This document shows, piece by piece, positions 1 through 64,000 of a DNA stretch of 64,000 bases. The notes under the pieces are model-generated. The model saw only the letters and a list, made by a program, of their open reading frames with translations, was not told where the DNA came from and made no database searches. The stretch covers positions 1 through 64,000 of the IMG/VR virus record IMGVR_UViG_3300042731_002679; one strand, given 5' to 3'. Both the position numbers and the translations under genes were made by a program. Numbering within the stretch: position 1 is the stretch's first letter; the number at the start of each line of letters is the position of its first letter. The DNA is from a virus.

Positions 1-280
1 CGACCATCAACCGCCGCATGCCGGCCTCGACTTCCGCGGGGTCCTCTTCGTCCGCGTTTTCTTCGACGCCGTGTGAGAAGACGGCCCAGGCCACCTTCAT
101 CAGGATGTCACGCTTGGCCGGGGCTCCGTCGGGAAGGTGCTCGTACTCGTCGAACACCAGATCGGCCAGCCCTTCCGTGCCGCCAAACTTCTTCGACAGA
201 TTGACGAGAAGGTCGCGTTTGGAAATGAACGCGGCCTCACTGAGGACCAGATCACTGACGGTCGTGTCACTCTTCGCCAT
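1..280 (-). CDS. Hypothetical protein, cut by left window edge
   Basis: The first 93 codons are visible from an ATG at 280; the gene runs off the window edge. Its start lies inside the end of the SSB-like gene (14-nt overlap), so the two are probably translationally coupled. The visible part is acidic at its end (NADEEDPAEVE) and mostly helical in look, with no motif I recognise. It is the last visible gene of the capsid operon, where head or neck genes would be expected, but nothing in it shows that role. Confidence 0.6.
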   Translation of the reverse strand, partial: MAKSDTTVSDLVLSEAAFISKRDLLVNLSKKFGGTEGLADLVFDEYEHLPDGAPAKRDILMKVAWAVFSHGVEENADEEDPAEVEAGMRRLMV

Positions 281-572
281 CGGCCAACTCGATGCTTTCG
301 AGGATCAACTGAACGTGATGATTTGCCTGGGCGTTTCCGCTCGACCAGTGATGGGCCGTCAGCCGCCCCTTGCACAACACGCGATCTCCACCCGACAACG
401 CAGCAACGTCTTTGATTAGTTCGCCAGTGGCTACCAGTTCAAATGTCTCCCCCTCCGAGATCACCCCAAATCGACAAATCTGCGAACCGCCTGGAAGGTA
501 GTTGGTTCCAACTGATTCTCGGAGAGTGCCGAGGATTTCACCAACTGCACGATCCGCTTGACTGACAGCCAT
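267..572 (-). CDS. SSB-like OB-fold protein
   Basis: 101 aa from the ATG at 572, which follows a purine-rich GGGGGGAAGG. The order of segments matches single-stranded DNA-binding proteins: EILGTLRES then YLPGGSQICRFGV (strands 1-2), FELVATGELIKD (the position of the usual WFDVVAFGK), then GDRVLCKGRLTAHHW and a final strand before LESIEL. It is at the short end for the family and has no acidic tail of the DDDIPF type beyond ADGEE. The full OB fold needs this start, so its first 112 nt overlap the upstream zinc-knuckle gene in another frame. A GTG at the upstream stop codon is an alternative start but would lose the first strands. Likely role: binding phage ssDNA. Its place in a capsid operon is unusual. 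Confidence 0.6.
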   Translation of the reverse strand: MAVSQADRAVGEILGTLRESVGTNYLPGGSQICRFGVISEGETFELVATGELIKDVAALSGGDRVLCKGRLTAHHWSSGNAQANHHVQLILESIELADGEE

Positions 573-835
573 CCCTTCCCCCCGCATTTCTTGCAGAGCC
601 GTCCGTTGCAATCGCACAGGTCAAACGGCCGTCCGTGGAGGATTTCTTTCAGCAGCGTCTCGCAGGCGTCAATCACCGTGTCGATGTCGATGTCGAGCCC
701 GTACAGTTCCTCGGAGTGCTTGAACAGGCGGCGCTTGATCTCGTTTACGGTGCTTCCCAGCCGGTGAATCTCCCGGCCACCCTCGAAGATCGGCTCCAGC
801 CGTGGGGGTACGTCTTGGTTGCTGGGGGTCTGCAT
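461..835 (-). CDS. Small zinc-knuckle protein
   Basis: 124 aa. Residues 74-90 hold CDCNGRLCKKCGGKGWL, a Cys4 cluster (C74, C76, C81, C84) followed by GKGW, as in DnaJ-type zinc modules. The N-terminal 70 residues look helical. It lies downstream of the decoration gene behind a strong hairpin (853-886) and has no clear ribosome-binding site. Its last 112 nt overlap the SSB-like gene, which lies in the -1 frame relative to it; no textbook slippery heptamer was seen, although a GGGGGG run sits in the overlap. Function unknown; zinc binding is inferred from the motif. Confidence 0.55.
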   Translation of the reverse strand: MQTPSNQDVPPRLEPIFEGGREIHRLGSTVNEIKRRLFKHSEELYGLDIDIDTVIDACETLLKEILHGRPFDLCDCNGRLCKKCGGKGWLSVKRIVQLVKSSALSENQLEPTTFQAVRRFVDLG

Positions 836-852
836 GGTGATGATGCCAACCC

Positions 853-886
853 GCCCGCCCGCGCCAGGTAGGTGGCGCGGGCGGGC
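853..886 (-). terminator. GC-rich stem-loop between decoration and zinc-knuckle genes
   Basis: A perfect 13-bp stem (853-865 with 874-886) closed by an 8-nt loop. No U-run follows on the minus strand, so it is more likely a processing, stability or partial-termination element that favours the highly expressed upstream capsid genes than an intrinsic terminator. Confidence 0.45.
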
Positions 887-919
887 ATTGCGACTGACAA
901 CACGAACTCGGCTGTCGAC

Positions 920-1483
920 TTAGCCGGCGGCCGGCGGCATCGACAGGTTGCCGGATGCGTAGATCAGCGTGTCCGTGTCGGTGGCGGCGGCGTCCTGGTC
1001 CACGGTCCCGACGACGTACTGCCCGGCCGTGGCCGAAGCACCGTCGAGCAAACCCGAGGCATCCGACGCGACCGGATCGCCAGCCGTCAGGCTCACGGCG
1101 CTCGCTTCGCTCGTCACCTTTACGGGACCGATGAGGACCCCGAAGAAGATGTCGTAGGCCGGGATTTCCTTGCCCACGGTGTACTGGTCGTCCAGGGCGA
1201 TGCACACGCCGCCGGCCGTGTCGTTGTACCCCGTGATGACGCCGGCGCGGTACTCGGCCGAGGCCGTGGACAGCTTGACGAACTTCTTGGCGACGGTCAG
1301 GGCCGCCGCACCGTTCTTCAGCGCGATCAGGCACACCGGGGCGCCCGTCTCGTGAACGGTGTCTCGCACCCAGAAGCGCTGGCCCGCCAGGCCAAGCCAC
1401 GAGTTCGCGTCCAGCGTTTTGCTGAACACGTTCCAGTGGCTCATGGTGGCCCCGCGATCGAACGGGAGGTAAGGGAACAGCAT
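920..1483 (-). CDS. Capsid decoration/cement-like protein
   Basis: 187 aa, with AAGGAG a few bases before the ATG. It sits directly downstream of the major capsid gene. The composition is that of a small beta-rich structural protein: Ala/Thr/Gly/Val-rich with no catalytic motif, and segments such as GVITGYNDTAGGV and ATAGQYVVGTVDQDAAA resemble the repeats of phage head-decoration and DUF2190-type proteins. Position and composition support a capsid surface or stabilising role. The exact family is not certain. Confidence 0.5.
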   Translation of the reverse strand: MLFPYLPFDRGATMSHWNVFSKTLDANSWLGLAGQRFWVRDTVHETGAPVCLIALKNGAAALTVAKKFVKLSTASAEYRAGVITGYNDTAGGVCIALDDQYTVGKEIPAYDIFFGVLIGPVKVTSEASAVSLTAGDPVASDASGLLDGASATAGQYVVGTVDQDAAATDTDTLIYASGNLSMPPAAG

Positions 1484-1545
1484 ATTTGGTACTCCTTGAA
1501 ACCAAAGTCAATGAACGAAACGAACCTCTCCGCGGTCGACCGGAC

Positions 1546-2643
1546 TTAGCTGCCGGAAGTGATCGCGGCCAGCTTGCCCATGAAGCCGGGGATTTCGACG
1601 ATCATCTGACCGTAGAAATCGGCGGCGTACAGGTCGTCGCTGGTTTCGATCTTGTGGTCTTCCTCGTACCCGACGAGTTGCGACTGCATGCTCTTGAGGG
1701 TCAGGTTGTCCCAGTTGAACATATAGGCGCAGTCAGCCGGGCAGGCGAACTCGTGGGCCAGTTCGATGCCTTTCCACTGGAGCGTCTTGTGGCCCAGTTG
1801 GGTCAGGCCCGAGTTGTTCGTCACCTCGAACTTCTCGGTCGACTGGAGCGTGTCTTCCGCCTGCCGAAGCATTTCGGTGTGCATGATGCACACTTCCGGC
1901 GCGCGGTCCTGAATCCTGCCCATGTTGAGGTACAGGAAGTTCATCGCAACACGCCACGTTTCGGCCCAGACAGCGTTCGTGATCGAGTGGGCAGCGTAGC
2001 TGGTCCACAACGCGGCCTGGTAGTCGACGACCATCGGGGACCAGGCGCAATAGTCCGTGGTGCCCGTTCCGGTGTGCGGCCACACGCCAGTCGAATCCCA
2101 GGACCCGCCCAAGTCACCGAGCGCCTGCGAGTTGCCGGCGTAGGTGCCATCGGGGTTGCCGACGTAACCGCTGCTGACAAGGCCACTGACGGAGTACACC
2201 GACTCCAACCCGGCGAGTTCGTTCGGGTAGGTTGACGAGTCGGTGTAGTACTTCTTGGGAAGCTCCTTCACGAAGTCCCGGGCGATCCCGTCGACCACCT
2301 TGTCGACGAGGTTGAAGAACGCTGCCTCGCCTTTGTTGGCCAGGCGGTCGATCTTGGCGATCTTTTCGCCGAGGTTGTATGTGACCCAGCCGAGGACGGC
2401 CTTGATCCACATATTTCTCGACGGAAACGACATGCGAACCGCGTAGGGGTCGGCCGCGGTGATCGTTCGGGTGGCGATTTCCGGTCGCCACTCGACATTC
2501 TCACCTTCGGCGTTGTACATGAGCCGGCCGTTCGATTCGAGGCCGGCGTGCATCACGGATCGCTGCTTGAGCGGATCGGTTTTCACGCGAAACCGATCAT
2601 TCAGGGTGGTGGCATCAAGCACCGCGCTGGGTGTCCAAGCCAT
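1546..2643 (-). CDS. Putative major capsid protein
   Basis: 365 aa from the ATG at 2643, preceded by GGAGAG; an in-frame ATG 12 codons upstream lacks a good ribosome-binding site. It follows a scaffold-like gene and precedes a decoration-like gene, the classical head-gene order. The body resembles phage coat proteins: an N-terminal segment with RTITAADPYAVRMSFPS, a long helical stretch around residues 70-110 (GEKIAKIDRLANKGEAAFFN), a beta-rich middle, and a C-terminal segment ending MIVEIPGFMGKLAAITSGS. The call rests on position, size and composition, not on a diagnostic motif. Confidence 0.7.
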   Translation of the reverse strand: MAWTPSAVLDATTLNDRFRVKTDPLKQRSVMHAGLESNGRLMYNAEGENVEWRPEIATRTITAADPYAVRMSFPSRNMWIKAVLGWVTYNLGEKIAKIDRLANKGEAAFFNLVDKVVDGIARDFVKELPKKYYTDSSTYPNELAGLESVYSVSGLVSSGYVGNPDGTYAGNSQALGDLGGSWDSTGVWPHTGTGTTDYCAWSPMVVDYQAALWTSYAAHSITNAVWAETWRVAMNFLYLNMGRIQDRAPEVCIMHTEMLRQAEDTLQSTEKFEVTNNSGLTQLGHKTLQWKGIELAHEFACPADCAYMFNWDNLTLKSMQSQLVGYEEDHKIETSDDLYAADFYGQMIVEIPGFMGKLAAITSGS

Positions 2644-2667
2644 GTTTAACTCTCCGATTTTCAGAGT

Positions 2668-2763
2668 CCGAAAAACCAAGGAGGGTAGCGGAGGGTTTTT
2701 CGGAGGGCCGATGTTTCAAAGCGGTTGGGCCAAGGTCCGCTAAGGATTGTCTCGCCCAACCGC
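2668..2763 (-). promoter_or_regulatory. Two stem-loops in the capsid-gene leader
   Basis: Between the scaffold and capsid genes lie two perfect 10-bp inverted repeats: GCGGTTGGGC (2721-2730) with its complement at 2754-2763, and CCGAAAAACC (2668-2677) with its complement at 2694-2703. The second ends about 25 nt before the capsid start. They could be an attenuator, an RNA processing site or a stabilising 5' structure that sets capsid expression apart from scaffold expression. No clear promoter was seen between the genes. Confidence 0.45.
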
Positions 2764-2816
2764 GAAGCCCAGAAAACGCCCCTCCAACAAAACGCTTCCC
2801 GGGCGTGTTCTCTTGC

Positions 2817-3866
2817 TTAGGTCATCTGTTCCTCGCACCACTGCATGTACTGGAAGGTGCTGCCGTTGGGGTTCTGCCCGAGCCAGTCCGCGTAGCTCAT
2901 GGTCTGCCGCGCGGGCGAGGTGGACGGCCGGGCCAGCGAACGCGGGTGCGGGTCTCGGCTGGGCTGCGGCTTGGGCATTTCCGCCTGGACCGCCTTGATT
3001 GCCCGTTGCACGACCTTCGGCCCCCAGGGCATGCCGTCTTCGACGAGCGCCGCGATCTCGGCGTCGACCTTGGTGCCGAACTCCGTGAGTTGGCCGTTGG
3101 TGTCGCCGTTGACGAACAAGGCTTCGGCGTTCTCCTCCCGAATGCGTCTGATGGCGTCCTGGTCGGCACGTTGCTGGAGGGCGGTGCGGCTTTCGGTTTT
3201 CGCCGTCTCGACGAATTCTTCTTTCGCCTGCTCAATGAGTTCCCTCACCACGGGCTCGATCGCTGCTTTTGGATCGCGGGCGAAAGCGAAGCCGGCCTCA
3301 TTGATCTTGCGGTTGACCTCGGCGATTCGATCGGCAAACCGCGGGTCCACGTCTTGCCGCAGTTGGCCGTTGGCGTCGTAGAGCCGCGATGCCGCCCGCT
3401 CGAAGTCGGAGTAGGTTTCCCAGTCGGCGTCACTGCCACCCCATGAGGGGGGCGGTTTGGTGGGCGCTGGCTCCGGGTGAATCGGCTCGTTCTTCTTCAG
3501 CCGGTCGATGACGGTGTAGAACTCGTCCCGCCGGTCTTCGGGGATGCCGTCCACGAGCCGGTGCCACTCCTGGGCCGCCTCGTCGCGGCGCCCGACCATG
3601 CGGCGGGCCTCGTCCATGCTGCGAAAAGCCGCCTCCTCGGAGTCGAACTGGGAGGAAAGGTCGACTCCAGTGGCGGCTTTGTACCGCTCGAAGAATCCTT
3701 CGCTCGGCCCGCCGTCGCCGTTTCCACCCGGGGACTGGGCGGCGTTTGTGGGTGTGGAGGGCTGGGGCGCTGGAGCGGTTCCGGGGGCTCCTGGCTGCGG
3801 AGACGCCGTGGAGGGTGGCGCTGTCGGCGCTGGGGCTGCGGAGGTTGGTGCTGAAGGTTCCGGCAT
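2817..3866 (-). CDS. Putative scaffolding protein
   Basis: 349 aa. The first ~55 residues are a Pro/Ala/Thr-rich disordered tail; the middle is strongly charged and helical (for example DEARRMVGRRDEAAQEWHRL and QRADQDAIRRIREENAEALF), and the end is short and compact (MSYADWLGQNP, then QYMQWCEEQ). This layout plus the position immediately upstream of the capsid gene is typical of phage scaffolds, whose helical body and C-terminal part contact the coat protein. No protease domain is visible. Confidence 0.65.
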   Translation of the reverse strand: MPEPSAPTSAAPAPTAPPSTASPQPGAPGTAPAPQPSTPTNAAQSPGGNGDGGPSEGFFERYKAATGVDLSSQFDSEEAAFRSMDEARRMVGRRDEAAQEWHRLVDGIPEDRRDEFYTVIDRLKKNEPIHPEPAPTKPPPSWGGSDADWETYSDFERAASRLYDANGQLRQDVDPRFADRIAEVNRKINEAGFAFARDPKAAIEPVVRELIEQAKEEFVETAKTESRTALQQRADQDAIRRIREENAEALFVNGDTNGQLTEFGTKVDAEIAALVEDGMPWGPKVVQRAIKAVQAEMPKPQPSRDPHPRSLARPSTSPARQTMSYADWLGQNPNGSTFQYMQWCEEQMT

Positions 3867-3989
3867 GGGCCTGGGGCTCCAATCGAGGGATCGAAATTCG
3901 CCTGGAGGTAGGCCCGTCAGCGCTGGAGGGGGCGGCGCGTCGTGGGCTTACTTTGAGAATTACCACGTCCCGCCGCCATTTTTTTCTGC

Positions 3990-4238
3990 TTATCCCCGCA
4001 AAACCCCCTTTCTTACGAGAATTGCCCGAATTTTTTCTTCGGGACATTCCGGGGGTGCCTGACCATCGAAGTTGTAGTCAGCACCCCCGCACGCCAGCCG
4101 CTTTGCGCAGTCCCACACCCGGGCGGCGACCGTGGGAAGATCGAAGGTTCCAAGCCAGATGTCCTGGTTGTCGATCTTCAACTTGGCCCGGTACTTGCCC
4201 TTCTGGACGTGGTAGCTGACGCCTCGGAACTTCTTCAT
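3990..4238 (-). CDS. Stand-alone AP2-domain DNA-binding protein
   Basis: 82 aa, almost all of it one AP2/ERF-type domain: FRGVSYHVQKGKYRAKLKI (4-22), then IWLGTFDLPTVAARVWDCA (27-45) and the closing GADYNFDG (52-59). In this fold three strands read the DNA major groove and one helix packs behind. In phages the domain usually sits on the end of HNH homing endonucleases; no nuclease domain is present here. The start overlaps the stop of the upstream gene (ATGA). It may be a transcription regulator of this operon or a remnant of a homing endonuclease. Confidence 0.8.
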   Translation of the reverse strand: MKKFRGVSYHVQKGKYRAKLKIDNQDIWLGTFDLPTVAARVWDCAKRLACGGADYNFDGQAPPECPEEKIRAILVRKGVLRG

Positions 4239-4702
4239 TTCACTGGCCTCGATTGAAGTCGTTTACGGATGGCACACAAGGGGCAGGACTTGGCGTTGTC
4301 GTTGGCAAGGAACTCCCGCAAGTGTTTCGGCAGCTTGCCCAGGATGGCCGCCCGGAGTTTGTCGGGGTGGTAGTCGACCCTAGCAGCGAGTTGATCGACA
4401 GGGATGCGTGCCTCACTTTGCTCCTCGACCCATTTCGTCGCCTTTACGCCAGGGCCGAGCTTGCCGTGGACCTCGGCCAACTGCTCTCGGTAGGCTTTGA
4501 CGGCGTGGGCCAATTCGACGTAGCGAACCCCCAGCATATCCAGGGCTGCCACGCACTCGATCACGTCTTCCCGCGCCCACTCGACAAGCCCCAGGCAGAG
4601 AGCCAAATCAGGGTCCGCGACGTGACGCCTCTCCGCTTCCGGGTCGCTCCACGTCTCGGCGATCTGCTTGGCGCGTTTCTTCTGGCTGGGATTCACCGTC
4701 AA
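4235..4702 (-). CDS. Hypothetical protein
   Basis: 155 aa, not recognised. It looks helical and charged, with SQKKRAKQIAETW near the start, and ends with CPLCAIRKRLQSRPVK (one CxxC, not a full zinc site by itself). It overlaps the downstream AP2 gene by 4 nt and the upstream glycosyltransferase by 95 nt, so one of these boundaries may be off or the genes really overlap. Confidence 0.5.
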   Translation of the reverse strand: MTVNPSQKKRAKQIAETWSDPEAERRHVADPDLALCLGLVEWAREDVIECVAALDMLGVRYVELAHAVKAYREQLAEVHGKLGPGVKATKWVEEQSEARIPVDQLAARVDYHPDKLRAAILGKLPKHLREFLANDNAKSCPLCAIRKRLQSRPVK

Positions 4703-5330
4703 TCCTCGCTGTTCGACGCCCTAACCAGTTCTTTCGGGTGGGTCCGATGTGAAGAACTTCCCAGGGCGGTCTCCGAAGATTCGCCCGCGGCCACTGCTTG
4801 TAGAAAGCCGTGTCGCAGCCCTGGCAGTTGGGAAATTGGGCAGGATAGGCAAGTTCCCCTCTCAGTGACGGATCGCCGGCATGGAATATCTGGCAGTAGC
4901 CGGCGAACTCCCCCGTCTTGCTTTCGCGATCTGCGAAACCGAGCCTGCCCCACTCCTCTTCCGGGGGGATTGCGGCGTGGTTGTCCAGGCTGCGCCGCAG
5001 CGGCGAGTAGAGGAAGCCCGGCTGGTACTCGTAGTCCTTCGCCGCCCGTGGTATCACCACGTCGGCATCGAGAATCGCGATCCAGCCGAAGGGTTCCATC
5101 CACTTGAGGGCCTCATTCAAGCCTGCGCCCTTGTTTATGACAGCATTGTCTGCGAAAAACACGTCGGTTGCCAGCAGACATACCTTCTCGTCCGATTCGT
5201 GGACAAGGGCCTGTGTCCTGGCGTCCATGCTGGCCGTGACCACGATGATCTCCTCGAAGATCGGCAGCCAGCTTGGCAGCACCCGCTGGAGGTAGTCGTC
5301 GTAGCCCACGCAGGTCGTGACGGCTCGCAT
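4608..5330 (-). CDS. GT-A fold glycosyltransferase
   Basis: 240 aa. Features of a nucleotide-sugar glycosyltransferase: an N-terminal Rossmann-like part (MRAVTTCVGYDDYLQRVLP, then IIVVTASMD), and a metal-binding DxD in IAILDADVVIP (residues 84-94). The second half has PNCQGCDTAFYKQWP and EVLHIGPTRKNWLGR, the acceptor side. The last ~35 residues are polar, probably disordered, and overlap the next gene. It is one member of a cassette of sugar-modifying enzymes in the capsid operon. Donor and acceptor cannot be read from sequence. Confidence 0.7.
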   Translation of the reverse strand: MRAVTTCVGYDDYLQRVLPSWLPIFEEIIVVTASMDARTQALVHESDEKVCLLATDVFFADNAVINKGAGLNEALKWMEPFGWIAILDADVVIPRAAKDYEYQPGFLYSPLRRSLDNHAAIPPEEEWGRLGFADRESKTGEFAGYCQIFHAGDPSLRGELAYPAQFPNCQGCDTAFYKQWPRANLRRPPWEVLHIGPTRKNWLGRRTARIDGESQPEETRQADRRDVERPGSGEASRRGP

Positions 5331-5333
5331 GGA

Positions 5334-5546
5334 TCAGTCCTGTCCGCAATCGAACGCTGAGATTCGTTCCCGCTTCATGGCGTTGATGATCTCCCCTACC
5401 CCCTTCTGGACGCTCAGCACGGACGGATGGTTGCGGAAGGCCACAGCGCCGGACCCGATCTGCTGCGGGTGCTTCGCTACCCAGCACACGTCTTCGGTGT
5501 CGATCAGGGCTACGCCGCCGTCTTGCATCTGGACTTCAATGAGCAT
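5334..5546 (-). CDS. Small FlbD-like protein
   Basis: 70 aa from the ATG at 5546. The opening MLIEVQMQDGGVALIDTEDV and later VGEIINAMK have the pattern of short FlbD-type proteins (a small beta structure with a C-terminal helix), though the similarity is slight. It is sandwiched between two glycosyltransferases with almost no spacing, so it is co-transcribed with them. Function unknown. Confidence 0.45.
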   Translation of the reverse strand: MLIEVQMQDGGVALIDTEDVCWVAKHPQQIGSGAVAFRNHPSVLSVQKGVGEIINAMKRERISAFDCGQD

Positions 5547-5551
5547 GTGAC

Positions 5552-6448
5552 TTACCAGTACGGGTTGCTCTCGCACCGCACGCCGGGAATCTCGGGGTAG
5601 TCCTCGACCCGGTCGTGCTGGAGCGGATAGGCGTGCCAGGGGTCCTCTTGCCGGAACCGCTGGCTCGGAAGGTGCGAACGGTAAAACTTACACTTCGGCG
5701 ACAGCATCGCTGCCACGAAGGAGAACGTGCTGTTCGGGGCCAAAATGACTTTACACTGCGTCAGCAGGTAGAAATCCGGGTAGAAGTCCATCTGCGACGG
5801 GTCCTTCTCTTGAAGGTCCCTGGGCAGGTAGTTGTAGTTCGGCAGCGGTTGATCGTAGAGCGACATCCCCAGGTCTTCGGCCGTGGCCGGATCGTACTGC
5901 GAGAACTCACTGACCAGCGACTTGTCTTCGGTGGCAATGAACATTCTCGGCCGGCTCAGGGTCGGCCACACTTCCTCCAGGCAACGCAAGTACCACTCGA
6001 CCGGCGTGATGTAGAAGTGCAGCCGGCCGTAGTCGCCTCGGCGAAGATGCACGCCGACCCAGGTGTCGTAGGTCCCCTTGTTCTTCACCGTCATGGTTCC
6101 GAATCGGAACAACTGGAGGAACCGCTGCTTCCACTTGCCGAAGTAGGACGTGTGATACTGGGCATAGCCGACGAAGTCCCGGTTCACCACGTCGTCGTGA
6201 TCGGGCGGCAAGGCTTGGTAGAGGTGACTGTTTTGCAGAACGGGTTCATGGTAAGGCGGCAACTCACAGTCGATCGGTTGATACCGCGCATAGAGAAGGT
6301 CTTCACCGACCCAGGGCGGAAGCTGGAGTTGGCAGCCGTGTTCTTCGGCGTAGAGCGACAGGAAGGCGTACTGGAAACACTGGTTCCCCCAGCGGCCCAT
6401 CTTGCCGAAGTTCCGCATGGTGATGATGGGTTTGTTGCTTTGGAACAC
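5552..6448 (-). CDS. GT11-type fucosyltransferase-like protein
   Basis: 298 aa, close to the usual length of bacterial alpha-1,2-fucosyltransferases. Three family hallmarks are in order: GRWGNQCFQYA at 18-28 (family GxLGNQxFQYA, with W in place of L), VGVHLRRGDY at 131-140 (the HxRRGDY motif that binds GDP-fucose), and NSTFSFVAAML at 239-249 (family NSTFSxWxAxL). The expected reaction is transfer of fucose from GDP-fucose to the 2-OH of a galactosyl acceptor. The phage shows no GDP-fucose pathway here, so it would use the host pool. It is part of the sugar cassette. Confidence 0.82.
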   Translation of the reverse strand: MFQSNKPIITMRNFGKMGRWGNQCFQYAFLSLYAEEHGCQLQLPPWVGEDLLYARYQPIDCELPPYHEPVLQNSHLYQALPPDHDDVVNRDFVGYAQYHTSYFGKWKQRFLQLFRFGTMTVKNKGTYDTWVGVHLRRGDYGRLHFYITPVEWYLRCLEEVWPTLSRPRMFIATEDKSLVSEFSQYDPATAEDLGMSLYDQPLPNYNYLPRDLQEKDPSQMDFYPDFYLLTQCKVILAPNSTFSFVAAMLSPKCKFYRSHLPSQRFRQEDPWHAYPLQHDRVEDYPEIPGVRCESNPYW

Positions 6449-6460
6449 GGCATGACTCGC

Positions 6461-7996
6461 TTAGGAGGGCTTGAAGAATTGGAGGTAGCCGCCGTGCGTG
6501 TTGATCCGGCCCACCGCCCCGCAGATCGTCGTGGCATCGGGTTCCAGGCCGAGGAACCGGACAACCGACTCCACGAACTGCACGGGCATCGACTTGATCG
6601 CCTCGTAGCTGGTTATCAGGCTCGGGCACTCCACGGTCGACAGGCAGCCCATAAGCTGCGCCAGCAGGTTCGCCGACCGCTCGAACGATTGGTAGGGTTT
6701 TCGCGGGTGCGTGTTATACAGACGCGACTGGGCCAACGCCACCAAGTCACGGAACACGAAGATGCAGCACGGGTTCCGCACGTTCGACGGCAGCATGTCC
6801 AGGGTCACACGCCCGTAGGGATTCTTGAACCCCCACACATCAAACCGCTCGTTGAGTTGCGAGACCTCATATTCCTGATCGGCCATCGACCCACGGACGA
6901 AAATCTTGTTCTCGAAGGACCCGCCGGATGCCATATCCTCGGGCTCGCCCATGTGAACCCCAAGCCCATCGAGGACGGCCGCCACCGACGACGTACCGCC
7001 ACGCGGCACGCCGACAACGAGGACCGTCTTGGGCTCGTCCGCGTCGGCCATTCCGTTGGCGACGAACATCACCGGGGCGGCGGCCCCGATGCCTTCCGTG
7101 GTGCGGTTCGTGGCAAGATCGAACGCCTCGATCTCCGGCATCTTCTCCACCGTTTTCTGCGTAACCGCCTCCAACTCGTAAACCTGCTGCGTGTTGTGGT
7201 GCTGTTGCGACAGCGCCCGCAGTTCCCCCACCAGAATGTCATTGAGCGCCCCCTTTTCTTCCGGGGCGCGGGCGTAGTTACTGGCCTCGCCGCTGGCGTA
7301 GGTGTGGTCGTACTCCAGGCCGCCCAGCACGGCCAGCGTGCGGCCACTGGCAAGCCAGTACATATTGAAGATGAACGAATCGTTGGCGTCGAAGATGAGT
7401 CTTGATCGGTGGCGTTGACGCTCGCCTTCCGGGAGTCCCAACCAGTTGGGCATTTCCAGATCGGCACGCCAACCACGGTACTCCCCGAACACCTCCAAGA
7501 AGGTTTCGCGATGCACGGTTTGGTTGCCGGTATTCAGCATGCAGCCGGCCATCGGCCGATCGACGAGATCGCCCGCTTCGCGTATCGACCAGGCGCCAAT
7601 CAGTTCCCGGTAGTCGAACTCCGGGCGTGCGAACGAAGGGCAATACCACACGTTCGGGTCAAGGCACGGTTCGACCTGCAACAGCCGGTCAATGAACTCA
7701 TGGCTCATGCAGTTGTCGGAATCGCAGTTGATAACCCATTCACCGGAACACTGGGCAATGGCCTCCAGCTTGTTGCCGAAAACGCCGAGATTGACCGTGT
7801 TTTGAAGAAACCGCGCTTTCGGACAGCCTGGACATGCCGTTACGCCGCCGCTCGGCGAAGCATCGTCCACGACGACGATTTCCGAAACAGCAGGATGGCC
7901 GTGGAGAGTTTCAATGGCACGGAAAAGAAGCTCGCCGTGTTCGCGCTCGGGTGTCAACTCGTTGTACGCGGTGATCGCAACGGAGAATTGTGTCAT
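6461..7996 (-). CDS. Fusion of GT2 glycosyltransferase and sulfotransferase
   Basis: 511 aa with two enzymatic halves. Residues 1-~250 are a family 2 glycosyltransferase: FSVAITAYNE at the start, IVVVDDASP (40-48) and the metal-binding DSDN (92-95). Residues ~322-511 look like a PAPS-dependent sulfotransferase: VLVVGVPRGGTSSVAAVL (325-342) matches the 5'-phosphosulfate loop and IFVFRDLVALAQS (412-424) the 3'-phosphate site. A helical linker joins them. The fusion suggests a sugar that is transferred and then sulfated, or a sulfated chain built by one polypeptide. Both domains carry their signature residues; the coupled reaction is an inference. Confidence 0.75.
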   Translation of the reverse strand: MTQFSVAITAYNELTPEREHGELLFRAIETLHGHPAVSEIVVVDDASPSGGVTACPGCPKARFLQNTVNLGVFGNKLEAIAQCSGEWVINCDSDNCMSHEFIDRLLQVEPCLDPNVWYCPSFARPEFDYRELIGAWSIREAGDLVDRPMAGCMLNTGNQTVHRETFLEVFGEYRGWRADLEMPNWLGLPEGERQRHRSRLIFDANDSFIFNMYWLASGRTLAVLGGLEYDHTYASGEASNYARAPEEKGALNDILVGELRALSQQHHNTQQVYELEAVTQKTVEKMPEIEAFDLATNRTTEGIGAAAPVMFVANGMADADEPKTVLVVGVPRGGTSSVAAVLDGLGVHMGEPEDMASGGSFENKIFVRGSMADQEYEVSQLNERFDVWGFKNPYGRVTLDMLPSNVRNPCCIFVFRDLVALAQSRLYNTHPRKPYQSFERSANLLAQLMGCLSTVECPSLITSYEAIKSMPVQFVESVVRFLGLEPDATTICGAVGRINTHGGYLQFFKPS

Positions 7997-8538
7997 GGCT
8001 TGAAGAACCAGAAAGAGGCGTTATCGTCGTGATCTTCGGGAACGGTATGGATGGGGGTATCGAACCGCCGGGCAAACTCGTCGGCGGCCGGCTTGACGGT
8101 CAGGGTGGGGTTGAGGTAGTCGTGGCCCGCCATGATTCCCCCTCGCCGCAGTTTGGGCCAGTAGCACTCCAGGTCACGCATCACGAACTCGTAGTAGTGC
8201 GTGGCGTCGATGTAGACGAAGTCGAGCGACCCATCGGGGATGCGGTCGGCCATGTCGTGCGACCAGCCGCGGAGGATCGCTACGCGGTCGTCGTTGCCGG
8301 CCGTGTTGGCGAGCATCCCCTGGTAGGCTTTGTCGTGGCGTTCGTTTGACCAGCCGCCGAGTTCGGCCTTCATGCCCTCGACGTGCTGCCAAAGGTCGAT
8401 GAGATACAGCAGCGACACACCCCAGGAAAGGATTTCCTTGGAGAACCGACCTTCGGCAACACCGACTTCGGCGGCGTGCCCGAGCAATTCGTGTTCGGCC
8501 AAGAGTTCACCGAACTGGCTGCGGTGTTTGATCTCCAC
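7993..8538 (-). CDS. Class I SAM methyltransferase
   Basis: 181 aa from a GTG at 8538 that follows AGGGGGGGA; a longer in-frame start exists but lies deep in the upstream gene. It matches the Methyltransf_24-type family: AEVGVAEGRFS (the SAM-binding glycine motif), LYLIDLWQH, then LDFVYIDATHYYEFVMRDLE and a GGIMAGHDY segment with the conserved GHDY. Such enzymes usually methylate sugars or small surface molecules in glycan clusters. It overlaps both neighbours by a few bases. Confidence 0.75.
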   Translation of the reverse strand: MEIKHRSQFGELLAEHELLGHAAEVGVAEGRFSKEILSWGVSLLYLIDLWQHVEGMKAELGGWSNERHDKAYQGMLANTAGNDDRVAILRGWSHDMADRIPDGSLDFVYIDATHYYEFVMRDLECYWPKLRRGGIMAGHDYLNPTLTVKPAADEFARRFDTPIHTVPEDHDDNASFWFFKP

Positions 8539-9310
8539 GATCCCCCCCCTTCTCCCAGTCGAACGTGCTGGGGTCGAAGTCTTCCATGCGCTCGGTCCAC
8601 ACATAGGGACCGAGCTTCTTGAAGTGGCTGAAATGAGTGAACCCGCCCGTGCCGATGTCGCTGGCGTTGTCCATTTGCCACGCGGCGCCCGGGACGAGGC
8701 AGTAGCAGTTCAGGGCGTCCCCGATGCGAATGAAGTTGTGGTCGATGCCGTCCGAGTTGGGCAGCATTTCGTCCAGGGCGTCCAGTACCTTGCGGGCGTT
8801 GCGGCCGTTGACGAAGTAAGCGTAGGTTCCCCACTCCCCGAACACCCGCAGGATGTGCGGATCGTCTGTCGGTTCCACGTCGCGACCGCGATGGTGCCAC
8901 GCCGCGCAGTCCGGGTTTGCGTACCACACCCCGGGCACATGAAACGTCGCCCCGAGGTAGAGCACGTCCCAGTCCCAGGTGAGGTGTTCTTCGAGGTACG
9001 CCAGCCGGTCCTGCAAGTCCTCGCAGAAGCACACGTCGTCCTCGAAGACTCCCACGATCCGATCCGAGCCAACGGCCGTGCGGATCACATGGGTCTGCGA
9101 CTGGTAGCAGCCGATCGCTCCGGGCGTCCTGGCGCGGATACGGGCCACCTTCTCTTCCGGCCCCGGCCACTCTTCCGGCAGGAACGCCTCAAAACGATCA
9201 ACCGGCAAGTTAGCGCGCGCGAACTGTTGATTGGCGTGGGCCATGCGATCCGTGCGGTGGGCCAGGTTGATTACCCAGTTATCCAGCCGGAAGCGGTCGA
9301 AGTGGCTCAT
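8507..9310 (-). CDS. Family 25 glycosyltransferase
   Basis: 267 aa. Motifs of the GT25 family (LPS/LOS beta-galactosyltransferases and collagen glucosyl/galactosyltransferases): WVINLAHRTDRM (12-23), GAIGCYQSQTHVI (64-76) and VFEDDV (88-93), where the acidic residues bind the metal. The C-terminal part is polar. It is one of four glycosyltransferases placed before the scaffold and capsid genes. Donor sugar not predictable. Confidence 0.8.
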   Translation of the reverse strand: MSHFDRFRLDNWVINLAHRTDRMAHANQQFARANLPVDRFEAFLPEEWPGPEEKVARIRARTPGAIGCYQSQTHVIRTAVGSDRIVGVFEDDVCFCEDLQDRLAYLEEHLTWDWDVLYLGATFHVPGVWYANPDCAAWHHRGRDVEPTDDPHILRVFGEWGTYAYFVNGRNARKVLDALDEMLPNSDGIDHNFIRIGDALNCYCLVPGAAWQMDNASDIGTGGFTHFSHFKKLGPYVWTERMEDFDPSTFDWEKGGDRGDQTPQPVR

Positions 9311-9969
9311 GCTTCGCCTTTTCTGCGAAAGAGGTAGTTCTCGGAATACTCCCCGATGAGGTCGTGACCTGGCAGCAGGGCGATCAGTTCGTCAAGCGTC
9401 GGATAGCCGAGGTACAACTGACCGAAGGACTGCTGGTTGTGGCACTCCACGTAGACGTAGCGGGTGCGGGCAAGGACTCTCTGCCCGCCGCGCAGCACCT
9501 TGGCCTCGGCGCCCTGCACGTCGATCCATGCCAAATCGACGGGAATGGGCAAATCAAACGTGTTGTCTGCCCACTCGTCGAGAGTCGTCGTCGGCACCTG
9601 GATCGTGGAGTCGAACTTGCACCACGGGCTGTAGCTGAGGTGCCCAGTCGGCAGGCAGAGTGACCCGCTCTTGTCCCAATCTTGCCAGTCTTCCCGCTGG
9701 CAGTTCGGCGGCGTGCCGCCCGACTGGTAGAAGTCGAACTCTCCGCACTCGTCCGACAGGGCCATTTCAACGAGGGTGGCCCGGTTGCCGACGTTGGCGT
9801 GCCACTTGGCGATCGCCCGCGGATCGCACTCGAAGCAGTAAACGTGCGCGTCGGGCAACGCCTCGACGAACCGAAGCGTGTCCTCCCCGTCGTTGGCACC
9901 GATCTCCAAGATGGTCTGGGCGAACGGCCCGAGTAGATCGGGAAGTTCCTCGATGGGAAGTTCGGGCAT
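9307..9969 (-). CDS. FkbM-family methyltransferase
   Basis: 220 aa from the ATG at 9969. FkbM (Methyltransf_21) pattern: ILEIGANDGEDTLRF near residues 20-34 for SAM binding, VYCFECDP (43-50), and VDLAWIDVQGAEAKVLRGG, the family's DVQGxExxVLxG motif. FkbM enzymes O-methylate sugars and related hydroxyls, and sit in many surface-glycan clusters. Its start lies 2 nt after the stop of the upstream glycosyltransferase. Confidence 0.8.
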   Translation of the reverse strand: MPELPIEELPDLLGPFAQTILEIGANDGEDTLRFVEALPDAHVYCFECDPRAIAKWHANVGNRATLVEMALSDECGEFDFYQSGGTPPNCQREDWQDWDKSGSLCLPTGHLSYSPWCKFDSTIQVPTTTLDEWADNTFDLPIPVDLAWIDVQGAEAKVLRGGQRVLARTRYVYVECHNQQSFGQLYLGYPTLDELIALLPGHDLIGEYSENYLFRRKGEA

Positions 9970-9971
9970 CG

Positions 9972-10742
9972 TCACGTCCTCACGTACCGGGCCATGTTGT
10001 CCTGAATGGTCTCCTTCGACCGCCAGCCCTCGGCCATCCGGGGATGCTTGATGTGGAACAAACACATTTCGGGCTCGACCGGCATTTCCGCACGGTACTT
10101 CTCGCCGTATCTTCGCCAGATTTCCCGGTTCATCCACATATCCTCCCATCCCGATCCTGCGAAGGCTTCGCAGAATCTCAGGTCCCCCAAAGTTTCCCTG
10201 GTTATCGAAAACTGGGAATTTCCGAACAGCGGTTCGCCGACCGGCTGATCGAGTTGCGGAAGGACCCGCCCCTCGTGGCGCAGCCGGTGGCGATCGTCAT
10301 CGTACCGTTCCCAGCAGTGATCCACGGCCTTGAGCCAATCCGGGTTGGTCACGTCGACCGAGAACGACACGGACGGCCGGAGGTCCCGAACCCGGTAGCA
10401 GACCTTCGTGATCCGCGGATCGGCCAACCAGCGTGCGGCCTCGAACCACCGCCGGCCGACGAGGATGTCGGCGTCGAGGAAAGTCAGCACGTCGCCGGTT
10501 GCCGCTTCGATCCCCAGGTTCAGGGCCACCGGCTTGTTGTAGAGGTCCCCATCCTGTTCGTCTGCAACGAGCCGTACCGCGTCGTATTCCGTGCCCGGCA
10601 GCAGGCTGGATCGGTTGTCGACCACGACGATCTCGAAATCCCTGATGCGGCACGCCTTGGCCGATTCCACGAGGAAATGAAGGGCGCACGCCAGGTGGGC
10701 GTTGCGTTTCCTGTGCGGAATGATGATCGAGTGCCGAGGCAT
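9972..10742 (-). CDS. GT2 glycosyltransferase
   Basis: 256 aa from the ATG at 10742; an upstream in-frame ATG is less likely. It opens HSIIIPHRKRNAHL, then EIVVVDNRSS (37-46) and LTFLDADILVG (86-96), the nucleotide-sugar and DxD motifs. The C-terminal half has FGNSQFSITRETLGDLRFCE and GWEDMWMNRE, typical of the galactosyltransferase-type C-terminal region (xxGWEDxD). It is the first gene of the leftward operon, next to the divergent promoter region. Confidence 0.8.
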   Translation of the reverse strand: MPRHSIIIPHRKRNAHLACALHFLVESAKACRIRDFEIVVVDNRSSLLPGTEYDAVRLVADEQDGDLYNKPVALNLGIEAATGDVLTFLDADILVGRRWFEAARWLADPRITKVCYRVRDLRPSVSFSVDVTNPDWLKAVDHCWERYDDDRHRLRHEGRVLPQLDQPVGEPLFGNSQFSITRETLGDLRFCEAFAGSGWEDMWMNREIWRRYGEKYRAEMPVEPEMCLFHIKHPRMAEGWRSKETIQDNMARYVRT

Positions 10743-10781
10743 CCTGTGCCACCTTGGAGGGAGCAACCCGTGCGAAGGGAA

Positions 10782-10811
10782 AGCCTACCCGAGTTTTCGG
10801 GGTGCCGTCAA
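10782..10811 (-). promoter_or_regulatory. Weak candidate promoter for the leftward operon
   Basis: On the minus strand TTGACG (10811-10806) is followed 18 bp later by TAGGCT, a poor -10. The spacer contains CCCGA-x5-TCGGG, an inverted repeat resembling the one in the 26114 promoter. It lies 40-70 nt before the first glycosyltransferase gene. The match is weak on its own. Confidence 0.35.
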
Positions 10812-10908
10812 GATGGATTCCAGAAAAAACCTTCTGGCGCAACCCCCGCCCTGGATACACGTTATGTCACGCTGCGGAATTTCCCTGGCAATTTCACGGC
10901 ATCACTGC

Positions 10909-10936
10909 TTGACATCCCCGTCGCGTTCGATACACT
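10909..10936 (+). promoter_or_regulatory. Sigma70-like promoter of the rightward early operon
   Basis: TTGACA at 10909-10914, a 16-bp spacer, and TACACT at 10931-10936, ending about 52 nt before the first plus-strand ATG (10989). The same TTGACA plus 16-bp layout recurs at 16534, 28784 and 35891, and as TTGACG at 27551, which strengthens the call. Confidence 0.6.
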
Positions 10937-10988
10937 TGATGCCTATTCGGATTGGTTACTCCCTGGTGTTGAACGAGGCACACTTCTC

Positions 10989-11285
10989 ATGGACCAACAT
11001 CCCCCCCCGCAGCCCGCGGACTACTGCTGCAACCCCGGCTGCACGAGCGACGGCGAGCAGAAAATCGCCAAGGCCCGAGGAATCTGCAACAACTGCTATC
11101 AGGTCCTTCGCCGCATGATCGCATCGAGCGAAAGCAGCCTGTCCTCCTGGGAAGAGGCGGAAGACCTGGGCTGGTGCCGGCCCCCGCGGCAACCGGGCGA
11201 CACCCGTTTCGATGTGTCAGCTATTTCTGCAAAAAACACGGAATCACCCGACAAAAGTGCTCGTGATGCTTGTTCTGGAAACTGA
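10989..11285 (+). CDS. Small zinc-finger protein, first gene of the early operon
   Basis: 98 aa. Two Cys pairs, CCNPGC (residues 13-18) and CNNC (33-36), could bind one zinc ion. The rest is polar and helical, with a second small Cys-containing segment at the end. The ATG follows GAACGAGG. As the first gene after the promoter at 10909 it may be an early regulator; that is a guess from position. Confidence 0.55.
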   Translation: MDQHPPPQPADYCCNPGCTSDGEQKIAKARGICNNCYQVLRRMIASSESSLSSWEEAEDLGWCRPPRQPGDTRFDVSAISAKNTESPDKSARDACSGN

Positions 11286-11326
11286 CAAGCACTGGGAAAT
11301 CAAGACAACTTGCGCAAGGTGCGGGT

Positions 11327-12079
11327 ATGCGAATCCATCCAGCGGCAAAACTCTTCCCGCTCGACGACGGCGACAACCTGAAAGAGTTAGCCGCCGACAT
11401 TCAAGAGCACGGCCAGCAAGTGCCCATTGAAATCTTCGAGGGACAACTGCTCGACGGGCGACGGCGTTTAATGGCGTGCGAATCCCTGGGCATCGCGTGC
11501 AACTCCGTTGAGGTCGAACCGGAGGACCCCATCGCCTACGTCGTGTCGCTCAATGCCAAGCGGCGACACCTGACGCCGGCTCAGTTAGCCTTCGCAGCGG
11601 ACAGTGCGAGGTCGCTGTACGATGAGCAGGCAAAGGAACGCCAGAAAGCTACCCTCAAACGCGGCAACGCACAGCCCGATGTGACCTCTGGATCACAACG
11701 GGAAAACCAGGGCAAGTCCCGCGATCACGTTGGGGCCGTTTTTGGCGTGAGCGGTCAGTCTGTTGACCGTGCGAAGCGCGTTCGACAGCAGGGTATACCG
11801 GAACTGGAGTCTGCCGTCACGGCGGGCAAGGTGGCGCTGACACGGGCAGTGGAAATATCGCAACTGCCACGCGACGAACAGCCGGCAGCCCTGCAAGAAG
11901 CGATCACTGTAAAACGGCGGCAACGCCCCATAAAGCCACCGCCTGCCGGAAGCATTCGTGGCAAAGGCATTAGGCTTGCCCACGAAGCGATAGCCTGCCT
12001 GAAAAAGATTCCAAAAAACGACGCATTACGGAAGCGCGGCTTCCAGGTCGTAACCGACTGGATCAGGCACAACAAGTGA
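11327..12079 (+). CDS. ParB-like protein
   Basis: 250 aa from the ATG at 11327. The N-terminal 100 residues match the ParB/Sulfiredoxin fold: LKELAADIQEHGQQVPI, then LLDGRRRLMACESLGI, where DGRRR corresponds to the nucleotide-binding GERR motif. A helix-turn-helix-like stretch follows (VGAVFGVSGQSVDRAKRVR), then a basic C-terminal end. This is the usual order in plasmid or phage ParB proteins, but no ParA is in the window. It could be a partition protein, a DNA-binding regulator or a ParB-type nuclease. Confidence 0.75.
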   Translation: MRIHPAAKLFPLDDGDNLKELAADIQEHGQQVPIEIFEGQLLDGRRRLMACESLGIACNSVEVEPEDPIAYVVSLNAKRRHLTPAQLAFAADSARSLYDEQAKERQKATLKRGNAQPDVTSGSQRENQGKSRDHVGAVFGVSGQSVDRAKRVRQQGIPELESAVTAGKVALTRAVEISQLPRDEQPAALQEAITVKRRQRPIKPPPAGSIRGKGIRLAHEAIACLKKIPKNDALRKRGFQVVTDWIRHNK

Positions 12080-12088
12080 GGAACCATC

Positions 12089-12865
12089 ATGGCGAAGTCA
12101 GCAATCACGACAACAAAAAACTACAAGTTGTTTATGTTTAGCGATGAGAATCGCCCGCTTAACTTGAAGAAGCGGAAACGGCTCATGGAGTCGATGAAGC
12201 GGTATGGCTTTCTGCGGTCGTTCCCGATTTCGTGCTATCGCTCTAATGGCAAAATCGTGGTGAAGGACGGTCAGCACCGGCTGGCGGTAGCCGAGGAACT
12301 CGGCCTTTCTGTCCACTATTACGTCGATGATGTCGACTACGACGTTGCGTTCGTGAACGGCTGCCAAGAGAAATGGACCGTGCGCGACTATGCCATGAAG
12401 CACGCCAACGCTGGCATCAAACCGTATCAAGACGGGCTAGAGTTCTCCGACAGGTACGGCCTTCCCATCGGCGTCACGTTTGCCCTGCTGGCCGGCACCA
12501 CAACATTTGCCAACATCCAGCCCGCATTTGTCGATGGCACGTTCACGATCAAGGACATCGGATACGCATCGACCGTTGCGTCCACGTACCGAGCCTTGAT
12601 CGACCTGTCACCAGACATCAAAAATGCTCGCCTGATGGAAGCCTGCATGGCCGTCTGCCGCGTGCCAAAGTTCGACGCAACGAGACTTCTCACCGGGGCC
12701 AAGCGATGCCGGGATAAGCTGGTCGCCTACTCCACACGAGACGCCTACCTGGAACTGCTTGAAACCGTCTACAACTTTGGCCGCAAGGAACTGGTGCCGC
12801 TGAAAATCGAGGCAATCAATGCCATGCGAAAGCGGAGTCCTGTGCTCAAGCCCCCGAAGAAGTAG
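12089..12865 (+). CDS. Second ParB-like domain protein
   Basis: 258 aa, 9 nt after the first ParB-like gene. Residues ~30-80 have the ParB N-terminal pattern (KRKRLMESMKRYGFLRSFPI, then KIVVKDGQHRLAVAEELGL, with DGQHR in place of DGRRR). The remaining 170 residues are helical and show no clear helix-turn-helix. The two adjacent ParB-like proteins differ too much to be a recent duplication. Function unknown; a regulator or modified ParB. Confidence 0.6.
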   Translation: MAKSAITTTKNYKLFMFSDENRPLNLKKRKRLMESMKRYGFLRSFPISCYRSNGKIVVKDGQHRLAVAEELGLSVHYYVDDVDYDVAFVNGCQEKWTVRDYAMKHANAGIKPYQDGLEFSDRYGLPIGVTFALLAGTTTFANIQPAFVDGTFTIKDIGYASTVASTYRALIDLSPDIKNARLMEACMAVCRVPKFDATRLLTGAKRCRDKLVAYSTRDAYLELLETVYNFGRKELVPLKIEAINAMRKRSPVLKPPKK

Positions 12866-12905
12866 TACAACGGAGCCGCACGAAGCGGCATCACAAGGAC
12901 GCGAC

Positions 12906-13097
12906 ATGCTTGTTCTGGAACGCGCGAAGAATGAGGCCGTCCTGGTCCCTTCCGTGTCAATGAAGATCGTCGTCATTTCGATCGACAACGGCAAGGTCAG
13001 GCTGGGATTCGAGGCCCCCCGGGAAGTTGACATCGTCCGCGACGACGCCAAAAACCCCAACCCCAAGGATCGAACCAACGGCGGGGAGCAAAGGTAG
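12906..13097 (+). CDS. csrA: CsrA/RsmA-family translational regulator
   Basis: 63 aa from the ATG at 12906, behind AAGGAC. CsrA pattern: MLVLERAKNEAVLV (family MLILTRRxGExxxI), KIVVISIDNGKVRLGF, then EAPREVDIVRDD (family APKEVxVxRxEI) with the RNA-binding arginine of the last strand in place. CsrA dimers bind GGA-containing hairpins near start codons and block or stabilise mRNAs. A phage copy could rewire host translation or act on the phage's own GGA-rich leaders. Confidence 0.8.
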   Translation: MLVLERAKNEAVLVPSVSMKIVVISIDNGKVRLGFEAPREVDIVRDDAKNPNPKDRTNGGEQR

Positions 13098-13204
13098 CCG
13101 AAGACCCGCAGAGGTGACGGCTCCCGGCTGTAGCAGGGCCTCTTGAGTGAGGTTGCGTCTCCTCCTGCGATGCCGGGCCCCCGCCCTTTTACTGGAGAGC
13201 GAAC

Positions 13205-13957
13205 ATGAGTGAAACCGCCCTACTCAACACGGCCCTCGACGCCACCTACAACGCGCTCGATGGCAAACCAGAACCCGCGTCCTACGACCGCGAACAGCTT
13301 CTCAGTCTGATCCAGGGCAGCGCCGATTGGGAGGCGGCGAGAATCGGCCGAATCACCGGGTCACGCTTTGCCGACATTCTCACCCAGCCGCGGTCGAAAA
13401 AAGACAAGGAAGCCGGCGCCCTGTCGAAGACGGCCGAATCCTACATGCTCGACGTGATCGCCGAGCGACTGACCGGCGAGGCCCAAGAGGCTCCGATCCC
13501 CCAGCGCTACGTCGAGTGGGGCCACGAACACGAGCCCCACGCCCGGGTTGTGTACGAGGATTTGACCGGCAGTGAGGTCAAGCAGATCGGACTGCTGGCC
13601 CACCCGGACGACCTGAACATTGCCGGCAGCCCAGATGGGCTGGTTGGCGCAGACGGCGGCCTGGAAATCAAGTGCCCGTACAACAGCCGAGTCCATCTTG
13701 GCTACCTGCTGGGCGGCGTGCTGCCCAAAGAGTACGAGGCCCAAGTCCACGGCTACATTTGGATGTCCGGCCGCGACTGGTGGGATTTCGTGTCGTTCGA
13801 CCCGCGGTTTGTGGATGCCGGCCTGCACGTCGCCCTGTTTCGCGTTCGGGTGCTTCGCGACGACGACTGGTGCGCCCGGCTGGACGAGGCCGTGTTCGCG
13901 TTCCGCGACAAGCTGGAAGAAACTCTCCAAACCATTCGAGAAAGGACAGCGGCATGA
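13205..13957 (+). CDS. YqaJ-type recombinase exonuclease
   Basis: 250 aa, lambda-exonuclease-like PD-(D/E)xK nuclease. Segments: QGSADWEAARIGRITGSRF (37-55, the family's N-terminal signature), WGHEHEPHAR (105-114), AGSPDGLVG (140-148) with catalytic D144, and GLEIKCP (152-158) carrying the E-x-K pair; a QVHGYIW segment follows. It resects dsDNA 5' ends for the RecT annealase encoded next, whose ATG overlaps this stop. A 107-nt leader precedes the ATG and contains GC-rich stretches and GGA motifs. Confidence 0.85.
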   Translation: MSETALLNTALDATYNALDGKPEPASYDREQLLSLIQGSADWEAARIGRITGSRFADILTQPRSKKDKEAGALSKTAESYMLDVIAERLTGEAQEAPIPQRYVEWGHEHEPHARVVYEDLTGSEVKQIGLLAHPDDLNIAGSPDGLVGADGGLEIKCPYNSRVHLGYLLGGVLPKEYEAQVHGYIWMSGRDWWDFVSFDPRFVDAGLHVALFRVRVLRDDDWCARLDEAVFAFRDKLEETLQTIRERTAA

Positions 13958-15039
13958 GTACCGAACTACAGACCACGAAACCCCAAGCGACCGGCCTGCG
14001 AGCCTGGGTCGAGCGCCCCGGCGTCCCCGAACAGATCGAGGCGGCCCTGGGCGGCGTGATGGCCACCGACACGTTCACGCAGCACATGATGATCGCGTTT
14101 CAGGACCCGGACGTGGCCAGGTGTTCCGACAAGTCCAAGTACACCGCGTTGCACCAGTGCGCCGCGATGGGACTGTTGCCCACGCTCGATCAGGTCAAGC
14201 TGATCCCGTACAAGAATGAGGTCAAGGCCATGCCGCAGTGGCAGGGCTTCAAGGCGCTCATGGAGCGGAACCCGGACATCCTGGAAGTGACCGGGCACCT
14301 CGTCCACGTCACGGACCATTTCGAGATGCACAACGGCGTGCCGACCCACACCTTCAATCCGTTCGACGAGGCCCGGACGATTGCCGGCCCCAAGGACATC
14401 GTGGGCGGCTACTGCAAGATCGTCTACCGCGACGGTCGGCCGCCGAAGTACCATTTTGTGACCCGCAAGCACATCGAGAAGGCCCAGAAGTGCGCCCAGA
14501 CGCAGAAAATTTGGAGCGCGTGGTACGAGCAGATGGCCCTGAAGACGCTCTACCGCGACTGCTACGCACGCCGGGCCGTGGCGTTCGACCCGATGGTTGC
14601 CGACCGAGTGCAGCAGGCGATCGACCTGGACAACCTCAATATGGGCAACGACCCCCGGCGGGTCGAGCCCGACGCGATCGACAGCCTCCGCAAGCAGGCC
14701 CGTCTGGCACACCAGCAGCAGGAGGCCCCAGAAGACGCCCCGGAGCCCCCGGCGCCCGAAGAGGACCCCGAGCCGACCGAACAGCCCGGAGACGCTGAGG
14801 CGAGCCAGGAGGAACCGGAAGCGGGAGGAACGGAGTGGGTCTACGCCCACCTGGACCTGGGCAAGTTTCTCGACGACATCCCCCCGGGCTGGCGACACCA
14901 GCTTCGCGAATGCGATGATCCGGCCAAAGTGGAGTACCTCAAAGCCGCCGCCGGCCGGGACAAGCGGCTGACCGACAAGGCGGTCAAGGCGATCGTCGGG
15001 GCCTGCGACCGGATTCTGGCGGCAGAGATGGGAGGGTGA
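13954..15039 (+). CDS. recT: RecT single-strand annealing protein
   Basis: 361 aa. The core (1-~255) is RecT: YTALHQCAAMGLLPTLDQ, VKLIPYKNEVKAMPQWQGF, VHVTDHFEMHNG, GGYCKIVYRDGRPPKYHFV and WYEQMALKTLYR. The tail (~255-361) is an acidic Pro/Glu linker plus a short helical end, longer than in the minimal family. It anneals ssDNA made by the YqaJ nuclease; the two genes overlap by 4 nt (ATGA). Confidence 0.88.
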   Translation: MSTELQTTKPQATGLRAWVERPGVPEQIEAALGGVMATDTFTQHMMIAFQDPDVARCSDKSKYTALHQCAAMGLLPTLDQVKLIPYKNEVKAMPQWQGFKALMERNPDILEVTGHLVHVTDHFEMHNGVPTHTFNPFDEARTIAGPKDIVGGYCKIVYRDGRPPKYHFVTRKHIEKAQKCAQTQKIWSAWYEQMALKTLYRDCYARRAVAFDPMVADRVQQAIDLDNLNMGNDPRRVEPDAIDSLRKQARLAHQQQEAPEDAPEPPAPEEDPEPTEQPGDAEASQEEPEAGGTEWVYAHLDLGKFLDDIPPGWRHQLRECDDPAKVEYLKAAAGRDKRLTDKAVKAIVGACDRILAAEMGG

Positions 15040-15042
15040 GAC

Positions 15043-15444
15043 ATGGCACACGCCCCACTCGATTCTGACATTCAAGACCTCAAAGACGAGAAGCGACGAG
15101 CAGAGACTCGTCTCAGGGAACTCCGCGGAAAACTCGAAGCCGCAGAAGCCGCGAAACTCGACGCCGAGCGCGACGTTCTGAAACCGCTTGCGATTCGTGC
15201 CCACGATCTGCTCTGCCAGTACAACCATACGGACGGATGCGGGTGGGGATACGAGAGCCAGGGAGGCCAGCACAACTGGCAGAGCCATGCCCACATTCGT
15301 TGGCTAGAAAAGGTTGTTCAGTGGACCGATACCCCCAAGTTCGGTGATCGTCTCACGCCAGAGAAGTTGGGCGAGATACTGGACATCATCGAGCAAGGCA
15401 AAAAGGCCCACCGTGACTTCCTGGTGATCGTGAGGAATATGTGA
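15043..15444 (+). CDS. Coiled-coil hypothetical protein
   Basis: 133 aa. Residues ~8-45 form a charged coiled coil (LKDEKRRAETRLRELRGKLE); the middle holds a Cys/His/Trp-rich patch (HTDGCGWGYESQGGQHNW), and the end is helical. It starts 3 nt after recT. Not recognised. Confidence 0.6.
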   Translation: MAHAPLDSDIQDLKDEKRRAETRLRELRGKLEAAEAAKLDAERDVLKPLAIRAHDLLCQYNHTDGCGWGYESQGGQHNWQSHAHIRWLEKVVQWTDTPKFGDRLTPEKLGEILDIIEQGKKAHRDFLVIVRNM

Positions 15445-15449
15445 CACAA

Positions 15450-15524
15450 CCCAGCGGGGGCGTGGGGTGCAGAAGCCGGCCTATGGGCCGGTCGCGGTAT
15501 CAACCGCAAGACGCCCCCGCTGGG
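15450..15524 (+). ncRNA. Structured element: 14-bp closing stem with two inner hairpins
   Basis: A perfect 14-bp inverted repeat (15450-15463 with 15511-15524) encloses two hairpins: CCGGCC/GGCCGG around 15476-15491 and GCGGT/ACCGC at 15494-15507. It begins right after the stop of the coiled-coil gene and is followed by GGCTTTCC, so it may be a terminator, a processing site or a leader structure for the gene at 15559. The plan resembles the element at 16610. Confidence 0.5.
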
Positions 15525-15558
15525 GCTTTCCAACGTCAAACAACGAAGGAAAAGTTCC

Positions 15559-15894
15559 ATGTTTTTCGTTACACGCGAACAACTGATTGCTCTGTTGGAA
15601 TGCCAACGCACGCACGACGCTGCATGGCGGGAATTTCCCATGCTGTACGAGGACAAGCCCGACTTGCAAATGCACACCCTCGATATAGTCGCCGACATCG
15701 TCGGCGTGCCGGCAGACAACACGGTGGAAACGCAAGCCTGCGAAATTGCCAACGCCACCGGCGAGTGGCCGGAAGATGCCTATTGCCGAGACTGGGTATT
15801 CCACGACTGGGAATCGGTCGAGGATGGCAAACAGACCGCCGAGTGGTTTCTGCGCCAGCTTGAGGAAGAAGCAACTCGACACGCCGCGGGGTGA
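15559..15894 (+). CDS. Hypothetical acidic protein
   Basis: 111 aa, acidic, helical, rich in Trp/Glu/Asp toward the end (WPEDAYCRDWVFHDWESVED). AAGGAA precedes the ATG by a few bases. Not recognised; it lies alone behind the structured element at 15450. Confidence 0.6.
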   Translation: MFFVTREQLIALLECQRTHDAAWREFPMLYEDKPDLQMHTLDIVADIVGVPADNTVETQACEIANATGEWPEDAYCRDWVFHDWESVEDGKQTAEWFLRQLEEEATRHAAG

Positions 15895-15958
15895 CAGACA
15901 GCACGACCCCCGGCCGCTTTGATTTCCGTAGACCACTTTCAACCCAGGGAGAAGAACG

Positions 15959-16240
15959 ATGGCGAAGAAGAAGCCCAGACAGACCCAGACAAGGATCGAG
16001 GGAACCTACGATCCGGTCCCCGAATCCTGCGAGGACGCCGCGCGTGAGTACGTCGATGCGCTCTACAACCGCATGGAGTGGCAGCGCACCGAAGACGAAG
16101 CCCGGCCCAAGCTGGTCGACGCCATGAAGGCGGCCGGCGTCGATGCCTTCGAGTGCGACGGCTACAACGTCGAACTGCGCCACATCAGCGACGACAAGAT
16201 CAAGGTCAAGAAGGTCAAGGCAGCCAAGGCCGATGACTGA
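15959..16240 (+). CDS. Small basic-ended hypothetical protein
   Basis: 93 aa, with GGGAGAAG before the ATG. Starts and ends lysine-rich (MAKKKPRQTQTR and KIKVKKVKAAKADD), with a helical centre (EDAAREYVDALYNRMEW) and a short beta hairpin (DAFECDGYNVELRHI). Not recognised. It overlaps the zinc-ribbon gene by 8 nt. Confidence 0.6.
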   Translation: MAKKKPRQTQTRIEGTYDPVPESCEDAAREYVDALYNRMEWQRTEDEARPKLVDAMKAAGVDAFECDGYNVELRHISDDKIKVKKVKAAKADD

Positions 16241-16424
16241 GCCTGAACCCACTCCCCGGTGCCCGTTCTGCGGGTCGAAGAAGACCTACGCGGAGGGGCA
16301 TCGGAACTACTTCTGCATGTCCTGCAAGCGGGGCTTCGACGACGACCCCGACGAGGGCGGGGATTACTCCACGGACCCGACTCGGCGTATGGAGCAACTG
16401 GAGCGACGGAGGGCGCGACGATGA
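16233..16424 (+). CDS. Zinc-ribbon protein
   Basis: 63 aa from an ATG inside the end of the previous gene. CPFCGSKKTYAEGHRNYFC then MSC gives a clean Cys4 zinc ribbon (CxxC-x14-CxxC), followed by an acidic stretch and an arginine-rich end. Possibly nucleic-acid or protein binding; the partner is unknown. Confidence 0.65.
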   Translation: MTEPEPTPRCPFCGSKKTYAEGHRNYFCMSCKRGFDDDPDEGGDYSTDPTRRMEQLERRRARR

Positions 16425-16537
16425 TCTGCATCTACATCGTGGCCGGCTCGGCGCTGGCCGGGTTCGTGGCCGGCTGGATCACGAACTACGTGCTCTGGGC
16501 GTGGAGCGAGGGGTACGGACGCCGGAATCGTTCTTGA
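16421..16537 (+). CDS. Tiny membrane protein
   Basis: 38 aa with one hydrophobic segment (VAGSALAGFVAGWITNYVLW) and a basic end (GYGRRNRS). Its ATG overlaps the zinc-ribbon stop (ATGA) and its last codons overlap the TTGACA at 16534. Function unknown. Confidence 0.5.
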   Translation: MICIYIVAGSALAGFVAGWITNYVLWAWSEGYGRRNRS

Positions 16538-16561
16538 CAGCCCGGCCGCGGCGCGGACAAT
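16534..16561 (+). promoter_or_regulatory. Sigma70-like promoter
   Basis: TTGACA (16534-16539), 16-bp spacer, GACAAT (16556-16561). Transcription would start near 16568, 150 nt before the replication-initiator gene and about 42 nt before the 19-bp inverted repeat at 16610. Confidence 0.55.
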
Positions 16562-16609
16562 GGCGGATGCCTTAACCAACACGGATGAAGGAATGGTCAG
16601 TCTACGAAC

Positions 16610-16706
16610 AAACCCCCCGACCCAGTGGCCAGGGCGCTCCGCAAGGGCGTCCAAGGCGGCCCTTCACCGCCTGGCGACGACCACTGGGTCGGGGGGTTTC
16701 TTTGTG
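16610..16706 (+). ncRNA. Putative small RNA or attenuator with 19-bp terminator stem
   Basis: A perfect 19-bp inverted repeat, AAACCCCCCGACCCAGTGG (16610-16628) with its complement at 16681-16699, is followed by CTTT. It encloses two more hairpins (about 16631-16652 and GGCGG/CCGCC at 16656-16671). With the promoter at 16534 this makes a ~140-nt transcript ending in a strong terminator. An open frame runs through the stem into the next gene, but a stem this long argues for RNA function. Alternatives: an attenuator for the replication operon, or a plain terminator for upstream genes. Confidence 0.6.
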
Positions 16707-16721
16707 CGCGGAGGCTCTGCT

Positions 16722-17495
16722 ATGGCTGCCGATTGGATCAAGATTGAGCACGGACTGCACACGAAGCCCGAAGTTCTCCAGCTTGCCGATCTTCTCGAAA
16801 CCTCCGAAAACGAGGTAGTTGGCCTACTCGTCCGATTCTGGCTTTGGGCTGACGCGAATCTGTCCCCTGAATGTCCCACCGTCGTCGGGACAACATCAGG
16901 ACTGAATCGGGTCGTCGGGCGGGACGGCTTTGCCGAAGCGATGGTATCGACAGGGTGGTTGATTGCCGACAACGGCTCGGTCTCGGTTCCGAACTACGAC
17001 CACCATTTGTCGCAAAGTGCTAAACAGAGGGCACTTGAGGCGAAAAGGAAGCGAAAGCAACGTGCGAAAATGTCCCGAACTTGTCCCGGGACATCTGGGA
17101 CAAAAGGTGGGACTAGAGAAGAGAAGAGAAGAGAAGAGAAGAAAGAACCCCCTAAGTCCCCCAAGGGGGATCAGTGGTTCGATGCGTTTTGGGCGTCGGT
17201 GCATCTCAAGGTTGGAAAGGCTAACGCGGAGAAGGCTTTCGCGAAGGCCGTCAAGCGCGTAGCCCAGGAACGGGAGTGTCTGATGCATGAAGCGGCCGAG
17301 CACATCGTCGAGCGAATGAAGGCGTTTGCCAGGACGCCGCAGGCCAACCCGGCTGACCACAGCCCGGTCCACCCGGCGACGTGGCTTAACGGTGGCCGGT
17401 ACGACGACGACCCGGCAGCGTGGGGTCGCGGCGACCGCCAGCAGAGCCTTCCCCTGGACAACACCCCGCACCAGCCCACCCGGAGGTACGACTGA
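16722..17495 (+). CDS. Replication initiator / helicase-loader-like protein
   Basis: 257 aa from the ATG at 16722. The N-terminal 110 residues resemble phage replication-initiation proteins with a winged-helix fold: MAADWIKIEHGLHTKPEVLQ, then a VGLLVRFWLWADANL helix and a domain ending NYDHHLSQSAKQRA. A basic, repetitive linker follows (REEKRREEKKEPPKSPKG) and then a helical DnaT/DnaD-like C-terminal part ending HPATWLNGGRYDDD. The stop overlaps the start of the DnaB helicase gene, which supports a role in origin recognition or helicase loading. Confidence 0.7.
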   Translation: MAADWIKIEHGLHTKPEVLQLADLLETSENEVVGLLVRFWLWADANLSPECPTVVGTTSGLNRVVGRDGFAEAMVSTGWLIADNGSVSVPNYDHHLSQSAKQRALEAKRKRKQRAKMSRTCPGTSGTKGGTREEKRREEKKEPPKSPKGDQWFDAFWASVHLKVGKANAEKAFAKAVKRVAQERECLMHEAAEHIVERMKAFARTPQANPADHSPVHPATWLNGGRYDDDPAAWGRGDRQQSLPLDNTPHQPTRRYD

Positions 17496-18940
17496 TGGAC
17501 GACGACCGGCTGCCACCGCAAGACATCGACGCTGAGAAGAGTGTGCTGGGTTCTGTCCTGGTTGACCCAACCTGCCTGGATGCCCTGGCTTTCCTAAAGC
17601 CCGAAGACTTCTACGCCGACGCCCATCAACGGCTCTACCGCCACCTGTCCGCGATGTACGACGAGGGCCGCAAGGTGGACCCGGTGATGGTGATCGACCG
17701 GCTACGGAGCGCCGGGGACCTGGAGGCGATCGGTGGACCGGCCTACATCGCCGAAGTGGCCGCGACCGTCCCCTACGCCAGCAACGCCGCCCACTACGCG
17801 AAGATCGTGAAGAACCGAGCCACCCGCCGGCGAATGATCGACGCCCTGGAAGTTGCCCGGGGGGAACTCTACAGCGACATCGGCTGCGACCCCGACAAGG
17901 TTGCCGACGCCGTTCAGCAGCAACTCACCGAAGCGGCCACCGGGGGGACGGACGGGAAGCCGATCCACGTATCCGCGGCGACCCTGGATTTCCTCGACCA
18001 CGTCGACCGCATCATGGAAGGCAGCGAGCAGGCCGGCATGATGACCGGGCTGCCGCACTTCGATGAGCAGATCGGCGGCCTATTCGCCCGGGAGCTTGCC
18101 CTGGTGGCTGCCTGCACCGGGTTCGGCAAGACGGCGTTCGGCTGCCAGGTGGCTTACCACTTCGCCTCGCACGGCCGGGGGGTGGCCTACTTCTCCCTGG
18201 AAATGGCCGCCCGAGAACTCGCCCAGCGAATCCTGTGCTCGGAAGCCAACGTCAGCAGCCGGCTGATCCGCACGAACACGCTGAAGGCGACCGACCGGGA
18301 ACGGCTTGTGTCGGCCTCGCAGCCAACCACCGAACTGCCGCTGTGGTTCAACGCCCAGTTCAACCTGACCACCCAGGAGATACATCGGTGGGTGAAGTGG
18401 CTGCAACGGGAGCGCGACATCAAGCTGGTCGTCGTCGACTACATCCAACGGCTGACTCCGACGGCGCCGCGTGGTTCGACCAGGGAACGAGAGGTGGCGT
18501 CCCTGAGCGACGGGCTGAAACGGCTGTCGGTCGACACGAACACGGCGGTCCTGGCCTTGTGCCAGTTGAACCGAGAGGCCGATAAGGAGCGGTTTCCGGC
18601 AACGCGGCACCTCAAGGAGTCCGGGGCGCTGGAGCAAGACGCCGATCTTGTGGCGTTCCTTTGGAAGTACGACTGGGATAAGACCGAGTCGGCGACCGAA
18701 GAGGCGGAAGCGGAGTCGCTGAAGGAAGGCCACCAGGATCATCCCTACAGCCGGATGCTGTACGTTCGCAAGAGCCGCAACGGCGAGGTGGGCGACTTCC
18801 CGCTGTCGTGGGTTCCGGCGCGAACGAAGTTCTACCGGCGTGGGGATTACCAGCCCGAGTACACGCCGCACCAGCAAGGGCCGCCGCCTGGTGCTCACGA
18901 AGAGTTTACCCCATACGCACAAGAGAGGATGGACTTTTGA
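17495..18940 (+). CDS. dnaB: Replicative DNA helicase, DnaB family
   Basis: 481 aa, near the usual DnaB length. N-terminal domain (~5-125) opens PPQDIDAEKSVLGSVL as in DnaB. RecA-like motor domain: Walker A ACTGFGKTAF at 206-215 (here with F where S/G is usual), YFSLEMAARELAQR, Walker B LVVVDYIQRL at 311-320, ALCQLNR (354-360) and SGALEQDAD (376-384), then MLYVRKSRNGEVG. All ATPase residues are present. It unwinds the phage fork; the gene upstream is the likely loader. Confidence 0.93.
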   Translation: MDDDRLPPQDIDAEKSVLGSVLVDPTCLDALAFLKPEDFYADAHQRLYRHLSAMYDEGRKVDPVMVIDRLRSAGDLEAIGGPAYIAEVAATVPYASNAAHYAKIVKNRATRRRMIDALEVARGELYSDIGCDPDKVADAVQQQLTEAATGGTDGKPIHVSAATLDFLDHVDRIMEGSEQAGMMTGLPHFDEQIGGLFARELALVAACTGFGKTAFGCQVAYHFASHGRGVAYFSLEMAARELAQRILCSEANVSSRLIRTNTLKATDRERLVSASQPTTELPLWFNAQFNLTTQEIHRWVKWLQRERDIKLVVVDYIQRLTPTAPRGSTREREVASLSDGLKRLSVDTNTAVLALCQLNREADKERFPATRHLKESGALEQDADLVAFLWKYDWDKTESATEEAEAESLKEGHQDHPYSRMLYVRKSRNGEVGDFPLSWVPARTKFYRRGDYQPEYTPHQQGPPPGAHEEFTPYAQERMDF

Positions 18941-19119
18941 ACGGGACCAACACCCTTGCCGACCGAGCGGCAAACCCGACCGGCTATCAGAAGATCACAT
19001 TCGACGACAAGCTGATCGTGATGCTGCGAAACGACCTCGACCGAGATCGAGCCATTCTGCTACTCCACCAGATTGCCGACCGGCTGGAGTTGGCCCGAGA
19101 ACAGGAGTTGACGCGATGA
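18937..19119 (+). CDS. Small hypothetical protein (TTG start)
   Basis: 60 aa from a TTG that overlaps the helicase stop and has GAGAGG upstream. Two short helices (KLIVMLRNDLDRDRAILLL then DRLELAREQEL). It overlaps the rusA start by 4 nt. Not recognised. Confidence 0.5.
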   Translation: MNGTNTLADRAANPTGYQKITFDDKLIVMLRNDLDRDRAILLLHQIADRLELAREQELTR

Positions 19120-19559
19120 TCCAATTCACCGTGCCAGCAGTCCCCGTCGCCCAGCCAAGGCCCCGAGCCTGCATGGTCGGCAGCGGCAAGGGCGCACGCG
19201 CTGGCCTGATTGGTGCGTCAAGCAAACACCCGATCAACAGTTTCAAGGCGGCGGTAGCCCATGCCGCGGCCGAAGCGTACTCGGGGCCGCCGCTCGACTG
19301 CCCGCTGGTAATGCGCATCGTCGCCGTGTTTCCGAGGCCGAAGGCGAAACAGTGGAAAACTCGGCCGATGCCGCGGGAACCCTACATCGCGAAGAAGAAC
19401 GATTGGGACAACGTCGGCAAGGGCGTCTGCGATGCGTTGAATCAGCGGGTGTTCGTTGACGACGGGCTCTTGTGGCGTGTCACGGTTGAACGATGGATTG
19501 CGGCCGGCGACGAACAACCGCACGTCGAGGTGACGATCGAAGCACTTGCCCCGGCCTAG
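19116..19559 (+). CDS. rusA: RusA-type Holliday junction resolvase
   Basis: 147 aa. RusA signature KKNDWDNVGKGVCDALNQRV then VDDG (93-117): D96, D98 and D106 match the three metal-binding aspartates of the KxDxDN...DAL motif, and D115/D116 the conserved YxDD. The N-terminus (IQFTVPAVPVAQPRPR) fits the family beta strand. It cuts branched DNA left by recombination or replication; gene order exo-recT-dnaB-rusA fits a recombination and replication module. Confidence 0.88.
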   Translation: MIQFTVPAVPVAQPRPRACMVGSGKGARAGLIGASSKHPINSFKAAVAHAAAEAYSGPPLDCPLVMRIVAVFPRPKAKQWKTRPMPREPYIAKKNDWDNVGKGVCDALNQRVFVDDGLLWRVTVERWIAAGDEQPHVEVTIEALAPA

Positions 19560-19575
19560 CCGGAGGGAGAAGCCG

Positions 19576-20196
19576 ATGAGTGAATATCCGAAATGTCAAC
19601 ACGGTATCGGTGATCCGAATGGGCTGGAGGAATGCCGAGAGTGCCGCATCGCGGAACTGGAGGGCGACGTCGAGCAACTCCGTAAGGCCCTTGACCATGA
19701 ACACGAACAGAGAATCGAGGCGGCTGTCGAAGGCAGCCGATGGAAGGCGGAAGCGGAGCGGCTGAAGGCGCACGACCCCGAGGGATGGGCCGATTGTGCT
19801 TTGCACGAATACGAGCAGCGGGAAAAGATACAAACCCAACATGCTGCCGAAGTGGCCGAGTTTAACGCTGGCTGGGAGGCGGCCCAACGTGGCGAGCCCA
19901 TGAGCAACGACCCCGAGCCGCCAGAAGATAATTGGCGGAATGGCTGGTGTGCGTTTCACGGGCTGAATCTACAGGCCGAAGTCGAGCGGCTGCGAGAGCA
20001 CAACGCCGGGGCGTTGGGAGCACACCTGGCGGTGTCGGCAGAGCGGGACAAAGCGGTTGCCGAAGTCGAGCGGCTTCGCGGCATCTTCATTCCGTTGGCC
20101 CACAACATCGCCGCCGAACTAGACGGCGGCAACTACGACTATTTGGCCGAGGAGCTACGCGAAGCCGCCGAGAAGGGAGAAGCCGATGCCAACTGA
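19576..20196 (+). CDS. Coiled-coil protein with small Cys cluster
   Basis: 206 aa. N-terminal CQH and CRECR could form a zinc site (residues 6-27); a long coiled coil follows (LEGDVEQLRKALDHEHEQRI...), with a second heptad segment around residue 140 (LQAEVERLREHN). A strong GGAGGGAGAAG precedes the ATG. Likely structural or adaptor; not recognised. Confidence 0.55.
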   Translation: MSEYPKCQHGIGDPNGLEECRECRIAELEGDVEQLRKALDHEHEQRIEAAVEGSRWKAEAERLKAHDPEGWADCALHEYEQREKIQTQHAAEVAEFNAGWEAAQRGEPMSNDPEPPEDNWRNGWCAFHGLNLQAEVERLREHNAGALGAHLAVSAERDKAVAEVERLRGIFIPLAHNIAAELDGGNYDYLAEELREAAEKGEADAN

Positions 20197-20569
20197 CCAA
20201 ACCAACGGCCGCCTGGCATGTAGCTGGATGCGTGACCGCAAACCGCCCGAGCCCGAGCGGCCGAAGGTGGCGCTATGCGTGTGCGGGGGTACGCACCGCC
20301 CCGCTTTCGATCCGGCTGACGTTTCGTGGTACTGCCCGTCGTGCGGGCGCAACGGCCCCGATGGCGACCCAGACGCCGCGAAGTGGAACGCCGACCAGCG
20401 GGCGTTGCGGGAGCATGAGTTACTGCGGGCCTACTTGGCAACCGTTTGCGATCATGCCCCCGTTAGATGGCGCAAGTTCTTTGACAGGTTTGGCATCGAG
20501 CCATCATACCCGGCTGCCGTCAGCGTTCTCGCCCGCCTGGCCGAACTGGAAGAGGAGGCGATGGGATGA
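20186..20569 (+). CDS. Zinc-binding hypothetical protein
   Basis: 127 aa overlapping the previous gene by 11 nt. CVCG (31-34) and CPSCG (50-54) give a Cys cluster with the pattern CxC-x17-CxxC; the second half is helical. Not recognised. Confidence 0.6.
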   Translation: MPTDQTNGRLACSWMRDRKPPEPERPKVALCVCGGTHRPAFDPADVSWYCPSCGRNGPDGDPDAAKWNADQRALREHELLRAYLATVCDHAPVRWRKFFDRFGIEPSYPAAVSVLARLAELEEEAMG

Positions 20570-20730
20570 AAACCCCCAGGCGAATCTTCCTGCAACCTGA
20601 CATGGGTGACGGCGAAGGCCGGACCTGGGCCGGCAACCGCGTAACCCCCGACGACGTGGAGTACGTGCGGGCCGATCAGGTTGCACGGCTGAAAAAGCAC
20701 CCGAAACCCAAGGGAAAGCCGAAGCCATGA
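20566..20730 (+). CDS. Short basic hypothetical protein
   Basis: 54 aa, ATGA overlaps at both ends. It opens MKTPRRIFLQPDMGDGEG and ends in a lysine/proline tail (KKHPKPKGKPKP). The layout resembles small phage proteins with a DDVEYVRAD motif; function unknown. Confidence 0.5.
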   Translation: MKTPRRIFLQPDMGDGEGRTWAGNRVTPDDVEYVRADQVARLKKHPKPKGKPKP

Positions 20731-21305
20731 CCCCACCTGTCCCGATCCCCGACTTCGCAATCCGCCGGTTCCAAGAGACGGGCGAGGTGGCGCTGGTGTG
20801 GCCGGTCGTGCCGCAGCCGCCGGAGTATGCGTTGCCGACTTCCTGGTGGAGCAGCGGCCAGACCCCGGTAGCGATTGAATTCGACCGCATTAGGTACGAC
20901 TTTCCCGTCCGCCCCGGCGATGTGCTGGAGGTGAGGGGCAGTCCATACGGACGGTGCCCCCGCTGTAATGCTCTGGGGGAATTGCGTGAGCGGCGACCAA
21001 ACGGGAACGATACGTGCCACAATGGGCACGTCTATCCCAGCCGTGACGCCAAACCTGACACGCTTCGCCTCCCCGTCGCCGCCGTCGATGCCAAGCGGTT
21101 CTCGGAAGTGACGGAAGAGAAACTGAGACAGGCGGGAGTCGGGAGTCTGATGCCAGAAATGCCCCAAGACCCAGGGGATGATTACCCAGACCCGTGGGAA
21201 GTGTTTGGTCACTGGTGGAACGAACAGCACGCCCACCTCGGCCCGGCGTACCTGGCTGAGGCTGACCCGTATCTGTGGATGATAACTTGCAAGGGAGGTG
21301 GGTGA
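20727..21305 (+). CDS. ASCH-like hypothetical protein
   Basis: 192 aa. FPVRPGDVLEVRGSPYGRC resembles the core of phage ASCH-domain proteins (PGDxLWVRE), a fold thought to bind RNA. A Cys pair (CPRC) and C-x2-HNGH could bind zinc. The C-terminal part has PWEVFGHWWNEQHAHLG, similar to the family's final strand and helix. Confidence 0.5.
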   Translation: MTPPVPIPDFAIRRFQETGEVALVWPVVPQPPEYALPTSWWSSGQTPVAIEFDRIRYDFPVRPGDVLEVRGSPYGRCPRCNALGELRERRPNGNDTCHNGHVYPSRDAKPDTLRLPVAAVDAKRFSEVTEEKLRQAGVGSLMPEMPQDPGDDYPDPWEVFGHWWNEQHAHLGPAYLAEADPYLWMITCKGGG

Positions 21306-21505
21306 TGGACGATTTCAAGTGGGTAGGTATTTGCCTGTCCGTGCTTTTTGTGGGGGTGGGCGTTACTAAGTCGGTGGAAACGTACATGGACAGAGCCAGC
21401 GATCAGAAGGCAATGGAATTGGGCTACGAGCAGGTATGGGATGCTGAGGCCAAACAGGTCTTGTGGAAGCCGATAACCAAACCGCCCAAGGGGCCGGGGG
21501 GGTGA
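21305..21505 (+). CDS. Small membrane-anchored protein
   Basis: 66 aa, TGATG overlap with the previous gene. One N-terminal transmembrane segment (WVGICLSVLFVGVGVTKSV) and a polar C-terminal domain. Function unknown. Confidence 0.5.
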   Translation: MDDFKWVGICLSVLFVGVGVTKSVETYMDRASDQKAMELGYEQVWDAEAKQVLWKPITKPPKGPGG

Positions 21506-21589
21506 TGCCACATGACTCCGCAGCCGGCCTTTAGCCCAGTACCGCGGAACTTGTAACGACGCCCGGCGGCGAAGCCGGGCACAAGACAA

Positions 21590-21685
21590 GGCCCCGTGGC
21601 ATAATTCGAGGTCAAGCCAACGGGATGGACTGGCGGGACTACTTTCCGCTTGCCGCTGGCTCCGGGTTCGACTCCCGGCGGGGCT
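21590..21685 (+). ncRNA. tRNA-like RNA without a normal D arm
   Basis: A 96-nt segment with a 7-bp acceptor stem (GGCCCCG with CGGGGCT, one G-U pair), a perfect T arm (CCGGG, TTCGACT, CCCGG), and a 9-bp central helix with one mismatch (AGCCAACGG with CCGCTGGCT). The helix is capped by a hairpin of 5 bp and a 7-nt loop (GCGGG-ACTACTT-TCCGC) where an anticodon arm would be. The D arm is replaced by about 18 nt. The loop lacks U33, no CCA is encoded, and an ordinary tRNA call fails. It may be a tRNA-like structure or a decayed tRNA. A GCCCGGC hairpin lies just upstream (21561-21580). Confidence 0.4.
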
Positions 21686-21715
21686 TACTTAAACCACTAG
21701 CAAGGGAGGCGAGTG

Positions 21716-22150
21716 ATGAGTAGTTACGAACAGCAAGCCCGTGACCTGCTTGAACAGATGTGCGGTGCTTTTGAGTGGAACTACCCCCAACGGCTGACGG
21801 CCAGCGACGTGGTCGAACTAGCAAACATGCTTGCCGAACTCGCCCGCCTCCGCCAGCGGGTGGCCGAGTTGGAGGCGGAGTGCGATCGGTTGCGGGAAGA
21901 CCTGGCAACCGCCAACGACGATTACAATCGCCAGTTCATTGGGAGAAGCAGAGCCGAAGATGCCCTGAAATTCGCCGTCGGGTTCCTGCGGGCGATGGCT
22001 TGTAAGGCCGTTGTCAATTGGGGCGATCTAGCAGGGATGGTTCGGCCGTATCCGATACCGCCGGATGGTGGACTCTACCGCCACTACGCCCGCCGGGTCC
22101 TCGACCGGATCGCGGAAATGCGGGAGGGAGGGCAGGGCGATGCCGACTGA
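21716..22150 (+). CDS. Coiled-coil hypothetical protein
   Basis: 144 aa with AAGGGAGG before the ATG. A leucine-heptad coiled coil spans about residues 40-75 (LAELARLRQRVAELEAECDR), followed by a helical C-terminal part. Not recognised. It overlaps the next gene by 11 nt. Confidence 0.55.
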   Translation: MSSYEQQARDLLEQMCGAFEWNYPQRLTASDVVELANMLAELARLRQRVAELEAECDRLREDLATANDDYNRQFIGRSRAEDALKFAVGFLRAMACKAVVNWGDLAGMVRPYPIPPDGGLYRHYARRVLDRIAEMREGGQGDAD

Positions 22151-22574
22151 CCTATCAACCATCGACCCCACCACGCTCCAGCCCGGCCCGTCTACGGATG
22201 CCCTGGTTGCCGAGTTGCTGGGGTGGAAGAAATCCAAGCCGCCAAGTTATGTTGACAAACAGTGTCAACGGTGGATCACGCCGGACGGTGACTTGAGGTA
22301 CATTGGCGGGTGCTTCATATATGCCAACTCGTTTCGCCCGAGCCGCGATCCGGACCACGCCGGGGAGTTGCGGAGGGCGGCGGTGGACTTCACGCTCTAC
22401 TACATGCCGAAACTCGCTAGCGTAGGGTGTTATATCTGGCATGACGAAGACGGTAAAGCCTCGCACTCCGCTGCATCCCTGGAGGAAACCAACGGCGACA
22501 AGGCAGCAGCCGAGGCCCTCGCCGTCACCCGAGCGTTCGTCGCGGCGATGATTGCGGAGCAGGAGAAAAAGTGA
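22140..22574 (+). CDS. Phage ABA-sandwich-like hypothetical protein
   Basis: 144 aa. DALVAELLGWKKSK near residue 20 and FRPSRDPDHAGELRRA around residue 65 match the pattern of small phage proteins with an ABA-sandwich fold (a VAxxLGW start and a PSxDxxxA motif). Function unknown; such proteins are common in phage early regions. Confidence 0.55.
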   Translation: MPTDLSTIDPTTLQPGPSTDALVAELLGWKKSKPPSYVDKQCQRWITPDGDLRYIGGCFIYANSFRPSRDPDHAGELRRAAVDFTLYYMPKLASVGCYIWHDEDGKASHSAASLEETNGDKAAAEALAVTRAFVAAMIAEQEKK

Positions 22575-22834
22575 AGAACCGGCAAATAGCCAACCTTGTC
22601 GACCAATCATGCGGTCACGCACGGCACGCATGTTATTTGTGCGCCGCAGAACCCGTCGAGGCAATCGTCGTGATGGGACCGAAGTGGTCGCAACTGGTTG
22701 GTCTTCCGCCCGAGGTAGGGTTGTACCTCGCCTTGTGCGGACGTTGCGAACGGGACTACCTGACTGAGGGACAGGCTATACTGACGGATGTATTCCTTCG
22801 TCGCCACCGCTGTAGGGTGGCCGAACTGAACTGA
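22571..22834 (+). CDS. Cys-rich hypothetical protein
   Basis: 87 aa with CGHARHACYLC and CGRCER, enough Cys/His for one zinc site. ATGA overlap with the previous gene. Not recognised. Confidence 0.55.
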   Translation: MKNRQIANLVDQSCGHARHACYLCAAEPVEAIVVMGPKWSQLVGLPPEVGLYLALCGRCERDYLTEGQAILTDVFLRRHRCRVAELN

Positions 22835-22855
22835 TACCCCAAGGGAGAGGATTCG

Positions 22856-23233
22856 ATGTCGGATGAAATTACCGTGGTGGCTCAGGTGTCCGTGGACAAC
22901 AGCCCGTATGTGTACCGCGACACCAGTCAAAACTTCGAGCACGACCAGGCGACGGCCGGCGGAACCAAGGTCTGCATGGACGTGGGAACCAGCGAAGAGG
23001 ACATCGACTTCGGCGACGTGGACGCCGGTTGGTGCAAGATCACGAACCTCGACGACGCCATCCCCATCCAGATCGGCAAGAAGGACGGATCGGGCAACAT
23101 GCAGGCGATGATCGAGTGCCCGCCCCTGTCCGAGCAAATCTGCTACCGGCCTTCCGGCACGACCTGGAGGACTGCGGCGCCGACGGCCGCCACGCTTACG
23201 GCCCGGCTGATTATCGACGCCCACGATCGGTAG
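22856..23233 (+). CDS. Beta-rich hypothetical protein
   Basis: 125 aa with AAGGGAGAGG upstream. Rich in Asp/Thr/Val, apparently all-beta, no membrane segment (VDNSPYVYRDTSQNF, IPIQIGKKDGSGNMQAMI). It looks like a small virion protein in composition but lies in the early region. Not recognised. Confidence 0.5.
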   Translation: MSDEITVVAQVSVDNSPYVYRDTSQNFEHDQATAGGTKVCMDVGTSEEDIDFGDVDAGWCKITNLDDAIPIQIGKKDGSGNMQAMIECPPLSEQICYRPSGTTWRTAAPTAATLTARLIIDAHDR

Positions 23234-23237
23234 GACC

Positions 23238-23582
23238 ATGCGAAAGCCGAGCGATCCGAAACTGGTGGAAGAGATGCGCCTGTTGGCCGTCGAGCACTTG
23301 AGCCGCTACGCGAGGTTTGACCTGAAGCGGTTCATGCGGTGGTTTGCCCGTCAGGCGGGCGATCGGCAGCGGTACTGGCTCGACCAGGGGATCGTCAAGG
23401 CGGCTCAGCAGGCACGCGAAGCGAAGAAGCGCAAGCAGCGCACTGTGCGGGATCGCGGCAGTGAACTCTACAACGACTTGAAGCGACACGAGGCCGTGTG
23501 CTTGACCAGCGACGGCCGCTACCTCAAGGGTTGGGACGACGTGATCGCTGAACACGAACGACGGATGGGAGAACCAAGGTGA
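23238..23582 (+). CDS. Basic helical hypothetical protein
   Basis: 114 aa, rich in Arg/Lys (for example AREAKKRKQRTVRDRG), with two long helices; likely nucleic-acid binding by charge. Not recognised. It overlaps the next gene by 4 nt. Confidence 0.5.
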   Translation: MRKPSDPKLVEEMRLLAVEHLSRYARFDLKRFMRWFARQAGDRQRYWLDQGIVKAAQQAREAKKRKQRTVRDRGSELYNDLKRHEAVCLTSDGRYLKGWDDVIAEHERRMGEPR

Positions 23583-23833
23583 ACGGCAAAGGCTCAGCCC
23601 GACGCCCGTGCTTTGTCAGCGACGAGCAGTTCAAGGAGAACTGGGATGCTATCTTCACCCATTCCCCCCTGGCGGCCGACGTTCAACAACTGGCTTGCCC
23701 AACGGGACCTGAGCAACCTGACCCCGCAGCGGGCAGCCGAAATGGCCTTCTGCGACGGGTTCACCATCGGACACACGCTGGCCCAGAAGCAGCCGGCAGT
23801 GACGCCCGAGCAGATGAGGAAGGCACTCGATGA
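23579..23833 (+). CDS. Short GKGS-type phage protein, overlapped by another frame
   Basis: 84 aa from a GTG at 23579. The first ~28 residues (MNGKGSARRP then FVSDEQFKENWDAIF) match a widespread short phage protein that normally ends soon after this motif. The remaining ~55 codons look like read-through of a second gene (23646-23978). Either the gene ends in this unusual way or a +1 shift joins the two. Confidence 0.45.
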   Translation: MNGKGSARRPCFVSDEQFKENWDAIFTHSPLAADVQQLACPTGPEQPDPAAGSRNGLLRRVHHRTHAGPEAAGSDARADEEGTR

Positions 23834-23978
23834 AGCCAAAGCAGGCCCCGAGCGAATGGCCGCCGAAATGGGCCGACCTCCCAGACCCGGAAACCCTGGA
23901 GCGGCTGAGCCACCCGGGCGCCAAGCCGCCGAGCAGGAAGAGGCAACTGGCCCGGATTCGACGGGAAATGGGGATTGA
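23646..23978 (+). CDS. Hypothetical protein overlapping the GKGS-type gene
   Basis: 110 aa from an ATG inside the previous gene. FNNWLAQRDLSNLTPQRAAE and KALDEAKAGPERMAAEMG give it a helical, gene-like look; the C-terminal third is Pro/Gly/Glu-rich. The overlap with 23579-23833 is 188 nt. Reading both as genes is uncertain. Confidence 0.45.
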   Translation: MLSSPIPPWRPTFNNWLAQRDLSNLTPQRAAEMAFCDGFTIGHTLAQKQPAVTPEQMRKALDEAKAGPERMAAEMGRPPRPGNPGAAEPPGRQAAEQEEATGPDSTGNGD

Positions 23979-24135
23979 CGATGCCGAAGAACACCAAAGT
24001 CCACAAGTTGGCCGATGCTTTGCGGAAGAAGGGGCACTCGAAGCAGTCGGCGATCAAGATTGCCCAGGCCAAGACCGGCCAGTCCTACAAGACGGGCCGG
24101 AAGACCAGGAAGAAGACACGCAAGTAACCGGGTGA
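23830..24135 (+). CDS. Possible hypothetical protein overlapping its neighbours
   Basis: 101 aa. The first 50 residues (KPKQAPSEWPPKWADLP, then RKRQLARIRREMGIDDAEEH) look gene-like; the rest lies over the basic-protein gene at 23981 in another frame and looks like noise. The true end may be earlier, or the gene may be spurious. Confidence 0.35.
   Translation: MKPKQAPSEWPPKWADLPDPETLERLSHPGAKPPSRKRQLARIRREMGIDDAEEHQSPQVGRCFAEEGALEAVGDQDCPGQDRPVLQDGPEDQEEDTQVTG
23981..24127 (+). CDS. Small Lys/Arg-rich phage protein
   Basis: 48 aa: MPKNTKVHKLADALRKKGH, then KQSAIKIAQAKTGQSYKTGR and a basic tail. The pattern (H-K-L-x5-L-x-K-x-G-x-S-K-x-A-x-K-I-A-Q) is a recurring short phage protein. Probably nucleic-acid binding; function unknown. 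Confidence 0.55.
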   Translation: MPKNTKVHKLADALRKKGHSKQSAIKIAQAKTGQSYKTGRKTRKKTRK

Positions 24136-24160
24136 GGCGTCCGAGCCCGTTAAACGGCGC

Positions 24161-24252
24161 GGCATCTTGGCTTCCAAGTTCACAAGATGCCCTGATTCAT
24201 CCTCGCCAGCCCGCCCCCACTGGTGCCGATCGACGCCCGGGGGCACTTTTTT
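24161..24252 (+). terminator. Stem-loop followed by intrinsic terminator
   Basis: A 9-bp stem GGCATCTTG/CAAGATGCC (24161-24169 with 24183-24191) precedes GTGCC...GGCAC followed by a T6 run (24223-24252). The second unit is a fair rho-independent terminator for the small-gene run that ends at 24127. Confidence 0.55.
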
Positions 24253-24278
24253 CACACCTTCAACCAAGGAGAGACGCG

Positions 24279-24497
24279 ATGAAGAAGAAGCTCTACGAGT
24301 ACGCCGTGCTGGTTCACCCGCGGGACTGCGACACCTGCCTGGACACCGAACTGGTCGTCGGCCCCGCCACGATGCTGGCCGCCAGCGAGCAGGAAGTTAC
24401 CATCAAGGCCCACCGAGCAGTCCCGGGCGACAAGCTCCCCGAAGACCTGGGCCGCCTGGAGGTGCTCGTGCGGCCCTTTTGTGGCTGCTGCTCCTGA
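24279..24497 (+). CDS. Short hypothetical protein with Cys pairs
   Basis: 72 aa with AAGGAGAG upstream. CDTCLD near the start and a C-terminal FCGCCS give Cys pairs; the start MKKKLYEYAVLVHPRDCD resembles small phage proteins. Not recognised. It overlaps the next gene by 17 nt. Confidence 0.55.
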   Translation: MKKKLYEYAVLVHPRDCDTCLDTELVVGPATMLAASEQEVTIKAHRAVPGDKLPEDLGRLEVLVRPFCGCCS

Positions 24498-24933
24498 GTG
24501 GATCATCAGCGTCGACCCGGGGAACCCCGACTGTTGCGTGGCGATCCCAGCGGACTGGGGCGCAAAACCTGAAGACATCCCCGCTGGTTGGGCAAAGGTC
24601 GAAGCGACAGACTACAGCATCGACCGGCACGAGTACGACGCCGTCCTGTCCTGCAATCACACGATTAGCCGAAGCGTGGCTAGCTCGTACCCGCTCGCCC
24701 CGGAAGAACTACTCAACCGCAACCCATTCACGGTCGGGGCTATCGTCGAGTGCCACAAGTGCAAGGACCCCGACGACTGCCAGCGGACAATCGTGGATGT
24801 CGACAACGGCGGCGGCTACTACCGCTACCATCTCAGTTGCGGGCACAGGGAGTACGGCACCTCGCCCCCGCGGTCGCGGTACAGCACCATCAAGTGCTCG
24901 ACTTGCAAGCTGAACCACTCACAACAGAAATGA
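24481..24933 (+). CDS. Hypothetical protein with zinc-binding Cys
   Basis: 150 aa from a GTG at 24481. Cysteines occur as CHKC-x5-C and CGH...CSTC in the second half, so one or two zinc sites are possible. First half polar, beta-rich. Not recognised. Confidence 0.5.
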   Translation: MAAAPEWIISVDPGNPDCCVAIPADWGAKPEDIPAGWAKVEATDYSIDRHEYDAVLSCNHTISRSVASSYPLAPEELLNRNPFTVGAIVECHKCKDPDDCQRTIVDVDNGGGYYRYHLSCGHREYGTSPPRSRYSTIKCSTCKLNHSQQK

Positions 24934-25064
24934 TCCCAACCAGCCTGATCCACTGGATACTCGATTCACCGCGGCTGCCCATGCCGGCAGGGCATGATGA
25001 AGTTGTCGGCGCCCCCCAGATAGAACCTAAACCGCCCAACCAGAAAGCATCCACCTACGGTTAG
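24930..25064 (+). CDS. Short hypothetical protein
   Basis: 44 aa, ATGA overlap with the previous stop. One amphipathic helix at the start (TSLIHWILDS), then a Pro-rich tail. No homology recognised; it is supported mostly by its coupling to the upstream gene. Confidence 0.35.
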   Translation: MIPTSLIHWILDSPRLPMPAGHDEVVGAPQIEPKPPNQKASTYG

Positions 25065-25094
25065 CGCCGCATCAATGTCCGCGGTGCTTTTGAA

Positions 25095-25133
25095 GCCCGT
25101 CCCGTCGCGAAATGACGGGGCGGGCTGCTTTTC
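25095..25133 (+). terminator. Rho-independent terminator
   Basis: A 12-bp GC-rich stem with one G-T wobble, GCCCGTCCCGTC with GACGGGGCGGGC, loop GCGAAAT, then TGCTTTT. It closes the small-gene operon ending at 25064. Confidence 0.7.
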
Positions 25134-25361
25134 CCAAGTGATCACCGCCACCACAGAGGGGTTCCGGTGACCGTAACCGACCTTCTTCGCAAGCATCTAC
25201 TGGATTCGCTCGGCTACGCCCCACCGCGTCGCCGTGGCAAGCCTACTAGACCAGCAGACAGAACAGGTGACCGGGGATTTGGTGAAGGCTCGGAGGGAGC
25301 GGCCCAGGCGGGGGCGGTCTACCTTGAGGGAGGTTCTGGGAAAACAGGAAAGGACGTGACG

Positions 25362-25769
25362 ATGAATGACCCACTGCGCGATTACGAAGCAGGAAGTCGT
25401 AGCAACGCAACCATAGCTGCAATAGCCAGTGCCCTGCGGTCTGCACGGCGGCTGATAGCTGACTTGGAATCGCAAGTACGTCAGCCCAACCCGGCCCGAG
25501 ACATCGTCAACGAGTGCAACGACTTGCTGGCGGCGAAGGATGCTGAAATCGAGCGGCTGCGTGCCGGCCTGCGCGGCATCCGCCGGGAGTTCGGGCACAT
25601 GAGCATCAACAACGGCACGTCGACGCTCGGGCTGTTCATCGACATGCTCGTGAACAACGACGTGGAAGCAGCAAAGGCGTTGGAAGCCGCCGAGGCCGAC
25701 CGCAAGCTCGACCCGTGGGAACCGACAAACCCGTACTACAGAGACAGGGCACGAAAGGATGAGCCATGA
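25362..25769 (+). CDS. Coiled-coil hypothetical protein
   Basis: 135 aa from the ATG at 25362 behind AAAGGAC. Helical throughout (ATIAAIASALRSARRLIADLE, then a second heptad region AAKDAEIERLRAGLRGIRRE). Not recognised. A longer frame upstream from a GTG at 25167 is less likely. Confidence 0.55.
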   Translation: MNDPLRDYEAGSRSNATIAAIASALRSARRLIADLESQVRQPNPARDIVNECNDLLAAKDAEIERLRAGLRGIRREFGHMSINNGTSTLGLFIDMLVNNDVEAAKALEAAEADRKLDPWEPTNPYYRDRARKDEP

Positions 25770-25825
25770 CCTTCCAAGAAGCCCGAGAACGCCGAACCTT
25801 TCCGCCGACGCCGGCAAAATGGTAG
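25766..25825 (+). CDS. Possible mini-protein
   Basis: 19 aa (MTFQEARERRTFPPTPAKW) whose ATG overlaps the previous stop by 4 nt. Short, charged, no homolog known. Listed because the coupling pattern fits this genome. Confidence 0.25.
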   Translation: MTFQEARERRTFPPTPAKW

Positions 25826-25835
25826 GACCGCCAAG

Positions 25836-26027
25836 ATGCACCTTAGAACCATCACAGCATGGGCTCTGATAGCCGCCGGCTTCGCCTGCATCCTGGCTGG
25901 CGGTGCGTATCACCTCTTCTGCCGCCCCGAATGGACGCAGGCCCAGGCGTTCTGGAACCTGTGGTACTTGTGGCTCGCCGGCGTGACCCTGACGATCTTC
26001 GGTTCGTCCATGCAAAGCCGCGGGTAG
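25836..26027 (+). CDS. Small two-span membrane protein
   Basis: 63 aa with two hydrophobic segments, TAWALIAAGFACILAGGAYH (6-25) and about 38-57 (AFWNLWYLWLAGVTLTIF). Function unknown. Confidence 0.5.
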   Translation: MHLRTITAWALIAAGFACILAGGAYHLFCRPEWTQAQAFWNLWYLWLAGVTLTIFGSSMQSRG

Positions 26028-26113
26028 ATCGGCCTGAACCCCCAAAAAAGTTTCTTCTCCCTACCAGACAACGACTTATGACCCAAAATGGCCCACTTCT
26101 CACGGTTTTCTGA

Positions 26114-26143
26114 TTGACACGAACCCCGAATCGGGGCTATCTT
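26114..26143 (+). promoter_or_regulatory. Sigma70-like promoter with palindromic spacer
   Basis: TTGACA (26114-26119), 18-bp spacer, TATCTT (26138-26143). The spacer contains CCCCGAATCGGGG, a perfect 6-1-6 palindrome and a likely operator. It lies just upstream of the structured RNA at 26150-26254. Confidence 0.6.
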
Positions 26144-26149
26144 GCCCGT

Positions 26150-26254
26150 CGTTGGGCCACTGGAAAGGATAAACAGCGATTTTCACGGCCCCGAGCCGAT
26201 CGAAAATAGCCCGCCTCCTTTTCAGTGGCATGAAATTCGGCGGGCTTCTTTTTC
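26150..26254 (+). ncRNA. Structured small RNA candidate with terminator
   Basis: Downstream of the promoter at 26114 the transcript can form: P1, CCACTGGAAAGG (26157-26168) with CCTTTTCAGTGG (26217-26228), 11 of 12 pairs plus a wobble; P2, GCGATTTTC (26176-26184) with GAAAATAGC (26202-26210), capped by CGGC/GCCG (26186-26198); and a terminator, GCCCGCC (26209-26215) with GGCGGGC (26239-26245), then TTCTTTTT. The 3' half of P1 lies in the terminator loop, so P1 and the terminator either exclude each other or form a pseudoknot, as in an attenuator or riboswitch. No known class was recognised. Confidence 0.6.
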
Positions 26255-26311
26255 GCGCCCCTCCACGAAAAGAAGCCCAGCAACGACGCAAGGGTATTTA
26301 TCGTGGAGGGG
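26242..26311 (+). repeat. Interlocked inverted repeats
   Basis: GGGCTTCTTTTTC (26242-26254), which is the 3' part of the terminator above, pairs with GAAAAGAAGCCC (26267-26278). CCCCTCCACGA (26258-26268), lying in the loop and 3' arm of that hairpin, pairs perfectly over 11 bp with TCGTGGAGGGG (26301-26311). Each hairpin thus shares sequence with the one before, allowing mutually exclusive folds. Confidence 0.6.
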
Positions 26312-26352
26312 AGTCTCCGTGCGGATCACAACCAACACCAGCCACCAGAAGC

Positions 26353-26394
26353 AAAGCCCCACGGCCTCAGACGAGACCGTAGGGCTTTCTTTCT
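26353..26394 (+). terminator. Terminator with inner hairpin
   Basis: AAAGCCC (26353-26359) pairs with GGGCTTT (26382-26388) around an inner ACGG...CCGT hairpin, followed by CTTTCT. It ends the chain of hairpins that starts at 26150 and lies 29 nt before the next CDS. Confidence 0.55.
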
Positions 26395-26422
26395 GCGCCG
26401 GCACCAACCCCTGACCAACACC

Positions 26423-26749
26423 ATGCCACGAGACGACTGGGCAAAAGCCCGAAGAAAAGACGCCTCCAAGCAAGCAACCGCAGACGCGGCCAAGAAACGT
26501 CATGGCCAACGCCACGCCGCAAGGAAAAGAATCACCAAGTCTCTCGGACCACACACCAAACTCTGGTTCGGGAAACACAAAGGCCGCCCACTTTCCCAAA
26601 TCCCCCGGCCTTACCTGGCTTGGCTGTCTCAACAGCCGGCCGCCTCTTCCTGGCGACTACAAATCCTCCAGAACTTCCTGCTGGAGACCTATCTCCCACA
26701 AACCTCCGGACAACCGGAAGAAAGGAACTCAAGAGTAAGCCCCTGTTAG
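26423..26749 (+). CDS. DUF3820/ExoX C-terminal-like protein
   Basis: 108 aa from the ATG at 26423. WFGKHKGRPLSQIPRPYLAWL (from about residue 48) matches the small fold of DUF3820 and exonuclease X C-terminal proteins (FGKxKGxxLxxLPxxYLxWL), followed by SWRLQILQNFLLETY. The N-terminal 45 residues are basic and low complexity. The ribosome-binding site is weak. Function: probably nucleic-acid binding; no nuclease domain. Confidence 0.6.
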   Translation: MPRDDWAKARRKDASKQATADAAKKRHGQRHAARKRITKSLGPHTKLWFGKHKGRPLSQIPRPYLAWLSQQPAASSWRLQILQNFLLETYLPQTSGQPEERNSRVSPC

Positions 26750-27550
26750 GCAAACCCAGGCCAGCCGCAGGTTCCCCCAAACGAACAAACGGGAACCAAA
26801 CAGTCGCCAAACCCTCTCGCGACCGGCCAAAGGGTCAAAAAGGCTCCGAGGAGCCTACCGCCAAGGCGAAAGCACAGCAACAATCCCCGATCCAACCAAG
26901 TGTGCGGAGTCGGTTTACCGAAATCCGGGGAACCTGGCCGCACAAAACCAAAGTCTCGGCAAGTCGCCCCACGATTGGCCAACGCCGAGCCGTCGCGAAG
27001 GAACCTGCCAACAAAGGCAGATTGGGGAGGTCAAAAAAACCTCCGTTTGGCTGCGACGATAAATAACACGCCGGGGAATAGGAAGGGAACCTCTGCGCGC
27101 CCGAACCACCTACACCTCCAAAAACCCACCTAAACCCTGCCGTGTTACCAACTTCCACTTCCGTAATATCCTACTCCAGGCAATCTGGGTAAGATGGGTA
27201 GCACCCTGGGAAATGCTCAAAAAGTCCGGGGAGGTAGCTACAATCTGTGACTTGGGGTGGGAAAAAGGGTGCTGCCCCGGGTGGGTTGGGCACGGGTTTG
27301 GCCGATACGCCTAGACGTTTCGATCCGACGCGGCCGGAATCCGGTGGCGCGTTCGCACGGAACTAATTTTCGCAGCGTTTCCTGTCTAAAACGTAAGCCG
27401 ACTCACAGCCTAGACTTAGCCCAACCACTAATGGGGCGAATGGCCCAACAAGCCTACTTCTGAGGGGCATGATAACCTGGTTCGGTTCTGCCGGTTGTCC
27501 CGAATCCCAAGTGTCCACATAACGTGTAGTCGCGTAACGGAGGGGTTTAC
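26750..27550 (+). other. About 800 bp without a convincing gene
   Basis: The sequence is rich in A and C on the plus strand in its first 350 bp and lacks a gene with good start and coding pattern; open frames here are low-complexity Lys/Arg/Pro text. It contains small hairpins (GGTTCCC/GGGAACC near 26770, AGGCTC/GAGCCT near 26840). The region lies between a terminated operon and the promoter at 27551. It could hold a replication origin or a packaging or regulatory site; nothing diagnostic such as iterons was identified. Confidence 0.4.
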
Positions 27551-27578
27551 TTGACGTAACCGATTGTTGGGATATACT
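27551..27578 (+). promoter_or_regulatory. Strong sigma70-like promoter
   Basis: TTGACG (27551-27556), 16-bp spacer, TATACT (27573-27578), the best -10 of the set. It drives the gene at 27720 through a ~135-nt leader that contains CGGGCGACTTGCCCG (hairpin), TTTCAAGTTGAAA (palindrome) and two copies of GCCGATCGG, so the leader may be regulated. Confidence 0.65.
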
Positions 27579-27719
27579 TGAGTGTATGACTTCGGGCGAC
27601 TTGCCCGTGGTCCGTTCTTTGACAACCTATCCGAGTTTTCTGCCGATCGGCCGGCGAGTTTCAAGTTGAAACTGGTTGTTCTCGCCGATCGGTTCACCCG
27701 TAGCAAAGGGAGAGAGAGA

Positions 27720-28682
27720 ATGAAAGCCGTAAGCGCGATGGTCGCGGAGTTCGGCAACTTGTCGCGGGCGAAGCAAGAGAAGGGTATCGTGGACCGGGAG
27801 TTGTCGAAGGACAAGGCCGACCGGAACCATACCCGCGAACAGTCGGCGGCTGTCTATGCTGCCCTCTTGCACGCGACGCGGAACCCGGCAGAACAGGGTG
27901 ATTCGGCGGCTTTGTGTCGTCAGTCCCTATTCGCCCGACTGGCCGACAAGACTAAGAAGGACGGAAAAACCTTCTATACCTATGCAAAGCAAGGCTTCGC
28001 TATGGTGAAGGTTCCCCTTCTTGACCGCGACGGGATGACGGCGCAGCTACGCGAAGCTTGCCGGTTGCTGGAGTTCGACGACAAGGACTCCGACAATCCG
28101 GTGAGAGAGTGCAAGGCCGGCGCGTTGTCGAAGCTTTCCGGGTTCTTGGCCGACTGTGAGTCGGACAAGGACAAGGACGGTTCCGCGGCAGAGTTCCGCA
28201 AGATTGCGGAGACTGTCAAGCCGCGTGCGGGTCGTGAGCCGCGGACGGGTGGAACGGAAGCCCCGAAGGATTCGCCGAATCCGGTTGAGGGCGAACCCGG
28301 CTTGACTTCCCGCCCTGAAGGATTCGCCACGGACCCGTTTATCCGCATGCTGGCGAAAATGCGGGGCGATGCTGCCACCGATACCGTTTACAAGCTCTCC
28401 GAAGTGGTGGCAGGGCATGAGGAAGTGGAAGCGCTTATCATGTCGCAACTGGCAGCTATCCGTGATAGCTGGAGTACTTCGGTGGAGGGATTCGCCAAGT
28501 GGGAGTGGTTTGTGGATGCGGTCACGCATGAATGTTCCACACACTTCACCGAAGCGCGTCTGGAAGCGCTGCAGGAAGCCGAAGCCGCCAGCAAGGGTGA
28601 GGCGAAGCGCAAGGCCGAGAAGCTCCGCAAGGGCGGAGCTACTCCCCAGGAAGTCGAAGAAGCGCTTGCGGGCGCGGCATAG
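27720..28682 (+). CDS. Unknown protein, monocistronic, own promoter
   Basis: 320 aa from the ATG at 27720, behind GGGAGAGAGAGA. Not recognised. Residues 1-~140 are helical and basic (SRAKQEKGIVDRELSKDKAD); the middle is acidic and disordered (CESDKDKDGSAAE, then EPRTGGTEAPKDSPNPVEG); the C-terminal third is helical with a final charged coiled-coil stretch (LEALQEAEAASKGEAKRKAE). A good promoter, long leader and strong terminator at 28691 mean it is expressed alone. Candidate: a DNA-binding or host-takeover protein; no direct evidence. Confidence 0.6.
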   Translation: MKAVSAMVAEFGNLSRAKQEKGIVDRELSKDKADRNHTREQSAAVYAALLHATRNPAEQGDSAALCRQSLFARLADKTKKDGKTFYTYAKQGFAMVKVPLLDRDGMTAQLREACRLLEFDDKDSDNPVRECKAGALSKLSGFLADCESDKDKDGSAAEFRKIAETVKPRAGREPRTGGTEAPKDSPNPVEGEPGLTSRPEGFATDPFIRMLAKMRGDAATDTVYKLSEVVAGHEEVEALIMSQLAAIRDSWSTSVEGFAKWEWFVDAVTHECSTHFTEARLEALQEAEAASKGEAKRKAEKLRKGGATPQEVEEALAGAA

Positions 28683-28690
28683 TCAACCTA

Positions 28691-28723
28691 CCCCCTGCCC
28701 TACCTTGGGCAGGGGGTTTGCTT
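28691..28723 (+). terminator. Rho-independent terminator
   Basis: CCCCCTGCCC (28691-28700) pairs with GGGCAGGGGG (28707-28716) over 10 bp with a 6-nt loop, then TTTGCTT. It follows the stop at 28682 by 8 nt. Confidence 0.8.
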
Positions 28724-28783
28724 ATGCGCTTTTCTGGAGTGTGCAAGCAAACCCCCTGTATTCTCGATTATTGTCAATTCTGT

Positions 28784-28811
28784 TTGACATACCCCCCTGC
28801 CGTGGTAGAAT
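28784..28811 (+). promoter_or_regulatory. Sigma70-like promoter of the small-gene array
   Basis: TTGACA (28784-28789), 16-bp spacer starting TACCCCCC, TAGAAT (28806-28811). The first bases after TTGACA (TACCCCC) are the same as in the promoter at 35891. A TACCCC/GGGGTA inverted repeat spans spacer and -10 (28790-28818). It leads into a 25-codon leader ORF and then the array of small genes. Confidence 0.65.
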
Positions 28812-28827
28812 AGGGGTATCGTCGAAC

Positions 28828-28905
28828 ATGAGTGAGGCGGTTGTGAATTTTCAAGCGGCGCGCGGTTGTCCCGTCTGCCGCTTGCTCCCTTGGCAGCGAT
28901 GCTAA
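28828..28905 (+). CDS. Short leader peptide candidate
   Basis: 25 aa (MSEAVVNFQAARGC then PVCRLLPWQRC). It is the first ORF after the promoter at 28784, with little ribosome-binding sequence. The segment TCAAGCGGCGCGCGG inside it (28851-28865) recurs exactly at 28944-28958 just before the next gene. It may be a translated leader or just spacer. Confidence 0.35.
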   Translation: MSEAVVNFQAARGCPVCRLLPWQRC

Positions 28906-28982
28906 GGTTTTCTTGTGCGCCGTGTTCGCGGGTTTGCGAACGGTCAAGCGGCGCGCGGCCCCGTAGCTTGGAGGGTGGAATC

Positions 28983-29243
28983 ATGGCAGTTCTCAGACTG
29001 GTGCGGGTGTATTTCCGGCCGGAGGATCATCCGGCGGTGCGCCCGGGGATCATCGCCAAGACCTTGCGCGAATTTCCAGCGGCCGATGGTCTGGAGTTGC
29101 ACGACGACTCGGACGTTGTGCGGATCATTGACCGGAAGGGTCGCGCGGTTTCCTGCGATGGCGAGCAGTATGTCGCGGTAATCAACCGGCGGCACGAATC
29201 GGACGGTCGCGGGTGTTTCGTGCCCGCGGCGCTGTACGGGTGA
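28983..29243 (+). CDS. Hypothetical protein
   Basis: 86 aa, behind the start-associated motif (GGAGGGTGGAATC before ATG). Looks like a small alpha/beta protein (MAVLRLVRVYFRPEDHP, VVRIIDRKGRAVSCDGEQY). Not recognised. Confidence 0.55.
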   Translation: MAVLRLVRVYFRPEDHPAVRPGIIAKTLREFPAADGLELHDDSDVVRIIDRKGRAVSCDGEQYVAVINRRHESDGRGCFVPAALYG

Positions 29244-29254
29244 AGGGAGGCGTC

Positions 29255-29482
29255 ATGGACTTTCCGATCTACAACCAGATTGTCGAATTGCCCGATGGGC
29301 GCTGGCAGGCGTTTTTGCAGTCGGCGTCGGGCGCAGTCCACCAGAAGCGCTTCCGGTTGCTGGAAGAGGCGCAAGCGTGGGCGAAACACCGGGCTTTGAC
29401 CGCTCTGCCGCGGGAAAACTGGGTGAGCGAGATCATTTCCCTGGACGCCGCGCTCTTCTGCCGCGGCTACCTGATCTTCTAG
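29255..29482 (+). CDS. Hypothetical protein
   Basis: 75 aa; AAGGGAGG precedes the ATG. Compact alpha/beta composition (QIVELPDGRWQAFLQSASG, then EEAQAWAKHRALTAL). Not recognised. Followed by a GCGGCC/GGCCGC hairpin and the next start motif. Confidence 0.55.
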   Translation: MDFPIYNQIVELPDGRWQAFLQSASGAVHQKRFRLLEEAQAWAKHRALTALPRENWVSEIISLDAALFCRGYLIF

Positions 29483-29546
29483 CGCGGCCCGCGTGTGGCC
29501 GCGTTTCTGTTTCCTGTCCCCCGTAGCTCTATTGGAGGGTGTAGCG

Positions 29547-29732
29547 ATGAAACGCTGGAATGTGATGCAGTTTCGGGCTTCGGCGATGTCCTGGTTCTGG
29601 GTGGATCAGGTCGAAGCCCGCAGCCCGCGTGAAGCGGCGAGGATCGCCCGCGCGAAGCATCCGGGCCTGGGGCTGCTCGTGAAAGTGGTGGCGACCGATC
29701 TGGTGGCCGAGCCGGTTCGGGTGGCTGGCTGA
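29547..29732 (+). CDS. Hypothetical protein
   Basis: 61 aa behind the start-associated motif (29521). MKRWNVMQFRASAMSWFWVD then VEARSPREAARIARAKH; the last part resembles the amphipathic helix of small RNA- or DNA-binding phage proteins. Not recognised. Confidence 0.55.
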   Translation: MKRWNVMQFRASAMSWFWVDQVEARSPREAARIARAKHPGLGLLVKVVATDLVAEPVRVAG

Positions 29733-29733
29733 C

Positions 29734-29784
29734 GACCTGGCCGTGAGGGGCTCGGCATCGCGCTGAGCCCCGATCGGGCTGGCC
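29734..29784 (+). repeat. Intergenic hairpin module, copy 1
   Basis: GACCTGGCCGTGA, then the stem GGGGCTC (29747-29753) with GAGCCCC (29765-29771), then GGGCTGGCC. One of five related modules that share GACC(C/T)GGCC...stem...GGGCC and lie directly before the next gene's start motif. Confidence 0.55.
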
Positions 29785-29832
29785 GTTGGTGCGGCTGGTT
29801 GCTGTTTTCCTGTAGCCCTGGAGGATGAAGTT

Positions 29833-30015
29833 ATGGCGAAATTGGACCTGGACGAAATCATGGCGGCGTGCGAATCGGGCGACAACATGGGCTTTTGCAC
29901 GGCCTGCGGGGCCGAAGCCTACGGCGTGGAACCGGACGCCCGCCGTTACGAGTGCGAAGAGTGCGGCGCCCGGGCGGTGTACGGGGCCGAAGAGTTGCTG
30001 ATCGGTTGCATCTGA
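29833..30015 (+). CDS. Zinc-ribbon protein
   Basis: 60 aa. CTACG (22-26) and CEECG (40-44) make a Cys4 zinc ribbon; the rest is acidic. Behind a start-associated motif. Likely protein or nucleic-acid binding; not recognised further. Confidence 0.6.
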   Translation: MAKLDLDEIMAACESGDNMGFCTACGAEAYGVEPDARRYECEECGARAVYGAEELLIGCI

Positions 30016-30020
30016 CGTGC

Positions 30021-30080
30021 GACCCGGCCGTGAGGGCTTCGCTTTGCCGAACGGTGAAGCGGAGCCCGACCGGGCGGGCC
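30021..30080 (+). repeat. Intergenic hairpin module, copy 2
   Basis: GACCCGGCCGTGA, stem GGGCTTCGCTT with AAGCGGAGCCC, then GGGCGGGCC. The most regular of the modules; followed by the start motif of the gene at 30131. Confidence 0.55.
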
Positions 30081-30130
30081 GGCGGCGTGCTGGCCCTCGG
30101 TGTTTCCCGTAGCAAGGGAGGATGTTCTCT

Positions 30131-30469
30131 ATGACACGCAAGGCCAAGGTTCTCTACGTGTTCCTGGCCGACGATGAGTGGGGCAACTTCGCGATGGAGC
30201 AGGTTGCCCAGGTCGCGTTCCACAAGTATCCGTGGCTGGACGCCGTGCATGTGTACAAGCACGGCGGCTGGTGGCTGATGTGGGACCGCGATCTAAACAT
30301 CGTCGGTACGGCGAACGACATGGCCCGGATGAGCGAAGCCGCGAACGAGTTCTGGCGTGCCTATCCCGACTACGAGATTGTGGCGACCGTTCGCCGCGAT
30401 CAGCCTGGTTGGGAGTGGCCCGAACTGAACCGTCGAGCGGAGCGCGAACGAGAGGGGGTGGCCGCATGA
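30131..30469 (+). CDS. Hypothetical protein
   Basis: 112 aa; an upstream ATG (30122) is part of the GGAGGATG motif. Features KVLYVFLADDEWGNFAMEQV and WWLMWDRDLNIVGTAND, mostly alpha/beta, ending in a basic segment (RRAEREREGVAA). Not recognised. Confidence 0.55.
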   Translation: MTRKAKVLYVFLADDEWGNFAMEQVAQVAFHKYPWLDAVHVYKHGGWWLMWDRDLNIVGTANDMARMSEAANEFWRAYPDYEIVATVRRDQPGWEWPELNRRAEREREGVAA

Positions 30470-30681
30470 GAGTCGCCCTCGAAGTGAACGTAATGCGGCT
30501 TCGGTTCGACCCGGTGATGAATCGCCCGACGCTGTTCGTGTGCCTCACCCTCATCTGGTGGACGTTCTGGTTCCAGTGGTGGGACACGGAGCGATGCCGG
30601 GACAAGCGGATTCTTTGGCGCAGTTGGGACCGGCTCATGTGCGCCACTGGAGGGGTGCATGTTCATCGAAGCAGCGTATGA
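30466..30681 (+). CDS. Small Trp-rich protein, possibly membrane-anchored
   Basis: 71 aa; a hydrophobic, Trp-rich segment (LFVCLTLIWWTFWFQWW) sits in the middle and the end is basic (RDKRILWRSWDR). ATGA overlap with the previous gene, 23-nt overlap with the next. Function unknown. Confidence 0.45.
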   Translation: MRVALEVNVMRLRFDPVMNRPTLFVCLTLIWWTFWFQWWDTERCRDKRILWRSWDRLMCATGGVHVHRSSV

Positions 30682-30895
30682 ACGACCGGACCCGCGCGCC
30701 GAGTGCGCTGCCCGCATGGCCCGCAACGGGTCGCATCTGGGCAAGCCGGCGAACAACGAGTCGGCCGATTACTACTGCGTGGACGGGAAGGTGTGGCTGA
30801 TTACGCCGGAGCGATCCGTGCTGTTGGGCTGCTACTTCCTGTTTATGAACGAAGTGCGGCTCGGGATTCGAGCCGTCTCGCCGCCTGGAGACTGA
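30659..30895 (+). CDS. Hypothetical protein
   Basis: 78 aa from an ATG with GGAGGGG upstream. MFIEAAYERPDPRAE, then KVWLITPERSVLLGCYFLF. Not recognised. Followed by the intergenic module at 30899. Confidence 0.5.
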   Translation: MFIEAAYERPDPRAECAARMARNGSHLGKPANNESADYYCVDGKVWLITPERSVLLGCYFLFMNEVRLGIRAVSPPGD

Positions 30896-30898
30896 GAC

Positions 30899-30957
30899 CT
30901 GCGCTGCCGACCCGGCGTGCCGCTCCGGTCCCCCGACCGAGGCGGCGCAGCGGGCCG
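30899..30957 (+). repeat. Intergenic hairpin module, divergent copy
   Basis: CTGCGCTGCCG pairs with CGGCGCAG and the segment ends AGCGGGCCGA, as in the other modules, with GACCCGGC inside. It is more divergent than the other four copies. Confidence 0.4.
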
Positions 30958-30998
30958 ATGGGCGGTTCGCGTGTCACCTGTAGCGAAAGGATGAATCC

Positions 30999-31214
30999 AT
31001 GCAAGCGTACCTCAAGCCCGGCAGCGGGTACTGGGACATCACGGTTCTCGGTATCGGCGGGCACTTCCGGCGGGTCGGCGAGAACCGGATGCCGGTTCAC
31101 GACATCGAGGTGATCCCGAAGTGGCGCGGCGTAGACCGCAAGGCGATCACCGACGACGGCCGAAAGGTGGCTTTCCAGTCTTACCTGCTGGAGGAGGTTG
31201 CCGATGAGCATTGA
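30999..31214 (+). CDS. Hypothetical protein
   Basis: 71 aa behind a start-associated motif (30977). Small beta-rich protein (GYWDITVLGIGGHFRRVG, then PVHDIEVIPKWRGVD). Not recognised; overlaps the next gene by 11 nt. Confidence 0.5.
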   Translation: MQAYLKPGSGYWDITVLGIGGHFRRVGENRMPVHDIEVIPKWRGVDRKAITDDGRKVAFQSYLLEEVADEH

Positions 31215-31446
31215 CTGGGAGCAGATCGAACAGGAGGACCGGCTGTGGCCGTGGTTGGCCGATGGGTCGATGGGCGATGAAACCTGCGATCCATCGTTCG
31301 ACGACCTCTACGGCGATCCCGAGCCTTACTACTTCTGCGATTCGTGCGACTGCGGCTTGTCGGACGATGAAGCGGAGGGCGACAAGTGCCCCGAGTGCGG
31401 GGCGGTGTTCGACAACGAGAACCCGCTGGTGACGAACGGAGGATGA
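31204..31446 (+). CDS. Acidic zinc-ribbon protein
   Basis: 80 aa, very acidic. CDSCDCG (45-51) and CPECG (63-67) form a zinc ribbon with CxxC-x14-CxxC spacing. The ATG overlaps the previous gene. Not recognised further. Confidence 0.55.
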   Translation: MSIDWEQIEQEDRLWPWLADGSMGDETCDPSFDDLYGDPEPYYFCDSCDCGLSDDEAEGDKCPECGAVFDNENPLVTNGG

Positions 31447-31447
31447 A

Positions 31448-31615
31448 ATGATCTACTTTTGCATCCGTGGAGTTCGATGCAATCCCAAAACCCGATGCAA
31501 CTGGATTCCGGCCAGTTGCCTGGAGCGATCTGCGCGATGGACTCACTACGCCCATTCCTACAGGGCGTGGACCTATGCCCCATGCGAAACGACACGAGCG
31601 GCGATCTTCGGATAG
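31448..31615 (+). CDS. Small Cys-rich hypothetical protein
   Basis: 55 aa starting at an ATG directly after GGAGGATGAA. MIYFCIRGVRCNPKTRCNW then PASCLERS; five cysteines in all. Not recognised. Followed by the module at 31618. Confidence 0.4.
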   Translation: MIYFCIRGVRCNPKTRCNWIPASCLERSARWTHYAHSYRAWTYAPCETTRAAIFG

Positions 31616-31617
31616 CC

Positions 31618-31672
31618 GACCCGGCCCCGAGGCGTCTTAGAACGATCTAAGGCGCCGAGGGAGCGGGCCGAC
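31618..31672 (+). repeat. Intergenic hairpin module, copy 4
   Basis: GACCCGGCCCCGA, stem GGCGTCTTAGA...TCTAAGGCGCC, then GGGAGCGGGCCGAC. The GGCCC near the start can pair with GGGCC at the end, closing the structure. Confidence 0.6.
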
Positions 31673-31739
31673 CCGCGAACCGGGCCACCGGGTTGACAGG
31701 TGGCAACGATCGAACGCCCTATGGGCAGGAGACGCAGCG

Positions 31740-32045
31740 ATGGCACGGTATCGGATGGACGACGGCAGCGTGGTGGACACCGACAGGGCCACGCAGTCGT
31801 GGGAGGAGGAGACCGATTGGGACGGTAGGAACCACATCAGCCGGGCGACCGGCTCGCAGTGGGACCACGAGACCCTGTATCGGTCCCGTAAGGGGCGGTA
31901 CTACGTCGAGCACACCTCCCAGTGGCAGGGCAGCCGGCCGCACGTCGAGTGGCTCAGCCCCGAAGCGGCGGCCCGGTGGCTGCTGCTGATGGACGAGGAA
32001 CTGCCGGAGGACCTGGCGCAGTACGCCGACGAGATCATCGAGTAG
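31740..32045 (+). CDS. Conserved small hypothetical protein
   Basis: 101 aa. TLYRSRKGRYYVEHTSQW and EAAARWLLLMDEELPEDLAQY are segments seen in small bacterial and phage proteins (a short beta hairpin with a C-terminal helix). Function unknown. Followed by the module at 32049. Confidence 0.6.
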   Translation: MARYRMDDGSVVDTDRATQSWEEETDWDGRNHISRATGSQWDHETLYRSRKGRYYVEHTSQWQGSRPHVEWLSPEAAARWLLLMDEELPEDLAQYADEIIE

Positions 32046-32048
32046 CGC

Positions 32049-32100
32049 GACCCGGCCCCGACCCCTCCGGTGTGAGCGGAGGGGAAGGGAGCGGGCCGAC
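32049..32100 (+). repeat. Intergenic hairpin module, copy 5
   Basis: GACCCGGCCCCGA, stem CCCCTCCG with CGGAGGGG, then GGGAGCGGGCCGAC. Same frame as copy 4 but a different inner stem, which suggests that the stem structure, not its sequence, is kept. Confidence 0.6.
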
Positions 32101-32138
32101 TGAGAGCCCGCGTTCCTGTAGCAAGGGAGGATGAGCGA

Positions 32139-32897
32139 ATGGAAACGAAGACGCGGCGGGTCCGCATCGTGCAAGACTGCGATGCCGACAGCCCGCGGAC
32201 CTGGGACAACATGGGCGTCATGGCCTGCTGGCACAGCCGGTACACCCTTGGCGACGAACAGCCGAAGGTGGACTCCGGCGAGTGGCTGCGCGACCTGGCT
32301 GTCGAAGCCTGCCCCCGGCTCGGTGAAATCATCGAGTATTGGGAGAACGAGGGCTGGGACTGGTTGCAGTCGAAGCTCGGCACGTACAGTGAGGCCGACC
32401 AAGCGATCATTCCCCACCTCGACGACCTCATCGGTCGTGTGCTGGTCAAGCATTTCGTGATCCTGCCGCTGTACCTGTACGATCACAGTGGCATCACGAT
32501 GAACGTGGGCGGGTTTTCCTGCCCGTGGGACAGTGGCCAAGTGGGCTACATCGTGTGTTCGCTCTCGAAAGCCCTGGAGTGCTGGCTTCTCTCGGAGGGC
32601 GATTGGGATACCGAGGTCGAGTACACCGATGGGCCGGTCACTCTGCGGGAAGGGACCACGCGCAACCTCAAGTGCGAAGTGGAGACCTACGCCCAGTTCC
32701 TCGAAGGCAACGTGTACGGGTTCATCGTGGAAGAGTGCGAAGAGTGCGACTGCTGCGGTCACGCCGAGTGGGAGCACGTCGATTCGTGCTTCGGCTTCTA
32801 CGGCTACGACCCCGAAGAGAACGGCATGGCGGATCATCTCGACGATGATCTGCTGGAGATGGCCAAGGACGCGGAACCCGAGTATCGGAGATACTGA
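32139..32897 (+). CDS. Conserved phage hypothetical protein
   Basis: 252 aa with the start-associated motif before it. DADSPRTWDNMGVMACWHSR (15-34) and YDHSGITMNVGGFSCPWDSG are hallmark segments of a protein family common in large phages; residues ~200-230 add CEECDCCGHAE, a possible zinc site. No function is established that I know of. Confidence 0.6.
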   Translation: METKTRRVRIVQDCDADSPRTWDNMGVMACWHSRYTLGDEQPKVDSGEWLRDLAVEACPRLGEIIEYWENEGWDWLQSKLGTYSEADQAIIPHLDDLIGRVLVKHFVILPLYLYDHSGITMNVGGFSCPWDSGQVGYIVCSLSKALECWLLSEGDWDTEVEYTDGPVTLREGTTRNLKCEVETYAQFLEGNVYGFIVEECEECDCCGHAEWEHVDSCFGFYGYDPEENGMADHLDDDLLEMAKDAEPEYRRY

Positions 32898-32900
32898 CCC

Positions 32901-33296
32901 ATGAAGCAGAACCCACCCAACGCCCGGTTCTGGGTGTACCTCAACGGCAGCCCGGTCAAGCTGACGCTTCGGCCGGGCGCGGAGTTGCACCACTACTGGG
33001 GTGAGCCGAACGACGAGGGCGGCTGGTCGAGCGCGGCGCATCGCTGGGAGTACGTGGTCAACGACCCGGACTTCCCGCCGCATGTGCTGCGAGAGTGTAC
33101 CATTGACGGCCGCGATTGCGACGGTCGTTTGACGCAACACTACGACTCGGTATGCTCGGTGGAAGACCTGGCGGCCCACGTTGTCGAGGGGGCCGAGTAC
33201 AAGGACTTTCACGACGGGCGGGAGATTTGCTACCCGAAGTGGGAGCGGACGACCGCTTGGAACCGCGACGAGTTCGCGGAAGCGATGGGGTACTAA
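32901..33296 (+). CDS. Hypothetical protein
   Basis: 131 aa, 3 nt after the previous gene. Compact beta-rich text (NARFWVYLNGSPVKLTLR, then ELHHYWGEPNDEGGW). Not recognised. Confidence 0.55.
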   Translation: MKQNPPNARFWVYLNGSPVKLTLRPGAELHHYWGEPNDEGGWSSAAHRWEYVVNDPDFPPHVLRECTIDGRDCDGRLTQHYDSVCSVEDLAAHVVEGAEYKDFHDGREICYPKWERTTAWNRDEFAEAMGY

Positions 33297-33336
33297 CGGG
33301 CCGCGTGGCCCTTTCTTTCCTGTAGCATGAGGACCA

Positions 33337-33525
33337 ATGCAAATGGACAACCAATGGTGTGTGCTGGTCAAGAACGACCCTATCGTGTCGGTCGGCCAGT
33401 CTGTCGCCGGTCCCTTTGACTCGGCTGGCAAAGCAGAAGGGTGGATCGCGGAGGACTTGGACATCAACAATGATGTGCGGGACAACTACCTCATTCTGCC
33501 TTTCTTCGATACGCGGGACGACTGA
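33337..33525 (+). CDS. Hypothetical protein
   Basis: 62 aa with the start motif at 33319. WCVLVKNDPIVSVGQSVAG then PFDSAGKAEGWIAEDLDI; looks like a small alpha/beta fold. Not recognised. Confidence 0.5.
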   Translation: MQMDNQWCVLVKNDPIVSVGQSVAGPFDSAGKAEGWIAEDLDINNDVRDNYLILPFFDTRDD

Positions 33526-33563
33526 TCGTTACTACTTTTCCTGTAGCATGAGGAGGATGAAGA

Positions 33564-34157
33564 ATGAGCAAAGTGACCGAGGCGATTGATCGGCTCGCAG
33601 AAACCCCGAGCCGACCGGCCGACGAGTTCTGGACTCACGAGCAGGCCCAGGCTTCGATCAACGAGTTCTGGGAGGTGCGAACCGACAAGTCGATGAGCGA
33701 GGATTCGCGGGCCGAGCGGTGCGCGGAGATCATCGCTAGCTCGAAGCCGATTCGGAACGTGTCAGAGAACGACAGCGGCAACACGGTGGTCCGCTCGAAC
33801 GCCGATTCGCTGGGGGTATCCCACGAGCGGTACGTGTTCGACTTCGACGACGACTTTCGAGCGGCCGGGTGGTTGCAGTTCGACACGAACCAGGACGCCT
33901 GGTACTTCGGCGTGTGGGTCAATCCCAAGACCTTTCAGACATTGACCTACGCGGAGGGCGACGTGACGCTGGTATTGTGCCGCGATGCCGAGCACTACAA
34001 CGCCGAGATTCGTGATGCGTGCGATTTCTACGGCGAGGGGTTTCAATTCTTGGAGTGCAACATGGAAGGTCTGCAAAGCGTGCTGCTGGGAACGCATGAC
34101 CGAGACGCTTCGGTTGTGGCCCATCGTCAGCAGCGGGAGAAGTTCCTGGTTTCGTAA
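33564..34157 (+). CDS. Hypothetical protein
   Basis: 197 aa behind the last clear start-associated motif (33540). Acidic, alpha/beta (DEFWTHEQAQASINEFW, VFDFDDDFRAAGWLQFD). Not recognised. Followed by a terminator at 34156. Confidence 0.55.
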   Translation: MSKVTEAIDRLAETPSRPADEFWTHEQAQASINEFWEVRTDKSMSEDSRAERCAEIIASSKPIRNVSENDSGNTVVRSNADSLGVSHERYVFDFDDDFRAAGWLQFDTNQDAWYFGVWVNPKTFQTLTYAEGDVTLVLCRDAEHYNAEIRDACDFYGEGFQFLECNMEGLQSVLLGTHDRDASVVAHRQQREKFLVS

Positions 34158-34213
34158 CACCCCACCACGAACCCGCCCTCGCAAGGGGGCGGGCTGTTGT
34201 GCGGTGTTTCTTC
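34156..34213 (+). terminator. Terminator after the small-gene array
   Basis: Inner stem CCCGCCC/GGGCGGG (34172-34178 with 34187-34193) inside an outer AACACC/GGTGTT, then TCTTCT. It ends the gene array that begins at 28983. Confidence 0.65.
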
Positions 34214-34240
34214 TCACCTCGTAATACGAAGGAGGATGTG

Positions 34241-34615
34241 ATGCACAGACAAGCCGTTAAGCGATTGCGAGACCAGATTCAAGCCATGTTTGACGCGGCC
34301 GACCTTGGGGGCTACCACGTTACTGTTGGCAACGCAACGTATTGCGACAACAACGCGACGTTCAAGGTGGAGTTCGCCGAGAAGGCCGCCGATGGGACTG
34401 TGTTGACAAAGGACGCGATCGCCTTCAAGGAGTTGTGTAGCCTGCACGGGCTGTCCGCAGACGACCTGGGGAGGGACTTCACCTGCCAGGGAAGGACCTT
34501 CAAGATTGCCGGTCTGAAACCTCGGGCGACGAAACGCCCGATTCTTTGCGACGGCGACGACGGCAAGCAATACAGCTTTCCGGCAAAGGCCGTCATCATG
34601 GGTCTTAAGAAATGA
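34241..34615 (+). CDS. Hypothetical protein
   Basis: 124 aa from the ATG behind GGAGGATGTG. Beta-rich start (GGYHVTVGNATYCDNNATF), then a basic C-terminal part (FKIAGLKPRATKRPILCDG). Not recognised; ends overlapping the methyltransferase-like gene by 4 nt. Confidence 0.5.
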   Translation: MHRQAVKRLRDQIQAMFDAADLGGYHVTVGNATYCDNNATFKVEFAEKAADGTVLTKDAIAFKELCSLHGLSADDLGRDFTCQGRTFKIAGLKPRATKRPILCDGDDGKQYSFPAKAVIMGLKK

Positions 34616-35244
34616 AATCCATTCTCAGCCTATGCGACCTGTCGGGCTCGTGGAGCTTGCCATACGTCGAGGCGGGCTACGAGGTCGTGCAGGTGGATGT
34701 GCTGCATCCTTCAGGGTGCAGGAAGGTGGCCCCCAACGTGTGGCGTGTCGGGTGTGATCTTCTCGACGTTACGCAACAGACATGGTATCGGGGTTTACCA
34801 TTTCATGGAGTTCTCGCAGCGCCGCCGTGTACTTGCTTCTGTCGGCCGGCGGCTCGATGGTGGGCACGGCAGGATGCCGAGGGGAAAACGGATCGAGACG
34901 TGGCGCTTATCCGTCGATGCCTCGACTTGTGCCAAACTGCCACCGCATGGTGGGCACTGGAAAATCCACCGGGTCGGGCACCGAAACTCATACCGGAACT
35001 AGGTCGTCCAGCCTGGCAATTTCACCCGTGGCACTACGGAGACCCGTGGCGCAAGCAGACCTACATTTGGGGCACGGCAGTCAAACCTCCCCCGACCGTA
35101 ACTACTGAACCGCCGCGGCTAACGTACCGGACGCCTAATGGGAGACTGCAAGGACGCATTTCCAGAATGTCCTCTTCATGGCAAAACCAACGCAGCGAGA
35201 CTCCGGCAGGATTCGCCCGCGCGTTTTGTCTTGCAAACCCTTAG
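34612..35244 (+). CDS. C5-cytosine DNA methyltransferase-like protein
   Basis: 210 aa. LSLCDLSGSWSLPYVEAGY (5-23) is the SAM-binding motif I, AAPPCTCF (69-76) carries the catalytic PC dipeptide, and WALENPPG (114-121) is motif VI-like (ENP). It is shorter than most and lacks a clear target-recognition domain, so sequence specificity may be low or given elsewhere. It likely protects phage DNA or serves another SAM-dependent modification. The ATG overlaps the previous stop. Confidence 0.7.
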   Translation: MKSILSLCDLSGSWSLPYVEAGYEVVQVDVLHPSGCRKVAPNVWRVGCDLLDVTQQTWYRGLPFHGVLAAPPCTCFCRPAARWWARQDAEGKTDRDVALIRRCLDLCQTATAWWALENPPGRAPKLIPELGRPAWQFHPWHYGDPWRKQTYIWGTAVKPPPTVTTEPPRLTYRTPNGRLQGRISRMSSSWQNQRSETPAGFARAFCLANP

Positions 35245-35273
35245 TCCCTAACCACAGCAAGGAGACCTTGCCC

Positions 35274-35888
35274 ATGAGTGAAACCACAGTGACCCTTCCC
35301 AGTCACGCCGAGATCGAAGCCCTGATCGAAGCGGCCGGCGATCGCATCAACGGACTGACGTTCGTTGAAGAGTATGTGATCGAAGACTACCCGATCAGCT
35401 TCCGCGACCGCGGCCGATGCTACATGGCCGTGGAGTTCAAGTCGAAGAAGGGCTGGCGTACCGTGAAGCGGACGACCAACCGGCGCGGGACGTGGTGCAA
35501 GCCGAAGTCCTGCACCTACGACGGGCTGCCGATCGCCGTCGTCACCGGGGAGGACATCGAGAAGGAAGCCGCCTGGCTGCGTGTCAGCAGCCACGGCCAA
35601 GCGGCGATCTACCTGCAAGCGGCCAACGGGGACTGCGAGGACGTGATCCTGCGGCGCCCCGATGGGATTCCTGGCATGCAGCCCCGGCGCGAGCCGCATC
35701 GGTATTCGATGAAGGTCGAGCGGTTTACGTTCGGCGACGACCACAAGGAGTCCGAGGTCGAACACCACGAGTTCCCGGCCGACCCGCCGGAAGTGTGCGA
35801 TGCCTACGACGTGTGGGTCGATGGCCTCACGCGGCTGGTCAAGCTGGTGAAGCAGAAGATGCCGCAGGCGGTGTCGAGCACCGCCTGA
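35274..35888 (+). CDS. Hypothetical protein
   Basis: 204 aa. Alpha/beta, with CYMAVEFKSKKGWRTVKRT in the first half and LVKLVKQKMPQAVSSTA at the end. Not recognised. It ends 2 nt before the promoter at 35891. Confidence 0.5.
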   Translation: MSETTVTLPSHAEIEALIEAAGDRINGLTFVEEYVIEDYPISFRDRGRCYMAVEFKSKKGWRTVKRTTNRRGTWCKPKSCTYDGLPIAVVTGEDIEKEAAWLRVSSHGQAAIYLQAANGDCEDVILRRPDGIPGMQPRREPHRYSMKVERFTFGDDHKESEVEHHEFPADPPEVCDAYDVWVDGLTRLVKLVKQKMPQAVSSTA

Positions 35889-35890
35889 GT

Positions 35891-35918
35891 TGACATACCC
35901 CCTTGCGGGTGTATAAAG
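35891..35918 (+). promoter_or_regulatory. Sigma70-like promoter
   Basis: TTGACA (35891-35896), 16-bp spacer, TATAAA (35913-35918). The spacer ACCCCCTTGCGGGT has an inverted repeat. A TTGACACCCCCTTGC stretch repeats at 35959, inside the structured element below. Confidence 0.65.
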
Positions 35919-35924
35919 CAGACA

Positions 35925-36004
35925 ACTCCTTTGCTACGGGGAGTGGCGGCGGTCGGGCTTGACACCCCCTTGCCGGCCTTGGCCGGGGCCGCCGCCTTTT
36001 TCTT
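35925..36004 (+). ncRNA. Promoter-proximal small RNA candidate with terminator
   Basis: A transcript starting near 35925 would hold ACTCC/GGAGT (35926-35930 with 35940-35944), then GGCGGCGG (35945-35952) paired with CCGCCGCC (35989-35996), followed by TTTTTCTT. That gives a ~75-80-nt RNA with a strong rho-independent end and no ORF. The next gene (36324-36043) faces the other way, so this unit cannot be its leader. Alternatively it is a terminator for the gene at 35274. Confidence 0.55.
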
Positions 36005-36042
36005 CCCTCCCCAGAAGCGGGGGCATCTTGCCTATCTTAACC

Positions 36043-36324
36043 CTAAAGTGGCTGTTTTTCGTCCGATGTACTTTGGGTGGCTCGGGAATCGCCTTGACCC
36101 TCATCCCGAGTTTTCCCCTGCGGTAGCTTGCGAGCTTTTCGCAAGGCGTCGACGTTCCCCTGCCTGCCGGCCATCGCAGGGTTCTTCCCGAGCCGGTACG
36201 GGTAGAGGGGGCACAAACCAGACTGGGTTCCGTCACACGGGCACAGCTTGACCTCGTTGGACGAGCCACAGCAGCAGTCGAGGCACTTGGCACGGATCGC
36301 CTTGATGGGAGTCAGTCGCTTCAT
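36043..36324 (-). CDS. Conserved small Cys-rich phage protein
   Basis: 93 aa on the minus strand within the plus-strand region, from the ATG at 36324. MKRLTPIKAIRAKCLDCCC, then ELxx-like VKLCPCDG and CPLYPYRLGKNPAM, is a widespread phage protein pattern with a cluster of cysteines; likely zinc binding. Its own promoter was not identified; it transcribes toward the element at 35925. Confidence 0.7.
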   Translation of the reverse strand: MKRLTPIKAIRAKCLDCCCGSSNEVKLCPCDGTQSGLCPLYPYRLGKNPAMAGRQGNVDALRKARKLPQGKTRDEGQGDSRATQSTSDEKQPL

Positions 36325-36427
36325 CGGGTAGTTCTCCTGGGGCAACGGGAAAGTGGACTGCCATAGGGTAACGCACCCGCCGTTTTGGGTACAAGATCAG
36401 TTTTCTCTTTTCAGTGGAGGATGAGCG

Positions 36428-36943
36428 ATGATTACCATTCGCAACGCCAACAGTTCCTACGGCATGGCCGTGGACTTCACCGCCGAAGACCTGCCCTCGG
36501 CCGTGGCTGAAATGCAGGACACGATCCGCATGTGCGGTGAGGAGTTCGCCGACGTGGTCGTGACCGAGGATGACTACGAGATCGTGGAGTCGCACGAAGC
36601 GAAGCACACACCGGGACCGTGGAAAGCCGAACACGACAACTACGGCGACGAAATTTGGTACGGCGGCAACGCTTGCGGGATGTGGACAATCCGCGGTCCT
36701 AATGGTTGCTACATGGCATCCTGCGACAACGGGAGCGAAGCCGAACGCGCTCGATGCGAAGCTGACGCCCGGCTGATCGCGGCCGCGCCGGAGTTGCTGG
36801 CCGTCTTGCGAGAGTTTGTCCCCCCAGGATCGGCAGCCCACGACCCCACCTGCCCCCGCGTCCGGCACGGGGATTACGAGTCGTGCAACTGCCGCGCTGG
36901 CCGTGCCCGCGCCGCCATCGCCAAGGCCGAGGGCAACCACTAA
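36428..36943 (+). CDS. Conserved phage hypothetical protein
   Basis: 171 aa with GGAGGATGAGCG before the ATG. The second half has HTPGPWKAEHDN, GMWTIRGPNGCYM and ARLIAAAPELLAVLREF, the pattern of a short protein found in many phages. N-terminal 60 residues differ. Function unknown. Confidence 0.65.
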   Translation: MITIRNANSSYGMAVDFTAEDLPSAVAEMQDTIRMCGEEFADVVVTEDDYEIVESHEAKHTPGPWKAEHDNYGDEIWYGGNACGMWTIRGPNGCYMASCDNGSEAERARCEADARLIAAAPELLAVLREFVPPGSAAHDPTCPRVRHGDYESCNCRAGRARAAIAKAEGNH

Positions 36944-36964
36944 CCAACCACCCGGAGAAGTAGA

Positions 36965-37249
36965 ATGGAAGCAAACACTCCACCAACCACGATGGACCGG
37001 ACCATGCCATTCGACAAGAAGAGCCGCAAGATGTGGCTCACCCCGGAAGCCTACATGGGGCTTCAAACCGCAGCGATCCGGCAGGCAACACTACGCCATG
37101 CCATCACGCTGGCAGAGAACACCGTAACCAACTTCGAGCGGCTATCGAAATGCCGCGGCAGCATCAACCCCGACGAAGCGCTGGACTTGCTGCGGTCCAT
37201 CGTCGCTCGCTTCGCCGACATTCTGGAAGGAGGTGAGGAGGATGAGTGA
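36965..37249 (+). CDS. Hypothetical protein
   Basis: 94 aa. Helical (KMWLTPEAYMGLQTAAIRQA, then DLLRSIVARFADIL), acidic end. Not recognised; overlaps the next gene by 8 nt. Confidence 0.5.
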   Translation: MEANTPPTTMDRTMPFDKKSRKMWLTPEAYMGLQTAAIRQATLRHAITLAENTVTNFERLSKCRGSINPDEALDLLRSIVARFADILEGGEEDE

Positions 37250-37460
37250 GATTCGCTTGTATGGGCACACCACCGACGGCGGCGCACAGTATTTGTGCGA
37301 TCAGTTCGTCGAGTGCCCCAACGGAGAACGGGAGGGAGTATTTCAGGGCTCCAACATTATCGTCAGGCTGGACGGCGAGCCGGAGGTCATGCTTCGGGGT
37401 GAATATGCCTCCGCATCTTTAGACAGGAGGATGAACCTTGCGACTGATCGGTCAGGCTAA
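37242..37460 (+). CDS. Hypothetical protein
   Basis: 72 aa. Beta-rich (IRLYGHTTDGGAQYLCDQF). The last 23 nt overlap the start of the methyltransferase gene. Not recognised. Confidence 0.45.
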   Translation: MSEIRLYGHTTDGGAQYLCDQFVECPNGEREGVFQGSNIIVRLDGEPEVMLRGEYASASLDRRMNLATDRSG

Positions 37461-38472
37461 GGGTGGCTTCTACGCAGCCGCCCCGGAGGCGATCGCCGAA
37501 GTCCTCACAAGACTCAGGCGACCGCCCGACGACCAACCCTGTACCCTCATCGACCCGTGTGCCGGCGAAGCTGCCGCCCTGTTGCAGCTTGCCGAAGGGC
37601 TCAACGCCGAACCCTACGGGATCGAACTCTCAGAAGACCGGGCTTCGGAGGTGGCCCGCTTGCTCCCCGAGGGGCAGTTCATCGCCCCCGCCGACCTCCT
37701 GGGCTGCGTGATCCAGTCCAGGTGCTTCTCGTTCGTGTGGTGTAATCCCCCCTACGATTACGCCACCGGGAGTCTCGGCCGAGTCGAGTGGCATTTTCTG
37801 GACAAGTGCCTGCCGCTGCTGGTCGACCACGGGATCATGGCCCTGGCCTGCCCCGAGTCGGTCGCCGACAAGCACGAGACTCAGGTGTGGTTCGAGACCT
37901 ACTGCGAGGACGTGTCGTGCTTCCCCTACCCCGAGGACGTTCGCCACTTCAACGAAATGGTGATCGTGGGACGGAAGCGGGAAGCGGTCAACCCGCGACC
38001 GCAGACGTGGAACGCCCGCCGAGAGTGGCGGGAACGGCACCTCGTCTACGATCTTCCACCAGGCAGACGGCCCGAGACGTTCATCAAGAACGAACCGACC
38101 GACGCCGAAGTGATCCGCATGCTGGCGGATAGCCCGCTGCAACCGAAGCCGATCCGTAACATCGACCGCCGCCCCCGGCCACCGATGAGTCCTGGCGAAG
38201 GACACCAGGCCATGCTGCTGGCGTCGGGGTTCCTCAGCGGTCTGATCTGCCCACCCGATGAACCGCCCCATGTGATCCGGGGCCTTGCCAGAAAGGAGAA
38301 GTTCCTACGGGAGCAAACCGAAGAGGAAAACAAGGATGGTAGCGTGACCACGCGAACGGTCTACAGTGAGAAGATCAACCTCGTTGTTCGCACGGTAGAC
38401 TCGTTCGGAAACCTCGTAACCCTTGGGGAGGATGATGATGAAGCGAGTGGACACACTGAAGACGGGGGATAA
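37438..38472 (+). CDS. DNA adenine-methyltransferase-like protein
   Basis: 344 aa from a TTG behind ACAGGAGG. The N-terminal 170 residues have methyltransferase features: FYAAAPEAI, LIDPCAGEAAALLQLAEG (37-54, SAM-binding motif I), YGIELSEDRA and CNPPYDYATGSLGR (102-115) with the catalytic NPPY. It matches the DUF6094-type proteins that are often found next to SNF2-type helicases; one follows here at 39523. The C-terminal half shows no known domain. Likely N6-adenine methylation of phage DNA. Confidence 0.7.
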   Translation: MRLIGQAKGGFYAAAPEAIAEVLTRLRRPPDDQPCTLIDPCAGEAAALLQLAEGLNAEPYGIELSEDRASEVARLLPEGQFIAPADLLGCVIQSRCFSFVWCNPPYDYATGSLGRVEWHFLDKCLPLLVDHGIMALACPESVADKHETQVWFETYCEDVSCFPYPEDVRHFNEMVIVGRKREAVNPRPQTWNARREWRERHLVYDLPPGRRPETFIKNEPTDAEVIRMLADSPLQPKPIRNIDRRPRPPMSPGEGHQAMLLASGFLSGLICPPDEPPHVIRGLARKEKFLREQTEEENKDGSVTTRTVYSEKINLVVRTVDSFGNLVTLGEDDDEASGHTEDGG

Positions 38473-38662
38473 GGTAGACCTCGACTCCTGCCCGTTTCTC
38501 CATGACGAACCGGCAGCCGAGTTCGAGTATGCCGTAGTTGGGGAGATTCGCCCAGAAGGCCCCGTGCTTGTCGTGGACTACGACAATCTTGGGTTGTGCT
38601 GCGCGTATCACCCTGAGCAATTACTGGAGGTGGCCGATGATAGCAGCACCACCGATGAGTGA
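38438..38662 (+). CDS. Hypothetical protein
   Basis: 74 aa from an ATG behind GGGGAGG. Acidic alpha/beta (MKRVDTLKTGDKVDLDSC, VLVVDYDNLGLCCAY). Overlaps both neighbours. Not recognised. Confidence 0.45.
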   Translation: MKRVDTLKTGDKVDLDSCPFLHDEPAAEFEYAVVGEIRPEGPVLVVDYDNLGLCCAYHPEQLLEVADDSSTTDE

Positions 38663-39251
38663 ACCGGAGACGGACAACACCCTCGCCAGGCTCAGGGCCA
38701 CGTCGGAGAACTCCCGGTTCACCGTCAAGGTCGAGTCGGCCGCGTGGCATCACAAGTATTACTACGAACCCCGGCGGCTGCTGACGCTCTCCTGCGTCGG
38801 CTCGGACACCGCCATCAAAGCCATCCGGGCCATGTTGTTGGACCCGGAGATTCCCGTGCGGCTCGACTTCTGGGACGACGACGCCGACCGCACCACCATG
38901 CTCGCCAAGGCGTCCGAGAACGGAGGCCGGAAGCTGTGCAAGTACGCCACCCGGGTCGCCCGGCTGGCACGCGGGGCAACCCACTTGGTTGCCACAGCGA
39001 AGATGGATGGTCTACTGCGTGAACTCTCCGACGATGCCCTCTGGCTGGCGTTCAGCGGAGACGACTTCGATACCCCGGTCCTGCGTGGCTGGGTGCCGTG
39101 GCTTCGCAAGAAGCTGGAAGAGAACGACCTGTTGCAATCCTGCGATGGGTACAACCAATCCGTCGGCGTCCTGCTGGCCAGCAGCGCTCAACTCGATGAG
39201 CTTGTGTCCCGCGGGGTGAAGACGGGGAACCTCAAGATGGAGGATGAGTGA
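38637..39251 (+). CDS. Hypothetical protein
   Basis: 204 aa. ENSRFTVKVESAAWHHKYYY, then LLTLSCVGSDTAIKAIRAML; the rest is helical and charged (AMLLDPEIPVRLDFWDDDA). Not recognised. Confidence 0.5.
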   Translation: MIAAPPMSEPETDNTLARLRATSENSRFTVKVESAAWHHKYYYEPRRLLTLSCVGSDTAIKAIRAMLLDPEIPVRLDFWDDDADRTTMLAKASENGGRKLCKYATRVARLARGATHLVATAKMDGLLRELSDDALWLAFSGDDFDTPVLRGWVPWLRKKLEENDLLQSCDGYNQSVGVLLASSAQLDELVSRGVKTGNLKMEDE

Positions 39252-39533
39252 ATGGCAACACGAAGCGCTGACGGATACCAACTTTTCTACGGGGCGTTCG
39301 TCTACATCCGGGTTGGCGGCGAGTATCCCCCTGGCAGGTATCGCGCAAGTTCCATGAAGATCGCGTCGATCAACCCAAACCGACGCAAGAGCCTGCGTTT
39401 AGAGCCGCCCCCGGATTCTGGCAGGACAAAGGGCTGCTGGCGATCACCCGACGAGGTGTACCGCAACGGAGACGTTGCCAGGGGGCTGAGGCCCAATGGT
39501 TCACAGCGACAGGAGGATGCCCATGCAAGCTAA
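39252..39533 (+). CDS. Short hypothetical protein
   Basis: 93 aa from an ATG 1 nt after the previous stop. Basic (PNRRKSLRLEPPPDSGR). Its last 11 nt overlap the helicase start. Not recognised. Confidence 0.4.
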   Translation: MATRSADGYQLFYGAFVYIRVGGEYPPGRYRASSMKIASINPNRRKSLRLEPPPDSGRTKGCWRSPDEVYRNGDVARGLRPNGSQRQEDAHAS

Positions 39534-41745
39534 GACACTCGACGACTACCTCGCCCGCTACGGCGGTCTCATCGCCGCCAAGACGGCCGAGGCGTTCGTG
39601 CCACTCCACGTCCCCAGCCGGGACAAACCCTGGCACGTCGAACTGGAACGTGCCCCCTTCGGCGCCCAAGCCCACGCCATGACGGCCATCGCCAAGGCGT
39701 GGGACAAGCGGAAAAGCATCATGCTGATCGCCGAGATGGGGACCGGCAAGACGCTCATGGGAATTGCCGCCGCCCACATGCACGCTCGGGGCAAGCCCTA
39801 CCGGGCCATCGTCATGGCACCGGATCACCTGCCCAAGAAGTGGTGCCGGGAAATCCAAGAGACGATTCCCGGGGCGACGACCAGGATCATCAAGACCTGG
39901 AAGGATGTCGTCCGCATGACAACCGACCCGCCCACCGGGTCCGAGTGGGTTGTGATCGGCCGCAACAAGGCCAAGCTGGGGGCCAAGTGGAAGGCCGCCT
40001 ACTGGAAGGCCAAGGCGTGCTTCAAGTGGGAAGGAACCCGCTACCAGCCCGAGACTCTGCGTTGCCCGTCCTGCGGTGCCCCGCTCATCAAGAAGATCGA
40101 GGAAGATGGACGGACATCGTTTTGGGAAGTCGCCGAACTGGACAAGACCAAGCGGGCTTGCCGGGACTGCGGCGGCGCCCTCTGGCAGTACCACGGCGAA
40201 CTGCGGCGCTGGGCTCCGGCGCAGTACATCCACAAGCACCGGAAGAACTACTTCGACTACTTCGTGCTTGATGAGTGCCACGAGGAGAAGGGGGAGAACA
40301 CTGCCCAGGGCCTTGCCGCCGGAAGCCTGGCCGCTGCCTGCAAGCGGGTGATCGCCCTGACCGGGACGCTCATCGGAGGGTACGCCCACCACATCCGGCC
40401 CCTGCTGTTCCGCCTCGCCCCGCACTCCCTGGTCGAAGAAGGACTGGGATGGAAGGACTCGACGGAGTTTAATCGGCGCTATGGCCGCCTGGACACGATC
40501 ATCACCCAGAAGGACGGTACCGTGGTAAGCAACCGGCAGTCCCGTGGGTCCAAACGGAACAAGGACGAGAAGGTACGGCCCGGGGTGATGCCCACGCTCT
40601 ACGGCCGACACCTGATCGACAACACCGTGTTCCTGTCGCTGTCCGAGGTGGCCGCCGGTCTGCCGGGGCTGCACGAGGACGCCATCGCCGTGCCCTTGCC
40701 GCCCGACCTGGAAGGGGCCTACAAGGTGGTCGAGGACGATCTCAAGGAAGAGGTCAAGCGGATGATGCGGAAGCGAAACACCCGCCTGCTGGGGACGATG
40801 CTGCAAACCCTGCTGGCTTACCCAGATTACCCATACGACTGGAAGGAGATCGGCTACTACGACAAGGACGAGGACTCGGGCACGATGCGGTGGGTCGGCG
40901 TGACCACGCCCCTGAACTTCCCCAAGTCCCGAAGCTACGATCCGAAGGAAATGAAGCTGCTGGAAATGGTGAAGGAAGCCAAGGCCAACGGGCATCAAAC
41001 CTGGGTGTACGTCCAGTTCACCGACAAGCGGCCCGTGCCCGACCGGCTGCTGGCGATGTTCGAGAAGCACGGCATCAAGGCGAAGTGGCTCAAGTCGTCC
41101 GTCCAGTTGGCCAAGCGGGAGGACTGGATCACCGAACACGGCAAGGACGTGGACGTGGTGATCTCCCACCCGAAGCTGGTGGAGACCGGGCTGGACCTGT
41201 TCGACAAGGGAGGCGGCCACAACTTCTCCACGCTGATCTTCTACGAGACCGGCTACGCCCTGTTCACCCTCCGGCAGGCGGCACGCCGGGCATGGAGAAT
41301 CGGGCAGCGGCGCAACTGCAAGACCTACTACCTCTACTACCAGAACACCATGCAGGAACGGGCGATGGAACTGATGGGCAAGAAGCTCACCGCCTCGCTC
41401 GCCCTGGAAGGACAGTTCTCCGAGGAAGGGCTGGCCGCCATGACCGAAGACTCCGGCTCGGTGGAAATGGAATTGGCCAAGTCGCTGTCGAACAACCTGG
41501 AGTTCGGAGAGACCCAGCGGGTGTGGGAGAAGGCGGGCCAGGCAGCCAGGAGAAGCAACGTCACCCCGCAGTCTCTACGCAAGGCCAGGGAAAGGCTGCG
41601 CAAACGAAGAAAGTCGTTGACACAAGCCAACGGCAATGGACAATTACCACCACCTGCACCACCGGGGGACGACGAGGAACTCTCTGCCGCCGATCGCCTT
41701 CGCCGCCGACTGAAGCGCCGCAAAGTCAACTGCTTCGCTTCCTAA
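39523..41745 (+). CDS. SNF2-type superfamily 2 helicase
   Basis: 740 aa from the ATG at 39523, 6 nt behind GGAGG. Motor motifs: Walker A LIAEMGTGKTLMG (68-80), DECH in YFVLDECHEEKG (246-257), ALTGT (278-282, motif III), and RQAARRAWRIGQRRN near the end (motif VI with arginine finger). Between motifs I and II a zinc module holds CPSC (181-184) and CRDC (213-216), an insertion not present in most family members. The C-terminal ~100 residues are basic. It may translocate on DNA together with the methyltransferase at 37438. Confidence 0.85.
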   Translation: MQAKTLDDYLARYGGLIAAKTAEAFVPLHVPSRDKPWHVELERAPFGAQAHAMTAIAKAWDKRKSIMLIAEMGTGKTLMGIAAAHMHARGKPYRAIVMAPDHLPKKWCREIQETIPGATTRIIKTWKDVVRMTTDPPTGSEWVVIGRNKAKLGAKWKAAYWKAKACFKWEGTRYQPETLRCPSCGAPLIKKIEEDGRTSFWEVAELDKTKRACRDCGGALWQYHGELRRWAPAQYIHKHRKNYFDYFVLDECHEEKGENTAQGLAAGSLAAACKRVIALTGTLIGGYAHHIRPLLFRLAPHSLVEEGLGWKDSTEFNRRYGRLDTIITQKDGTVVSNRQSRGSKRNKDEKVRPGVMPTLYGRHLIDNTVFLSLSEVAAGLPGLHEDAIAVPLPPDLEGAYKVVEDDLKEEVKRMMRKRNTRLLGTMLQTLLAYPDYPYDWKEIGYYDKDEDSGTMRWVGVTTPLNFPKSRSYDPKEMKLLEMVKEAKANGHQTWVYVQFTDKRPVPDRLLAMFEKHGIKAKWLKSSVQLAKREDWITEHGKDVDVVISHPKLVETGLDLFDKGGGHNFSTLIFYETGYALFTLRQAARRAWRIGQRRNCKTYYLYYQNTMQERAMELMGKKLTASLALEGQFSEEGLAAMTEDSGSVEMELAKSLSNNLEFGETQRVWEKAGQAARRSNVTPQSLRKARERLRKRRKSLTQANGNGQLPPPAPPGDDEELSAADRLRRRLKRRKVNCFAS

Positions 41746-41764
41746 CACACGGAGGACCAGGACC

Positions 41765-42022
41765 ATGCCATACGCAAGCGTCGACCCGGAAATACTCACC
41801 CCGAACCAGACCGTGTACTTCGACCCAGCCTGCCCCCACCGTGAATGGAGAAAGCAACGGCTGTGGCTCGTGGAGGACTACAAGGCGAAGAACATCGTCA
41901 AACTCTACATCGAACGGATCAACCTGCCCTACGTTCTCGGGCTCCGCAAGCGGCTTCGCAAGTTCGTGACCGTCGTTGTGGACACCCGAGTCTGCCAACT
42001 CTTGCAAAAGGAGGATGAGTAG
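41765..42022 (+). CDS. Hypothetical protein
   Basis: 85 aa. LTPNQTVYFDPACPHREWRK then a helical basic half (VLGLRKRLRKFVTVVVD). Not recognised. Ends directly at the recombinase start. Confidence 0.5.
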   Translation: MPYASVDPEILTPNQTVYFDPACPHREWRKQRLWLVEDYKAKNIVKLYIERINLPYVLGLRKRLRKFVTVVVDTRVCQLLQKEDE

Positions 42023-42895
42023 ATGCCCCAAATCTACGGCTACGCACGAGCAAGCACGAAGAAGCAAGAGGACTCGCCGACCGTGCAGGCCGACAAGATC
42101 GTGGCCAGGGCCACGCAACTGATCGAGGACGACCCCACGCTGTCGCCCCTGGACCCCGAAGAACACATCGCCTCCGAACACAAGTCGGCCGACCGAATCT
42201 CATGGGAAGACCGACCGGCCTTTCAGTCGCTCATGCGGACGATCGAAGAAGGAGACGTGCTGATCGTCACCCACTACGATCGCCTCGACCGCAACCCGCT
42301 ACGGTTCATCGCCTGCCTTGCCGAGCTACAAAGGAAGAAGATCAGGCTGATCCTGCTGAACTGCGACTTTATGATGCTCAACAAGGAGTTCGATCTGGAC
42401 GATGCCCAGTGCGTGTTCCTCGCCTTCCAGTGGGCCTTGTTTCTGAAGATGTGGTCCGACTACAACAGGCAGCGCCTCCTCGACATGAACGTCTGGCTGA
42501 AAAAACAAGGGCGGTGCCGAGGGCGAGTGCCGTTCGGCATGGTGGCCTACAAGAAAACGGACGGCAAATACTACCTCCGCTGGGACAAGCAGCAATGCAC
42601 CTACATGCTGGAACTCTACAACCGAATCCAGTGTGGCGAGACGTTCATTGAAATCGGACACGACTGGCACCAACGCGGGCTCACTCGCCAGCGAGTTCCC
42701 GGGGGTGAACCGGAGCCCTGGGTGGCACGCAACTCCCGCTGCGACCGGAACAACCCGAAGTGGCAGCCCCACGCCCACCGGATAAAGGACGCCTACAAGC
42801 GAGCCGCCAAGATGATCGAAGAAGAGGGCATGGTCGGCTGCGTGCCCTACGATCCTACCGTGGGAGTTGAGTACGCATGTTCTGCAACTCCTTGA
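42023..42895 (+). CDS. Serine recombinase (resolvase/invertase type)
   Basis: 290 aa behind GGAGGATGAGTAG. N-terminal catalytic domain: YGYARASTKKQEDSP (5-19) with nucleophile S11 and the arginine R9, then VLIVTHYDRLDRNPLRF (79-95), the conserved DRxxRN. A longer C-terminal part (~135-290) contains a RCRGRVPFGMVAYKKTDG segment and a recombinase-type end, but is shorter than in large serine integrases (~450-700 aa). Possible roles: integration, DNA inversion or resolution. The gene is last in the plus-strand block and its 3' end overlaps the convergent gene by 41 nt. Confidence 0.8.
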   Translation: MPQIYGYARASTKKQEDSPTVQADKIVARATQLIEDDPTLSPLDPEEHIASEHKSADRISWEDRPAFQSLMRTIEEGDVLIVTHYDRLDRNPLRFIACLAELQRKKIRLILLNCDFMMLNKEFDLDDAQCVFLAFQWALFLKMWSDYNRQRLLDMNVWLKKQGRCRGRVPFGMVAYKKTDGKYYLRWDKQQCTYMLELYNRIQCGETFIEIGHDWHQRGLTRQRVPGGEPEPWVARNSRCDRNNPKWQPHAHRIKDAYKRAAKMIEEEGMVGCVPYDPTVGVEYACSATP

Positions 42896-45800
42896 TTCGC
42901 TGCAATCGCTGCAACGTGCTGGGCATCGCGTCGGCCCGCAGGTGCTTCGGAACGTACATCTGCTCGTACTGCCGCACCGTCTCGTCCTGTTCCAGTTCCG
43001 CTTCCTGGGCGTTGATCGCGTCGATCAGTCTCCACTTGGCCGGGTTGTAGGTCGAGAACCGCAACCCGGTCAAGATTTTGACCGCCCGCAAGGCCGGGTG
43101 CGTGTCCTTGTCGACGTACTTGCCGACTTCCCCGATCGCGCGGGACCACGGGCCGACGCCCTCCAGCCGCCGCAAGACGGCCGGCATCTGCGACCCGGTG
43201 AGTTCCTTGTAGTACGGGGCCAGCCGGCTGCGAAGGTGCTTGAGTTCACGGCCGCTGTACGCCTGCCGACCGGACGGGAACTCGTAAAGCAACGCCGTGG
43301 CCAACGGGTTGAAGTTGCTGATGAAACTCTCGCCCGTCCTGCGAGCCGTCTCCGTCAGGCTGCCACGCAGCTTGAGCATGTTGAGGTCTTCGGTCGGCAG
43401 CCCGAGCGACGTGAGGTAGGACATCGCACGGTTGTTGCCGAGCACCGGGAACCCGCCACGCTCTCGCAGAAACGCCGGCGTCCACCCGGAGCGGTTGCCC
43501 TCCCGCTGCGGGTAGGTGGTCGCCAGGATCGCCTGTCCCTTGGGGCCGAACGGACGCTCGAACACCTTGCGCAACGTGTGCGGTACGCTCTTGCGGAGCC
43601 ACGAGTAGAACAGCAAGCCACGCCGGCCAACCAACTTCTCGGCCTTGGCCAAGTCCCGGTAGTTGAAGTGCGTCTTGTTGACGATCTGAGACGCATGCCC
43701 CACCGAATAGCCCGCCTTGCGCAGGCCCTCGAAGTAGCCCGCCCGCAGAATGAACTCGGTTACGTTGTTCAGGTTCTCGCCCCACTCGGCCGTCCACGAC
43801 AACGGAACCTTCTCGCCCGGCTTGACCTTGGTGGGATGCTTGTACCAGCCACGCACGGCAAACGGGTTCCACGCCTTGCCCTCGGTGGCTGCTCGCTTGA
43901 AAGGGCCGCCCATCAGCTTGCCGAGGCTCCCCTTCGTCGGCAGCCGGAAGGCATGCTCGGCCCCCTCCTCGCCAACCACCTCGGCGATCCTTCCCAGCCC
44001 GGCCAACGCGCCGCTGTCGATCGCCTCTTGCAGGTGGTCGAGGTCGCCCTTCCCGCGAAGGAACTGGATGGCCTTGAGCTTGGCCTTCCTGATTTCGCGG
44101 AACCCCAGGTGGGCGTCGGTCAACTCCTGGAAGATGCCCGAGGCCATGTTTCGTGTCTGGAACGAGACGCTCAGTGGGCCGAAGCCGGTTGTCAGCCACC
44201 CGCGGTAGAGTGCGTTCAGCTTGTCGACCATCTCGGTCAGTTCCGACATTTTCCCGGGCTTGATGACCTCGGTGTACGCCCGCATCGCCTTGGCCACGTT
44301 CTGCGGGACGTACAGCGTGTGGGCCTGATTCAGGGGAATGCCCAAGTCCTCCATGAACTTGTTCAGCCCGTGCTGAGTCAGCCCGGCGCCGGGGACGAAA
44401 TCGCCCGTCTCCCGGGCAGCCTCCAGGGCCTTGCGGCTCTGCGGCAACCAGGCAGCAGCCAGGGGAACGCCGTCCGTGATCTCGTTGGCCGTGCCCAGGT
44501 TGCCGCGGTAGCGAAGCAACTCGTGCATGGACCGGACGGTCGCCAGCTTGTCGATCTTGGCCGCCGTGTTCTGCCCCCACACCCGATGCCACTCCGGGTC
44601 GAACAACCCGTCCGGGTACTTCTCGGGATCGATCTTGGCAATCGACTCTCGCAGCCAGTCGATTCGCGACTGCGTGCGTCCAACTACTTTCTCGGCGCCT
44701 TCTTCGGCGGTCTCCTTGACGAACTGGAGGGTCGCCGACTCTCGCCAATACTTTTCCAAATCATCCAGCCCCAACTCCCGAGACCCGGGAATCAACCGCC
44801 CTGCCTGGTCGAAGTCGCCCAGGATGGGGCCGCTGGTGTCCATCGCATCCCGGTAGCCTGGCAGGACGTAGCGTTGCAGCAGGTACTCGCTGTCGAGTGC
44901 CTCGCCCTTGAGCGGCTCCCTCGTGACCGGGTGCAGCAGCCCCTTCCTGCCCCGCTCCGTCGCATTGATCGGAAGATCGGCGTTCTCCCGCAACCACTGG
45001 TACATCTGGGCACGGTTGGCCCCCAGTTCCTTGCCCTGCCGCAACGCTTGTCCCATCAGGTGCGGGTCGCGCGACGCCTGTTGCAAGCCCACGTCCCCGC
45101 CGGGGAAGTGGCGGTAGACGTTGTCGCGAACCGCCGTGGCGTCCTTCAACTTCCCGAGGTGCTCCGCTCCGTACCGGGGGGAGTATTCCTGCATCAGGTC
45201 CCACAGGTACTCGGTGGGAATCCCGGCGTCGTGAAGCTGCTTTTGCAGGTAGTCATTGACCCGCTTCGTACCGACGACGTAGTCGCCCAGCGCCTTCCGC
45301 ATCGGCTCCAGGGACGCCGGCCTGATGTTCTCGGGGATGGCGTTGCCCAGGCGGGTGAGGATTTCGTTCTCCACGTCCGTCATGCGGGCGGCGTCCATCA
45401 GTTCGCCGTACTCGGGCCACAGTCCCTTGATCGTCTGAACGTCGTGCAGCGTCTCGGCAAAGGCCCGCTGCATGTGGGGGAGCTTGTCGCTGTCGCCAAG
45501 CTGCGACTTCATCACGTCCGTAAAGGCGTCCATCGCCTGACGGTAGTTCTTCGACGCCACGGCGGCCATGTTGTGACCAGCGGCCGAGAGGTGTTGGAAG
45601 TTGGCGTAGCGAAGATCAGCGAGCCTGTGGTACTGACCGTTTAGAATGCCGGCCCGTTTTCCGCCGGCGGAAGACGAAACGAGGGACCGCAAACCGATGA
45701 TGGGTCGTGACATCATCTTCCAAAGCAGACTGTTTTCGCTGCTGTAGAAGAACTTGTCGACGGTGTCGGCGATCGCGTTGGCTACCTTGCTGTCCTTGGC

Positions 45801-46592
45801 GGCGTTGCCAGGCGTCCATCCGATCCACTGCTCCGTGCTGAATGGTTTGCGCATCCCGAGCAGGCCCCGTTCACCGCTACGGATGCCTTCGGTCCACGTC
45901 CCGGGAACGTCGGTGAGAATCTCCTTGGGCTTAGCCCCCTTGGTGAATGCCGCGATCGCCTGGGACGTTGCTTCGGCAACGTCGTCCGCTTGCTTGATCG
46001 CCGCCCGGGTGCCGATCTTCGACCCCTTGGCCACCGTACCCAGCGGACCCGTGATGTACGACGCCGGCAGCGATGTGGCGATCTCCGTGGCCAAGCCGCC
46101 CCAGAAGTTTCCCCAGGTATCTTCCTCGCCGGCCCAGCCCAGCGCCCGGTTCAGAGCACGCCCGGAGGTCCGGTTGCCGGCATCCCGCCACCACGCCGTC
46201 CCGAACTGGTCGATCGGGTTGTACTGATCCCAGTCGCCGGTCGCCACCCCGCCGATCACGTCACGAACGGCCGAGAACGGAAGATCGAGCGTGTTGCCCA
46301 GCGCCGCAACGCCGCCGAGAACCGTCCCAAGTACGCTGCGCTCCTCTTTACGGGAAATAGGGCGGGGGAGGCTGCGGTCTGGTTGCTGTCTCGGCGGGCG
46401 TTGTAGCGCCGGTAGCCCCAGTCCTGCGACCGGGGGCGGCATCGGAGGAACCGGCGGCGCTGGTGCCATCGGAACGGGCATCGTGGGAAGCATGCCGGGA
46501 AGAGTCTGCATGCCGACCGGGACCGGGCTCGACGTAACCGGGGGCGGCACGAAGCGGCGTTGCCACGGCGGGTTGTAGGCGAAGGGTGGCAT
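42855..46592 (-). CDS. Large internal virion protein with LPD38-like end
   Basis: 1245 aa. The first ~95 residues are Pro-rich and disordered (PVPMAPAPPVPPMPPP). The body is helical. Around residues 940-1010 it has FILRAGYFEGLRKAGYSVGH then THFNYRDLAKAEKLVGRRGL and FYSWLRKSVPHTLRKVF, matching the LPD38 domain of large polyvalent phage proteins (FNY-x-DLT...PFYxWxR). Such proteins are virion cargo ejected with the DNA in short-tailed and other phages. It is the last gene of the minus-strand virion block. Confidence 0.65.
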   Translation of the reverse strand: MPPFAYNPPWQRRFVPPPVTSSPVPVGMQTLPGMLPTMPVPMAPAPPVPPMPPPVAGLGLPALQRPPRQQPDRSLPRPISRKEERSVLGTVLGGVAALGNTLDLPFSAVRDVIGGVATGDWDQYNPIDQFGTAWWRDAGNRTSGRALNRALGWAGEEDTWGNFWGGLATEIATSLPASYITGPLGTVAKGSKIGTRAAIKQADDVAEATSQAIAAFTKGAKPKEILTDVPGTWTEGIRSGERGLLGMRKPFSTEQWIGWTPGNAAKDSKVANAIADTVDKFFYSSENSLLWKMMSRPIIGLRSLVSSSAGGKRAGILNGQYHRLADLRYANFQHLSAAGHNMAAVASKNYRQAMDAFTDVMKSQLGDSDKLPHMQRAFAETLHDVQTIKGLWPEYGELMDAARMTDVENEILTRLGNAIPENIRPASLEPMRKALGDYVVGTKRVNDYLQKQLHDAGIPTEYLWDLMQEYSPRYGAEHLGKLKDATAVRDNVYRHFPGGDVGLQQASRDPHLMGQALRQGKELGANRAQMYQWLRENADLPINATERGRKGLLHPVTREPLKGEALDSEYLLQRYVLPGYRDAMDTSGPILGDFDQAGRLIPGSRELGLDDLEKYWRESATLQFVKETAEEGAEKVVGRTQSRIDWLRESIAKIDPEKYPDGLFDPEWHRVWGQNTAAKIDKLATVRSMHELLRYRGNLGTANEITDGVPLAAAWLPQSRKALEAARETGDFVPGAGLTQHGLNKFMEDLGIPLNQAHTLYVPQNVAKAMRAYTEVIKPGKMSELTEMVDKLNALYRGWLTTGFGPLSVSFQTRNMASGIFQELTDAHLGFREIRKAKLKAIQFLRGKGDLDHLQEAIDSGALAGLGRIAEVVGEEGAEHAFRLPTKGSLGKLMGGPFKRAATEGKAWNPFAVRGWYKHPTKVKPGEKVPLSWTAEWGENLNNVTEFILRAGYFEGLRKAGYSVGHASQIVNKTHFNYRDLAKAEKLVGRRGLLFYSWLRKSVPHTLRKVFERPFGPKGQAILATTYPQREGNRSGWTPAFLRERGGFPVLGNNRAMSYLTSLGLPTEDLNMLKLRGSLTETARRTGESFISNFNPLATALLYEFPSGRQAYSGRELKHLRSRLAPYYKELTGSQMPAVLRRLEGVGPWSRAIGEVGKYVDKDTHPALRAVKILTGLRFSTYNPAKWRLIDAINAQEAELEQDETVRQYEQMYVPKHLRADAMPSTLQRLQRIKELQNMRTQLPR

Positions 46593-46604
46593 GGCGCTAT
46601 TGGG

Positions 46605-48641
46605 TTAGGCCCCTTGGAAAGAACCCATCGAAGGAATGAACCTGTTTCGGGGGACCGTAAACCCTGGCTGCGGGACGGTGATGGGAAGCAGGCCAGCCGC
46701 GGCCGGTGCAACATTGGGCTGAATCAATGGCTTGGGCTTGATGGATTTCTTCTCGGCCTTGTTCTTCGGCGCTGGCTTTGTTGCGTTTTCCCCACCGGCC
46801 GGCGACATCCCCATCAAGCCCATCCACTCGTTTAGCCCCATCATCGGCTCGCGTTCTTCCGGCGGGATGCCCTGCATGGACGCTTGCCAGCCGGTGACGT
46901 AGTTGCCGTAGGACTCCATTGCGGACTGCCGCATCTGGGCATCGTAGTAGGTCTGGATTGTGTCAGGATGCTGGTTTGCCGGAAGTCCCACGCCGACCCA
47001 CTCACCGATCGTCGGGGTCTTCTTGTTTCGGACGGCAATGTCGAACGCCGCCCGTGTCGGGTCGGGCGTGATCCCGTTGGCCCGCTGCCTGACCATTTCG
47101 GCCCGAATCTTGGGGTCCTTGATGGCCGTGCGATCCCGCATGGCAGCTACGTCTTCGCGATGTTGCAGCAGTCGCTCAAGCCTCGTCGGGTCAGGATCAC
47201 TCCGAGCCCGGTCAACTGCGGCCTCCCACGACGACATCGGGGAGCCAAGGCCAACCTTAGCCCGTTCTGCATCAATCGCCTCTCGCTTGGCGCGGGCCTC
47301 TTCCATCGCTCTCGTGGACTTCTCTGCCTGGGCGTCGAGGTCCCTGGCCAGCTTCGCCTTCTTCCTTGCGGAGAGCTTCTCTTTCTTCGCCCTCGTCTGG
47401 GCAATCGCCGCCTCGCCCATGCGGGGATCGCGGGCAAGCTGCCGCTGAAACGCCGGCGTGCTAATGTAGCCATCGTCCATGCCGGCCTGCCACATGCCAA
47501 GACGTTCTTCGGTGTCTCGGGGCTGGTCGGTCCAGGTGCCATCTTCCGTCTGGCGGAACCCCATTCGCTGCAACTGGGCGGCGTTGTGCTGACGCTGGTT
47601 CTGGAGCGAGGCGATGGAGTCGGCGGTTTGCGCCGCTTGCGGCGACCCCAGGTAGTCTTGGACGCCGGCAGCAATCGACGGCGCGGCCGCCTCCTGCGTC
47701 GAGGGCAAGACATCGCCCCTGGCTTCCACCTGATTGAGCGTGGCCATCTGCTGGGCGTTCCACCAGTCCTGAGTGAGCTGCTCATTCGACGGCTGCGGGT
47801 AGAACCGCCGGTGAATTTCTTCCGGCAGCGGCGGGTCCTGGTTTCGGAAGTCGCTGTTCAGCGATGCCTGCAACCTGGCGCTGCCCTCCGGGGTCGACCA
47901 GTAATCCGTTCCCGAAGTGTCAACCCAGTCGGGAACCGCCCCCTGCTGGATCGGCGGGTTCAGGTACGGGTCGCCTTCGACCGGGGGCTGCCACGTCTGG
48001 ATCGGCCGGTACATATTGGCGATCTGATCCAGTTCGGGGGACAGCCCAGTCGCAGGGACCGGCTGGAATGCCGGGCCTGTCCCTACGCCGACATCCTGGC
48101 TGTATTGAGTCGCCTGTGGTTGCTGCTGCAACCCGACTTGAGGCTGCTGCGGCGTCAGCCTGCCCCAAGGCCCAGCGGTGCCAGTATCAATGGCTCTTTG
48201 CCGATACGCTTCGATTCTGGCGGCCTCATCCTCCGGTTGCAACCCGACTCGCTGCTGCTTCGCCCGGCGGCGGTAGTATTCCATCGGGTCCGGGTTGAAG
48301 GCGTCGTAAGGCATCGCTATCTCCTTTCCCATCGGGGAAATGGACTGGGCTTGACTGTTTGCTGGGGCCGCAGTGGCCCCCTTGGGTCGTGAATAGTACC
48401 GACCATCATCCCCTTGGTATATCTCGTATCCAGCTTCACGCTCACCTTCTTCCAGCAAGTCCCATGTTTCATGCTGACGACCCTTGAGAAGAACGCCAGT
48501 TTTGGGATCGCGACTGGACCAGTGGCCCGTTTCGTCTGGACCTATGCCAGATGCTACTGCTGTCCGATAGTCGTAGCCGCTGCCCTCGGGGTCAAACGGC
48601 TCGAAGAAGCCGAACAGTTTTTTCAACATGGAGCCGGGCAT
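46605..48641 (-). CDS. Internal virion protein with YDY-type N-terminal module
   Basis: 678 aa. Residues ~17-90 (GSGYDYRTAVASGIGPDE, GHWSSRDPKTGVLLKGRQH, ETWDLLEEGEREAGYEIYQG) match a module found at the N-terminus of phage internal virion proteins and structural proteins. The middle is Gln/Pro-rich and disordered, followed by coiled-coil segments (ARAKREAIDAERAKVGLG). Together with the 1245-aa protein it likely makes the ejected internal complex. Confidence 0.6.
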   Translation of the reverse strand: MPGSMLKKLFGFFEPFDPEGSGYDYRTAVASGIGPDETGHWSSRDPKTGVLLKGRQHETWDLLEEGEREAGYEIYQGDDGRYYSRPKGATAAPANSQAQSISPMGKEIAMPYDAFNPDPMEYYRRRAKQQRVGLQPEDEAARIEAYRQRAIDTGTAGPWGRLTPQQPQVGLQQQPQATQYSQDVGVGTGPAFQPVPATGLSPELDQIANMYRPIQTWQPPVEGDPYLNPPIQQGAVPDWVDTSGTDYWSTPEGSARLQASLNSDFRNQDPPLPEEIHRRFYPQPSNEQLTQDWWNAQQMATLNQVEARGDVLPSTQEAAAPSIAAGVQDYLGSPQAAQTADSIASLQNQRQHNAAQLQRMGFRQTEDGTWTDQPRDTEERLGMWQAGMDDGYISTPAFQRQLARDPRMGEAAIAQTRAKKEKLSARKKAKLARDLDAQAEKSTRAMEEARAKREAIDAERAKVGLGSPMSSWEAAVDRARSDPDPTRLERLLQHREDVAAMRDRTAIKDPKIRAEMVRQRANGITPDPTRAAFDIAVRNKKTPTIGEWVGVGLPANQHPDTIQTYYDAQMRQSAMESYGNYVTGWQASMQGIPPEEREPMMGLNEWMGLMGMSPAGGENATKPAPKNKAEKKSIKPKPLIQPNVAPAAAGLLPITVPQPGFTVPRNRFIPSMGSFQGA

Positions 48642-48674
48642 TAGCCTTTCCCTCTCGGGGGGTATGACCTCATT

Positions 48675-49037
48675 CTACCGCGTCGGCGGTTCCTTTTCCT
48701 CGCACCCCTCGTTGTGACCGATCAGCCGAAGCAGCGCCAGCTTAGCCTCAGACGCCGCCAGGGACGCCGTGTCACGCACCCAGGCGTCCAGGCGGTTCAG
48801 CTTCTTCCGCCGCTTGCCGCAGCCACACGGGCGCCCTAGCCACGCTGAGACCCGTTCTTCGGTGATGCCGATTGCCGACAGGGCAGCGTGGATGTGGTCG
48901 CCGAGTAGCTTGCGGGTTTCCTTGGGTCGGTTGGGGCACCGCTTGCGGGGGGGCTTTGGTCGCTTCTTCGGGTAGACGTATCCGCACGTCGGGCACTCCC
49001 ACAGTTCGTCGTCGTTCAGGTTGAATGGGCAGTCCAT
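48675..49037 (-). CDS. Small zinc-binding protein
   Basis: 120 aa. CPTCGYVYPKKRP (15-27) is half a zinc ribbon; GDHIHAALSAIGITEERVSAW then RPCGCGKRRKKLNRLD is a short module that occurs in many phages (CGCGxRxxxLN). Single-copy, between virion genes. Function unknown. Confidence 0.6.
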   Translation of the reverse strand: MDCPFNLNDDELWECPTCGYVYPKKRPKPPRKRCPNRPKETRKLLGDHIHAALSAIGITEERVSAWLGRPCGCGKRRKKLNRLDAWVRDTASLAASEAKLALLRLIGHNEGCEEKEPPTR

Positions 49038-49633
49038 TATGGTGTTTCGACAGTCACGGTGAAGTTGTCCATGTCGCAGCAGTACAGGGCAGGCTTGGCA
49101 AAACTCCAGGGAACATTCTGGGCACCGCTGAAGTTACACGGTATGTCTTCCGTAAGGGCAGAGACACCTGTGTCGTACCAGCCTTCAAATAATTGCGACT
49201 CAGCATCACCTGGCCCCGCAGCCGGCCTACAACCAGAAGCTCCAACACACTGCTGAGAGGTGATGTTTACCCGCACCTGCCATGTGCCTCCTTTTGCTTC
49301 CCATACCACCCAAATTGTAAACGTCCGCGCTACCGTGTAGCCGGTCGGACAGCACGCGGTCATTGAACCCTTGTATTCCCAGCGACACGTCCCCTGAGCA
49401 TCGTAAAGGTCTTCGTCAAATTCGCAGACGAACGAATCGTTCAGTGTGTCACAGTCGGTGCAGTAGTCATTGTCGTGGGTATCGGCCCCGCTGCAAGTGA
49501 CCGTGTACGTGCTAGGCGTAGCGCCCCCCGAATCACAGCCGCAGTCCGCTGTTTCGCAGCAGCAGTCCGAGTGAACCGCAACATCACCGCCCGGCGTAAT
49601 CAGTGGGACACCGCCCCAAAGCTGCACCGTCAT
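49037..49633 (-). CDS. Cys-rich virion protein
   Basis: 198 aa from the ATG at 49633. Very rich in Cys (for example SDCCCETADCGCDSGG), with a beta-rich body (YTVARTFTIWVVWEAKGG). It lies 2 nt after the stop of the preceding virion gene. Cysteine pairs may form disulfides in an exposed tail or fibre part. Not recognised. Confidence 0.5.
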   Translation of the reverse strand: MTVQLWGGVPLITPGGDVAVHSDCCCETADCGCDSGGATPSTYTVTCSGADTHDNDYCTDCDTLNDSFVCEFDEDLYDAQGTCRWEYKGSMTACCPTGYTVARTFTIWVVWEAKGGTWQVRVNITSQQCVGASGCRPAAGPGDAESQLFEGWYDTGVSALTEDIPCNFSGAQNVPWSFAKPALYCCDMDNFTVTVETP

Positions 49634-49635
49634 GG

Positions 49636-51228
49636 TCAGCACTCCGTACCCGTGAACACCGTGGAGTCGGAGCCAGAGCCAGCGCAAAGGATCGTCAGCG
49701 TCTTCTTCGTCTGCGTTAGGACGCCAGCGCTGTAGCTCACGTCGGTCACAACGGATTGCGTGACGGTTGGCAGGGCTATCGTCACGACCTTGCCGGCCAC
49801 CGTGACGGTGAGCCAAGTGCTATCGAAGATGATGTCGGTAACGTCCGTGGTCTCCACGTCCGAAGCCGAGCCGCTGCACCCGCTGCGGGTCGCACTGCCG
49901 GTCACGTCAAGGTCGCCAACGCCCGAACTCTCGTAGGGTCCGATCAGCACGTAGCCACCGCTGTCGCTATCGTATGTTGCCGGGCACTCGCCGCTGCTGT
50001 CCTTCGAGCATCCGAACGGGTTGCCAACCGAAGTAACGGCACCGGGGGACAAGTCGCCCGCCCGGTTCATCTTCGTCGGCCCGCTGCACCCCACCGGGTC
50101 GTCGTTGTACTCGAATGGCCCGGCCGTGACATAGATTAACTGCGGGTACTGCTGACACGTCACGACGACGTACTTCTGGTCGTCGTCGTTCCAGCACGCC
50201 AATCCCTTGCCGCCCTGCTTGCCGCGCGGCCACAGGCCAACCGTGTCGTGGACTTTGAAGCCACCTTCTCCCCAGTCGATGTCGTCGGGGTCGTGCCCGT
50301 CCCAGAAGTCCTGGACCGTCGCCGTGGCCTCGTTGGGGTTCGTGTTCCCCATGTCTTCGTCAAGGTAGAACAGCACCCAGCGGGCTAGGTTCTCCATCAC
50401 CAGGATTTCCCAGTGCTCGCTGTCGGGCCACTTGCGGGCCACCCCGAAGAACGGCGTCGATTCCGCCTCGCTTGTCGGCTTCGAGTAGATGTTCAGCGTC
50501 TCGTAGATGCTGAACGTCGTTGAGCCACATTCCCATTGGCCGTAACCGTCGCAAGCCTCGTCGTTCCACTCTTTCAGGTAGGCCGTGGCCGGGTCGTCGC
50601 AGTTCAGCTTCGTCACTTCGTCGTAGACGCAGAAGTAACGATAGTCCGGGTCGGTCGTCTCGCTGGCCGGCGGCGGCGGGTTGCTCAACCGCAGCCGAGC
50701 CCACACGTAGCCGGTCCCTGACTCTTTCCAGAGAATGTGGGCGTTGCCCCGCTCCGCAGAAACAAGGTGCTGCGTGTCCGTGTCAGCGTCCACGTCGCAG
50801 TAGTCGTGGTTCTCATCTTGGACGTAGATGTATGCCGAGCACTCCCCCGAGACCACCACGCGGCCGTCACAGCCCTGCCCAATCCCCTCGTCGATGATGA
50901 CCCCGTACTTGGAGACCAGATCAGAACTTCCCTCAGACCCGCTGTAGGCGGCTTCGGCTTGGAACCGCTTCAAGCCCTGGGTCGGAGTGTACCCGTCACT
51001 CAGATTGTCCAAGCAAAGGTATTGGCCGTGCGTAAGGTTGGCACTGCTGTTGTTGCGGACCCACACAATGCGATGGTCGATAGGCTGAGGAGCGCTGGCG
51101 TCCGTGGCAGAATCCAACGAGTGATTGTGGCCGATGGTCGTGCGCCCCAGGAGTTCGCGCAGAATGTTCTCCTCTTCGGCGCTAATGACATCGCCAGGAG
51201 ACACGCGGCCTAAGTGATCGGGGATCAT
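49636..51228 (-). CDS. Cys-rich virion protein, beta-rich
   Basis: 530 aa. The N-terminal 45 residues (SPGDVISAEEENILRELLGR) are helical and likely anchor it; the rest is beta-rich with scattered cysteines and a C-terminal repeat-like region (VTDVTDIIFDSTWLTVTVAG). Candidate tail fibre or spike, from composition and location. Not recognised. Confidence 0.5.
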   Translation of the reverse strand: MIPDHLGRVSPGDVISAEEENILRELLGRTTIGHNHSLDSATDASAPQPIDHRIVWVRNNSSANLTHGQYLCLDNLSDGYTPTQGLKRFQAEAAYSGSEGSSDLVSKYGVIIDEGIGQGCDGRVVVSGECSAYIYVQDENHDYCDVDADTDTQHLVSAERGNAHILWKESGTGYVWARLRLSNPPPPASETTDPDYRYFCVYDEVTKLNCDDPATAYLKEWNDEACDGYGQWECGSTTFSIYETLNIYSKPTSEAESTPFFGVARKWPDSEHWEILVMENLARWVLFYLDEDMGNTNPNEATATVQDFWDGHDPDDIDWGEGGFKVHDTVGLWPRGKQGGKGLACWNDDDQKYVVVTCQQYPQLIYVTAGPFEYNDDPVGCSGPTKMNRAGDLSPGAVTSVGNPFGCSKDSSGECPATYDSDSGGYVLIGPYESSGVGDLDVTGSATRSGCSGSASDVETTDVTDIIFDSTWLTVTVAGKVVTIALPTVTQSVVTDVSYSAGVLTQTKKTLTILCAGSGSDSTVFTGTEC

Positions 51229-51231
51229 CGA

Positions 51232-52011
51232 CTAGAACACCGTCTTGGGGAACATGAGCAGTTGCCGGCCGCCAGGGTCCTTGATAAAGCAGTCGTCGTA
51301 GCCGCCGAACACGCCCTTATCGAGCCGCCACACCTTGTTCCAGCCGTCGTACTTGTAAAGGAACCGGCGGCTGATTGACCACTTCTGCGAACCACCGGCA
51401 GATACGCGACGGCGAAGCGTGCAACCGCCGTAAAGCAGCGTCTCGGCACCAAAGATGCGATTGAAGGTGTAGCACGCCACTGCATTGGCGTTGATGTATC
51501 CAACAAAACTCAGCGTGTCGGCCGGGGGCGTGGTCAACTGGGTGAACTTCTGGACGTAGACGATTCCGTAGTAGGTGCCCGTGGGGGCCTCGTTGGGACG
51601 AAGCCCCTGACCATTCACGCCATCCCATGCCAGCTTCGTCCAGTCGGCCTGGTGCCGTTCCTGCCAGGGCTCGAACCACTCTTCGACGTAGTTGCCGTTT
51701 ACATAGGTCGGTCCCTTCGTCGTATACCGTACCGTCAGCAAGGCGTGCTGGTAACTGGCGCGCGGGTCAAGAGTCGTCCCCGCCTGGGTGATCCGGGCAG
51801 GGAACGGGCGGCTCTCGATGTCGAAGGCCAAAGCATCCGAACTGCCACCAGGGTACGGCCACACGTTGTTCGGATACGTGTCGAGTTCCTGGGCAAGCGT
51901 GGCCTGATCGTCCCAGGCGCAGAGCAGCTTCCGTTCGCCGTAGAACTCGCCCTGGCGCCAGCGCCAACGAGGCCAACCGTGCCATTCGGAATGTTCGATC
52001 GTGAACGCCAT
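51232..52011 (-). CDS. Virion protein, unknown
   Basis: 259 aa, mostly beta, Trp/Tyr-rich (EHSEWHGWPRWRWRQGEF, RRFLYKYDGWNKVWR). Lies between two other virion genes with short spacing. Not recognised. Confidence 0.5.
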   Translation of the reverse strand: MAFTIEHSEWHGWPRWRWRQGEFYGERKLLCAWDDQATLAQELDTYPNNVWPYPGGSSDALAFDIESRPFPARITQAGTTLDPRASYQHALLTVRYTTKGPTYVNGNYVEEWFEPWQERHQADWTKLAWDGVNGQGLRPNEAPTGTYYGIVYVQKFTQLTTPPADTLSFVGYINANAVACYTFNRIFGAETLLYGGCTLRRRVSAGGSQKWSISRRFLYKYDGWNKVWRLDKGVFGGYDDCFIKDPGGRQLLMFPKTVF

Positions 52012-52026
52012 GCTTCCCTCGCTCGG

Positions 52027-52518
52027 CTATGGGCCGTAAGTTCCGGCCTGCTGTTCATCAAGCTTGTCGCTGATCTCTTGCAAGAGGTCGCGAATCTCGG
52101 TGACGATCCCCACAAGTTGCGAGGCTCCGTCACCGCCGAGATCGCCGCCGGGAGTGGAGGGGGGTTCGGGCGCTTGCGGAACGACCTGGATGCCAGTGTC
52201 CGCGAAGGTGTTGAAGAGAGGGTCTTGCGGGCTGGCGGCCTGTGGAGGAGGACCGGGGATGCGCTGGTACTGCGGACCCGGCTGCGGTGGAGGTTGGGAA
52301 GGCTCAGGTGGAGGGGCCTCCATGCCCGGCTCCACCAGATCGTCTGCGGTCAGGTCGGTATCTGCCGGCGTGGGCAGTTTGAACGGGCTGTCCGGGTGCA
52401 TCCCGATGCCCTGGGGAATCTCCGGCGGGATCGGACCTTCGACCTCGGCCGGCTCGGGGGCTTCCACCTTGTCGGCGTAGTCCCGCGGAATCGCGTTTTC
52501 TGGGCGTTGTTCGTCCAT
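52027..52518 (-). CDS. Pro-rich virion-associated protein
   Basis: 163 aa. Pro/Glu-rich disordered body (APPPEPSQPPPQPGPQYQR) and a short C-terminal coiled coil (LVGIVTEIRDLLQEISDKLD). Perhaps a linker or assembly factor between tail parts. Not recognised. Confidence 0.45.
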   Translation of the reverse strand: MDEQRPENAIPRDYADKVEAPEPAEVEGPIPPEIPQGIGMHPDSPFKLPTPADTDLTADDLVEPGMEAPPPEPSQPPPQPGPQYQRIPGPPPQAASPQDPLFNTFADTGIQVVPQAPEPPSTPGGDLGGDGASQLVGIVTEIRDLLQEISDKLDEQQAGTYGP

Positions 52519-52521
52519 TGC

Positions 52522-53343
52522 TTAGGTCCCCGATCCGCCCCACCACTGCTCGCCATCGGGGGCGGTGATGAAGCCTACGTTGCCGTCGCTGTCCACTTGG
52601 GTCCACCGACCGGCGATCGACACGGCGTTGCCGACCGCATGGCCCTGCTGGTTCCCGCCGGGAACGATTGTCGGAGGCGACTTCTCGATGAAGCCGTACT
52701 CGATGCTGAAATACTTCGTCTTGTCCCGCCGGGTGTAGAACGCCAGCTTCTTGTACTCGCCACGTCTGGGGTACTCTGCCGGATCGGCGAAGTAGGCGTC
52801 GAAGCTGAACTGCACCCGGCTGTTGCCCCTGGCTCGCGCCGTGAACCCTTGCGTGTCCGTGTCGTTGTACGCTGCGTTGAGGTCCAGCAGCAGCAGGCGG
52901 TAGTTGCGAACCGAGTAGTCCACCCCGTCGATGCTGATGCCGATGGCCCGCGCAGCAACCGGCGAAGGAGTCCCGCTGTCCGTGACCGAGGTGGTCCCCA
53001 CCGTCAACTCCCCGTTGCCCGAGAAGTAGTAGAAGTGGTACAGCAGGTTGGCGTCTTCCACGTCGGCGCGGATGTCCACCGCATCGACGATCGCCGGCCC
53101 CGACAGCGACTTGCCGCTGCGAGTCGCCCCCGTGAACGTGAAGGTCTCGCCCGGCAGCTTCACCGGCTCCGCACCGTAGGCGCGTGCCCGAACGTGCCAG
53201 TCGTAGTTCCCGCCGTCGACGAACTCCCCGCCGTCGCCCGAAGAACAGAACCCCGAAGCGGCCACCTGTTCGTCGGGGATGGAAAAGTAGTCGATGCAGG
53301 AAATGCCGTCAATTGCGGCTTGGCGTCCAGTTTCAAACCCCAT
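52522..53343 (-). CDS. Virion protein, possibly tail tube-like
   Basis: 273 aa, beta-rich with no catalytic motif (GETFTFTGATRSGKSLSG, VDYSVRNYRLLLLDLNAAY). Its place directly after the putative completion and connector genes is where a major tail protein would be expected. The call is from position and composition only. Confidence 0.45.
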   Translation of the reverse strand: MGFETGRQAAIDGISCIDYFSIPDEQVAASGFCSSGDGGEFVDGGNYDWHVRARAYGAEPVKLPGETFTFTGATRSGKSLSGPAIVDAVDIRADVEDANLLYHFYYFSGNGELTVGTTSVTDSGTPSPVAARAIGISIDGVDYSVRNYRLLLLDLNAAYNDTDTQGFTARARGNSRVQFSFDAYFADPAEYPRRGEYKKLAFYTRRDKTKYFSIEYGFIEKSPPTIVPGGNQQGHAVGNAVSIAGRWTQVDSDGNVGFITAPDGEQWWGGSGT

Positions 53344-53344
53344 C

Positions 53345-53857
53345 TTATGTGCCTCCTTCGGCGGCGTAGATCATGTCGTTGATGAGCCACTGGCAGAGGG
53401 CTTCACCCCTCCAAACCGTAGCCCACGACTTCAAGCCGCGTGTCTGGTCGTTGCTCAGTGTCGTGTCGGAGGGGATGCACCGCACGTCCTTGACCATGTC
53501 GGGCTCGTTGAAGAAAGCCAGGTCGGTCAGGTAGTCGGCCCAGTTTTCCAGTGCGCACTGGACGTACCAGGACACGTCGGCCATTTCGTCTTCCTGCTGG
53601 TCGGCGGTTGCCACCTGGATGGCAATCTGAAACCAGGCCCGCGTGTGCGAACTGTCGTCGGCGACGTGGTTGCGGATTCCGGTAAACACAACTCTCGTGG
53701 AGGGGAAGTTGGAGTCCATGCCCCCGAACAGTTCGGGCTGGTCGATCCCGCTGTACTCCTTGATGCGGTTGCCTTCTTTCACGGCAGCCGCAAACGAGGG
53801 ATGCCCTTCCAGGCACGCCCACAGAGCGTCATGCACCAATCGTTGCGGTGTGGTCAT
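53345..53857 (-). CDS. Putative tail terminator/completion protein
   Basis: 170 aa between the connector-like gene and the putative tail protein. The pattern (helical start QRLVHDALWACLEGHPSF, a beta core STRVVFTGIRNHVADDSSH, AWFQIAIQVAT, then WYVQCALENWADYLTD) fits small tail-terminator or completion proteins. Weak. Confidence 0.4.
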   Translation of the reverse strand: MTTPQRLVHDALWACLEGHPSFAAAVKEGNRIKEYSGIDQPELFGGMDSNFPSTRVVFTGIRNHVADDSSHTRAWFQIAIQVATADQQEDEMADVSWYVQCALENWADYLTDLAFFNEPDMVKDVRCIPSDTTLSNDQTRGLKSWATVWRGEALCQWLINDMIYAAEGGT

Positions 53858-54240
53858 TACAGGATCGCGTTGAGCTTGATCGAACCGTCTTGAATCCTAC
53901 GGAGGGTCTCGTAACAGCGCTGCCTCCGGGCCGAGTAGATGTGGCCATGCTCGGGGCCGACCGCCTTGGGGCCGGTCGCCTCGAACAGCCACACCGACAC
54001 GAGTTCCGCACACAGCCACTTGATCGAGGTCGGCGTATCGCCATCCGGGTCTTGGAGGGGAATGAAGTACGCGGACGCGCCCCTGGCGTAGTTGTCGATC
54101 TCCTCGGTGGCCCACTCGATGCCCCGATTCACCTGGGTCGTCACGTCGGCCGCCAAGCCGGTCTTGTTGAGGTCGGCGTACTGGGCGACGTTGTTTACGC
54201 CCGTCACCGCTTCCACGTCTGCTTGTTCGCAATAGCTCAT
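53857..54240 (-). CDS. Head-tail connector-like protein
   Basis: 127 aa. MSYCEQADVEAVTGV, then NRGIEWATEEIDNYARG and IKWLCAELVSVWLFEAT match the small helical connector (DUF1320/gp6-like) proteins that bind the portal ring. It overlaps its neighbour by 1 nt. Confidence 0.6.
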   Translation of the reverse strand: MSYCEQADVEAVTGVNNVAQYADLNKTGLAADVTTQVNRGIEWATEEIDNYARGASAYFIPLQDPDGDTPTSIKWLCAELVSVWLFEATGPKAVGPEHGHIYSARRQRCYETLRRIQDGSIKLNAIL

Positions 54241-54243
54241 GGC

Positions 54244-55446
54244 TTACTCCACGACGTAACGGTCGGCGAGCCGGGTAGGCGTCCTGCTTCGCCGGCCCAT
54301 GATTCGGTCAGGTTGTTCCACCGCATCGTCGCCCTTGGCCTTGTTGATCGCCACCATGTAGGCCCGCTCGTGTTCGCGAACCGTTTTCAGCCCCCGCGCC
54401 CGGGCCAAGTGCAGTTCCGCGCACCTCCGCAGGGCGTTCCAGGCACAGCGGCCGACACTCAGGGGATCAGAGATTCGGTAGCCCACGTCAGTCGCCGTCG
54501 TGCCGGAGACCGCCAGGGTGAGGGTGGTCGCGTCCGTGACACTGGAGATCAGCCGTTCTTCGGCGAACAGGTTGTCCGTCATGCCGGCCACACCATCGGG
54601 AGGCGCCGAGGTCGACGACACGCGGAGGATCGAACCCGCCATTGCCGAAGTGAACGCCGTGTCGGTGCCCGTGACTGTCGTGCCAGAGACGCTGATCGTT
54701 CCGGCCCGGTGGGCTGAACCGACCCCGGTGATCGCCACGTCACGGGGACGCTTGCTGTAGGGGAGGTCGATCCGGGTCGCCGAGGTCAGCGCCGGGTAAA
54801 CGTAGAGCGCATGACCGCCGTTCGGGTTCAAGCCGATGCACCAGTAGCGGAAGTCGCCGGTCGTCTGGTCCGATTGATGGATGTACGGAAACTGCGAGAA
54901 CGGAAGATGTCGCCCCAGCCGGCTCAGGTCTTCGGCTGTTGGGTCCTTGGTGTCCATGAAATCCTGCGGCAGGGCGTACCAGTGCTTGAACAGCTTGTAC
55001 GACTCGGCGGTCAGGTCGGTCTCCGGGTTGCGGTTGGTTCGCAGCCGCACCGTGGTCGACGACAGCCTCGCCTCGATTTCGCAGATCACGTCGTCAACGT
55101 AGATCGCCCCGCCCTGGCCATCGGCCCAACTGGGGAAGGTGGCATCGGTAAGCGTGGCGACCCGGGTGGAACTGTTGTACGACAGCGTCCCATCCGTCTG
55201 CGTGGCGTACCCGTAGATACGTTCGACACCGCGGAGAAACGACCAGTCGTGGGCCTGAATGACTTCCTCGTATGCCGAGACCACCGCACCGCGGATCACG
55301 GCGGTTGGTGCCCCAACATTGGAGCCCTGCGAAAAGTTGAACAGGTGCTCGTAGAGGTCAGAGTACGTCAGCCACGGGGCTGCGGAGGTGCTGTCTGCCA
55401 GTGGGGAGGATACAGCGGACCCTTCGTTGATGATTGTTTCGCCCAT
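54244..55446 (-). CDS. Neck or tail-accessory protein
   Basis: 400 aa. The N-terminal half has LTYSDLYEHLFNFSQG, EVIQAHDWSFLRGVERI, and the segment around residues 160-220 (KHWYALPQDFMDTKDPT) resembles phage neck or tail-accessory proteins; a beta domain follows (AGTISVSGTTVTGTDTAF), and the end is helical. It lies next to the connector gene. Function by position. Confidence 0.5.
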   Translation of the reverse strand: MGETIINEGSAVSSPLADSTSAAPWLTYSDLYEHLFNFSQGSNVGAPTAVIRGAVVSAYEEVIQAHDWSFLRGVERIYGYATQTDGTLSYNSSTRVATLTDATFPSWADGQGGAIYVDDVICEIEARLSSTTVRLRTNRNPETDLTAESYKLFKHWYALPQDFMDTKDPTAEDLSRLGRHLPFSQFPYIHQSDQTTGDFRYWCIGLNPNGGHALYVYPALTSATRIDLPYSKRPRDVAITGVGSAHRAGTISVSGTTVTGTDTAFTSAMAGSILRVSSTSAPPDGVAGMTDNLFAEERLISSVTDATTLTLAVSGTTATDVGYRISDPLSVGRCAWNALRRCAELHLARARGLKTVREHERAYMVAINKAKGDDAVEQPDRIMGRRSRTPTRLADRYVVE

Positions 55447-55452
55447 CGGTGA

Positions 55453-57252
55453 CTACTCCGTAACCGTGAAGGACTGCGGGTTGGTGAAGTTGTAGCCGCC
55501 AAGTTGGCGCCAGGCGTAGTACGTTCCCGCATCGAGCATGAAGTCCACCTCGCCGGCACTGTCGGTAATCAGGGTTCCGGCAATGACGTTGGCGCCATCT
55601 TCGTCCGTCGTGACCCAAACTTCCACGCCCTCAATCGGCGTGCCCGCCACCTGGCACTCGATCGTCCAGGCAATTGCCCCCGACCCAGCCTCGCCCCCGA
55701 CCAGGGCCAGCACTTCGCTGATCGCCTCGGTCGAGTCGGCCGCCGGGCTGAACGTACCGCCCACGTCGCTGGGGGTGTCGGCAGTCTTCGACAGCAGGGC
55801 TTTGAAGAAGCCAAGCACCGTGTTGACGCCGGAGCCAGTAAAGGCGCCGAGGCGGGAGAGAATGGTCGTCTGGTTGGCTGCCGTAGCCAACCCGCTCACG
55901 TCAGCCTTGTAGGTCGCTGCTGCGTCCGAGTGCGCCAGTGTCCCCGACACGTTCAGCTTGTCGAGGTAAGCAGCACGCACCGCCGATAGTCTGGTTTCCA
56001 ACTCGTCGACATAGGCGAGGATCGTCACCTGATTGGCGGCTGTGGCGTCCCCGCCACCGCCACCAGGGGCAGCCGCCAGGGCTTCCGCCGTGAAGTCGTA
56101 GACCGCACCGTCCTGAACCAGGGCCGTGTCGAGCTTATCCGTGACCTCCTTGATCGCGTCAATGAGAGCATCAACAGCAGCCAGCGCGGCGGTGGTCGCC
56201 AGGGCCGACACATCTGCCTTGCTGGCCGTGCGGCTGGCGGCATCGGTCGTGACTTCCGGCAGGCTGGTGAACGTCGAGCCGTCCAGGGTTGCGGGCAGGC
56301 AGTCGACGTAGCCGTTGATCGTTGACAGCGTGGCGGGCAGCGTGGTCCCGGTGTCTTCAACAATCGCTGCTAACTGAGTCGAATTGGAATCCATTTCCGT
56401 GCGGATTTGTTCGACGGTAGGAGGCGTGGTGGTATTCCAGTCCCCCTTGCCGTTCAGCGACGATGCCGCAAACGTAGCCGCAACCAAAGCCCCGGCCGCA
56501 AACGCATCGGCCGTGAATGCCCCGGTGTTGATGCTGGCCGCGGTGATGATGTCCGCCGGCAGCGTCACGCCATCCAGTCCGTCCGCTGCGAGTGAGTAGC
56601 CGGTTTTGGCCGTTACGCTGGCCGCCACCACCTGCCCGCTAAACGGGTCGGCGGCCGTTGTGCCGACGAAATCCTGGGCGTTCGTGACCCAGGCGTTGCG
56701 GTCGGTGTTGTAGTTGGTGGCGAAGTCGGTAGAAAAGACGATCTCGGCATTATCGGCGGAAGTTACGCTGTTGCTGATCGAATAAATATCAACCTGGGGA
56801 TAACCATTGCCGCTAGTGCTGGCGGGCGCACCGTCCCACGCTTTCACGTCGGCGTACCAGCGGTCATTCGTGGCATCGTAGTTGCTCGCAAAGTCCGTAT
56901 GGAACACCACCTCGACGTTGTCGGCCGCCGTGGTCGAGCCGCTGATAGCTCCTACGTCCACCGTTCCGGCCACTGCCGTTGCCGTCGTGACCACCGTAAT
57001 CGAAGCCGACGTGCAGGACGCCTTGTAGACCAGCACCATGAACGACGTGTAGTTCGTCTCCGCTTGGGTAGGAGTGTAGTGCCAGATGCCACTCGTGGAG
57101 TCGCAGGCCAGCGTACCGCCACCGGCCCCGGCGGCCCCGCCCTGCGGCATCACCCGCACACTCGCACCGGCCGTCTGGATCGCTCCATCGCTGATCTGGT
57201 AAATCGCACCGACTGCGATGCGTTCGGGGGATGCAGCGTTCTTGGGGTACAT
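55453..57252 (-). CDS. Fibre-like protein with C-terminal beta-sandwich
   Basis: 599 aa, Ala/Thr/Val-rich. A repetitive middle has heptad-type segments (DVSALATTAALAAVDALIDA, ADVSGLATAANQTTILSRLG) as in fibre shafts. The last ~90 residues (SGAIAWTIECQVAGTPIEGV, then EVDFMLDAGTYYAWRQLGG) form a carboxypeptidase-regulatory-like (prealbumin-type) sandwich, a domain common on surface proteins. Likely a tail fibre. Confidence 0.6.
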   Translation of the reverse strand: MYPKNAASPERIAVGAIYQISDGAIQTAGASVRVMPQGGAAGAGGGTLACDSTSGIWHYTPTQAETNYTSFMVLVYKASCTSASITVVTTATAVAGTVDVGAISGSTTAADNVEVVFHTDFASNYDATNDRWYADVKAWDGAPASTSGNGYPQVDIYSISNSVTSADNAEIVFSTDFATNYNTDRNAWVTNAQDFVGTTAADPFSGQVVAASVTAKTGYSLAADGLDGVTLPADIITAASINTGAFTADAFAAGALVAATFAASSLNGKGDWNTTTPPTVEQIRTEMDSNSTQLAAIVEDTGTTLPATLSTINGYVDCLPATLDGSTFTSLPEVTTDAASRTASKADVSALATTAALAAVDALIDAIKEVTDKLDTALVQDGAVYDFTAEALAAAPGGGGGDATAANQVTILAYVDELETRLSAVRAAYLDKLNVSGTLAHSDAAATYKADVSGLATAANQTTILSRLGAFTGSGVNTVLGFFKALLSKTADTPSDVGGTFSPAADSTEAISEVLALVGGEAGSGAIAWTIECQVAGTPIEGVEVWVTTDEDGANVIAGTLITDSAGEVDFMLDAGTYYAWRQLGGYNFTNPQSFTVTE

Positions 57253-57255
57253 CGT

Positions 57256-58941
57256 TTATGCTCCAATCCCGATACCGGAACCGAGAATGTGTGATCTGCT
57301 TGTCAGTGCCCACCACGGCACGCCGCTCGGCGGTGCTTCCCCCGTCGCCACCGGGAACCACCGCAGCGAGCGGTTGAGGGCGCGCTGGTAGCCGGTGCGG
57401 GAGTCGTCGTAGACCTGGCGGACTTCGGCGGCAGACAATCCGCGATTCCAAAAACGAACGTCGGAAATCTGACCGTCGAGATGCGAAGACAACCCCGCAA
57501 TAGCATCAGCGTAGGAACTGGTTGTGTGATTGTATGTATTGCTGCCAAAACTGACACCTGCTGGGCTGTCAAAATGTCCGTTGAGGCTAATTTGGATTGT
57601 GTCGTTACTGTAGTCGAGGATGCCAACGCAATGATTCCACCCATCTGCAACAGTTGTGCCGCTTGATATTGTGGATTGAAAAGCATCACCGTTCTGGCTT
57701 CGCCCCCCAGCTAAAATTTTGGTCCCGCCGGTGACGTTAATCCAGATATTGTTGTTGTTTCCAATAGAACCAGCGAAAAGCACGTTGTCCCAATAACCAG
57801 CGTCTAAGGTGCCGGAGGCATAGTAAAACCAGAGCGAGAAACAACTAGCTGAAGCACCCTGGAGTAGGTTCCCAACGCAGTTTGTTCCCAATGACACATA
57901 GTCATTGCTGCCGTCGAAGTCCAGAGCGAAGTCGCCCCTGGGAGTCGGCACCCAGTCCGTTGCCGGGTCCATACTGGTGAGCGTGCCGTCATGCTGCTTG
58001 GCCAGGTCACGTGCCAATCCACCTCCGCTGTACGTCGGTAGACCGAGCCACCAGAATTGCAGCCCATCATTCAGCCCCTCCCCCCAGTTGACCGGCTGGG
58101 CGGGGTCAACGGATGCGAGAGACCTACTGGCAGGGAACGGGGCGATACCGACTGTCGCGGCTTCCTCTTCTTCCGCTACTGCTACCGGGAAGTAGGTCAG
58201 GCTGCGGTTTAGCGTGCGGGTGTAGCCGGTGCGGGAGTCTTCGTAGATGTTCCATAGTTCGGCGTCCGACAACGCATGGTCGAAGACACGAACATCATCT
58301 ACGAGTCCGTCCCACCAGTTGTAGTTGGTGGACAAAATACGCAGTCGGCCAATCGAAAACAGGTCCGGTGTGGCCGGTGTCAGGTCGGTAGTGGTGCCAT
58401 TTTCGATTATGCCATTGACCGCGATTCGCCGCAGAGTCGAGCTATAAAATACGGCGGCAACATGAAACCAGGTATTGGCTACAACGGAGGTTAACGACAA
58501 GGCCGAGCTAACCGAACCACTTGCCCTAACCACTGCGGCAAACTTGTTGCCATTGGTCATCTGCAACTGAAACCCGTTGTTGCTGCCTCCCGCTGACAGC
58601 GAGACAGCATCACGGTAATTCCCCAGCGACCCCGCCTGGACCCAGGCTGTAATCGTAAACGGCACCGAAACATTGTGAGCATTTCCGCCATCGACGTAAT
58701 CCGACGAACCGTTGAATTCAGCAACCTGCCCACGGTCGCTAGTGACCAGCGTTGCTCCGTAGTTTGTGCCGATATTTCGGGCGGTCAGGTCGCGGCCAAT
58801 GTTGCTGCTGGGCAACATTTTGAATTGGGCCTTGAGCCCACTATTCAACGCCTCCCCCCAGTCAACCGGCTGGGCGGGGTTGACGGAGGCGAGGCTGGAA
58901 GGCAGCCATAGCTTTCGAGTTGGAGCGATGATGTTCGCCAT
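57256..58941 (-). CDS. Tandem LamG-type lectin-like virion protein
   Basis: 561 aa with two related halves. Each starts PAQPV(D/N)WGE (22-30 and 280-288), contains a concanavalin/LamG-like jelly roll (TITAWVQAGSLGNYRDAVSL in the first, VADGWNHCVGILDYSNDTIQ in the second) and ends DSRTGY-x-R-x-LNRSL-x-(Y/W)FPVA. LamG_3-type domains bind carbohydrates, so a receptor-binding role is likely. The internal duplication is clear at protein and DNA level. Confidence 0.75.
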   Translation of the reverse strand: MANIIAPTRKLWLPSSLASVNPAQPVDWGEALNSGLKAQFKMLPSSNIGRDLTARNIGTNYGATLVTSDRGQVAEFNGSSDYVDGGNAHNVSVPFTITAWVQAGSLGNYRDAVSLSAGGSNNGFQLQMTNGNKFAAVVRASGSVSSALSLTSVVANTWFHVAAVFYSSTLRRIAVNGIIENGTTTDLTPATPDLFSIGRLRILSTNYNWWDGLVDDVRVFDHALSDAELWNIYEDSRTGYTRTLNRSLTYFPVAVAEEEEAATVGIAPFPASRSLASVDPAQPVNWGEGLNDGLQFWWLGLPTYSGGGLARDLAKQHDGTLTSMDPATDWVPTPRGDFALDFDGSNDYVSLGTNCVGNLLQGASASCFSLWFYYASGTLDAGYWDNVLFAGSIGNNNNIWINVTGGTKILAGGRSQNGDAFQSTISSGTTVADGWNHCVGILDYSNDTIQISLNGHFDSPAGVSFGSNTYNHTTSSYADAIAGLSSHLDGQISDVRFWNRGLSAAEVRQVYDDSRTGYQRALNRSLRWFPVATGEAPPSGVPWWALTSRSHILGSGIGIGA

Positions 58942-58950
58942 CGGGCGATG

Positions 58951-59400
58951 CTAGCTTGCGGGAATAACGGTCTTCGGCGTGGCTTTCAGGTCCCAGCCAG
59001 CCGACAAGTTCTGGTCGGTGCTGTTCTTGATCGAGAACTGGCAGTCCGCGACAATCGGTATGCCGTCTAACGGATAGCTGGCCGATGCCGATGCCCCCGA
59101 CGGAATCTTGAACGACCCGACGTACAGGTGCGGGCAGCTTGCCGACGGCGCAGGGGCATCGTTCGCCCCGTCAATGTTCAGGTCTTGGCGAAACAGATCA
59201 ACGGTCGAACCGGCCGCCACCGCCGCACCGAAATCGCAGGTCAAGACGAAGTCGGCCAGCGGGTAGTTGTTGTGCACGCCGCTTTCCAGCGTGTCGTCAT
59301 CGGCTGCCACGTAGGCATCCGACGCCGCCGAAGTACCACTGTCTTCCAGCGTCACTTGGGACGCATACTCGTAAATCACACTATTGGTCGTTGCAGCCAT
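58951..59400 (-). CDS. Small beta-rich virion protein
   Basis: 149 aa. Ala/Ser/Thr/Val-rich, all-beta (YPLADFVLTCDFGAAVAAGS, ASYPLDGIPIVADCQFSI), no motif. Location between LamG and glycosyltransferase genes suggests a virion part. Its first 20 nt overlap the next gene upstream. Confidence 0.5.
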   Translation of the reverse strand: MAATTNSVIYEYASQVTLEDSGTSAASDAYVAADDDTLESGVHNNYPLADFVLTCDFGAAVAAGSTVDLFRQDLNIDGANDAPAPSASCPHLYVGSFKIPSGASASASYPLDGIPIVADCQFSIKNSTDQNLSAGWDLKATPKTVIPAS

Positions 59401-60061
59401 CGGCTGTTCTCCTTTTCTCTAATTCGTCTGCCAGGGCATCGCGATAGGTGTAGTGCCTTGGGCCAACATGGAACAACTTCTTACTCGCATCGTGGTCCAC
59501 ATGCAGGCTGAATCCAGCCTCTCGGGCACGCTGAGAGAACACATAGTCCTGGGTGACGTGGCCATTCTCTTCCGACCAACCCTGGCAGTACCAAGGCCGG
59601 GGGATCGTCTCGTAGACCTCACGCCGAACCAGCGTCAGTCCTTGCGGCAGCAGGTCCACCTCTTCGACGCCGGTGGATTCCTCGGTCGTCAGCACCGTCT
59701 TGCCACCCTTCTGGGCTGTAAACCGCAGCGGGCTGCCCTTGTTGACCGAGTAGTTGGCCCCAACGATGTCGAGCCGCCTACTTGCCAACAGATGCAGCAC
59801 GTCGGGTGCAAACCCCATGTCGTCCTCGATGGAAAGGAAATGCGTCCATCGCAGCCGGTCGTCTTCGAGGTACTTGTCGATCATCCGCTCGTAGTTTGCC
59901 CCGATGCCGCTGCCCTCCACGCCGTCGGTGACGAGGTGCTGTGTCTCCTCGTCGGCGTAGATTCGCTGCTGGGCGAAGTACGCCACCAGCTTCGCCAAGC
60001 TCTGGGCATAGCAGAGTCGGCAAAGTCCGGTGGACGGTGTTAGGACAGCGACGTTGAACAC
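59381..60061 (-). CDS. GT-A type glycosyltransferase in the tail block
   Basis: 226 aa. A VAVLTPSTGLCRLCYAQSL start, HFLSIEDDMGFAPDVLHLL (74-92) with the metal-binding EDD, LDIVGANYSVNK, and LPQGLTLVRREVYETIPRPW then VDHDASKKLFHVG. This is a nucleotide-diphospho-sugar transferase fold. It lies inside the fibre and spike gene cluster, far from the main sugar cassette, so it may decorate tail proteins. Confidence 0.7.
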   Translation of the reverse strand: MFNVAVLTPSTGLCRLCYAQSLAKLVAYFAQQRIYADEETQHLVTDGVEGSGIGANYERMIDKYLEDDRLRWTHFLSIEDDMGFAPDVLHLLASRRLDIVGANYSVNKGSPLRFTAQKGGKTVLTTEESTGVEEVDLLPQGLTLVRREVYETIPRPWYCQGWSEENGHVTQDYVFSQRAREAGFSLHVDHDASKKLFHVGPRHYTYRDALADELEKRRTADGCNDQ

Positions 60062-60063
60062 GG

Positions 60064-60369
60064 CTAGCTCCCGTCGGCGAAGACATCCACGGCGGCGTCC
60101 ACCTTGGTCTGGATCGCGGCGTCCGACGCACCCTGAATCACGCTGGCATCCAGGTCTTTGTTCGCGGCGAGCATGGCCATGAGCATTTCGCTGGCCGCCC
60201 CGACCGGGTTAGCGAATGCCTGCTTGGCCCAGATCAGCCGGTTGGCGTGATTCGCCGTCCCGGCATCCTCGTTGCGAATCGCTTCTGCCGCAACGATGCA
60301 CGCCACAGCGGTTCGGTTCTTCAAGGCGCTGTCGCCCATCAGGGACTTCAGTTCGTTATAGCTAGCCAT
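60064..60369 (-). CDS. Small helical virion-block protein
   Basis: 101 aa. MASYNELKSLMGDSALKNRT, then AVACIVAAEAIRNEDAG; helical, Ala-rich, C-terminal DVFADGS. Not recognised. Confidence 0.5.
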   Translation of the reverse strand: MASYNELKSLMGDSALKNRTAVACIVAAEAIRNEDAGTANHANRLIWAKQAFANPVGAASEMLMAMLAANKDLDASVIQGASDAAIQTKVDAAVDVFADGS

Positions 60370-60532
60370 CGGTTTCTCCTATTGGTTCGATGGTCGCGGA
60401 GATCACGTCAACCCTGCCTGCCAGGACGATGACGCACTGCTCCGCTTCTTCACGGTCAGCGAAAGGCCCGTACAAAGGACCGTCCGCACGAACGTCGTAC
60501 ACCGCACGGACGTTGTATTGCGGTTTTGGCAT
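60362..60532 (-). CDS. Short hypothetical protein
   Basis: 56 aa from the ATG at 60532, with AGGAGAAA upstream. MPKPQYNVRAVYDVRADGP, then EEAEQCVIVLAGRVDVISA; small alpha/beta fold. The stop overlaps the next start (ATGGCTAG). Confidence 0.5.
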   Translation of the reverse strand: MPKPQYNVRAVYDVRADGPLYGPFADREEAEQCVIVLAGRVDVISATIEPIGETDG

Positions 60533-60551
60533 CGGATTTCTCCTGAATTGG

Positions 60552-60983
60552 TTATCCGTGAATGTTCTCCGGGTCGTCGCCCCGCCGGTGGATGCCGGAC
60601 TGTGCGGCCAGGTTGGCCGATATTTCCGACCGGGTTCGTGAGCACGTTTCCGTCATCGCTCGGAGGGTGTCGTTCAGCTTTTCGCTGTCAGCGTGCAACT
60701 GCTGCCGCCATTCGTTCTGGTTTCGTTCCTGCCGCTCGGAGATCGTGTCCAGCGTTTTGCGAAAGTTGTCGCGGGACCGTGGCATTTCCTTCGCCAACAG
60801 ATACCACAATGCCCAGGCCAATACGCCGAAGGCCGATAGCTGAACGCCATCGTTGAACCAGGGGGGCGTAGGCATGGATTGGGAAATGGCGGCCGTGTAG
60901 AGCGCGGCGGGAATCGACACCATCGCTATTGTGAGTAGGGCGCTGTGCGTAAACATTGTTCTGGTTCCTGTGTTGGTATTCAT
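60552..60983 (-). CDS. Holin-like membrane protein
   Basis: 143 aa. Two hydrophobic segments, about 14-34 (ALLTIAMVSIPAALYTAAI) and 48-64 (LSAFGVLAWALWYLLAK), then a long charged helix (KTLDTISERQERNQNEWRQQ). Holin-type or membrane-anchored adaptor. It lies between the spike gene and short virion genes. Confidence 0.45.
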   Translation of the reverse strand: MNTNTGTRTMFTHSALLTIAMVSIPAALYTAAISQSMPTPPWFNDGVQLSAFGVLAWALWYLLAKEMPRSRDNFRKTLDTISERQERNQNEWRQQLHADSEKLNDTLRAMTETCSRTRSEISANLAAQSGIHRRGDDPENIHG

Positions 60984-60998
60984 CGCCGCAGCCCCCTG

Positions 60999-62621
60999 TT
61001 AGGTGCTTCCGGCCTCGTAGGGATGGTCTCTGTCGACGAACACCCGCGTCCCGTCCGGCTCGACTACCCAGAAGTTGTTCACCGCGCTGCCGATCCACTC
61101 GACCAGGCCAAATGACGCCCCGCCTTCCAGCGTCGTGCCCTCGAACTCCGTGCCGGTGCTGCCGTAAATCCAGAATCCCGCCCGCAGGGTCGAGTAGCGG
61201 GGATCGTTGCCCGTGCGGACCAGTGTGCAATCCTCGATCCGGGCCGAATGGCCGACGCCCCCGGGCTCGCCCAGCAGCACGTTAGCCAGCGGTGACTCCA
61301 TGCGAATGTCGCGGTACAGCACGACAGGGTGAGGGCCGGGGTCGCTTCCGTTTCCCATCACGCTCATGCACGCGACTTGCTGGTGGAAGTCGTCCCACAG
61401 GTCCTCCGTCTCGACCGTGACCGAACCGCCCTGGACGACGATGTTGTGGTTCGTCAATCCGCCGCCGACCCAGTAGCCGGTGCCGTAGGCTTTACCGGCC
61501 AAACGAATGATGATCTCGTTGTCCCGAATGTCGAGGTTGCTGCTGTCGTCGCGGCAACGGATACCATGAGCACTCGCACGGTCGCCGTACTCGCCAGATC
61601 GGTTGATCGGCCCTTCCATCGACAGTTCGACGTAGTTGCCGACCGCCTCCGAGTCGGACCCGCCGCCGGTGAAGCTAATCGCGATGACATGCTCGCCCCT
61701 GCCGTAAATATAGTTGTAGTTGGCCGACACGTTCGTCTTGCCGTAGGCCAGCACCGCCCCAGCGTTGGTCGCCCAGGAGTCGATCATAAACTCGTTGTGC
61801 TGGATCGTGTCCCCGCCCTGGAGGTTGAACGCCCGATGCCGGGTGGTGATGACGTTGTGCTCGGCGACGATGCCGGTCCCGAGGATGCCAATCGTCGTTA
61901 CTCCGACGTGCCGATTACTGATGCCCGTACCGCGATCCCGGACGACGCTGTGATGGAGATACCCGGCATGGCCATCACGCAAGTAGATGGCCATAGAGTC
62001 GTCGCCTGCGTATTCAATCTCAACACCCGCGATTTCTGCACCCTGCATGGCAATGGAGTAGATTGGGTGCTGGTTCGTGCGCGATACCCCTTCACGAATG
62101 AAGCCATTGAACACCTCCAATCCCGAACGGTTCCAGGTGTCGCCGTGAACCCCGTATCCAAACTCACTGTTGCCGTAGGTGATCGTGTGGCCATTCAGGT
62201 CGAGCGTGACCCCGCTGGCCTGGACGGTGATTGCCGTGCCGGGCGCGTCGATGTCGGCCGTCAGGTGGTAGTGGCCGGGGGTAGCAATCGTTGTCGGGGA
62301 ATCAATGGGCGTCGAGTTGGCGAATGCCACCGGCTGGAGCGTGACGCCCTGCCCAGTCGGCTGGCCGTCCTGGTAGAACACCGCGTCGACCGCCTCGCCG
62401 GGCAATAGTCCGTCAACGTGCCAGAAGTGGCCGTGCTTGCCGCTGAATGAGGGCCGGGCCGACGACTCGCCTTCGATCTGCAAGTGAACCGACGACGGCT
62501 CGGCGGTTTCGCAGTAGACCACCGCCGCGTCCTGGCTGTCGTGCTGCCATACGTTCATCACCGAGAGAAGCGTTCGCGTCTCCAGTGGTTCGATTCGGCA
62601 TTGACGGGTTGCGGTCAGCAT
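60999..62621 (-). CDS. Beta-helix spike with planctomycete-type N-terminal motif
   Basis: 540 aa. Residues 9-20 are RIEPLETRTLLS, the LE-x-R-x-LL motif seen near the N-terminus of planctomycete surface proteins. Residues ~100-490 look like a right-handed parallel beta-helix: repeated short strands (GVTLDLNGHTITYG, ATTIGI-type turns, EVFNGFIREGV, HNVITTRHRAFNLQGG). This is the fold of many phage tailspikes and pectate-lyase-like enzymes. No catalytic residues can be set from sequence. Likely a receptor-binding or depolymerising spike. Confidence 0.65.
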   Translation of the reverse strand: MLTATRQCRIEPLETRTLLSVMNVWQHDSQDAAVVYCETAEPSSVHLQIEGESSARPSFSGKHGHFWHVDGLLPGEAVDAVFYQDGQPTGQGVTLQPVAFANSTPIDSPTTIATPGHYHLTADIDAPGTAITVQASGVTLDLNGHTITYGNSEFGYGVHGDTWNRSGLEVFNGFIREGVSRTNQHPIYSIAMQGAEIAGVEIEYAGDDSMAIYLRDGHAGYLHHSVVRDRGTGISNRHVGVTTIGILGTGIVAEHNVITTRHRAFNLQGGDTIQHNEFMIDSWATNAGAVLAYGKTNVSANYNYIYGRGEHVIAISFTGGGSDSEAVGNYVELSMEGPINRSGEYGDRASAHGIRCRDDSSNLDIRDNEIIIRLAGKAYGTGYWVGGGLTNHNIVVQGGSVTVETEDLWDDFHQQVACMSVMGNGSDPGPHPVVLYRDIRMESPLANVLLGEPGGVGHSARIEDCTLVRTGNDPRYSTLRAGFWIYGSTGTEFEGTTLEGGASFGLVEWIGSAVNNFWVVEPDGTRVFVDRDHPYEAGST

Positions 62622-62654
62622 GACACTTTTATTGAACTCGTTCCGCTTTGCGTG

Positions 62655-62765
62655 TTATCGGATTAGCTGCCAGGCTAACCACCAGCCAAGTCCGTAGATG
62701 GTAGCAGCAGCAGCCAGGATAACACCAACCAGCCACAGCAGCCATTTCGGGATAAAGATGTTCAT
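62655..62765 (-). CDS. Tiny single-span membrane protein
   Basis: 36 aa (MNIFIPKWLLWLVGVILAAA then ATIYGLGWWLAWQLIR), almost all hydrophobic. Its start is 1 nt after the stop of the upstream membrane gene. Possibly part of a lysis unit. Confidence 0.5.
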   Translation of the reverse strand: MNIFIPKWLLWLVGVILAAAATIYGLGWWLAWQLIR

Positions 62766-62766
62766 G

Positions 62767-63111
62767 CTACTTTTCGTCCTGCCGTCGCTTCCACCACTCA
62801 TAAAGTTCCATGATGAGGATGCGGATCAGCATTCCCACCACCTGCATCACAATGAAAATGACGATCGGGTTGCGGGTCTTGTCCCGCGCCCGCTTGATTG
62901 CTCGCTCTTTTACCAACTCACCGAACTGGTCGATGCCAAAGTCGTCGGGCTGTTCGCCAACCGACATCGCCTCATCGACAACGATCTCGGTAAGGTTCCG
63001 CAGCCGGTTAAGACTCAGCCGCCGCATGAGAAACGACTTCTCCCGGGCGGTCGAGACCTTCGCCCAGGCGTCCATCTTCTGGGCGAGGTAGGGGGGCTGT
63101 TGGTGGCTCAT
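62767..63111 (-). CDS. C-terminal membrane-anchored protein
   Basis: 114 aa from the ATG at 63111. Charged helical body (AKVSTAREKSFLMRRLSLN) and one transmembrane segment near the end (PIVIFIVMQVVGMLIRILIM). The start overlaps the previous stop (ATGA). Perhaps a lysis accessory. Confidence 0.45.
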   Translation of the reverse strand: MSHQQPPYLAQKMDAWAKVSTAREKSFLMRRLSLNRLRNLTEIVVDEAMSVGEQPDDFGIDQFGELVKERAIKRARDKTRNPIVIFIVMQVVGMLIRILIMELYEWWKRRQDEK

Positions 63112-63335
63112 CACTTCTCCCTCCAACCGACCATGAGGATTACGCCGAACGCAAATACCCGGAAGCTCTCTTGGGCAACGGACCCTGTCAATCTTTTGAT
63201 CCACTCCGTTTCCGGCTGGCACGTCACGACCAGAGTTACTACCGCCACCAGCGCCGCACCAATTCCGGTTATCAACACGCCCGGTATGAAGGCCAGCACT
63301 CGCAGCACAACGTACAGGGCGTCACTCAGCATCAT
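63111..63335 (-). CDS. Small two-span membrane protein, holin-like
   Basis: 74 aa from the ATG at 63335. Hydrophobic regions at about 10-38 (VLAFIPGVLITGIGAALVAV and onward) and about 58-70 (FRVFAFGVILMVG). Small size, membrane segments, and neighbours suggest a holin. Overlaps the peptidase stop. Confidence 0.45.
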   Translation of the reverse strand: MMLSDALYVVLRVLAFIPGVLITGIGAALVAVVTLVVTCQPETEWIKRLTGSVAQESFRVFAFGVILMVGWREK

Positions 63336-64000
63336 GCGGCCTCCACAACGGTTCGTGCCGCCCAGGCACCGTACCGCCAGTTGACGTTGCTGGGGCTGGC
63401 CCACTCGCCGAACCCGCCATTCTTCCAGTTGGTGCCCCAGGAATTCACGTCCAACGTCCGACCGTTCCCAAGGTACTGCAACTTCAACACACTATGCCCC
63501 CGTGCACCGTAGACGACCGGGTAGCCTAGTGCAAGAGACGATAGCAGTTCACGGACGGTTGTGATGTCGTAGAACTCTTCCACACGGTACTTGAGTGCCT
63601 CGGCGATTGCCTCTTCGCTCGGCTTGCGGCGGAAGCCTCCGCTCCGTGGATACAGCGACTCGGGAGCGATGCCCTTTTCACGCACGAACCGCAGGTTCTC
63701 GTCGATGCTGCTTCCGGCGTCGCGACCGTGCGACGTGGTGTTGTAGATGAACAGCGGCGACAAGAGGACGAACGGCTGCCCGGAGAACGCCCGAATGACC
63801 ATCGTATCCTGCCCGGTCGATTCGGTGGCACACGAACCGTGGCCATTCTGGTCGAGGACCTCTTCCACGAACTGCTGATTGTTCACCAGCGGCCCGATCT
63901 CTTCGATCTCTGCATCGGTCAGCACGTCAAGCCGCTCGCTGTAGAGCGGGAACCATTCACCCGGCCGGCTCACACGCGGCAGGCATCCCGTCGCCCGGCC
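63332..64000 (-). CDS. Papain-like cysteine peptidase, open at right edge
   Basis: At least 222 codons; no stop separates the visible frame from the window edge, so it probably starts beyond 64000 (a GTG at 63973 is an alternative start). C1-family residues: QNGHGSCATES with catalytic Cys, GARGHSVLKL with His, and VNSWGTNWKNGGFGEW with Asn. LSPLFIYNTTS matches the family's hydrophobic helix. It may process virion proteins or cut host surface proteins; its place next to small membrane genes also fits a lysis role. Confidence 0.75.
   Translation of the reverse strand, partial: GRATGCLPRVSRPGEWFPLYSERLDVLTDAEIEEIGPLVNNQQFVEEVLDQNGHGSCATESTGQDTMVIRAFSGQPFVLLSPLFIYNTTSHGRDAGSSIDENLRFVREKGIAPESLYPRSGGFRRKPSEEAIAEALKYRVEEFYDITTVRELLSSLALGYPVVYGARGHSVLKLQYLGNGRTLDVNSWGTNWKNGGFGEWASPSNVNWRYGAWAARTVVEAA

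Follow-up and report, generated by a model that had tools for sequence, protein, structure and literature searches.

The window, a stretch of 64,000 nucleotides from a virus (record IMGVR_UViG_3300042731_002679 of IMG/VR, positions 1 to 64,000), has a GC content of 61.7% and carries at positions 28983-34157 of the + strand an array of 15 small genes, all on the same strand and arranged in 9 blocks (the 15 gene starts were picked by hand). A candidate array promoter of the sigma-70 type, TTGACA-16-TAGAAT with TG before the second hexamer (11 of 12 bases in agreement with the consensus), is located at 28784-28811 of the + strand. Every one of the nine array gaps of 38 nt or longer carries the motif CCYGTAGC, a hairpin module or both, and neither was detected at the six short or overlapping junctions. 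Four of the eight motif-bearing gaps are without module, while the gene at 31740-32045 is preceded by a module in the absence of the motif.

The start-associated motif CCYGTAGC

Within 27601-33700, CCYGTAGC was found nine times on the + strand, compared with a mean of 0.126 in dinucleotide-shuffled sequences (maximum 2 in 500), and all nine copies are followed by GGA and then ATG, as against 0.006 expected from dinucleotide shuffles. The form CCCGTAGC is located at 27697-27704 (gene 27720-28682; outside the range considered in the original prediction), 28960-28967 (gene 28983-29243), 29520-29527 (gene 29547-29732) and 30106-30113 (gene 30131-30469), and the form CCTGTAGC at 29809-29816 (gene 29833-30015), 30977-30984 (gene 30999-31214), 32115-32122 (gene 32139-32897), 33319-33326 (gene 33337-33525) and 33540-33547 (gene 33564-34157), always on the + strand. 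The original prediction of eight genes with a motif ending at the ATG was right in the eight copies, but the position had to be corrected, because the distance from the first base of the motif to the true ATG is 18-27 nt for all nine + strand copies (27697-33547). The - strand carries a single copy, at 35940, which does not precede an ATG.

The Shine-Dalgarno half that follows is variable, being GGAGGATG in 4 of the 9 copies, GGAGGGTG in 2 and AAAGGATG, AGGACC and GGGAGAGAG in 1 each. Since GGAGGATG is a general Shine-Dalgarno sequence across this genome, found also without CCYGTAGC upstream of the genes at 36416, 37237, 37426, 39239, 39512 and 42010, CCYGTAGC was taken as the specific part. 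The genes do not start at the ATG within GGAGGATG, except possibly at 30122, in frame with 30131. The CCY of the motif is able to pair with the RGG of the Shine-Dalgarno sequence, CCC being matched with GGG in 4 of 4 cases against 1 of 5 (Fisher 0.04). Hiding of the Shine-Dalgarno sequence by a motif hairpin was rejected after analysis of the upstream bases, which pair no better than random (combined p 0.14 and 0.85). No comparable cluster of CCYGTAGC was detected in the examined records other than G000, and both matches of the strict motif search in viral_contigs (L085 and L086), each a single copy with no second such motif, were set aside as chance.

The hairpin modules and their occurrence in other phages

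The five gaps predicted to carry a module of the type GACC(C/T)GGCC-stem-GGGCC were all confirmed. The modules, all on the + strand, are M1 (29734-29784; 1 nt past the stop of gene 29547-29732; inner stem of 10 bp), M2 (30021-30080; 5 nt past the stop of gene 29833-30015; 15 bp), M3 (30909-30956; 13 nt past the stop of gene 30659-30895), M4 (31618-31669; 2 nt past the stop of gene 31448-31615; 11 bp) and M5 (32049-32097; 3 nt past the stop of gene 31740-32045; 8 bp). The location at 1-13 nt 3' of a stop codon is thus common to these five modules and also to the three others examined. The gene downstream of M5, at 32139-32897 (252 aa), has homologues in many phages, including one of 59% identity in L005. 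The window modules showed folding z-scores of -3.2 to -6.0, and a structure descriptor run over the window recovered M1-M5 together with one poor match (- strand, 8175). The base of the module is conserved, consisting of CCYG/CGGG, an internal loop, CCC/GGG or CCG/CGG, and a GA-rich loop; the 3' end is GCGGGCCGAC in most copies, and most copies are flanked on both sides by a CCGA repeat. At the curated threshold of Rfam 15 no match was obtained in the window, with two weak ones in the region (E 1.7 and 2.7), and the hairpin looks like a structured RNA family that is seemingly unlisted.

That the inner stems vary in sequence yet stay paired received strong support from the covariation test, in which 98.5% of the cells were paired and 5 of 13 pairs carried double changes, with at most 1 of 500 shuffles reaching so high a value. 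After addition of M1-M3, in an alignment fitted to the model, the values were 96.1% and 9 of 13 pairs. On the coding strand the inner stems of nine modules contain 8 G-U against 1 A-C, and a count of the two modules of contig L195 gave 5:0 and 3:0; for the conserved base, in contrast to the inner stems, pairing is slightly better on the opposite strand. Because G-U replaces A-C in the inner stems of the coding strand, the hairpin is most likely active in mRNA, as judged from this pairing bias.

The same module was identified, with different inner stems, in at least four further phage contigs or contig pairs (L101=L241, L123, L163 and L195), and this recurrence beyond the window phage is a new result. 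The first scan with the module pattern gave at least 119 contigs and the model search covered 116 of the 119 loci, so that more contigs may carry the module than are counted here; the E-values in these loci are biased by their selection with the module pattern. One such value, E 0.008, was obtained for a model match in L099, and a match in L240 was dismissed as chance. The base is conserved over 27 nt between different contigs, and is near-identical in G000, G016/G019, G017 and G018. As G016 and G019 share 99.97% identity over 14 kb, they were counted once, and gene gain or loss is not visible from this pair.

Among the 30 matches of the module pattern in genome_contigs, none carried CCGA flanks on both sides and none was a true copy. 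Matches in 8 of 392 Planctomycetota genomes were rejected, all eight lying inside open frames of at least 408 codons without the module fold. The phage and plasmid collections gave weak matches only, with no true copy among the two annotated-phage matches inspected, and the match H12 in these collections overlies a gene on the opposite strand. No close relative of the window phage was detected in the searches made, which included those with the window proteins 60999-62621, 33564-34157 and 39496-41745; L005/G001 was discarded as a close relative since only two of its proteins are common with the window at E 1e-4.

A proposed boundary element of gene blocks and its alternatives

Gene 31740-32045 has modules on both sides in the window, and its homologue in L163 also carries a module on the 5' side, the genes upstream of this border being without similarity. 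L195 contains two copies of a small gene, each with the same leader on the 5' side and a module directly past TAG; the homology between the copies extends from the start of the leader to the 3' end of the module, and the conserved block starts at TAG itself. The L195 pair is the best evidence for leader, gene and hairpin as a cassette unit, and could represent an old local duplication, not cassette movement. The presence of the same hairpin in otherwise different viruses suggests that it may be part of portable gene cassettes. The proposal of a repeated control element that punctuates gene cassettes stands as to its repetition, its location at block borders and its covariation, and its cassette aspect is backed by L195 and L163; for the suggested role in adding genes, neither an insertion junction nor an empty site was seen.

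We propose a boundary element within polycistronic mRNA, combining a 3'-end or processing hairpin with a standard translation start in a cassette-like unit, and give this reading about an even chance. The 15 small phage genes of the region would form a single operon, read rightward and divided into nine blocks. Its borders would be standardised, with a hairpin behind the preceding stop at five of them and a leader ahead of the following ATG at eight. Composed of CCYGTAGC and a strong Shine-Dalgarno sequence, the leader would provide the same kind of translation start for every block, and the hairpin could serve in mRNA as a signal for the 3' end, for processing or for insulation, possibly affecting decay, so that each block would persist and be translated on its own within one long transcript. 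As both ends are standardised, the set of leader, gene and hairpin would behave as a cassette open to duplication or to exchange between phages, for which recombination at the repeated ends would be the simplest route; a RecT-like annealing protein is encoded by this phage at 13672-15039 of the window. It is possible, if rather doubtful, that we are dealing with an undescribed cassette format, in which leader, small gene and stop-anchored hairpin with invariant base and free stem are exchanged or duplicated across lineages.

A switch between attenuator and terminator, in which the GCGGGCC 3' strand pairs either with the upstream CCCG or within a second downstream hairpin, behind which some gaps have a T-rich tract, and the choice sets read-through into the next block, seems to us unlikely. 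The second hairpin, GCGGGCCGA-n-GCCCG/CCCGC/CCGC, can be drawn at M4, M5, both L163 modules, L123 and L195B, and also at two module remnants in L005, but its energies mostly do not stand out from those of shuffled downstream sequences (9 modules, shuffle fractions 0.017-0.70) and L101 is devoid of it. Terminator-like hairpins with T-rich tracts are present in three gaps, at 29481, 29777 and 33298, including two, both on the + strand, in gaps that have no module (at 29481-29505 a small GGCC hairpin with a T-rich tract behind it, and at 33298-33311 a small GGGCC/GGCCC hairpin with TTTCTTT behind it); since these fit attenuation equally, they were counted against the boundary element. The 15 nt preceding 4 of the 9 motifs contain 7 or 8 T, a level reached by 2.3% of the 15-mers of the region, whereas the T-run of an intrinsic terminator was missing directly 3' of all eight modules checked, and the gaps of M3 and M5 have no good T tract.

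A folded single-strand recombination site following every cassette gene, through which a recombinase would add and remove cassettes as in the case of integron attC, would account for the location near stop codons, for the paired boxes with internal loops and variable terminal stem, and for the double occurrence of gene and hairpin in L195. We regard it as improbable, because neither a tyrosine recombinase (PF00589) nor a Y1 transposase (PF01797), the recombinases using folded DNA hairpins that were sought, was found in four records, all possible fragments, the sole recombinase found being a serine recombinase in G000; the 3' end of the module is without GTT, the upstream genes at the shared border of gene 31740 are unrelated, and the coding strand is favoured by the inner stems as opposed to the bottom strand described for attC in the relevant part of PMC5371416. 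A selfish mobile hairpin of the REP or MITE type, inserting near stop codons without function for the phage, agrees with the scattered, intergenic and CCGA-flanked copies in otherwise different phages; this origin is quite improbable in view of the fully different stems between copies of one genome, unlike fresh insertions, the absence of a Y1 (RAYT-type) transposase from the four records searched, and the failure to find true copies in genome_contigs, the Planctomycetota genomes or the annotated-phage matches inspected. Chance, or ordinary GC-rich intergenic hairpins, might be invoked for a window of this GC content given that GGCC is self-complementary, but is hardly credible against the 27-nt conserved base, the clear covariation and the model search of 1.38 Mb of 79 other phage loci, which returned nothing at E 5 or better.

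The question of how phages gain small accessory genes and still keep expression intact has been asked for a long time. With a signature that can be recognised in several phages, a border element would define the ends of cassettes, allow their listing from sequence, and make both RNA function and cassette exchange directly testable. If the cassette format is true, accessory genes would bring their own start and end signals.

Comparison with known systems

By analogy, the motif and module would work like the start-associated sequence (SAS) of mycobacteriophages without being a member of it. The gene-acquisition role credited to SAS in the original prediction was loosely worded, since Pope et al. 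2011 (PMC3203893), in the sections on SAS and ESAS, proposes roles in translation start or DNA binding and none in gene acquisition. The SAS of Cluster K, as given there, is the 13-bp sequence GGGATAGGAGCCC with at most two changes, typically located 3-7 bp from the start (PMC3203893). Like SAS, the motif is a short one-orientation repeat before start codons in a non-structural region, larger than a Shine-Dalgarno sequence, and is linked to larger gaps (more than 50 bp for SAS; PMC3203893); its nine + strand copies all precede ATG and the one - strand copy does not. It differs from SAS in sequence, CCYGTAGC plus a GGAGG-type element instead of GGGATAGGAGCCC, and in its location 18-27 nt from the first base of ATG.

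According to the passages on this element in PMC3203893 and PMC11373665, the ESAS is a longer two-armed element 5' of about half of the SAS copies; its arms are 17-bp repeats of fixed sequence whose changes give no support to RNA pairing, and in the case of Adephagia it contains SigA-like promoters. The window module likewise has two arms, is longer than the start motif and lies 5' of it in part of the cases, but its inner stems differ and are compensated, in place of one 17-bp consensus. Unlike the Adephagia ESAS as described in those passages, the five module gaps contain no promoter-like match.

In integrons every cassette gene has an attC at its end, and a GTT is conserved at the cleavage site of attC. 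The module shares with attC, as far as its structure is outlined in PMC5371416, the paired boxes, the spacer loops and the variable terminal structure. It departs from attC in its 3' end without GTT, in the preference of the inner stems for the coding strand, and in that no tyrosine integrase was found in the records searched. Hairpins for processing by RNase III are located between the early genes of T7. The modules are similar to these in being irregular hairpins, several on one transcript, that separate small early genes; processing is only proposed here, and the modules differ from the T7 hairpins in that different phages have the conserved base in common while the inner stem is free.

Start motif and gene array

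The start motif CCYGTAGC was identified in nine copies on the plus strand, all located within 27697-33547, and in one copy on the minus strand; the expectation from dinucleotide shuffles of 27601-33700 was a mean of 0.126, falling to 0.006 when GGA and then ATG were required after the motif. The start codon lies 18-27 nt from the first base of CCYGTAGC. The array of 15 genes (28983 to 34157) is headed by a sigma-70-like promoter match at 28784, and its starts carry the motif in eight of the nine cases where the gap is at least 38 nt [the exception, gene 31740-32045, has a hairpin module instead], and in none of the six cases where it is at most 11 nt, which leaves no space for it. Since the GGAGGATG half also stands, without CCYGTAGC, before six genes at 36-42 kb, it is regarded as the usual Shine-Dalgarno sequence of this genome. 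A role of CCYGTAGC in translation initiation follows from its position; hiding of the Shine-Dalgarno sequence by CCYGTAGC was tested and was unsupported. An inverted repeat, CCGATCGG..GCGAG / CTCGCCGATCGG, is present at 27640-27704, immediately 5' of the first start motif, and CACCTCGTAATACGAAGGAGGATG, found behind a strong GC hairpin at 34158-34240, is possibly a decayed tenth copy.

The whole record of the source virus is linear, 68,303 bases long, and the window covers 64 kb of it. Given the genes for a DnaB-like helicase, a second helicase, a RecT-like annealing protein, a ParB-like protein and a serine recombinase, plus a weak portal match, the record is, judging from its coding content, the genome of a tailed phage or a fragment of one. 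The serine recombinase (Resolvase domain, 42032-42511) was the sole family found of three recombinase/transposase families searched, and a search of the annotated phage collection with 28-36 kb brought up no relative at the nucleotide level. Three proteins on the minus strand at 5552-9310 match glycosyltransferase families (GT11, GT2 and GT25-like). Two adjoining proteins at 11270-12865, of which the second is ParB-like, are common to another viral record, G421 (45% and 56% identical), and may be plasmid-like prophage partition genes.

Structure and covariation of the hairpin modules

The five modules M1 to M5 (29734-29784, 30021-30080, 30909-30956, 31618-31669 and 32049-32097) start 1, 5, 13, 2 and 3 nt past stop codons, respectively, and each folds as one hairpin with a z-score between -3.2 and -6.0. 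CCYG and CGGG form the outer pairing, which in M1 includes one U-U mismatch; inward of it lie an internal loop, in four modules another short stem, a GA-containing loop and an inner stem of 8-15 pairs with unrelated sequences. Rfam gave no match to the modules.

Scans of viral contigs yielded at least 119 loci with a loose module pattern and five with a strict one, from which true copies were recognized at L101 (L241 being identical), L123 and L163, all with GACCCGGCCCCGA and AGGGAGCGGGCCGA exact and the inner stems different; the fifth strict-pattern locus, L240, was rejected by its different fold. When 84,980 species genomes were scanned with the strict pattern, it matched 30 times, and in no case did CCGA flank the match on both sides. 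The carriers are, by protein comparison, different phages: the records G017 and G018 are distantly related (30-58% identity in several proteins), and the source phage has in common with G018 only gene 31740-32045 and with G016, the record of L101, one protein.

In an alignment of five sequences, standard pairs made up 98.5% of pair cells with double changes at 5 of 13 pairs, a covariation level met by at most 1 of 500 shuffles, and pairing dropped to 34-56% with slid partners. The covariance model built from these five, with M1, M2 and M3 left out, recovered M2 (E 0.0012), M1 (E 0.034) and M3 (E 0.04); once these were added, double changes rose to 9 of 13 pairs in an alignment fitted to the model. 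No match at E of 5 or below was obtained on 79 other phage loci (1.38 Mb). The repeated start motif and hairpin modules of the original prediction proved real and stronger than a sequence-only reader could know, and their reading as a control element is well supported by structure.

Association of modules with genes

M4 and M5 flank gene 31740-32045. In L163, the homologue of this gene (55% identical) has a module before it and a weaker one (E 2.6) after it, and the upstream genes of the two show no similarity at E 1e-4. The homologues in L250 and L251 lack the module, indicating that it is tied to this gene in some phages only; both keep a similar leader just 5' of the start, a GC-rich mini-hairpin or remnant plus AGGAG.

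Among loci pre-selected by pattern, L195 (record G421) gave two covariance-model matches, E 0.00011 and 0.0085 (2.3e-5 and 0.0017 when scored within its own record). A small gene is present there twice, the two proteins being 72% identical, each copy with the leader AACAGCC..GGCGGAGGTGA on its 5' side and a module on its 3' side that starts with the gene's TAG, and the local alignment of the copies runs from leader to the 3' end of the module. Between the two copies lies a third gene that is preceded by this leader and terminates in a 5' half-module fused to the leader that comes next. The apical insert is longer in one module than in the other; the tip thus evolves fast and the base persists. 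This duplicated leader-gene-module unit gives the predicted cassette reading one good case; gene addition via these elements is unproven.

Phages with modules seem to have leaders of their own. AGGGGCAYT occurs four times behind stop codons in L101/L241 (G016 and G019), two of the four extended as TACGGGGCTCAGACAAAAGG, together with a repeated ACAAAAGGAACCGAAACGATGAC, and is another start-associated leader. In L005, AGGAGAAAAAC occurs five times at 3822-9944, mostly immediately 5' of start codons, and is a third phage-specific start leader. Two remnants of the module 3' half (GCGGGCCGAC..AGCCCG) are located at 7438 and 7769 of L005, one on each side of gene 7481-7768, whose homologue in G016 is 48% identical.

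Mode of action and comparison with known systems

Coding-strand folds of nine modules contain eight G-U pairs versus one A-C mismatch (one-sided p 0.02), the ratio being 5:0 and 3:0 in the two L195 modules, which are paralogous. The coding-strand fold is stabler than that of the opposite strand by at least 3 kcal/mol for M1, M2, M4 and both L195 modules, while the difference stays within about 2.5 kcal/mol either way in five other modules and the two strands of M3 are equal; taken alone, the conserved base pairs slightly better when read from the opposite strand. Weighing these results, it is the mRNA strand on which the inner stem is kept. With no T-run behind the module in the eight copies checked and no promoter match in the module gaps, the module is neither an ordinary terminator nor a promoter of the type in the extended start-associated sequences (ESAS) of Cluster K mycobacteriophages. 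Attenuation is the main rival. A second hairpin competing for GCGGGCC is present 3' of most modules, but its stability is mostly inside the shuffled range. On these grounds we prefer the reading that the module may serve as a signal for 3' end formation, processing or insulation in a long mRNA.

The 3' end of attC, the integron cassette site, carries a terminal GTT triplet, at which the likeness of the module to attC fails. The likeness fails also on strand preference (PMC5371416), and no tyrosine recombinase was seen in the four records searched, all of them possible fragments. Titles and abstract openings of the open-licence PMC literature revealed no matching phage hairpin family. Pope et al. 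2011 (PMC3203893) state that the ESAS arms do not support pairing in RNA, and ESAS of Adephagia contain SigA-like promoters (PMC11373665); on both of these tested points the module is unlike ESAS. The start-associated sequences (SAS) are described by Pope et al. 2011 (PMC3203893) as repeats before starts, in single orientation, in the non-structural region and tied to large gaps [188 cluster K phages are surveyed in PMC12699233]. Although membership of the window motif in SAS fails on sequence, which differs, the two are alike in working.
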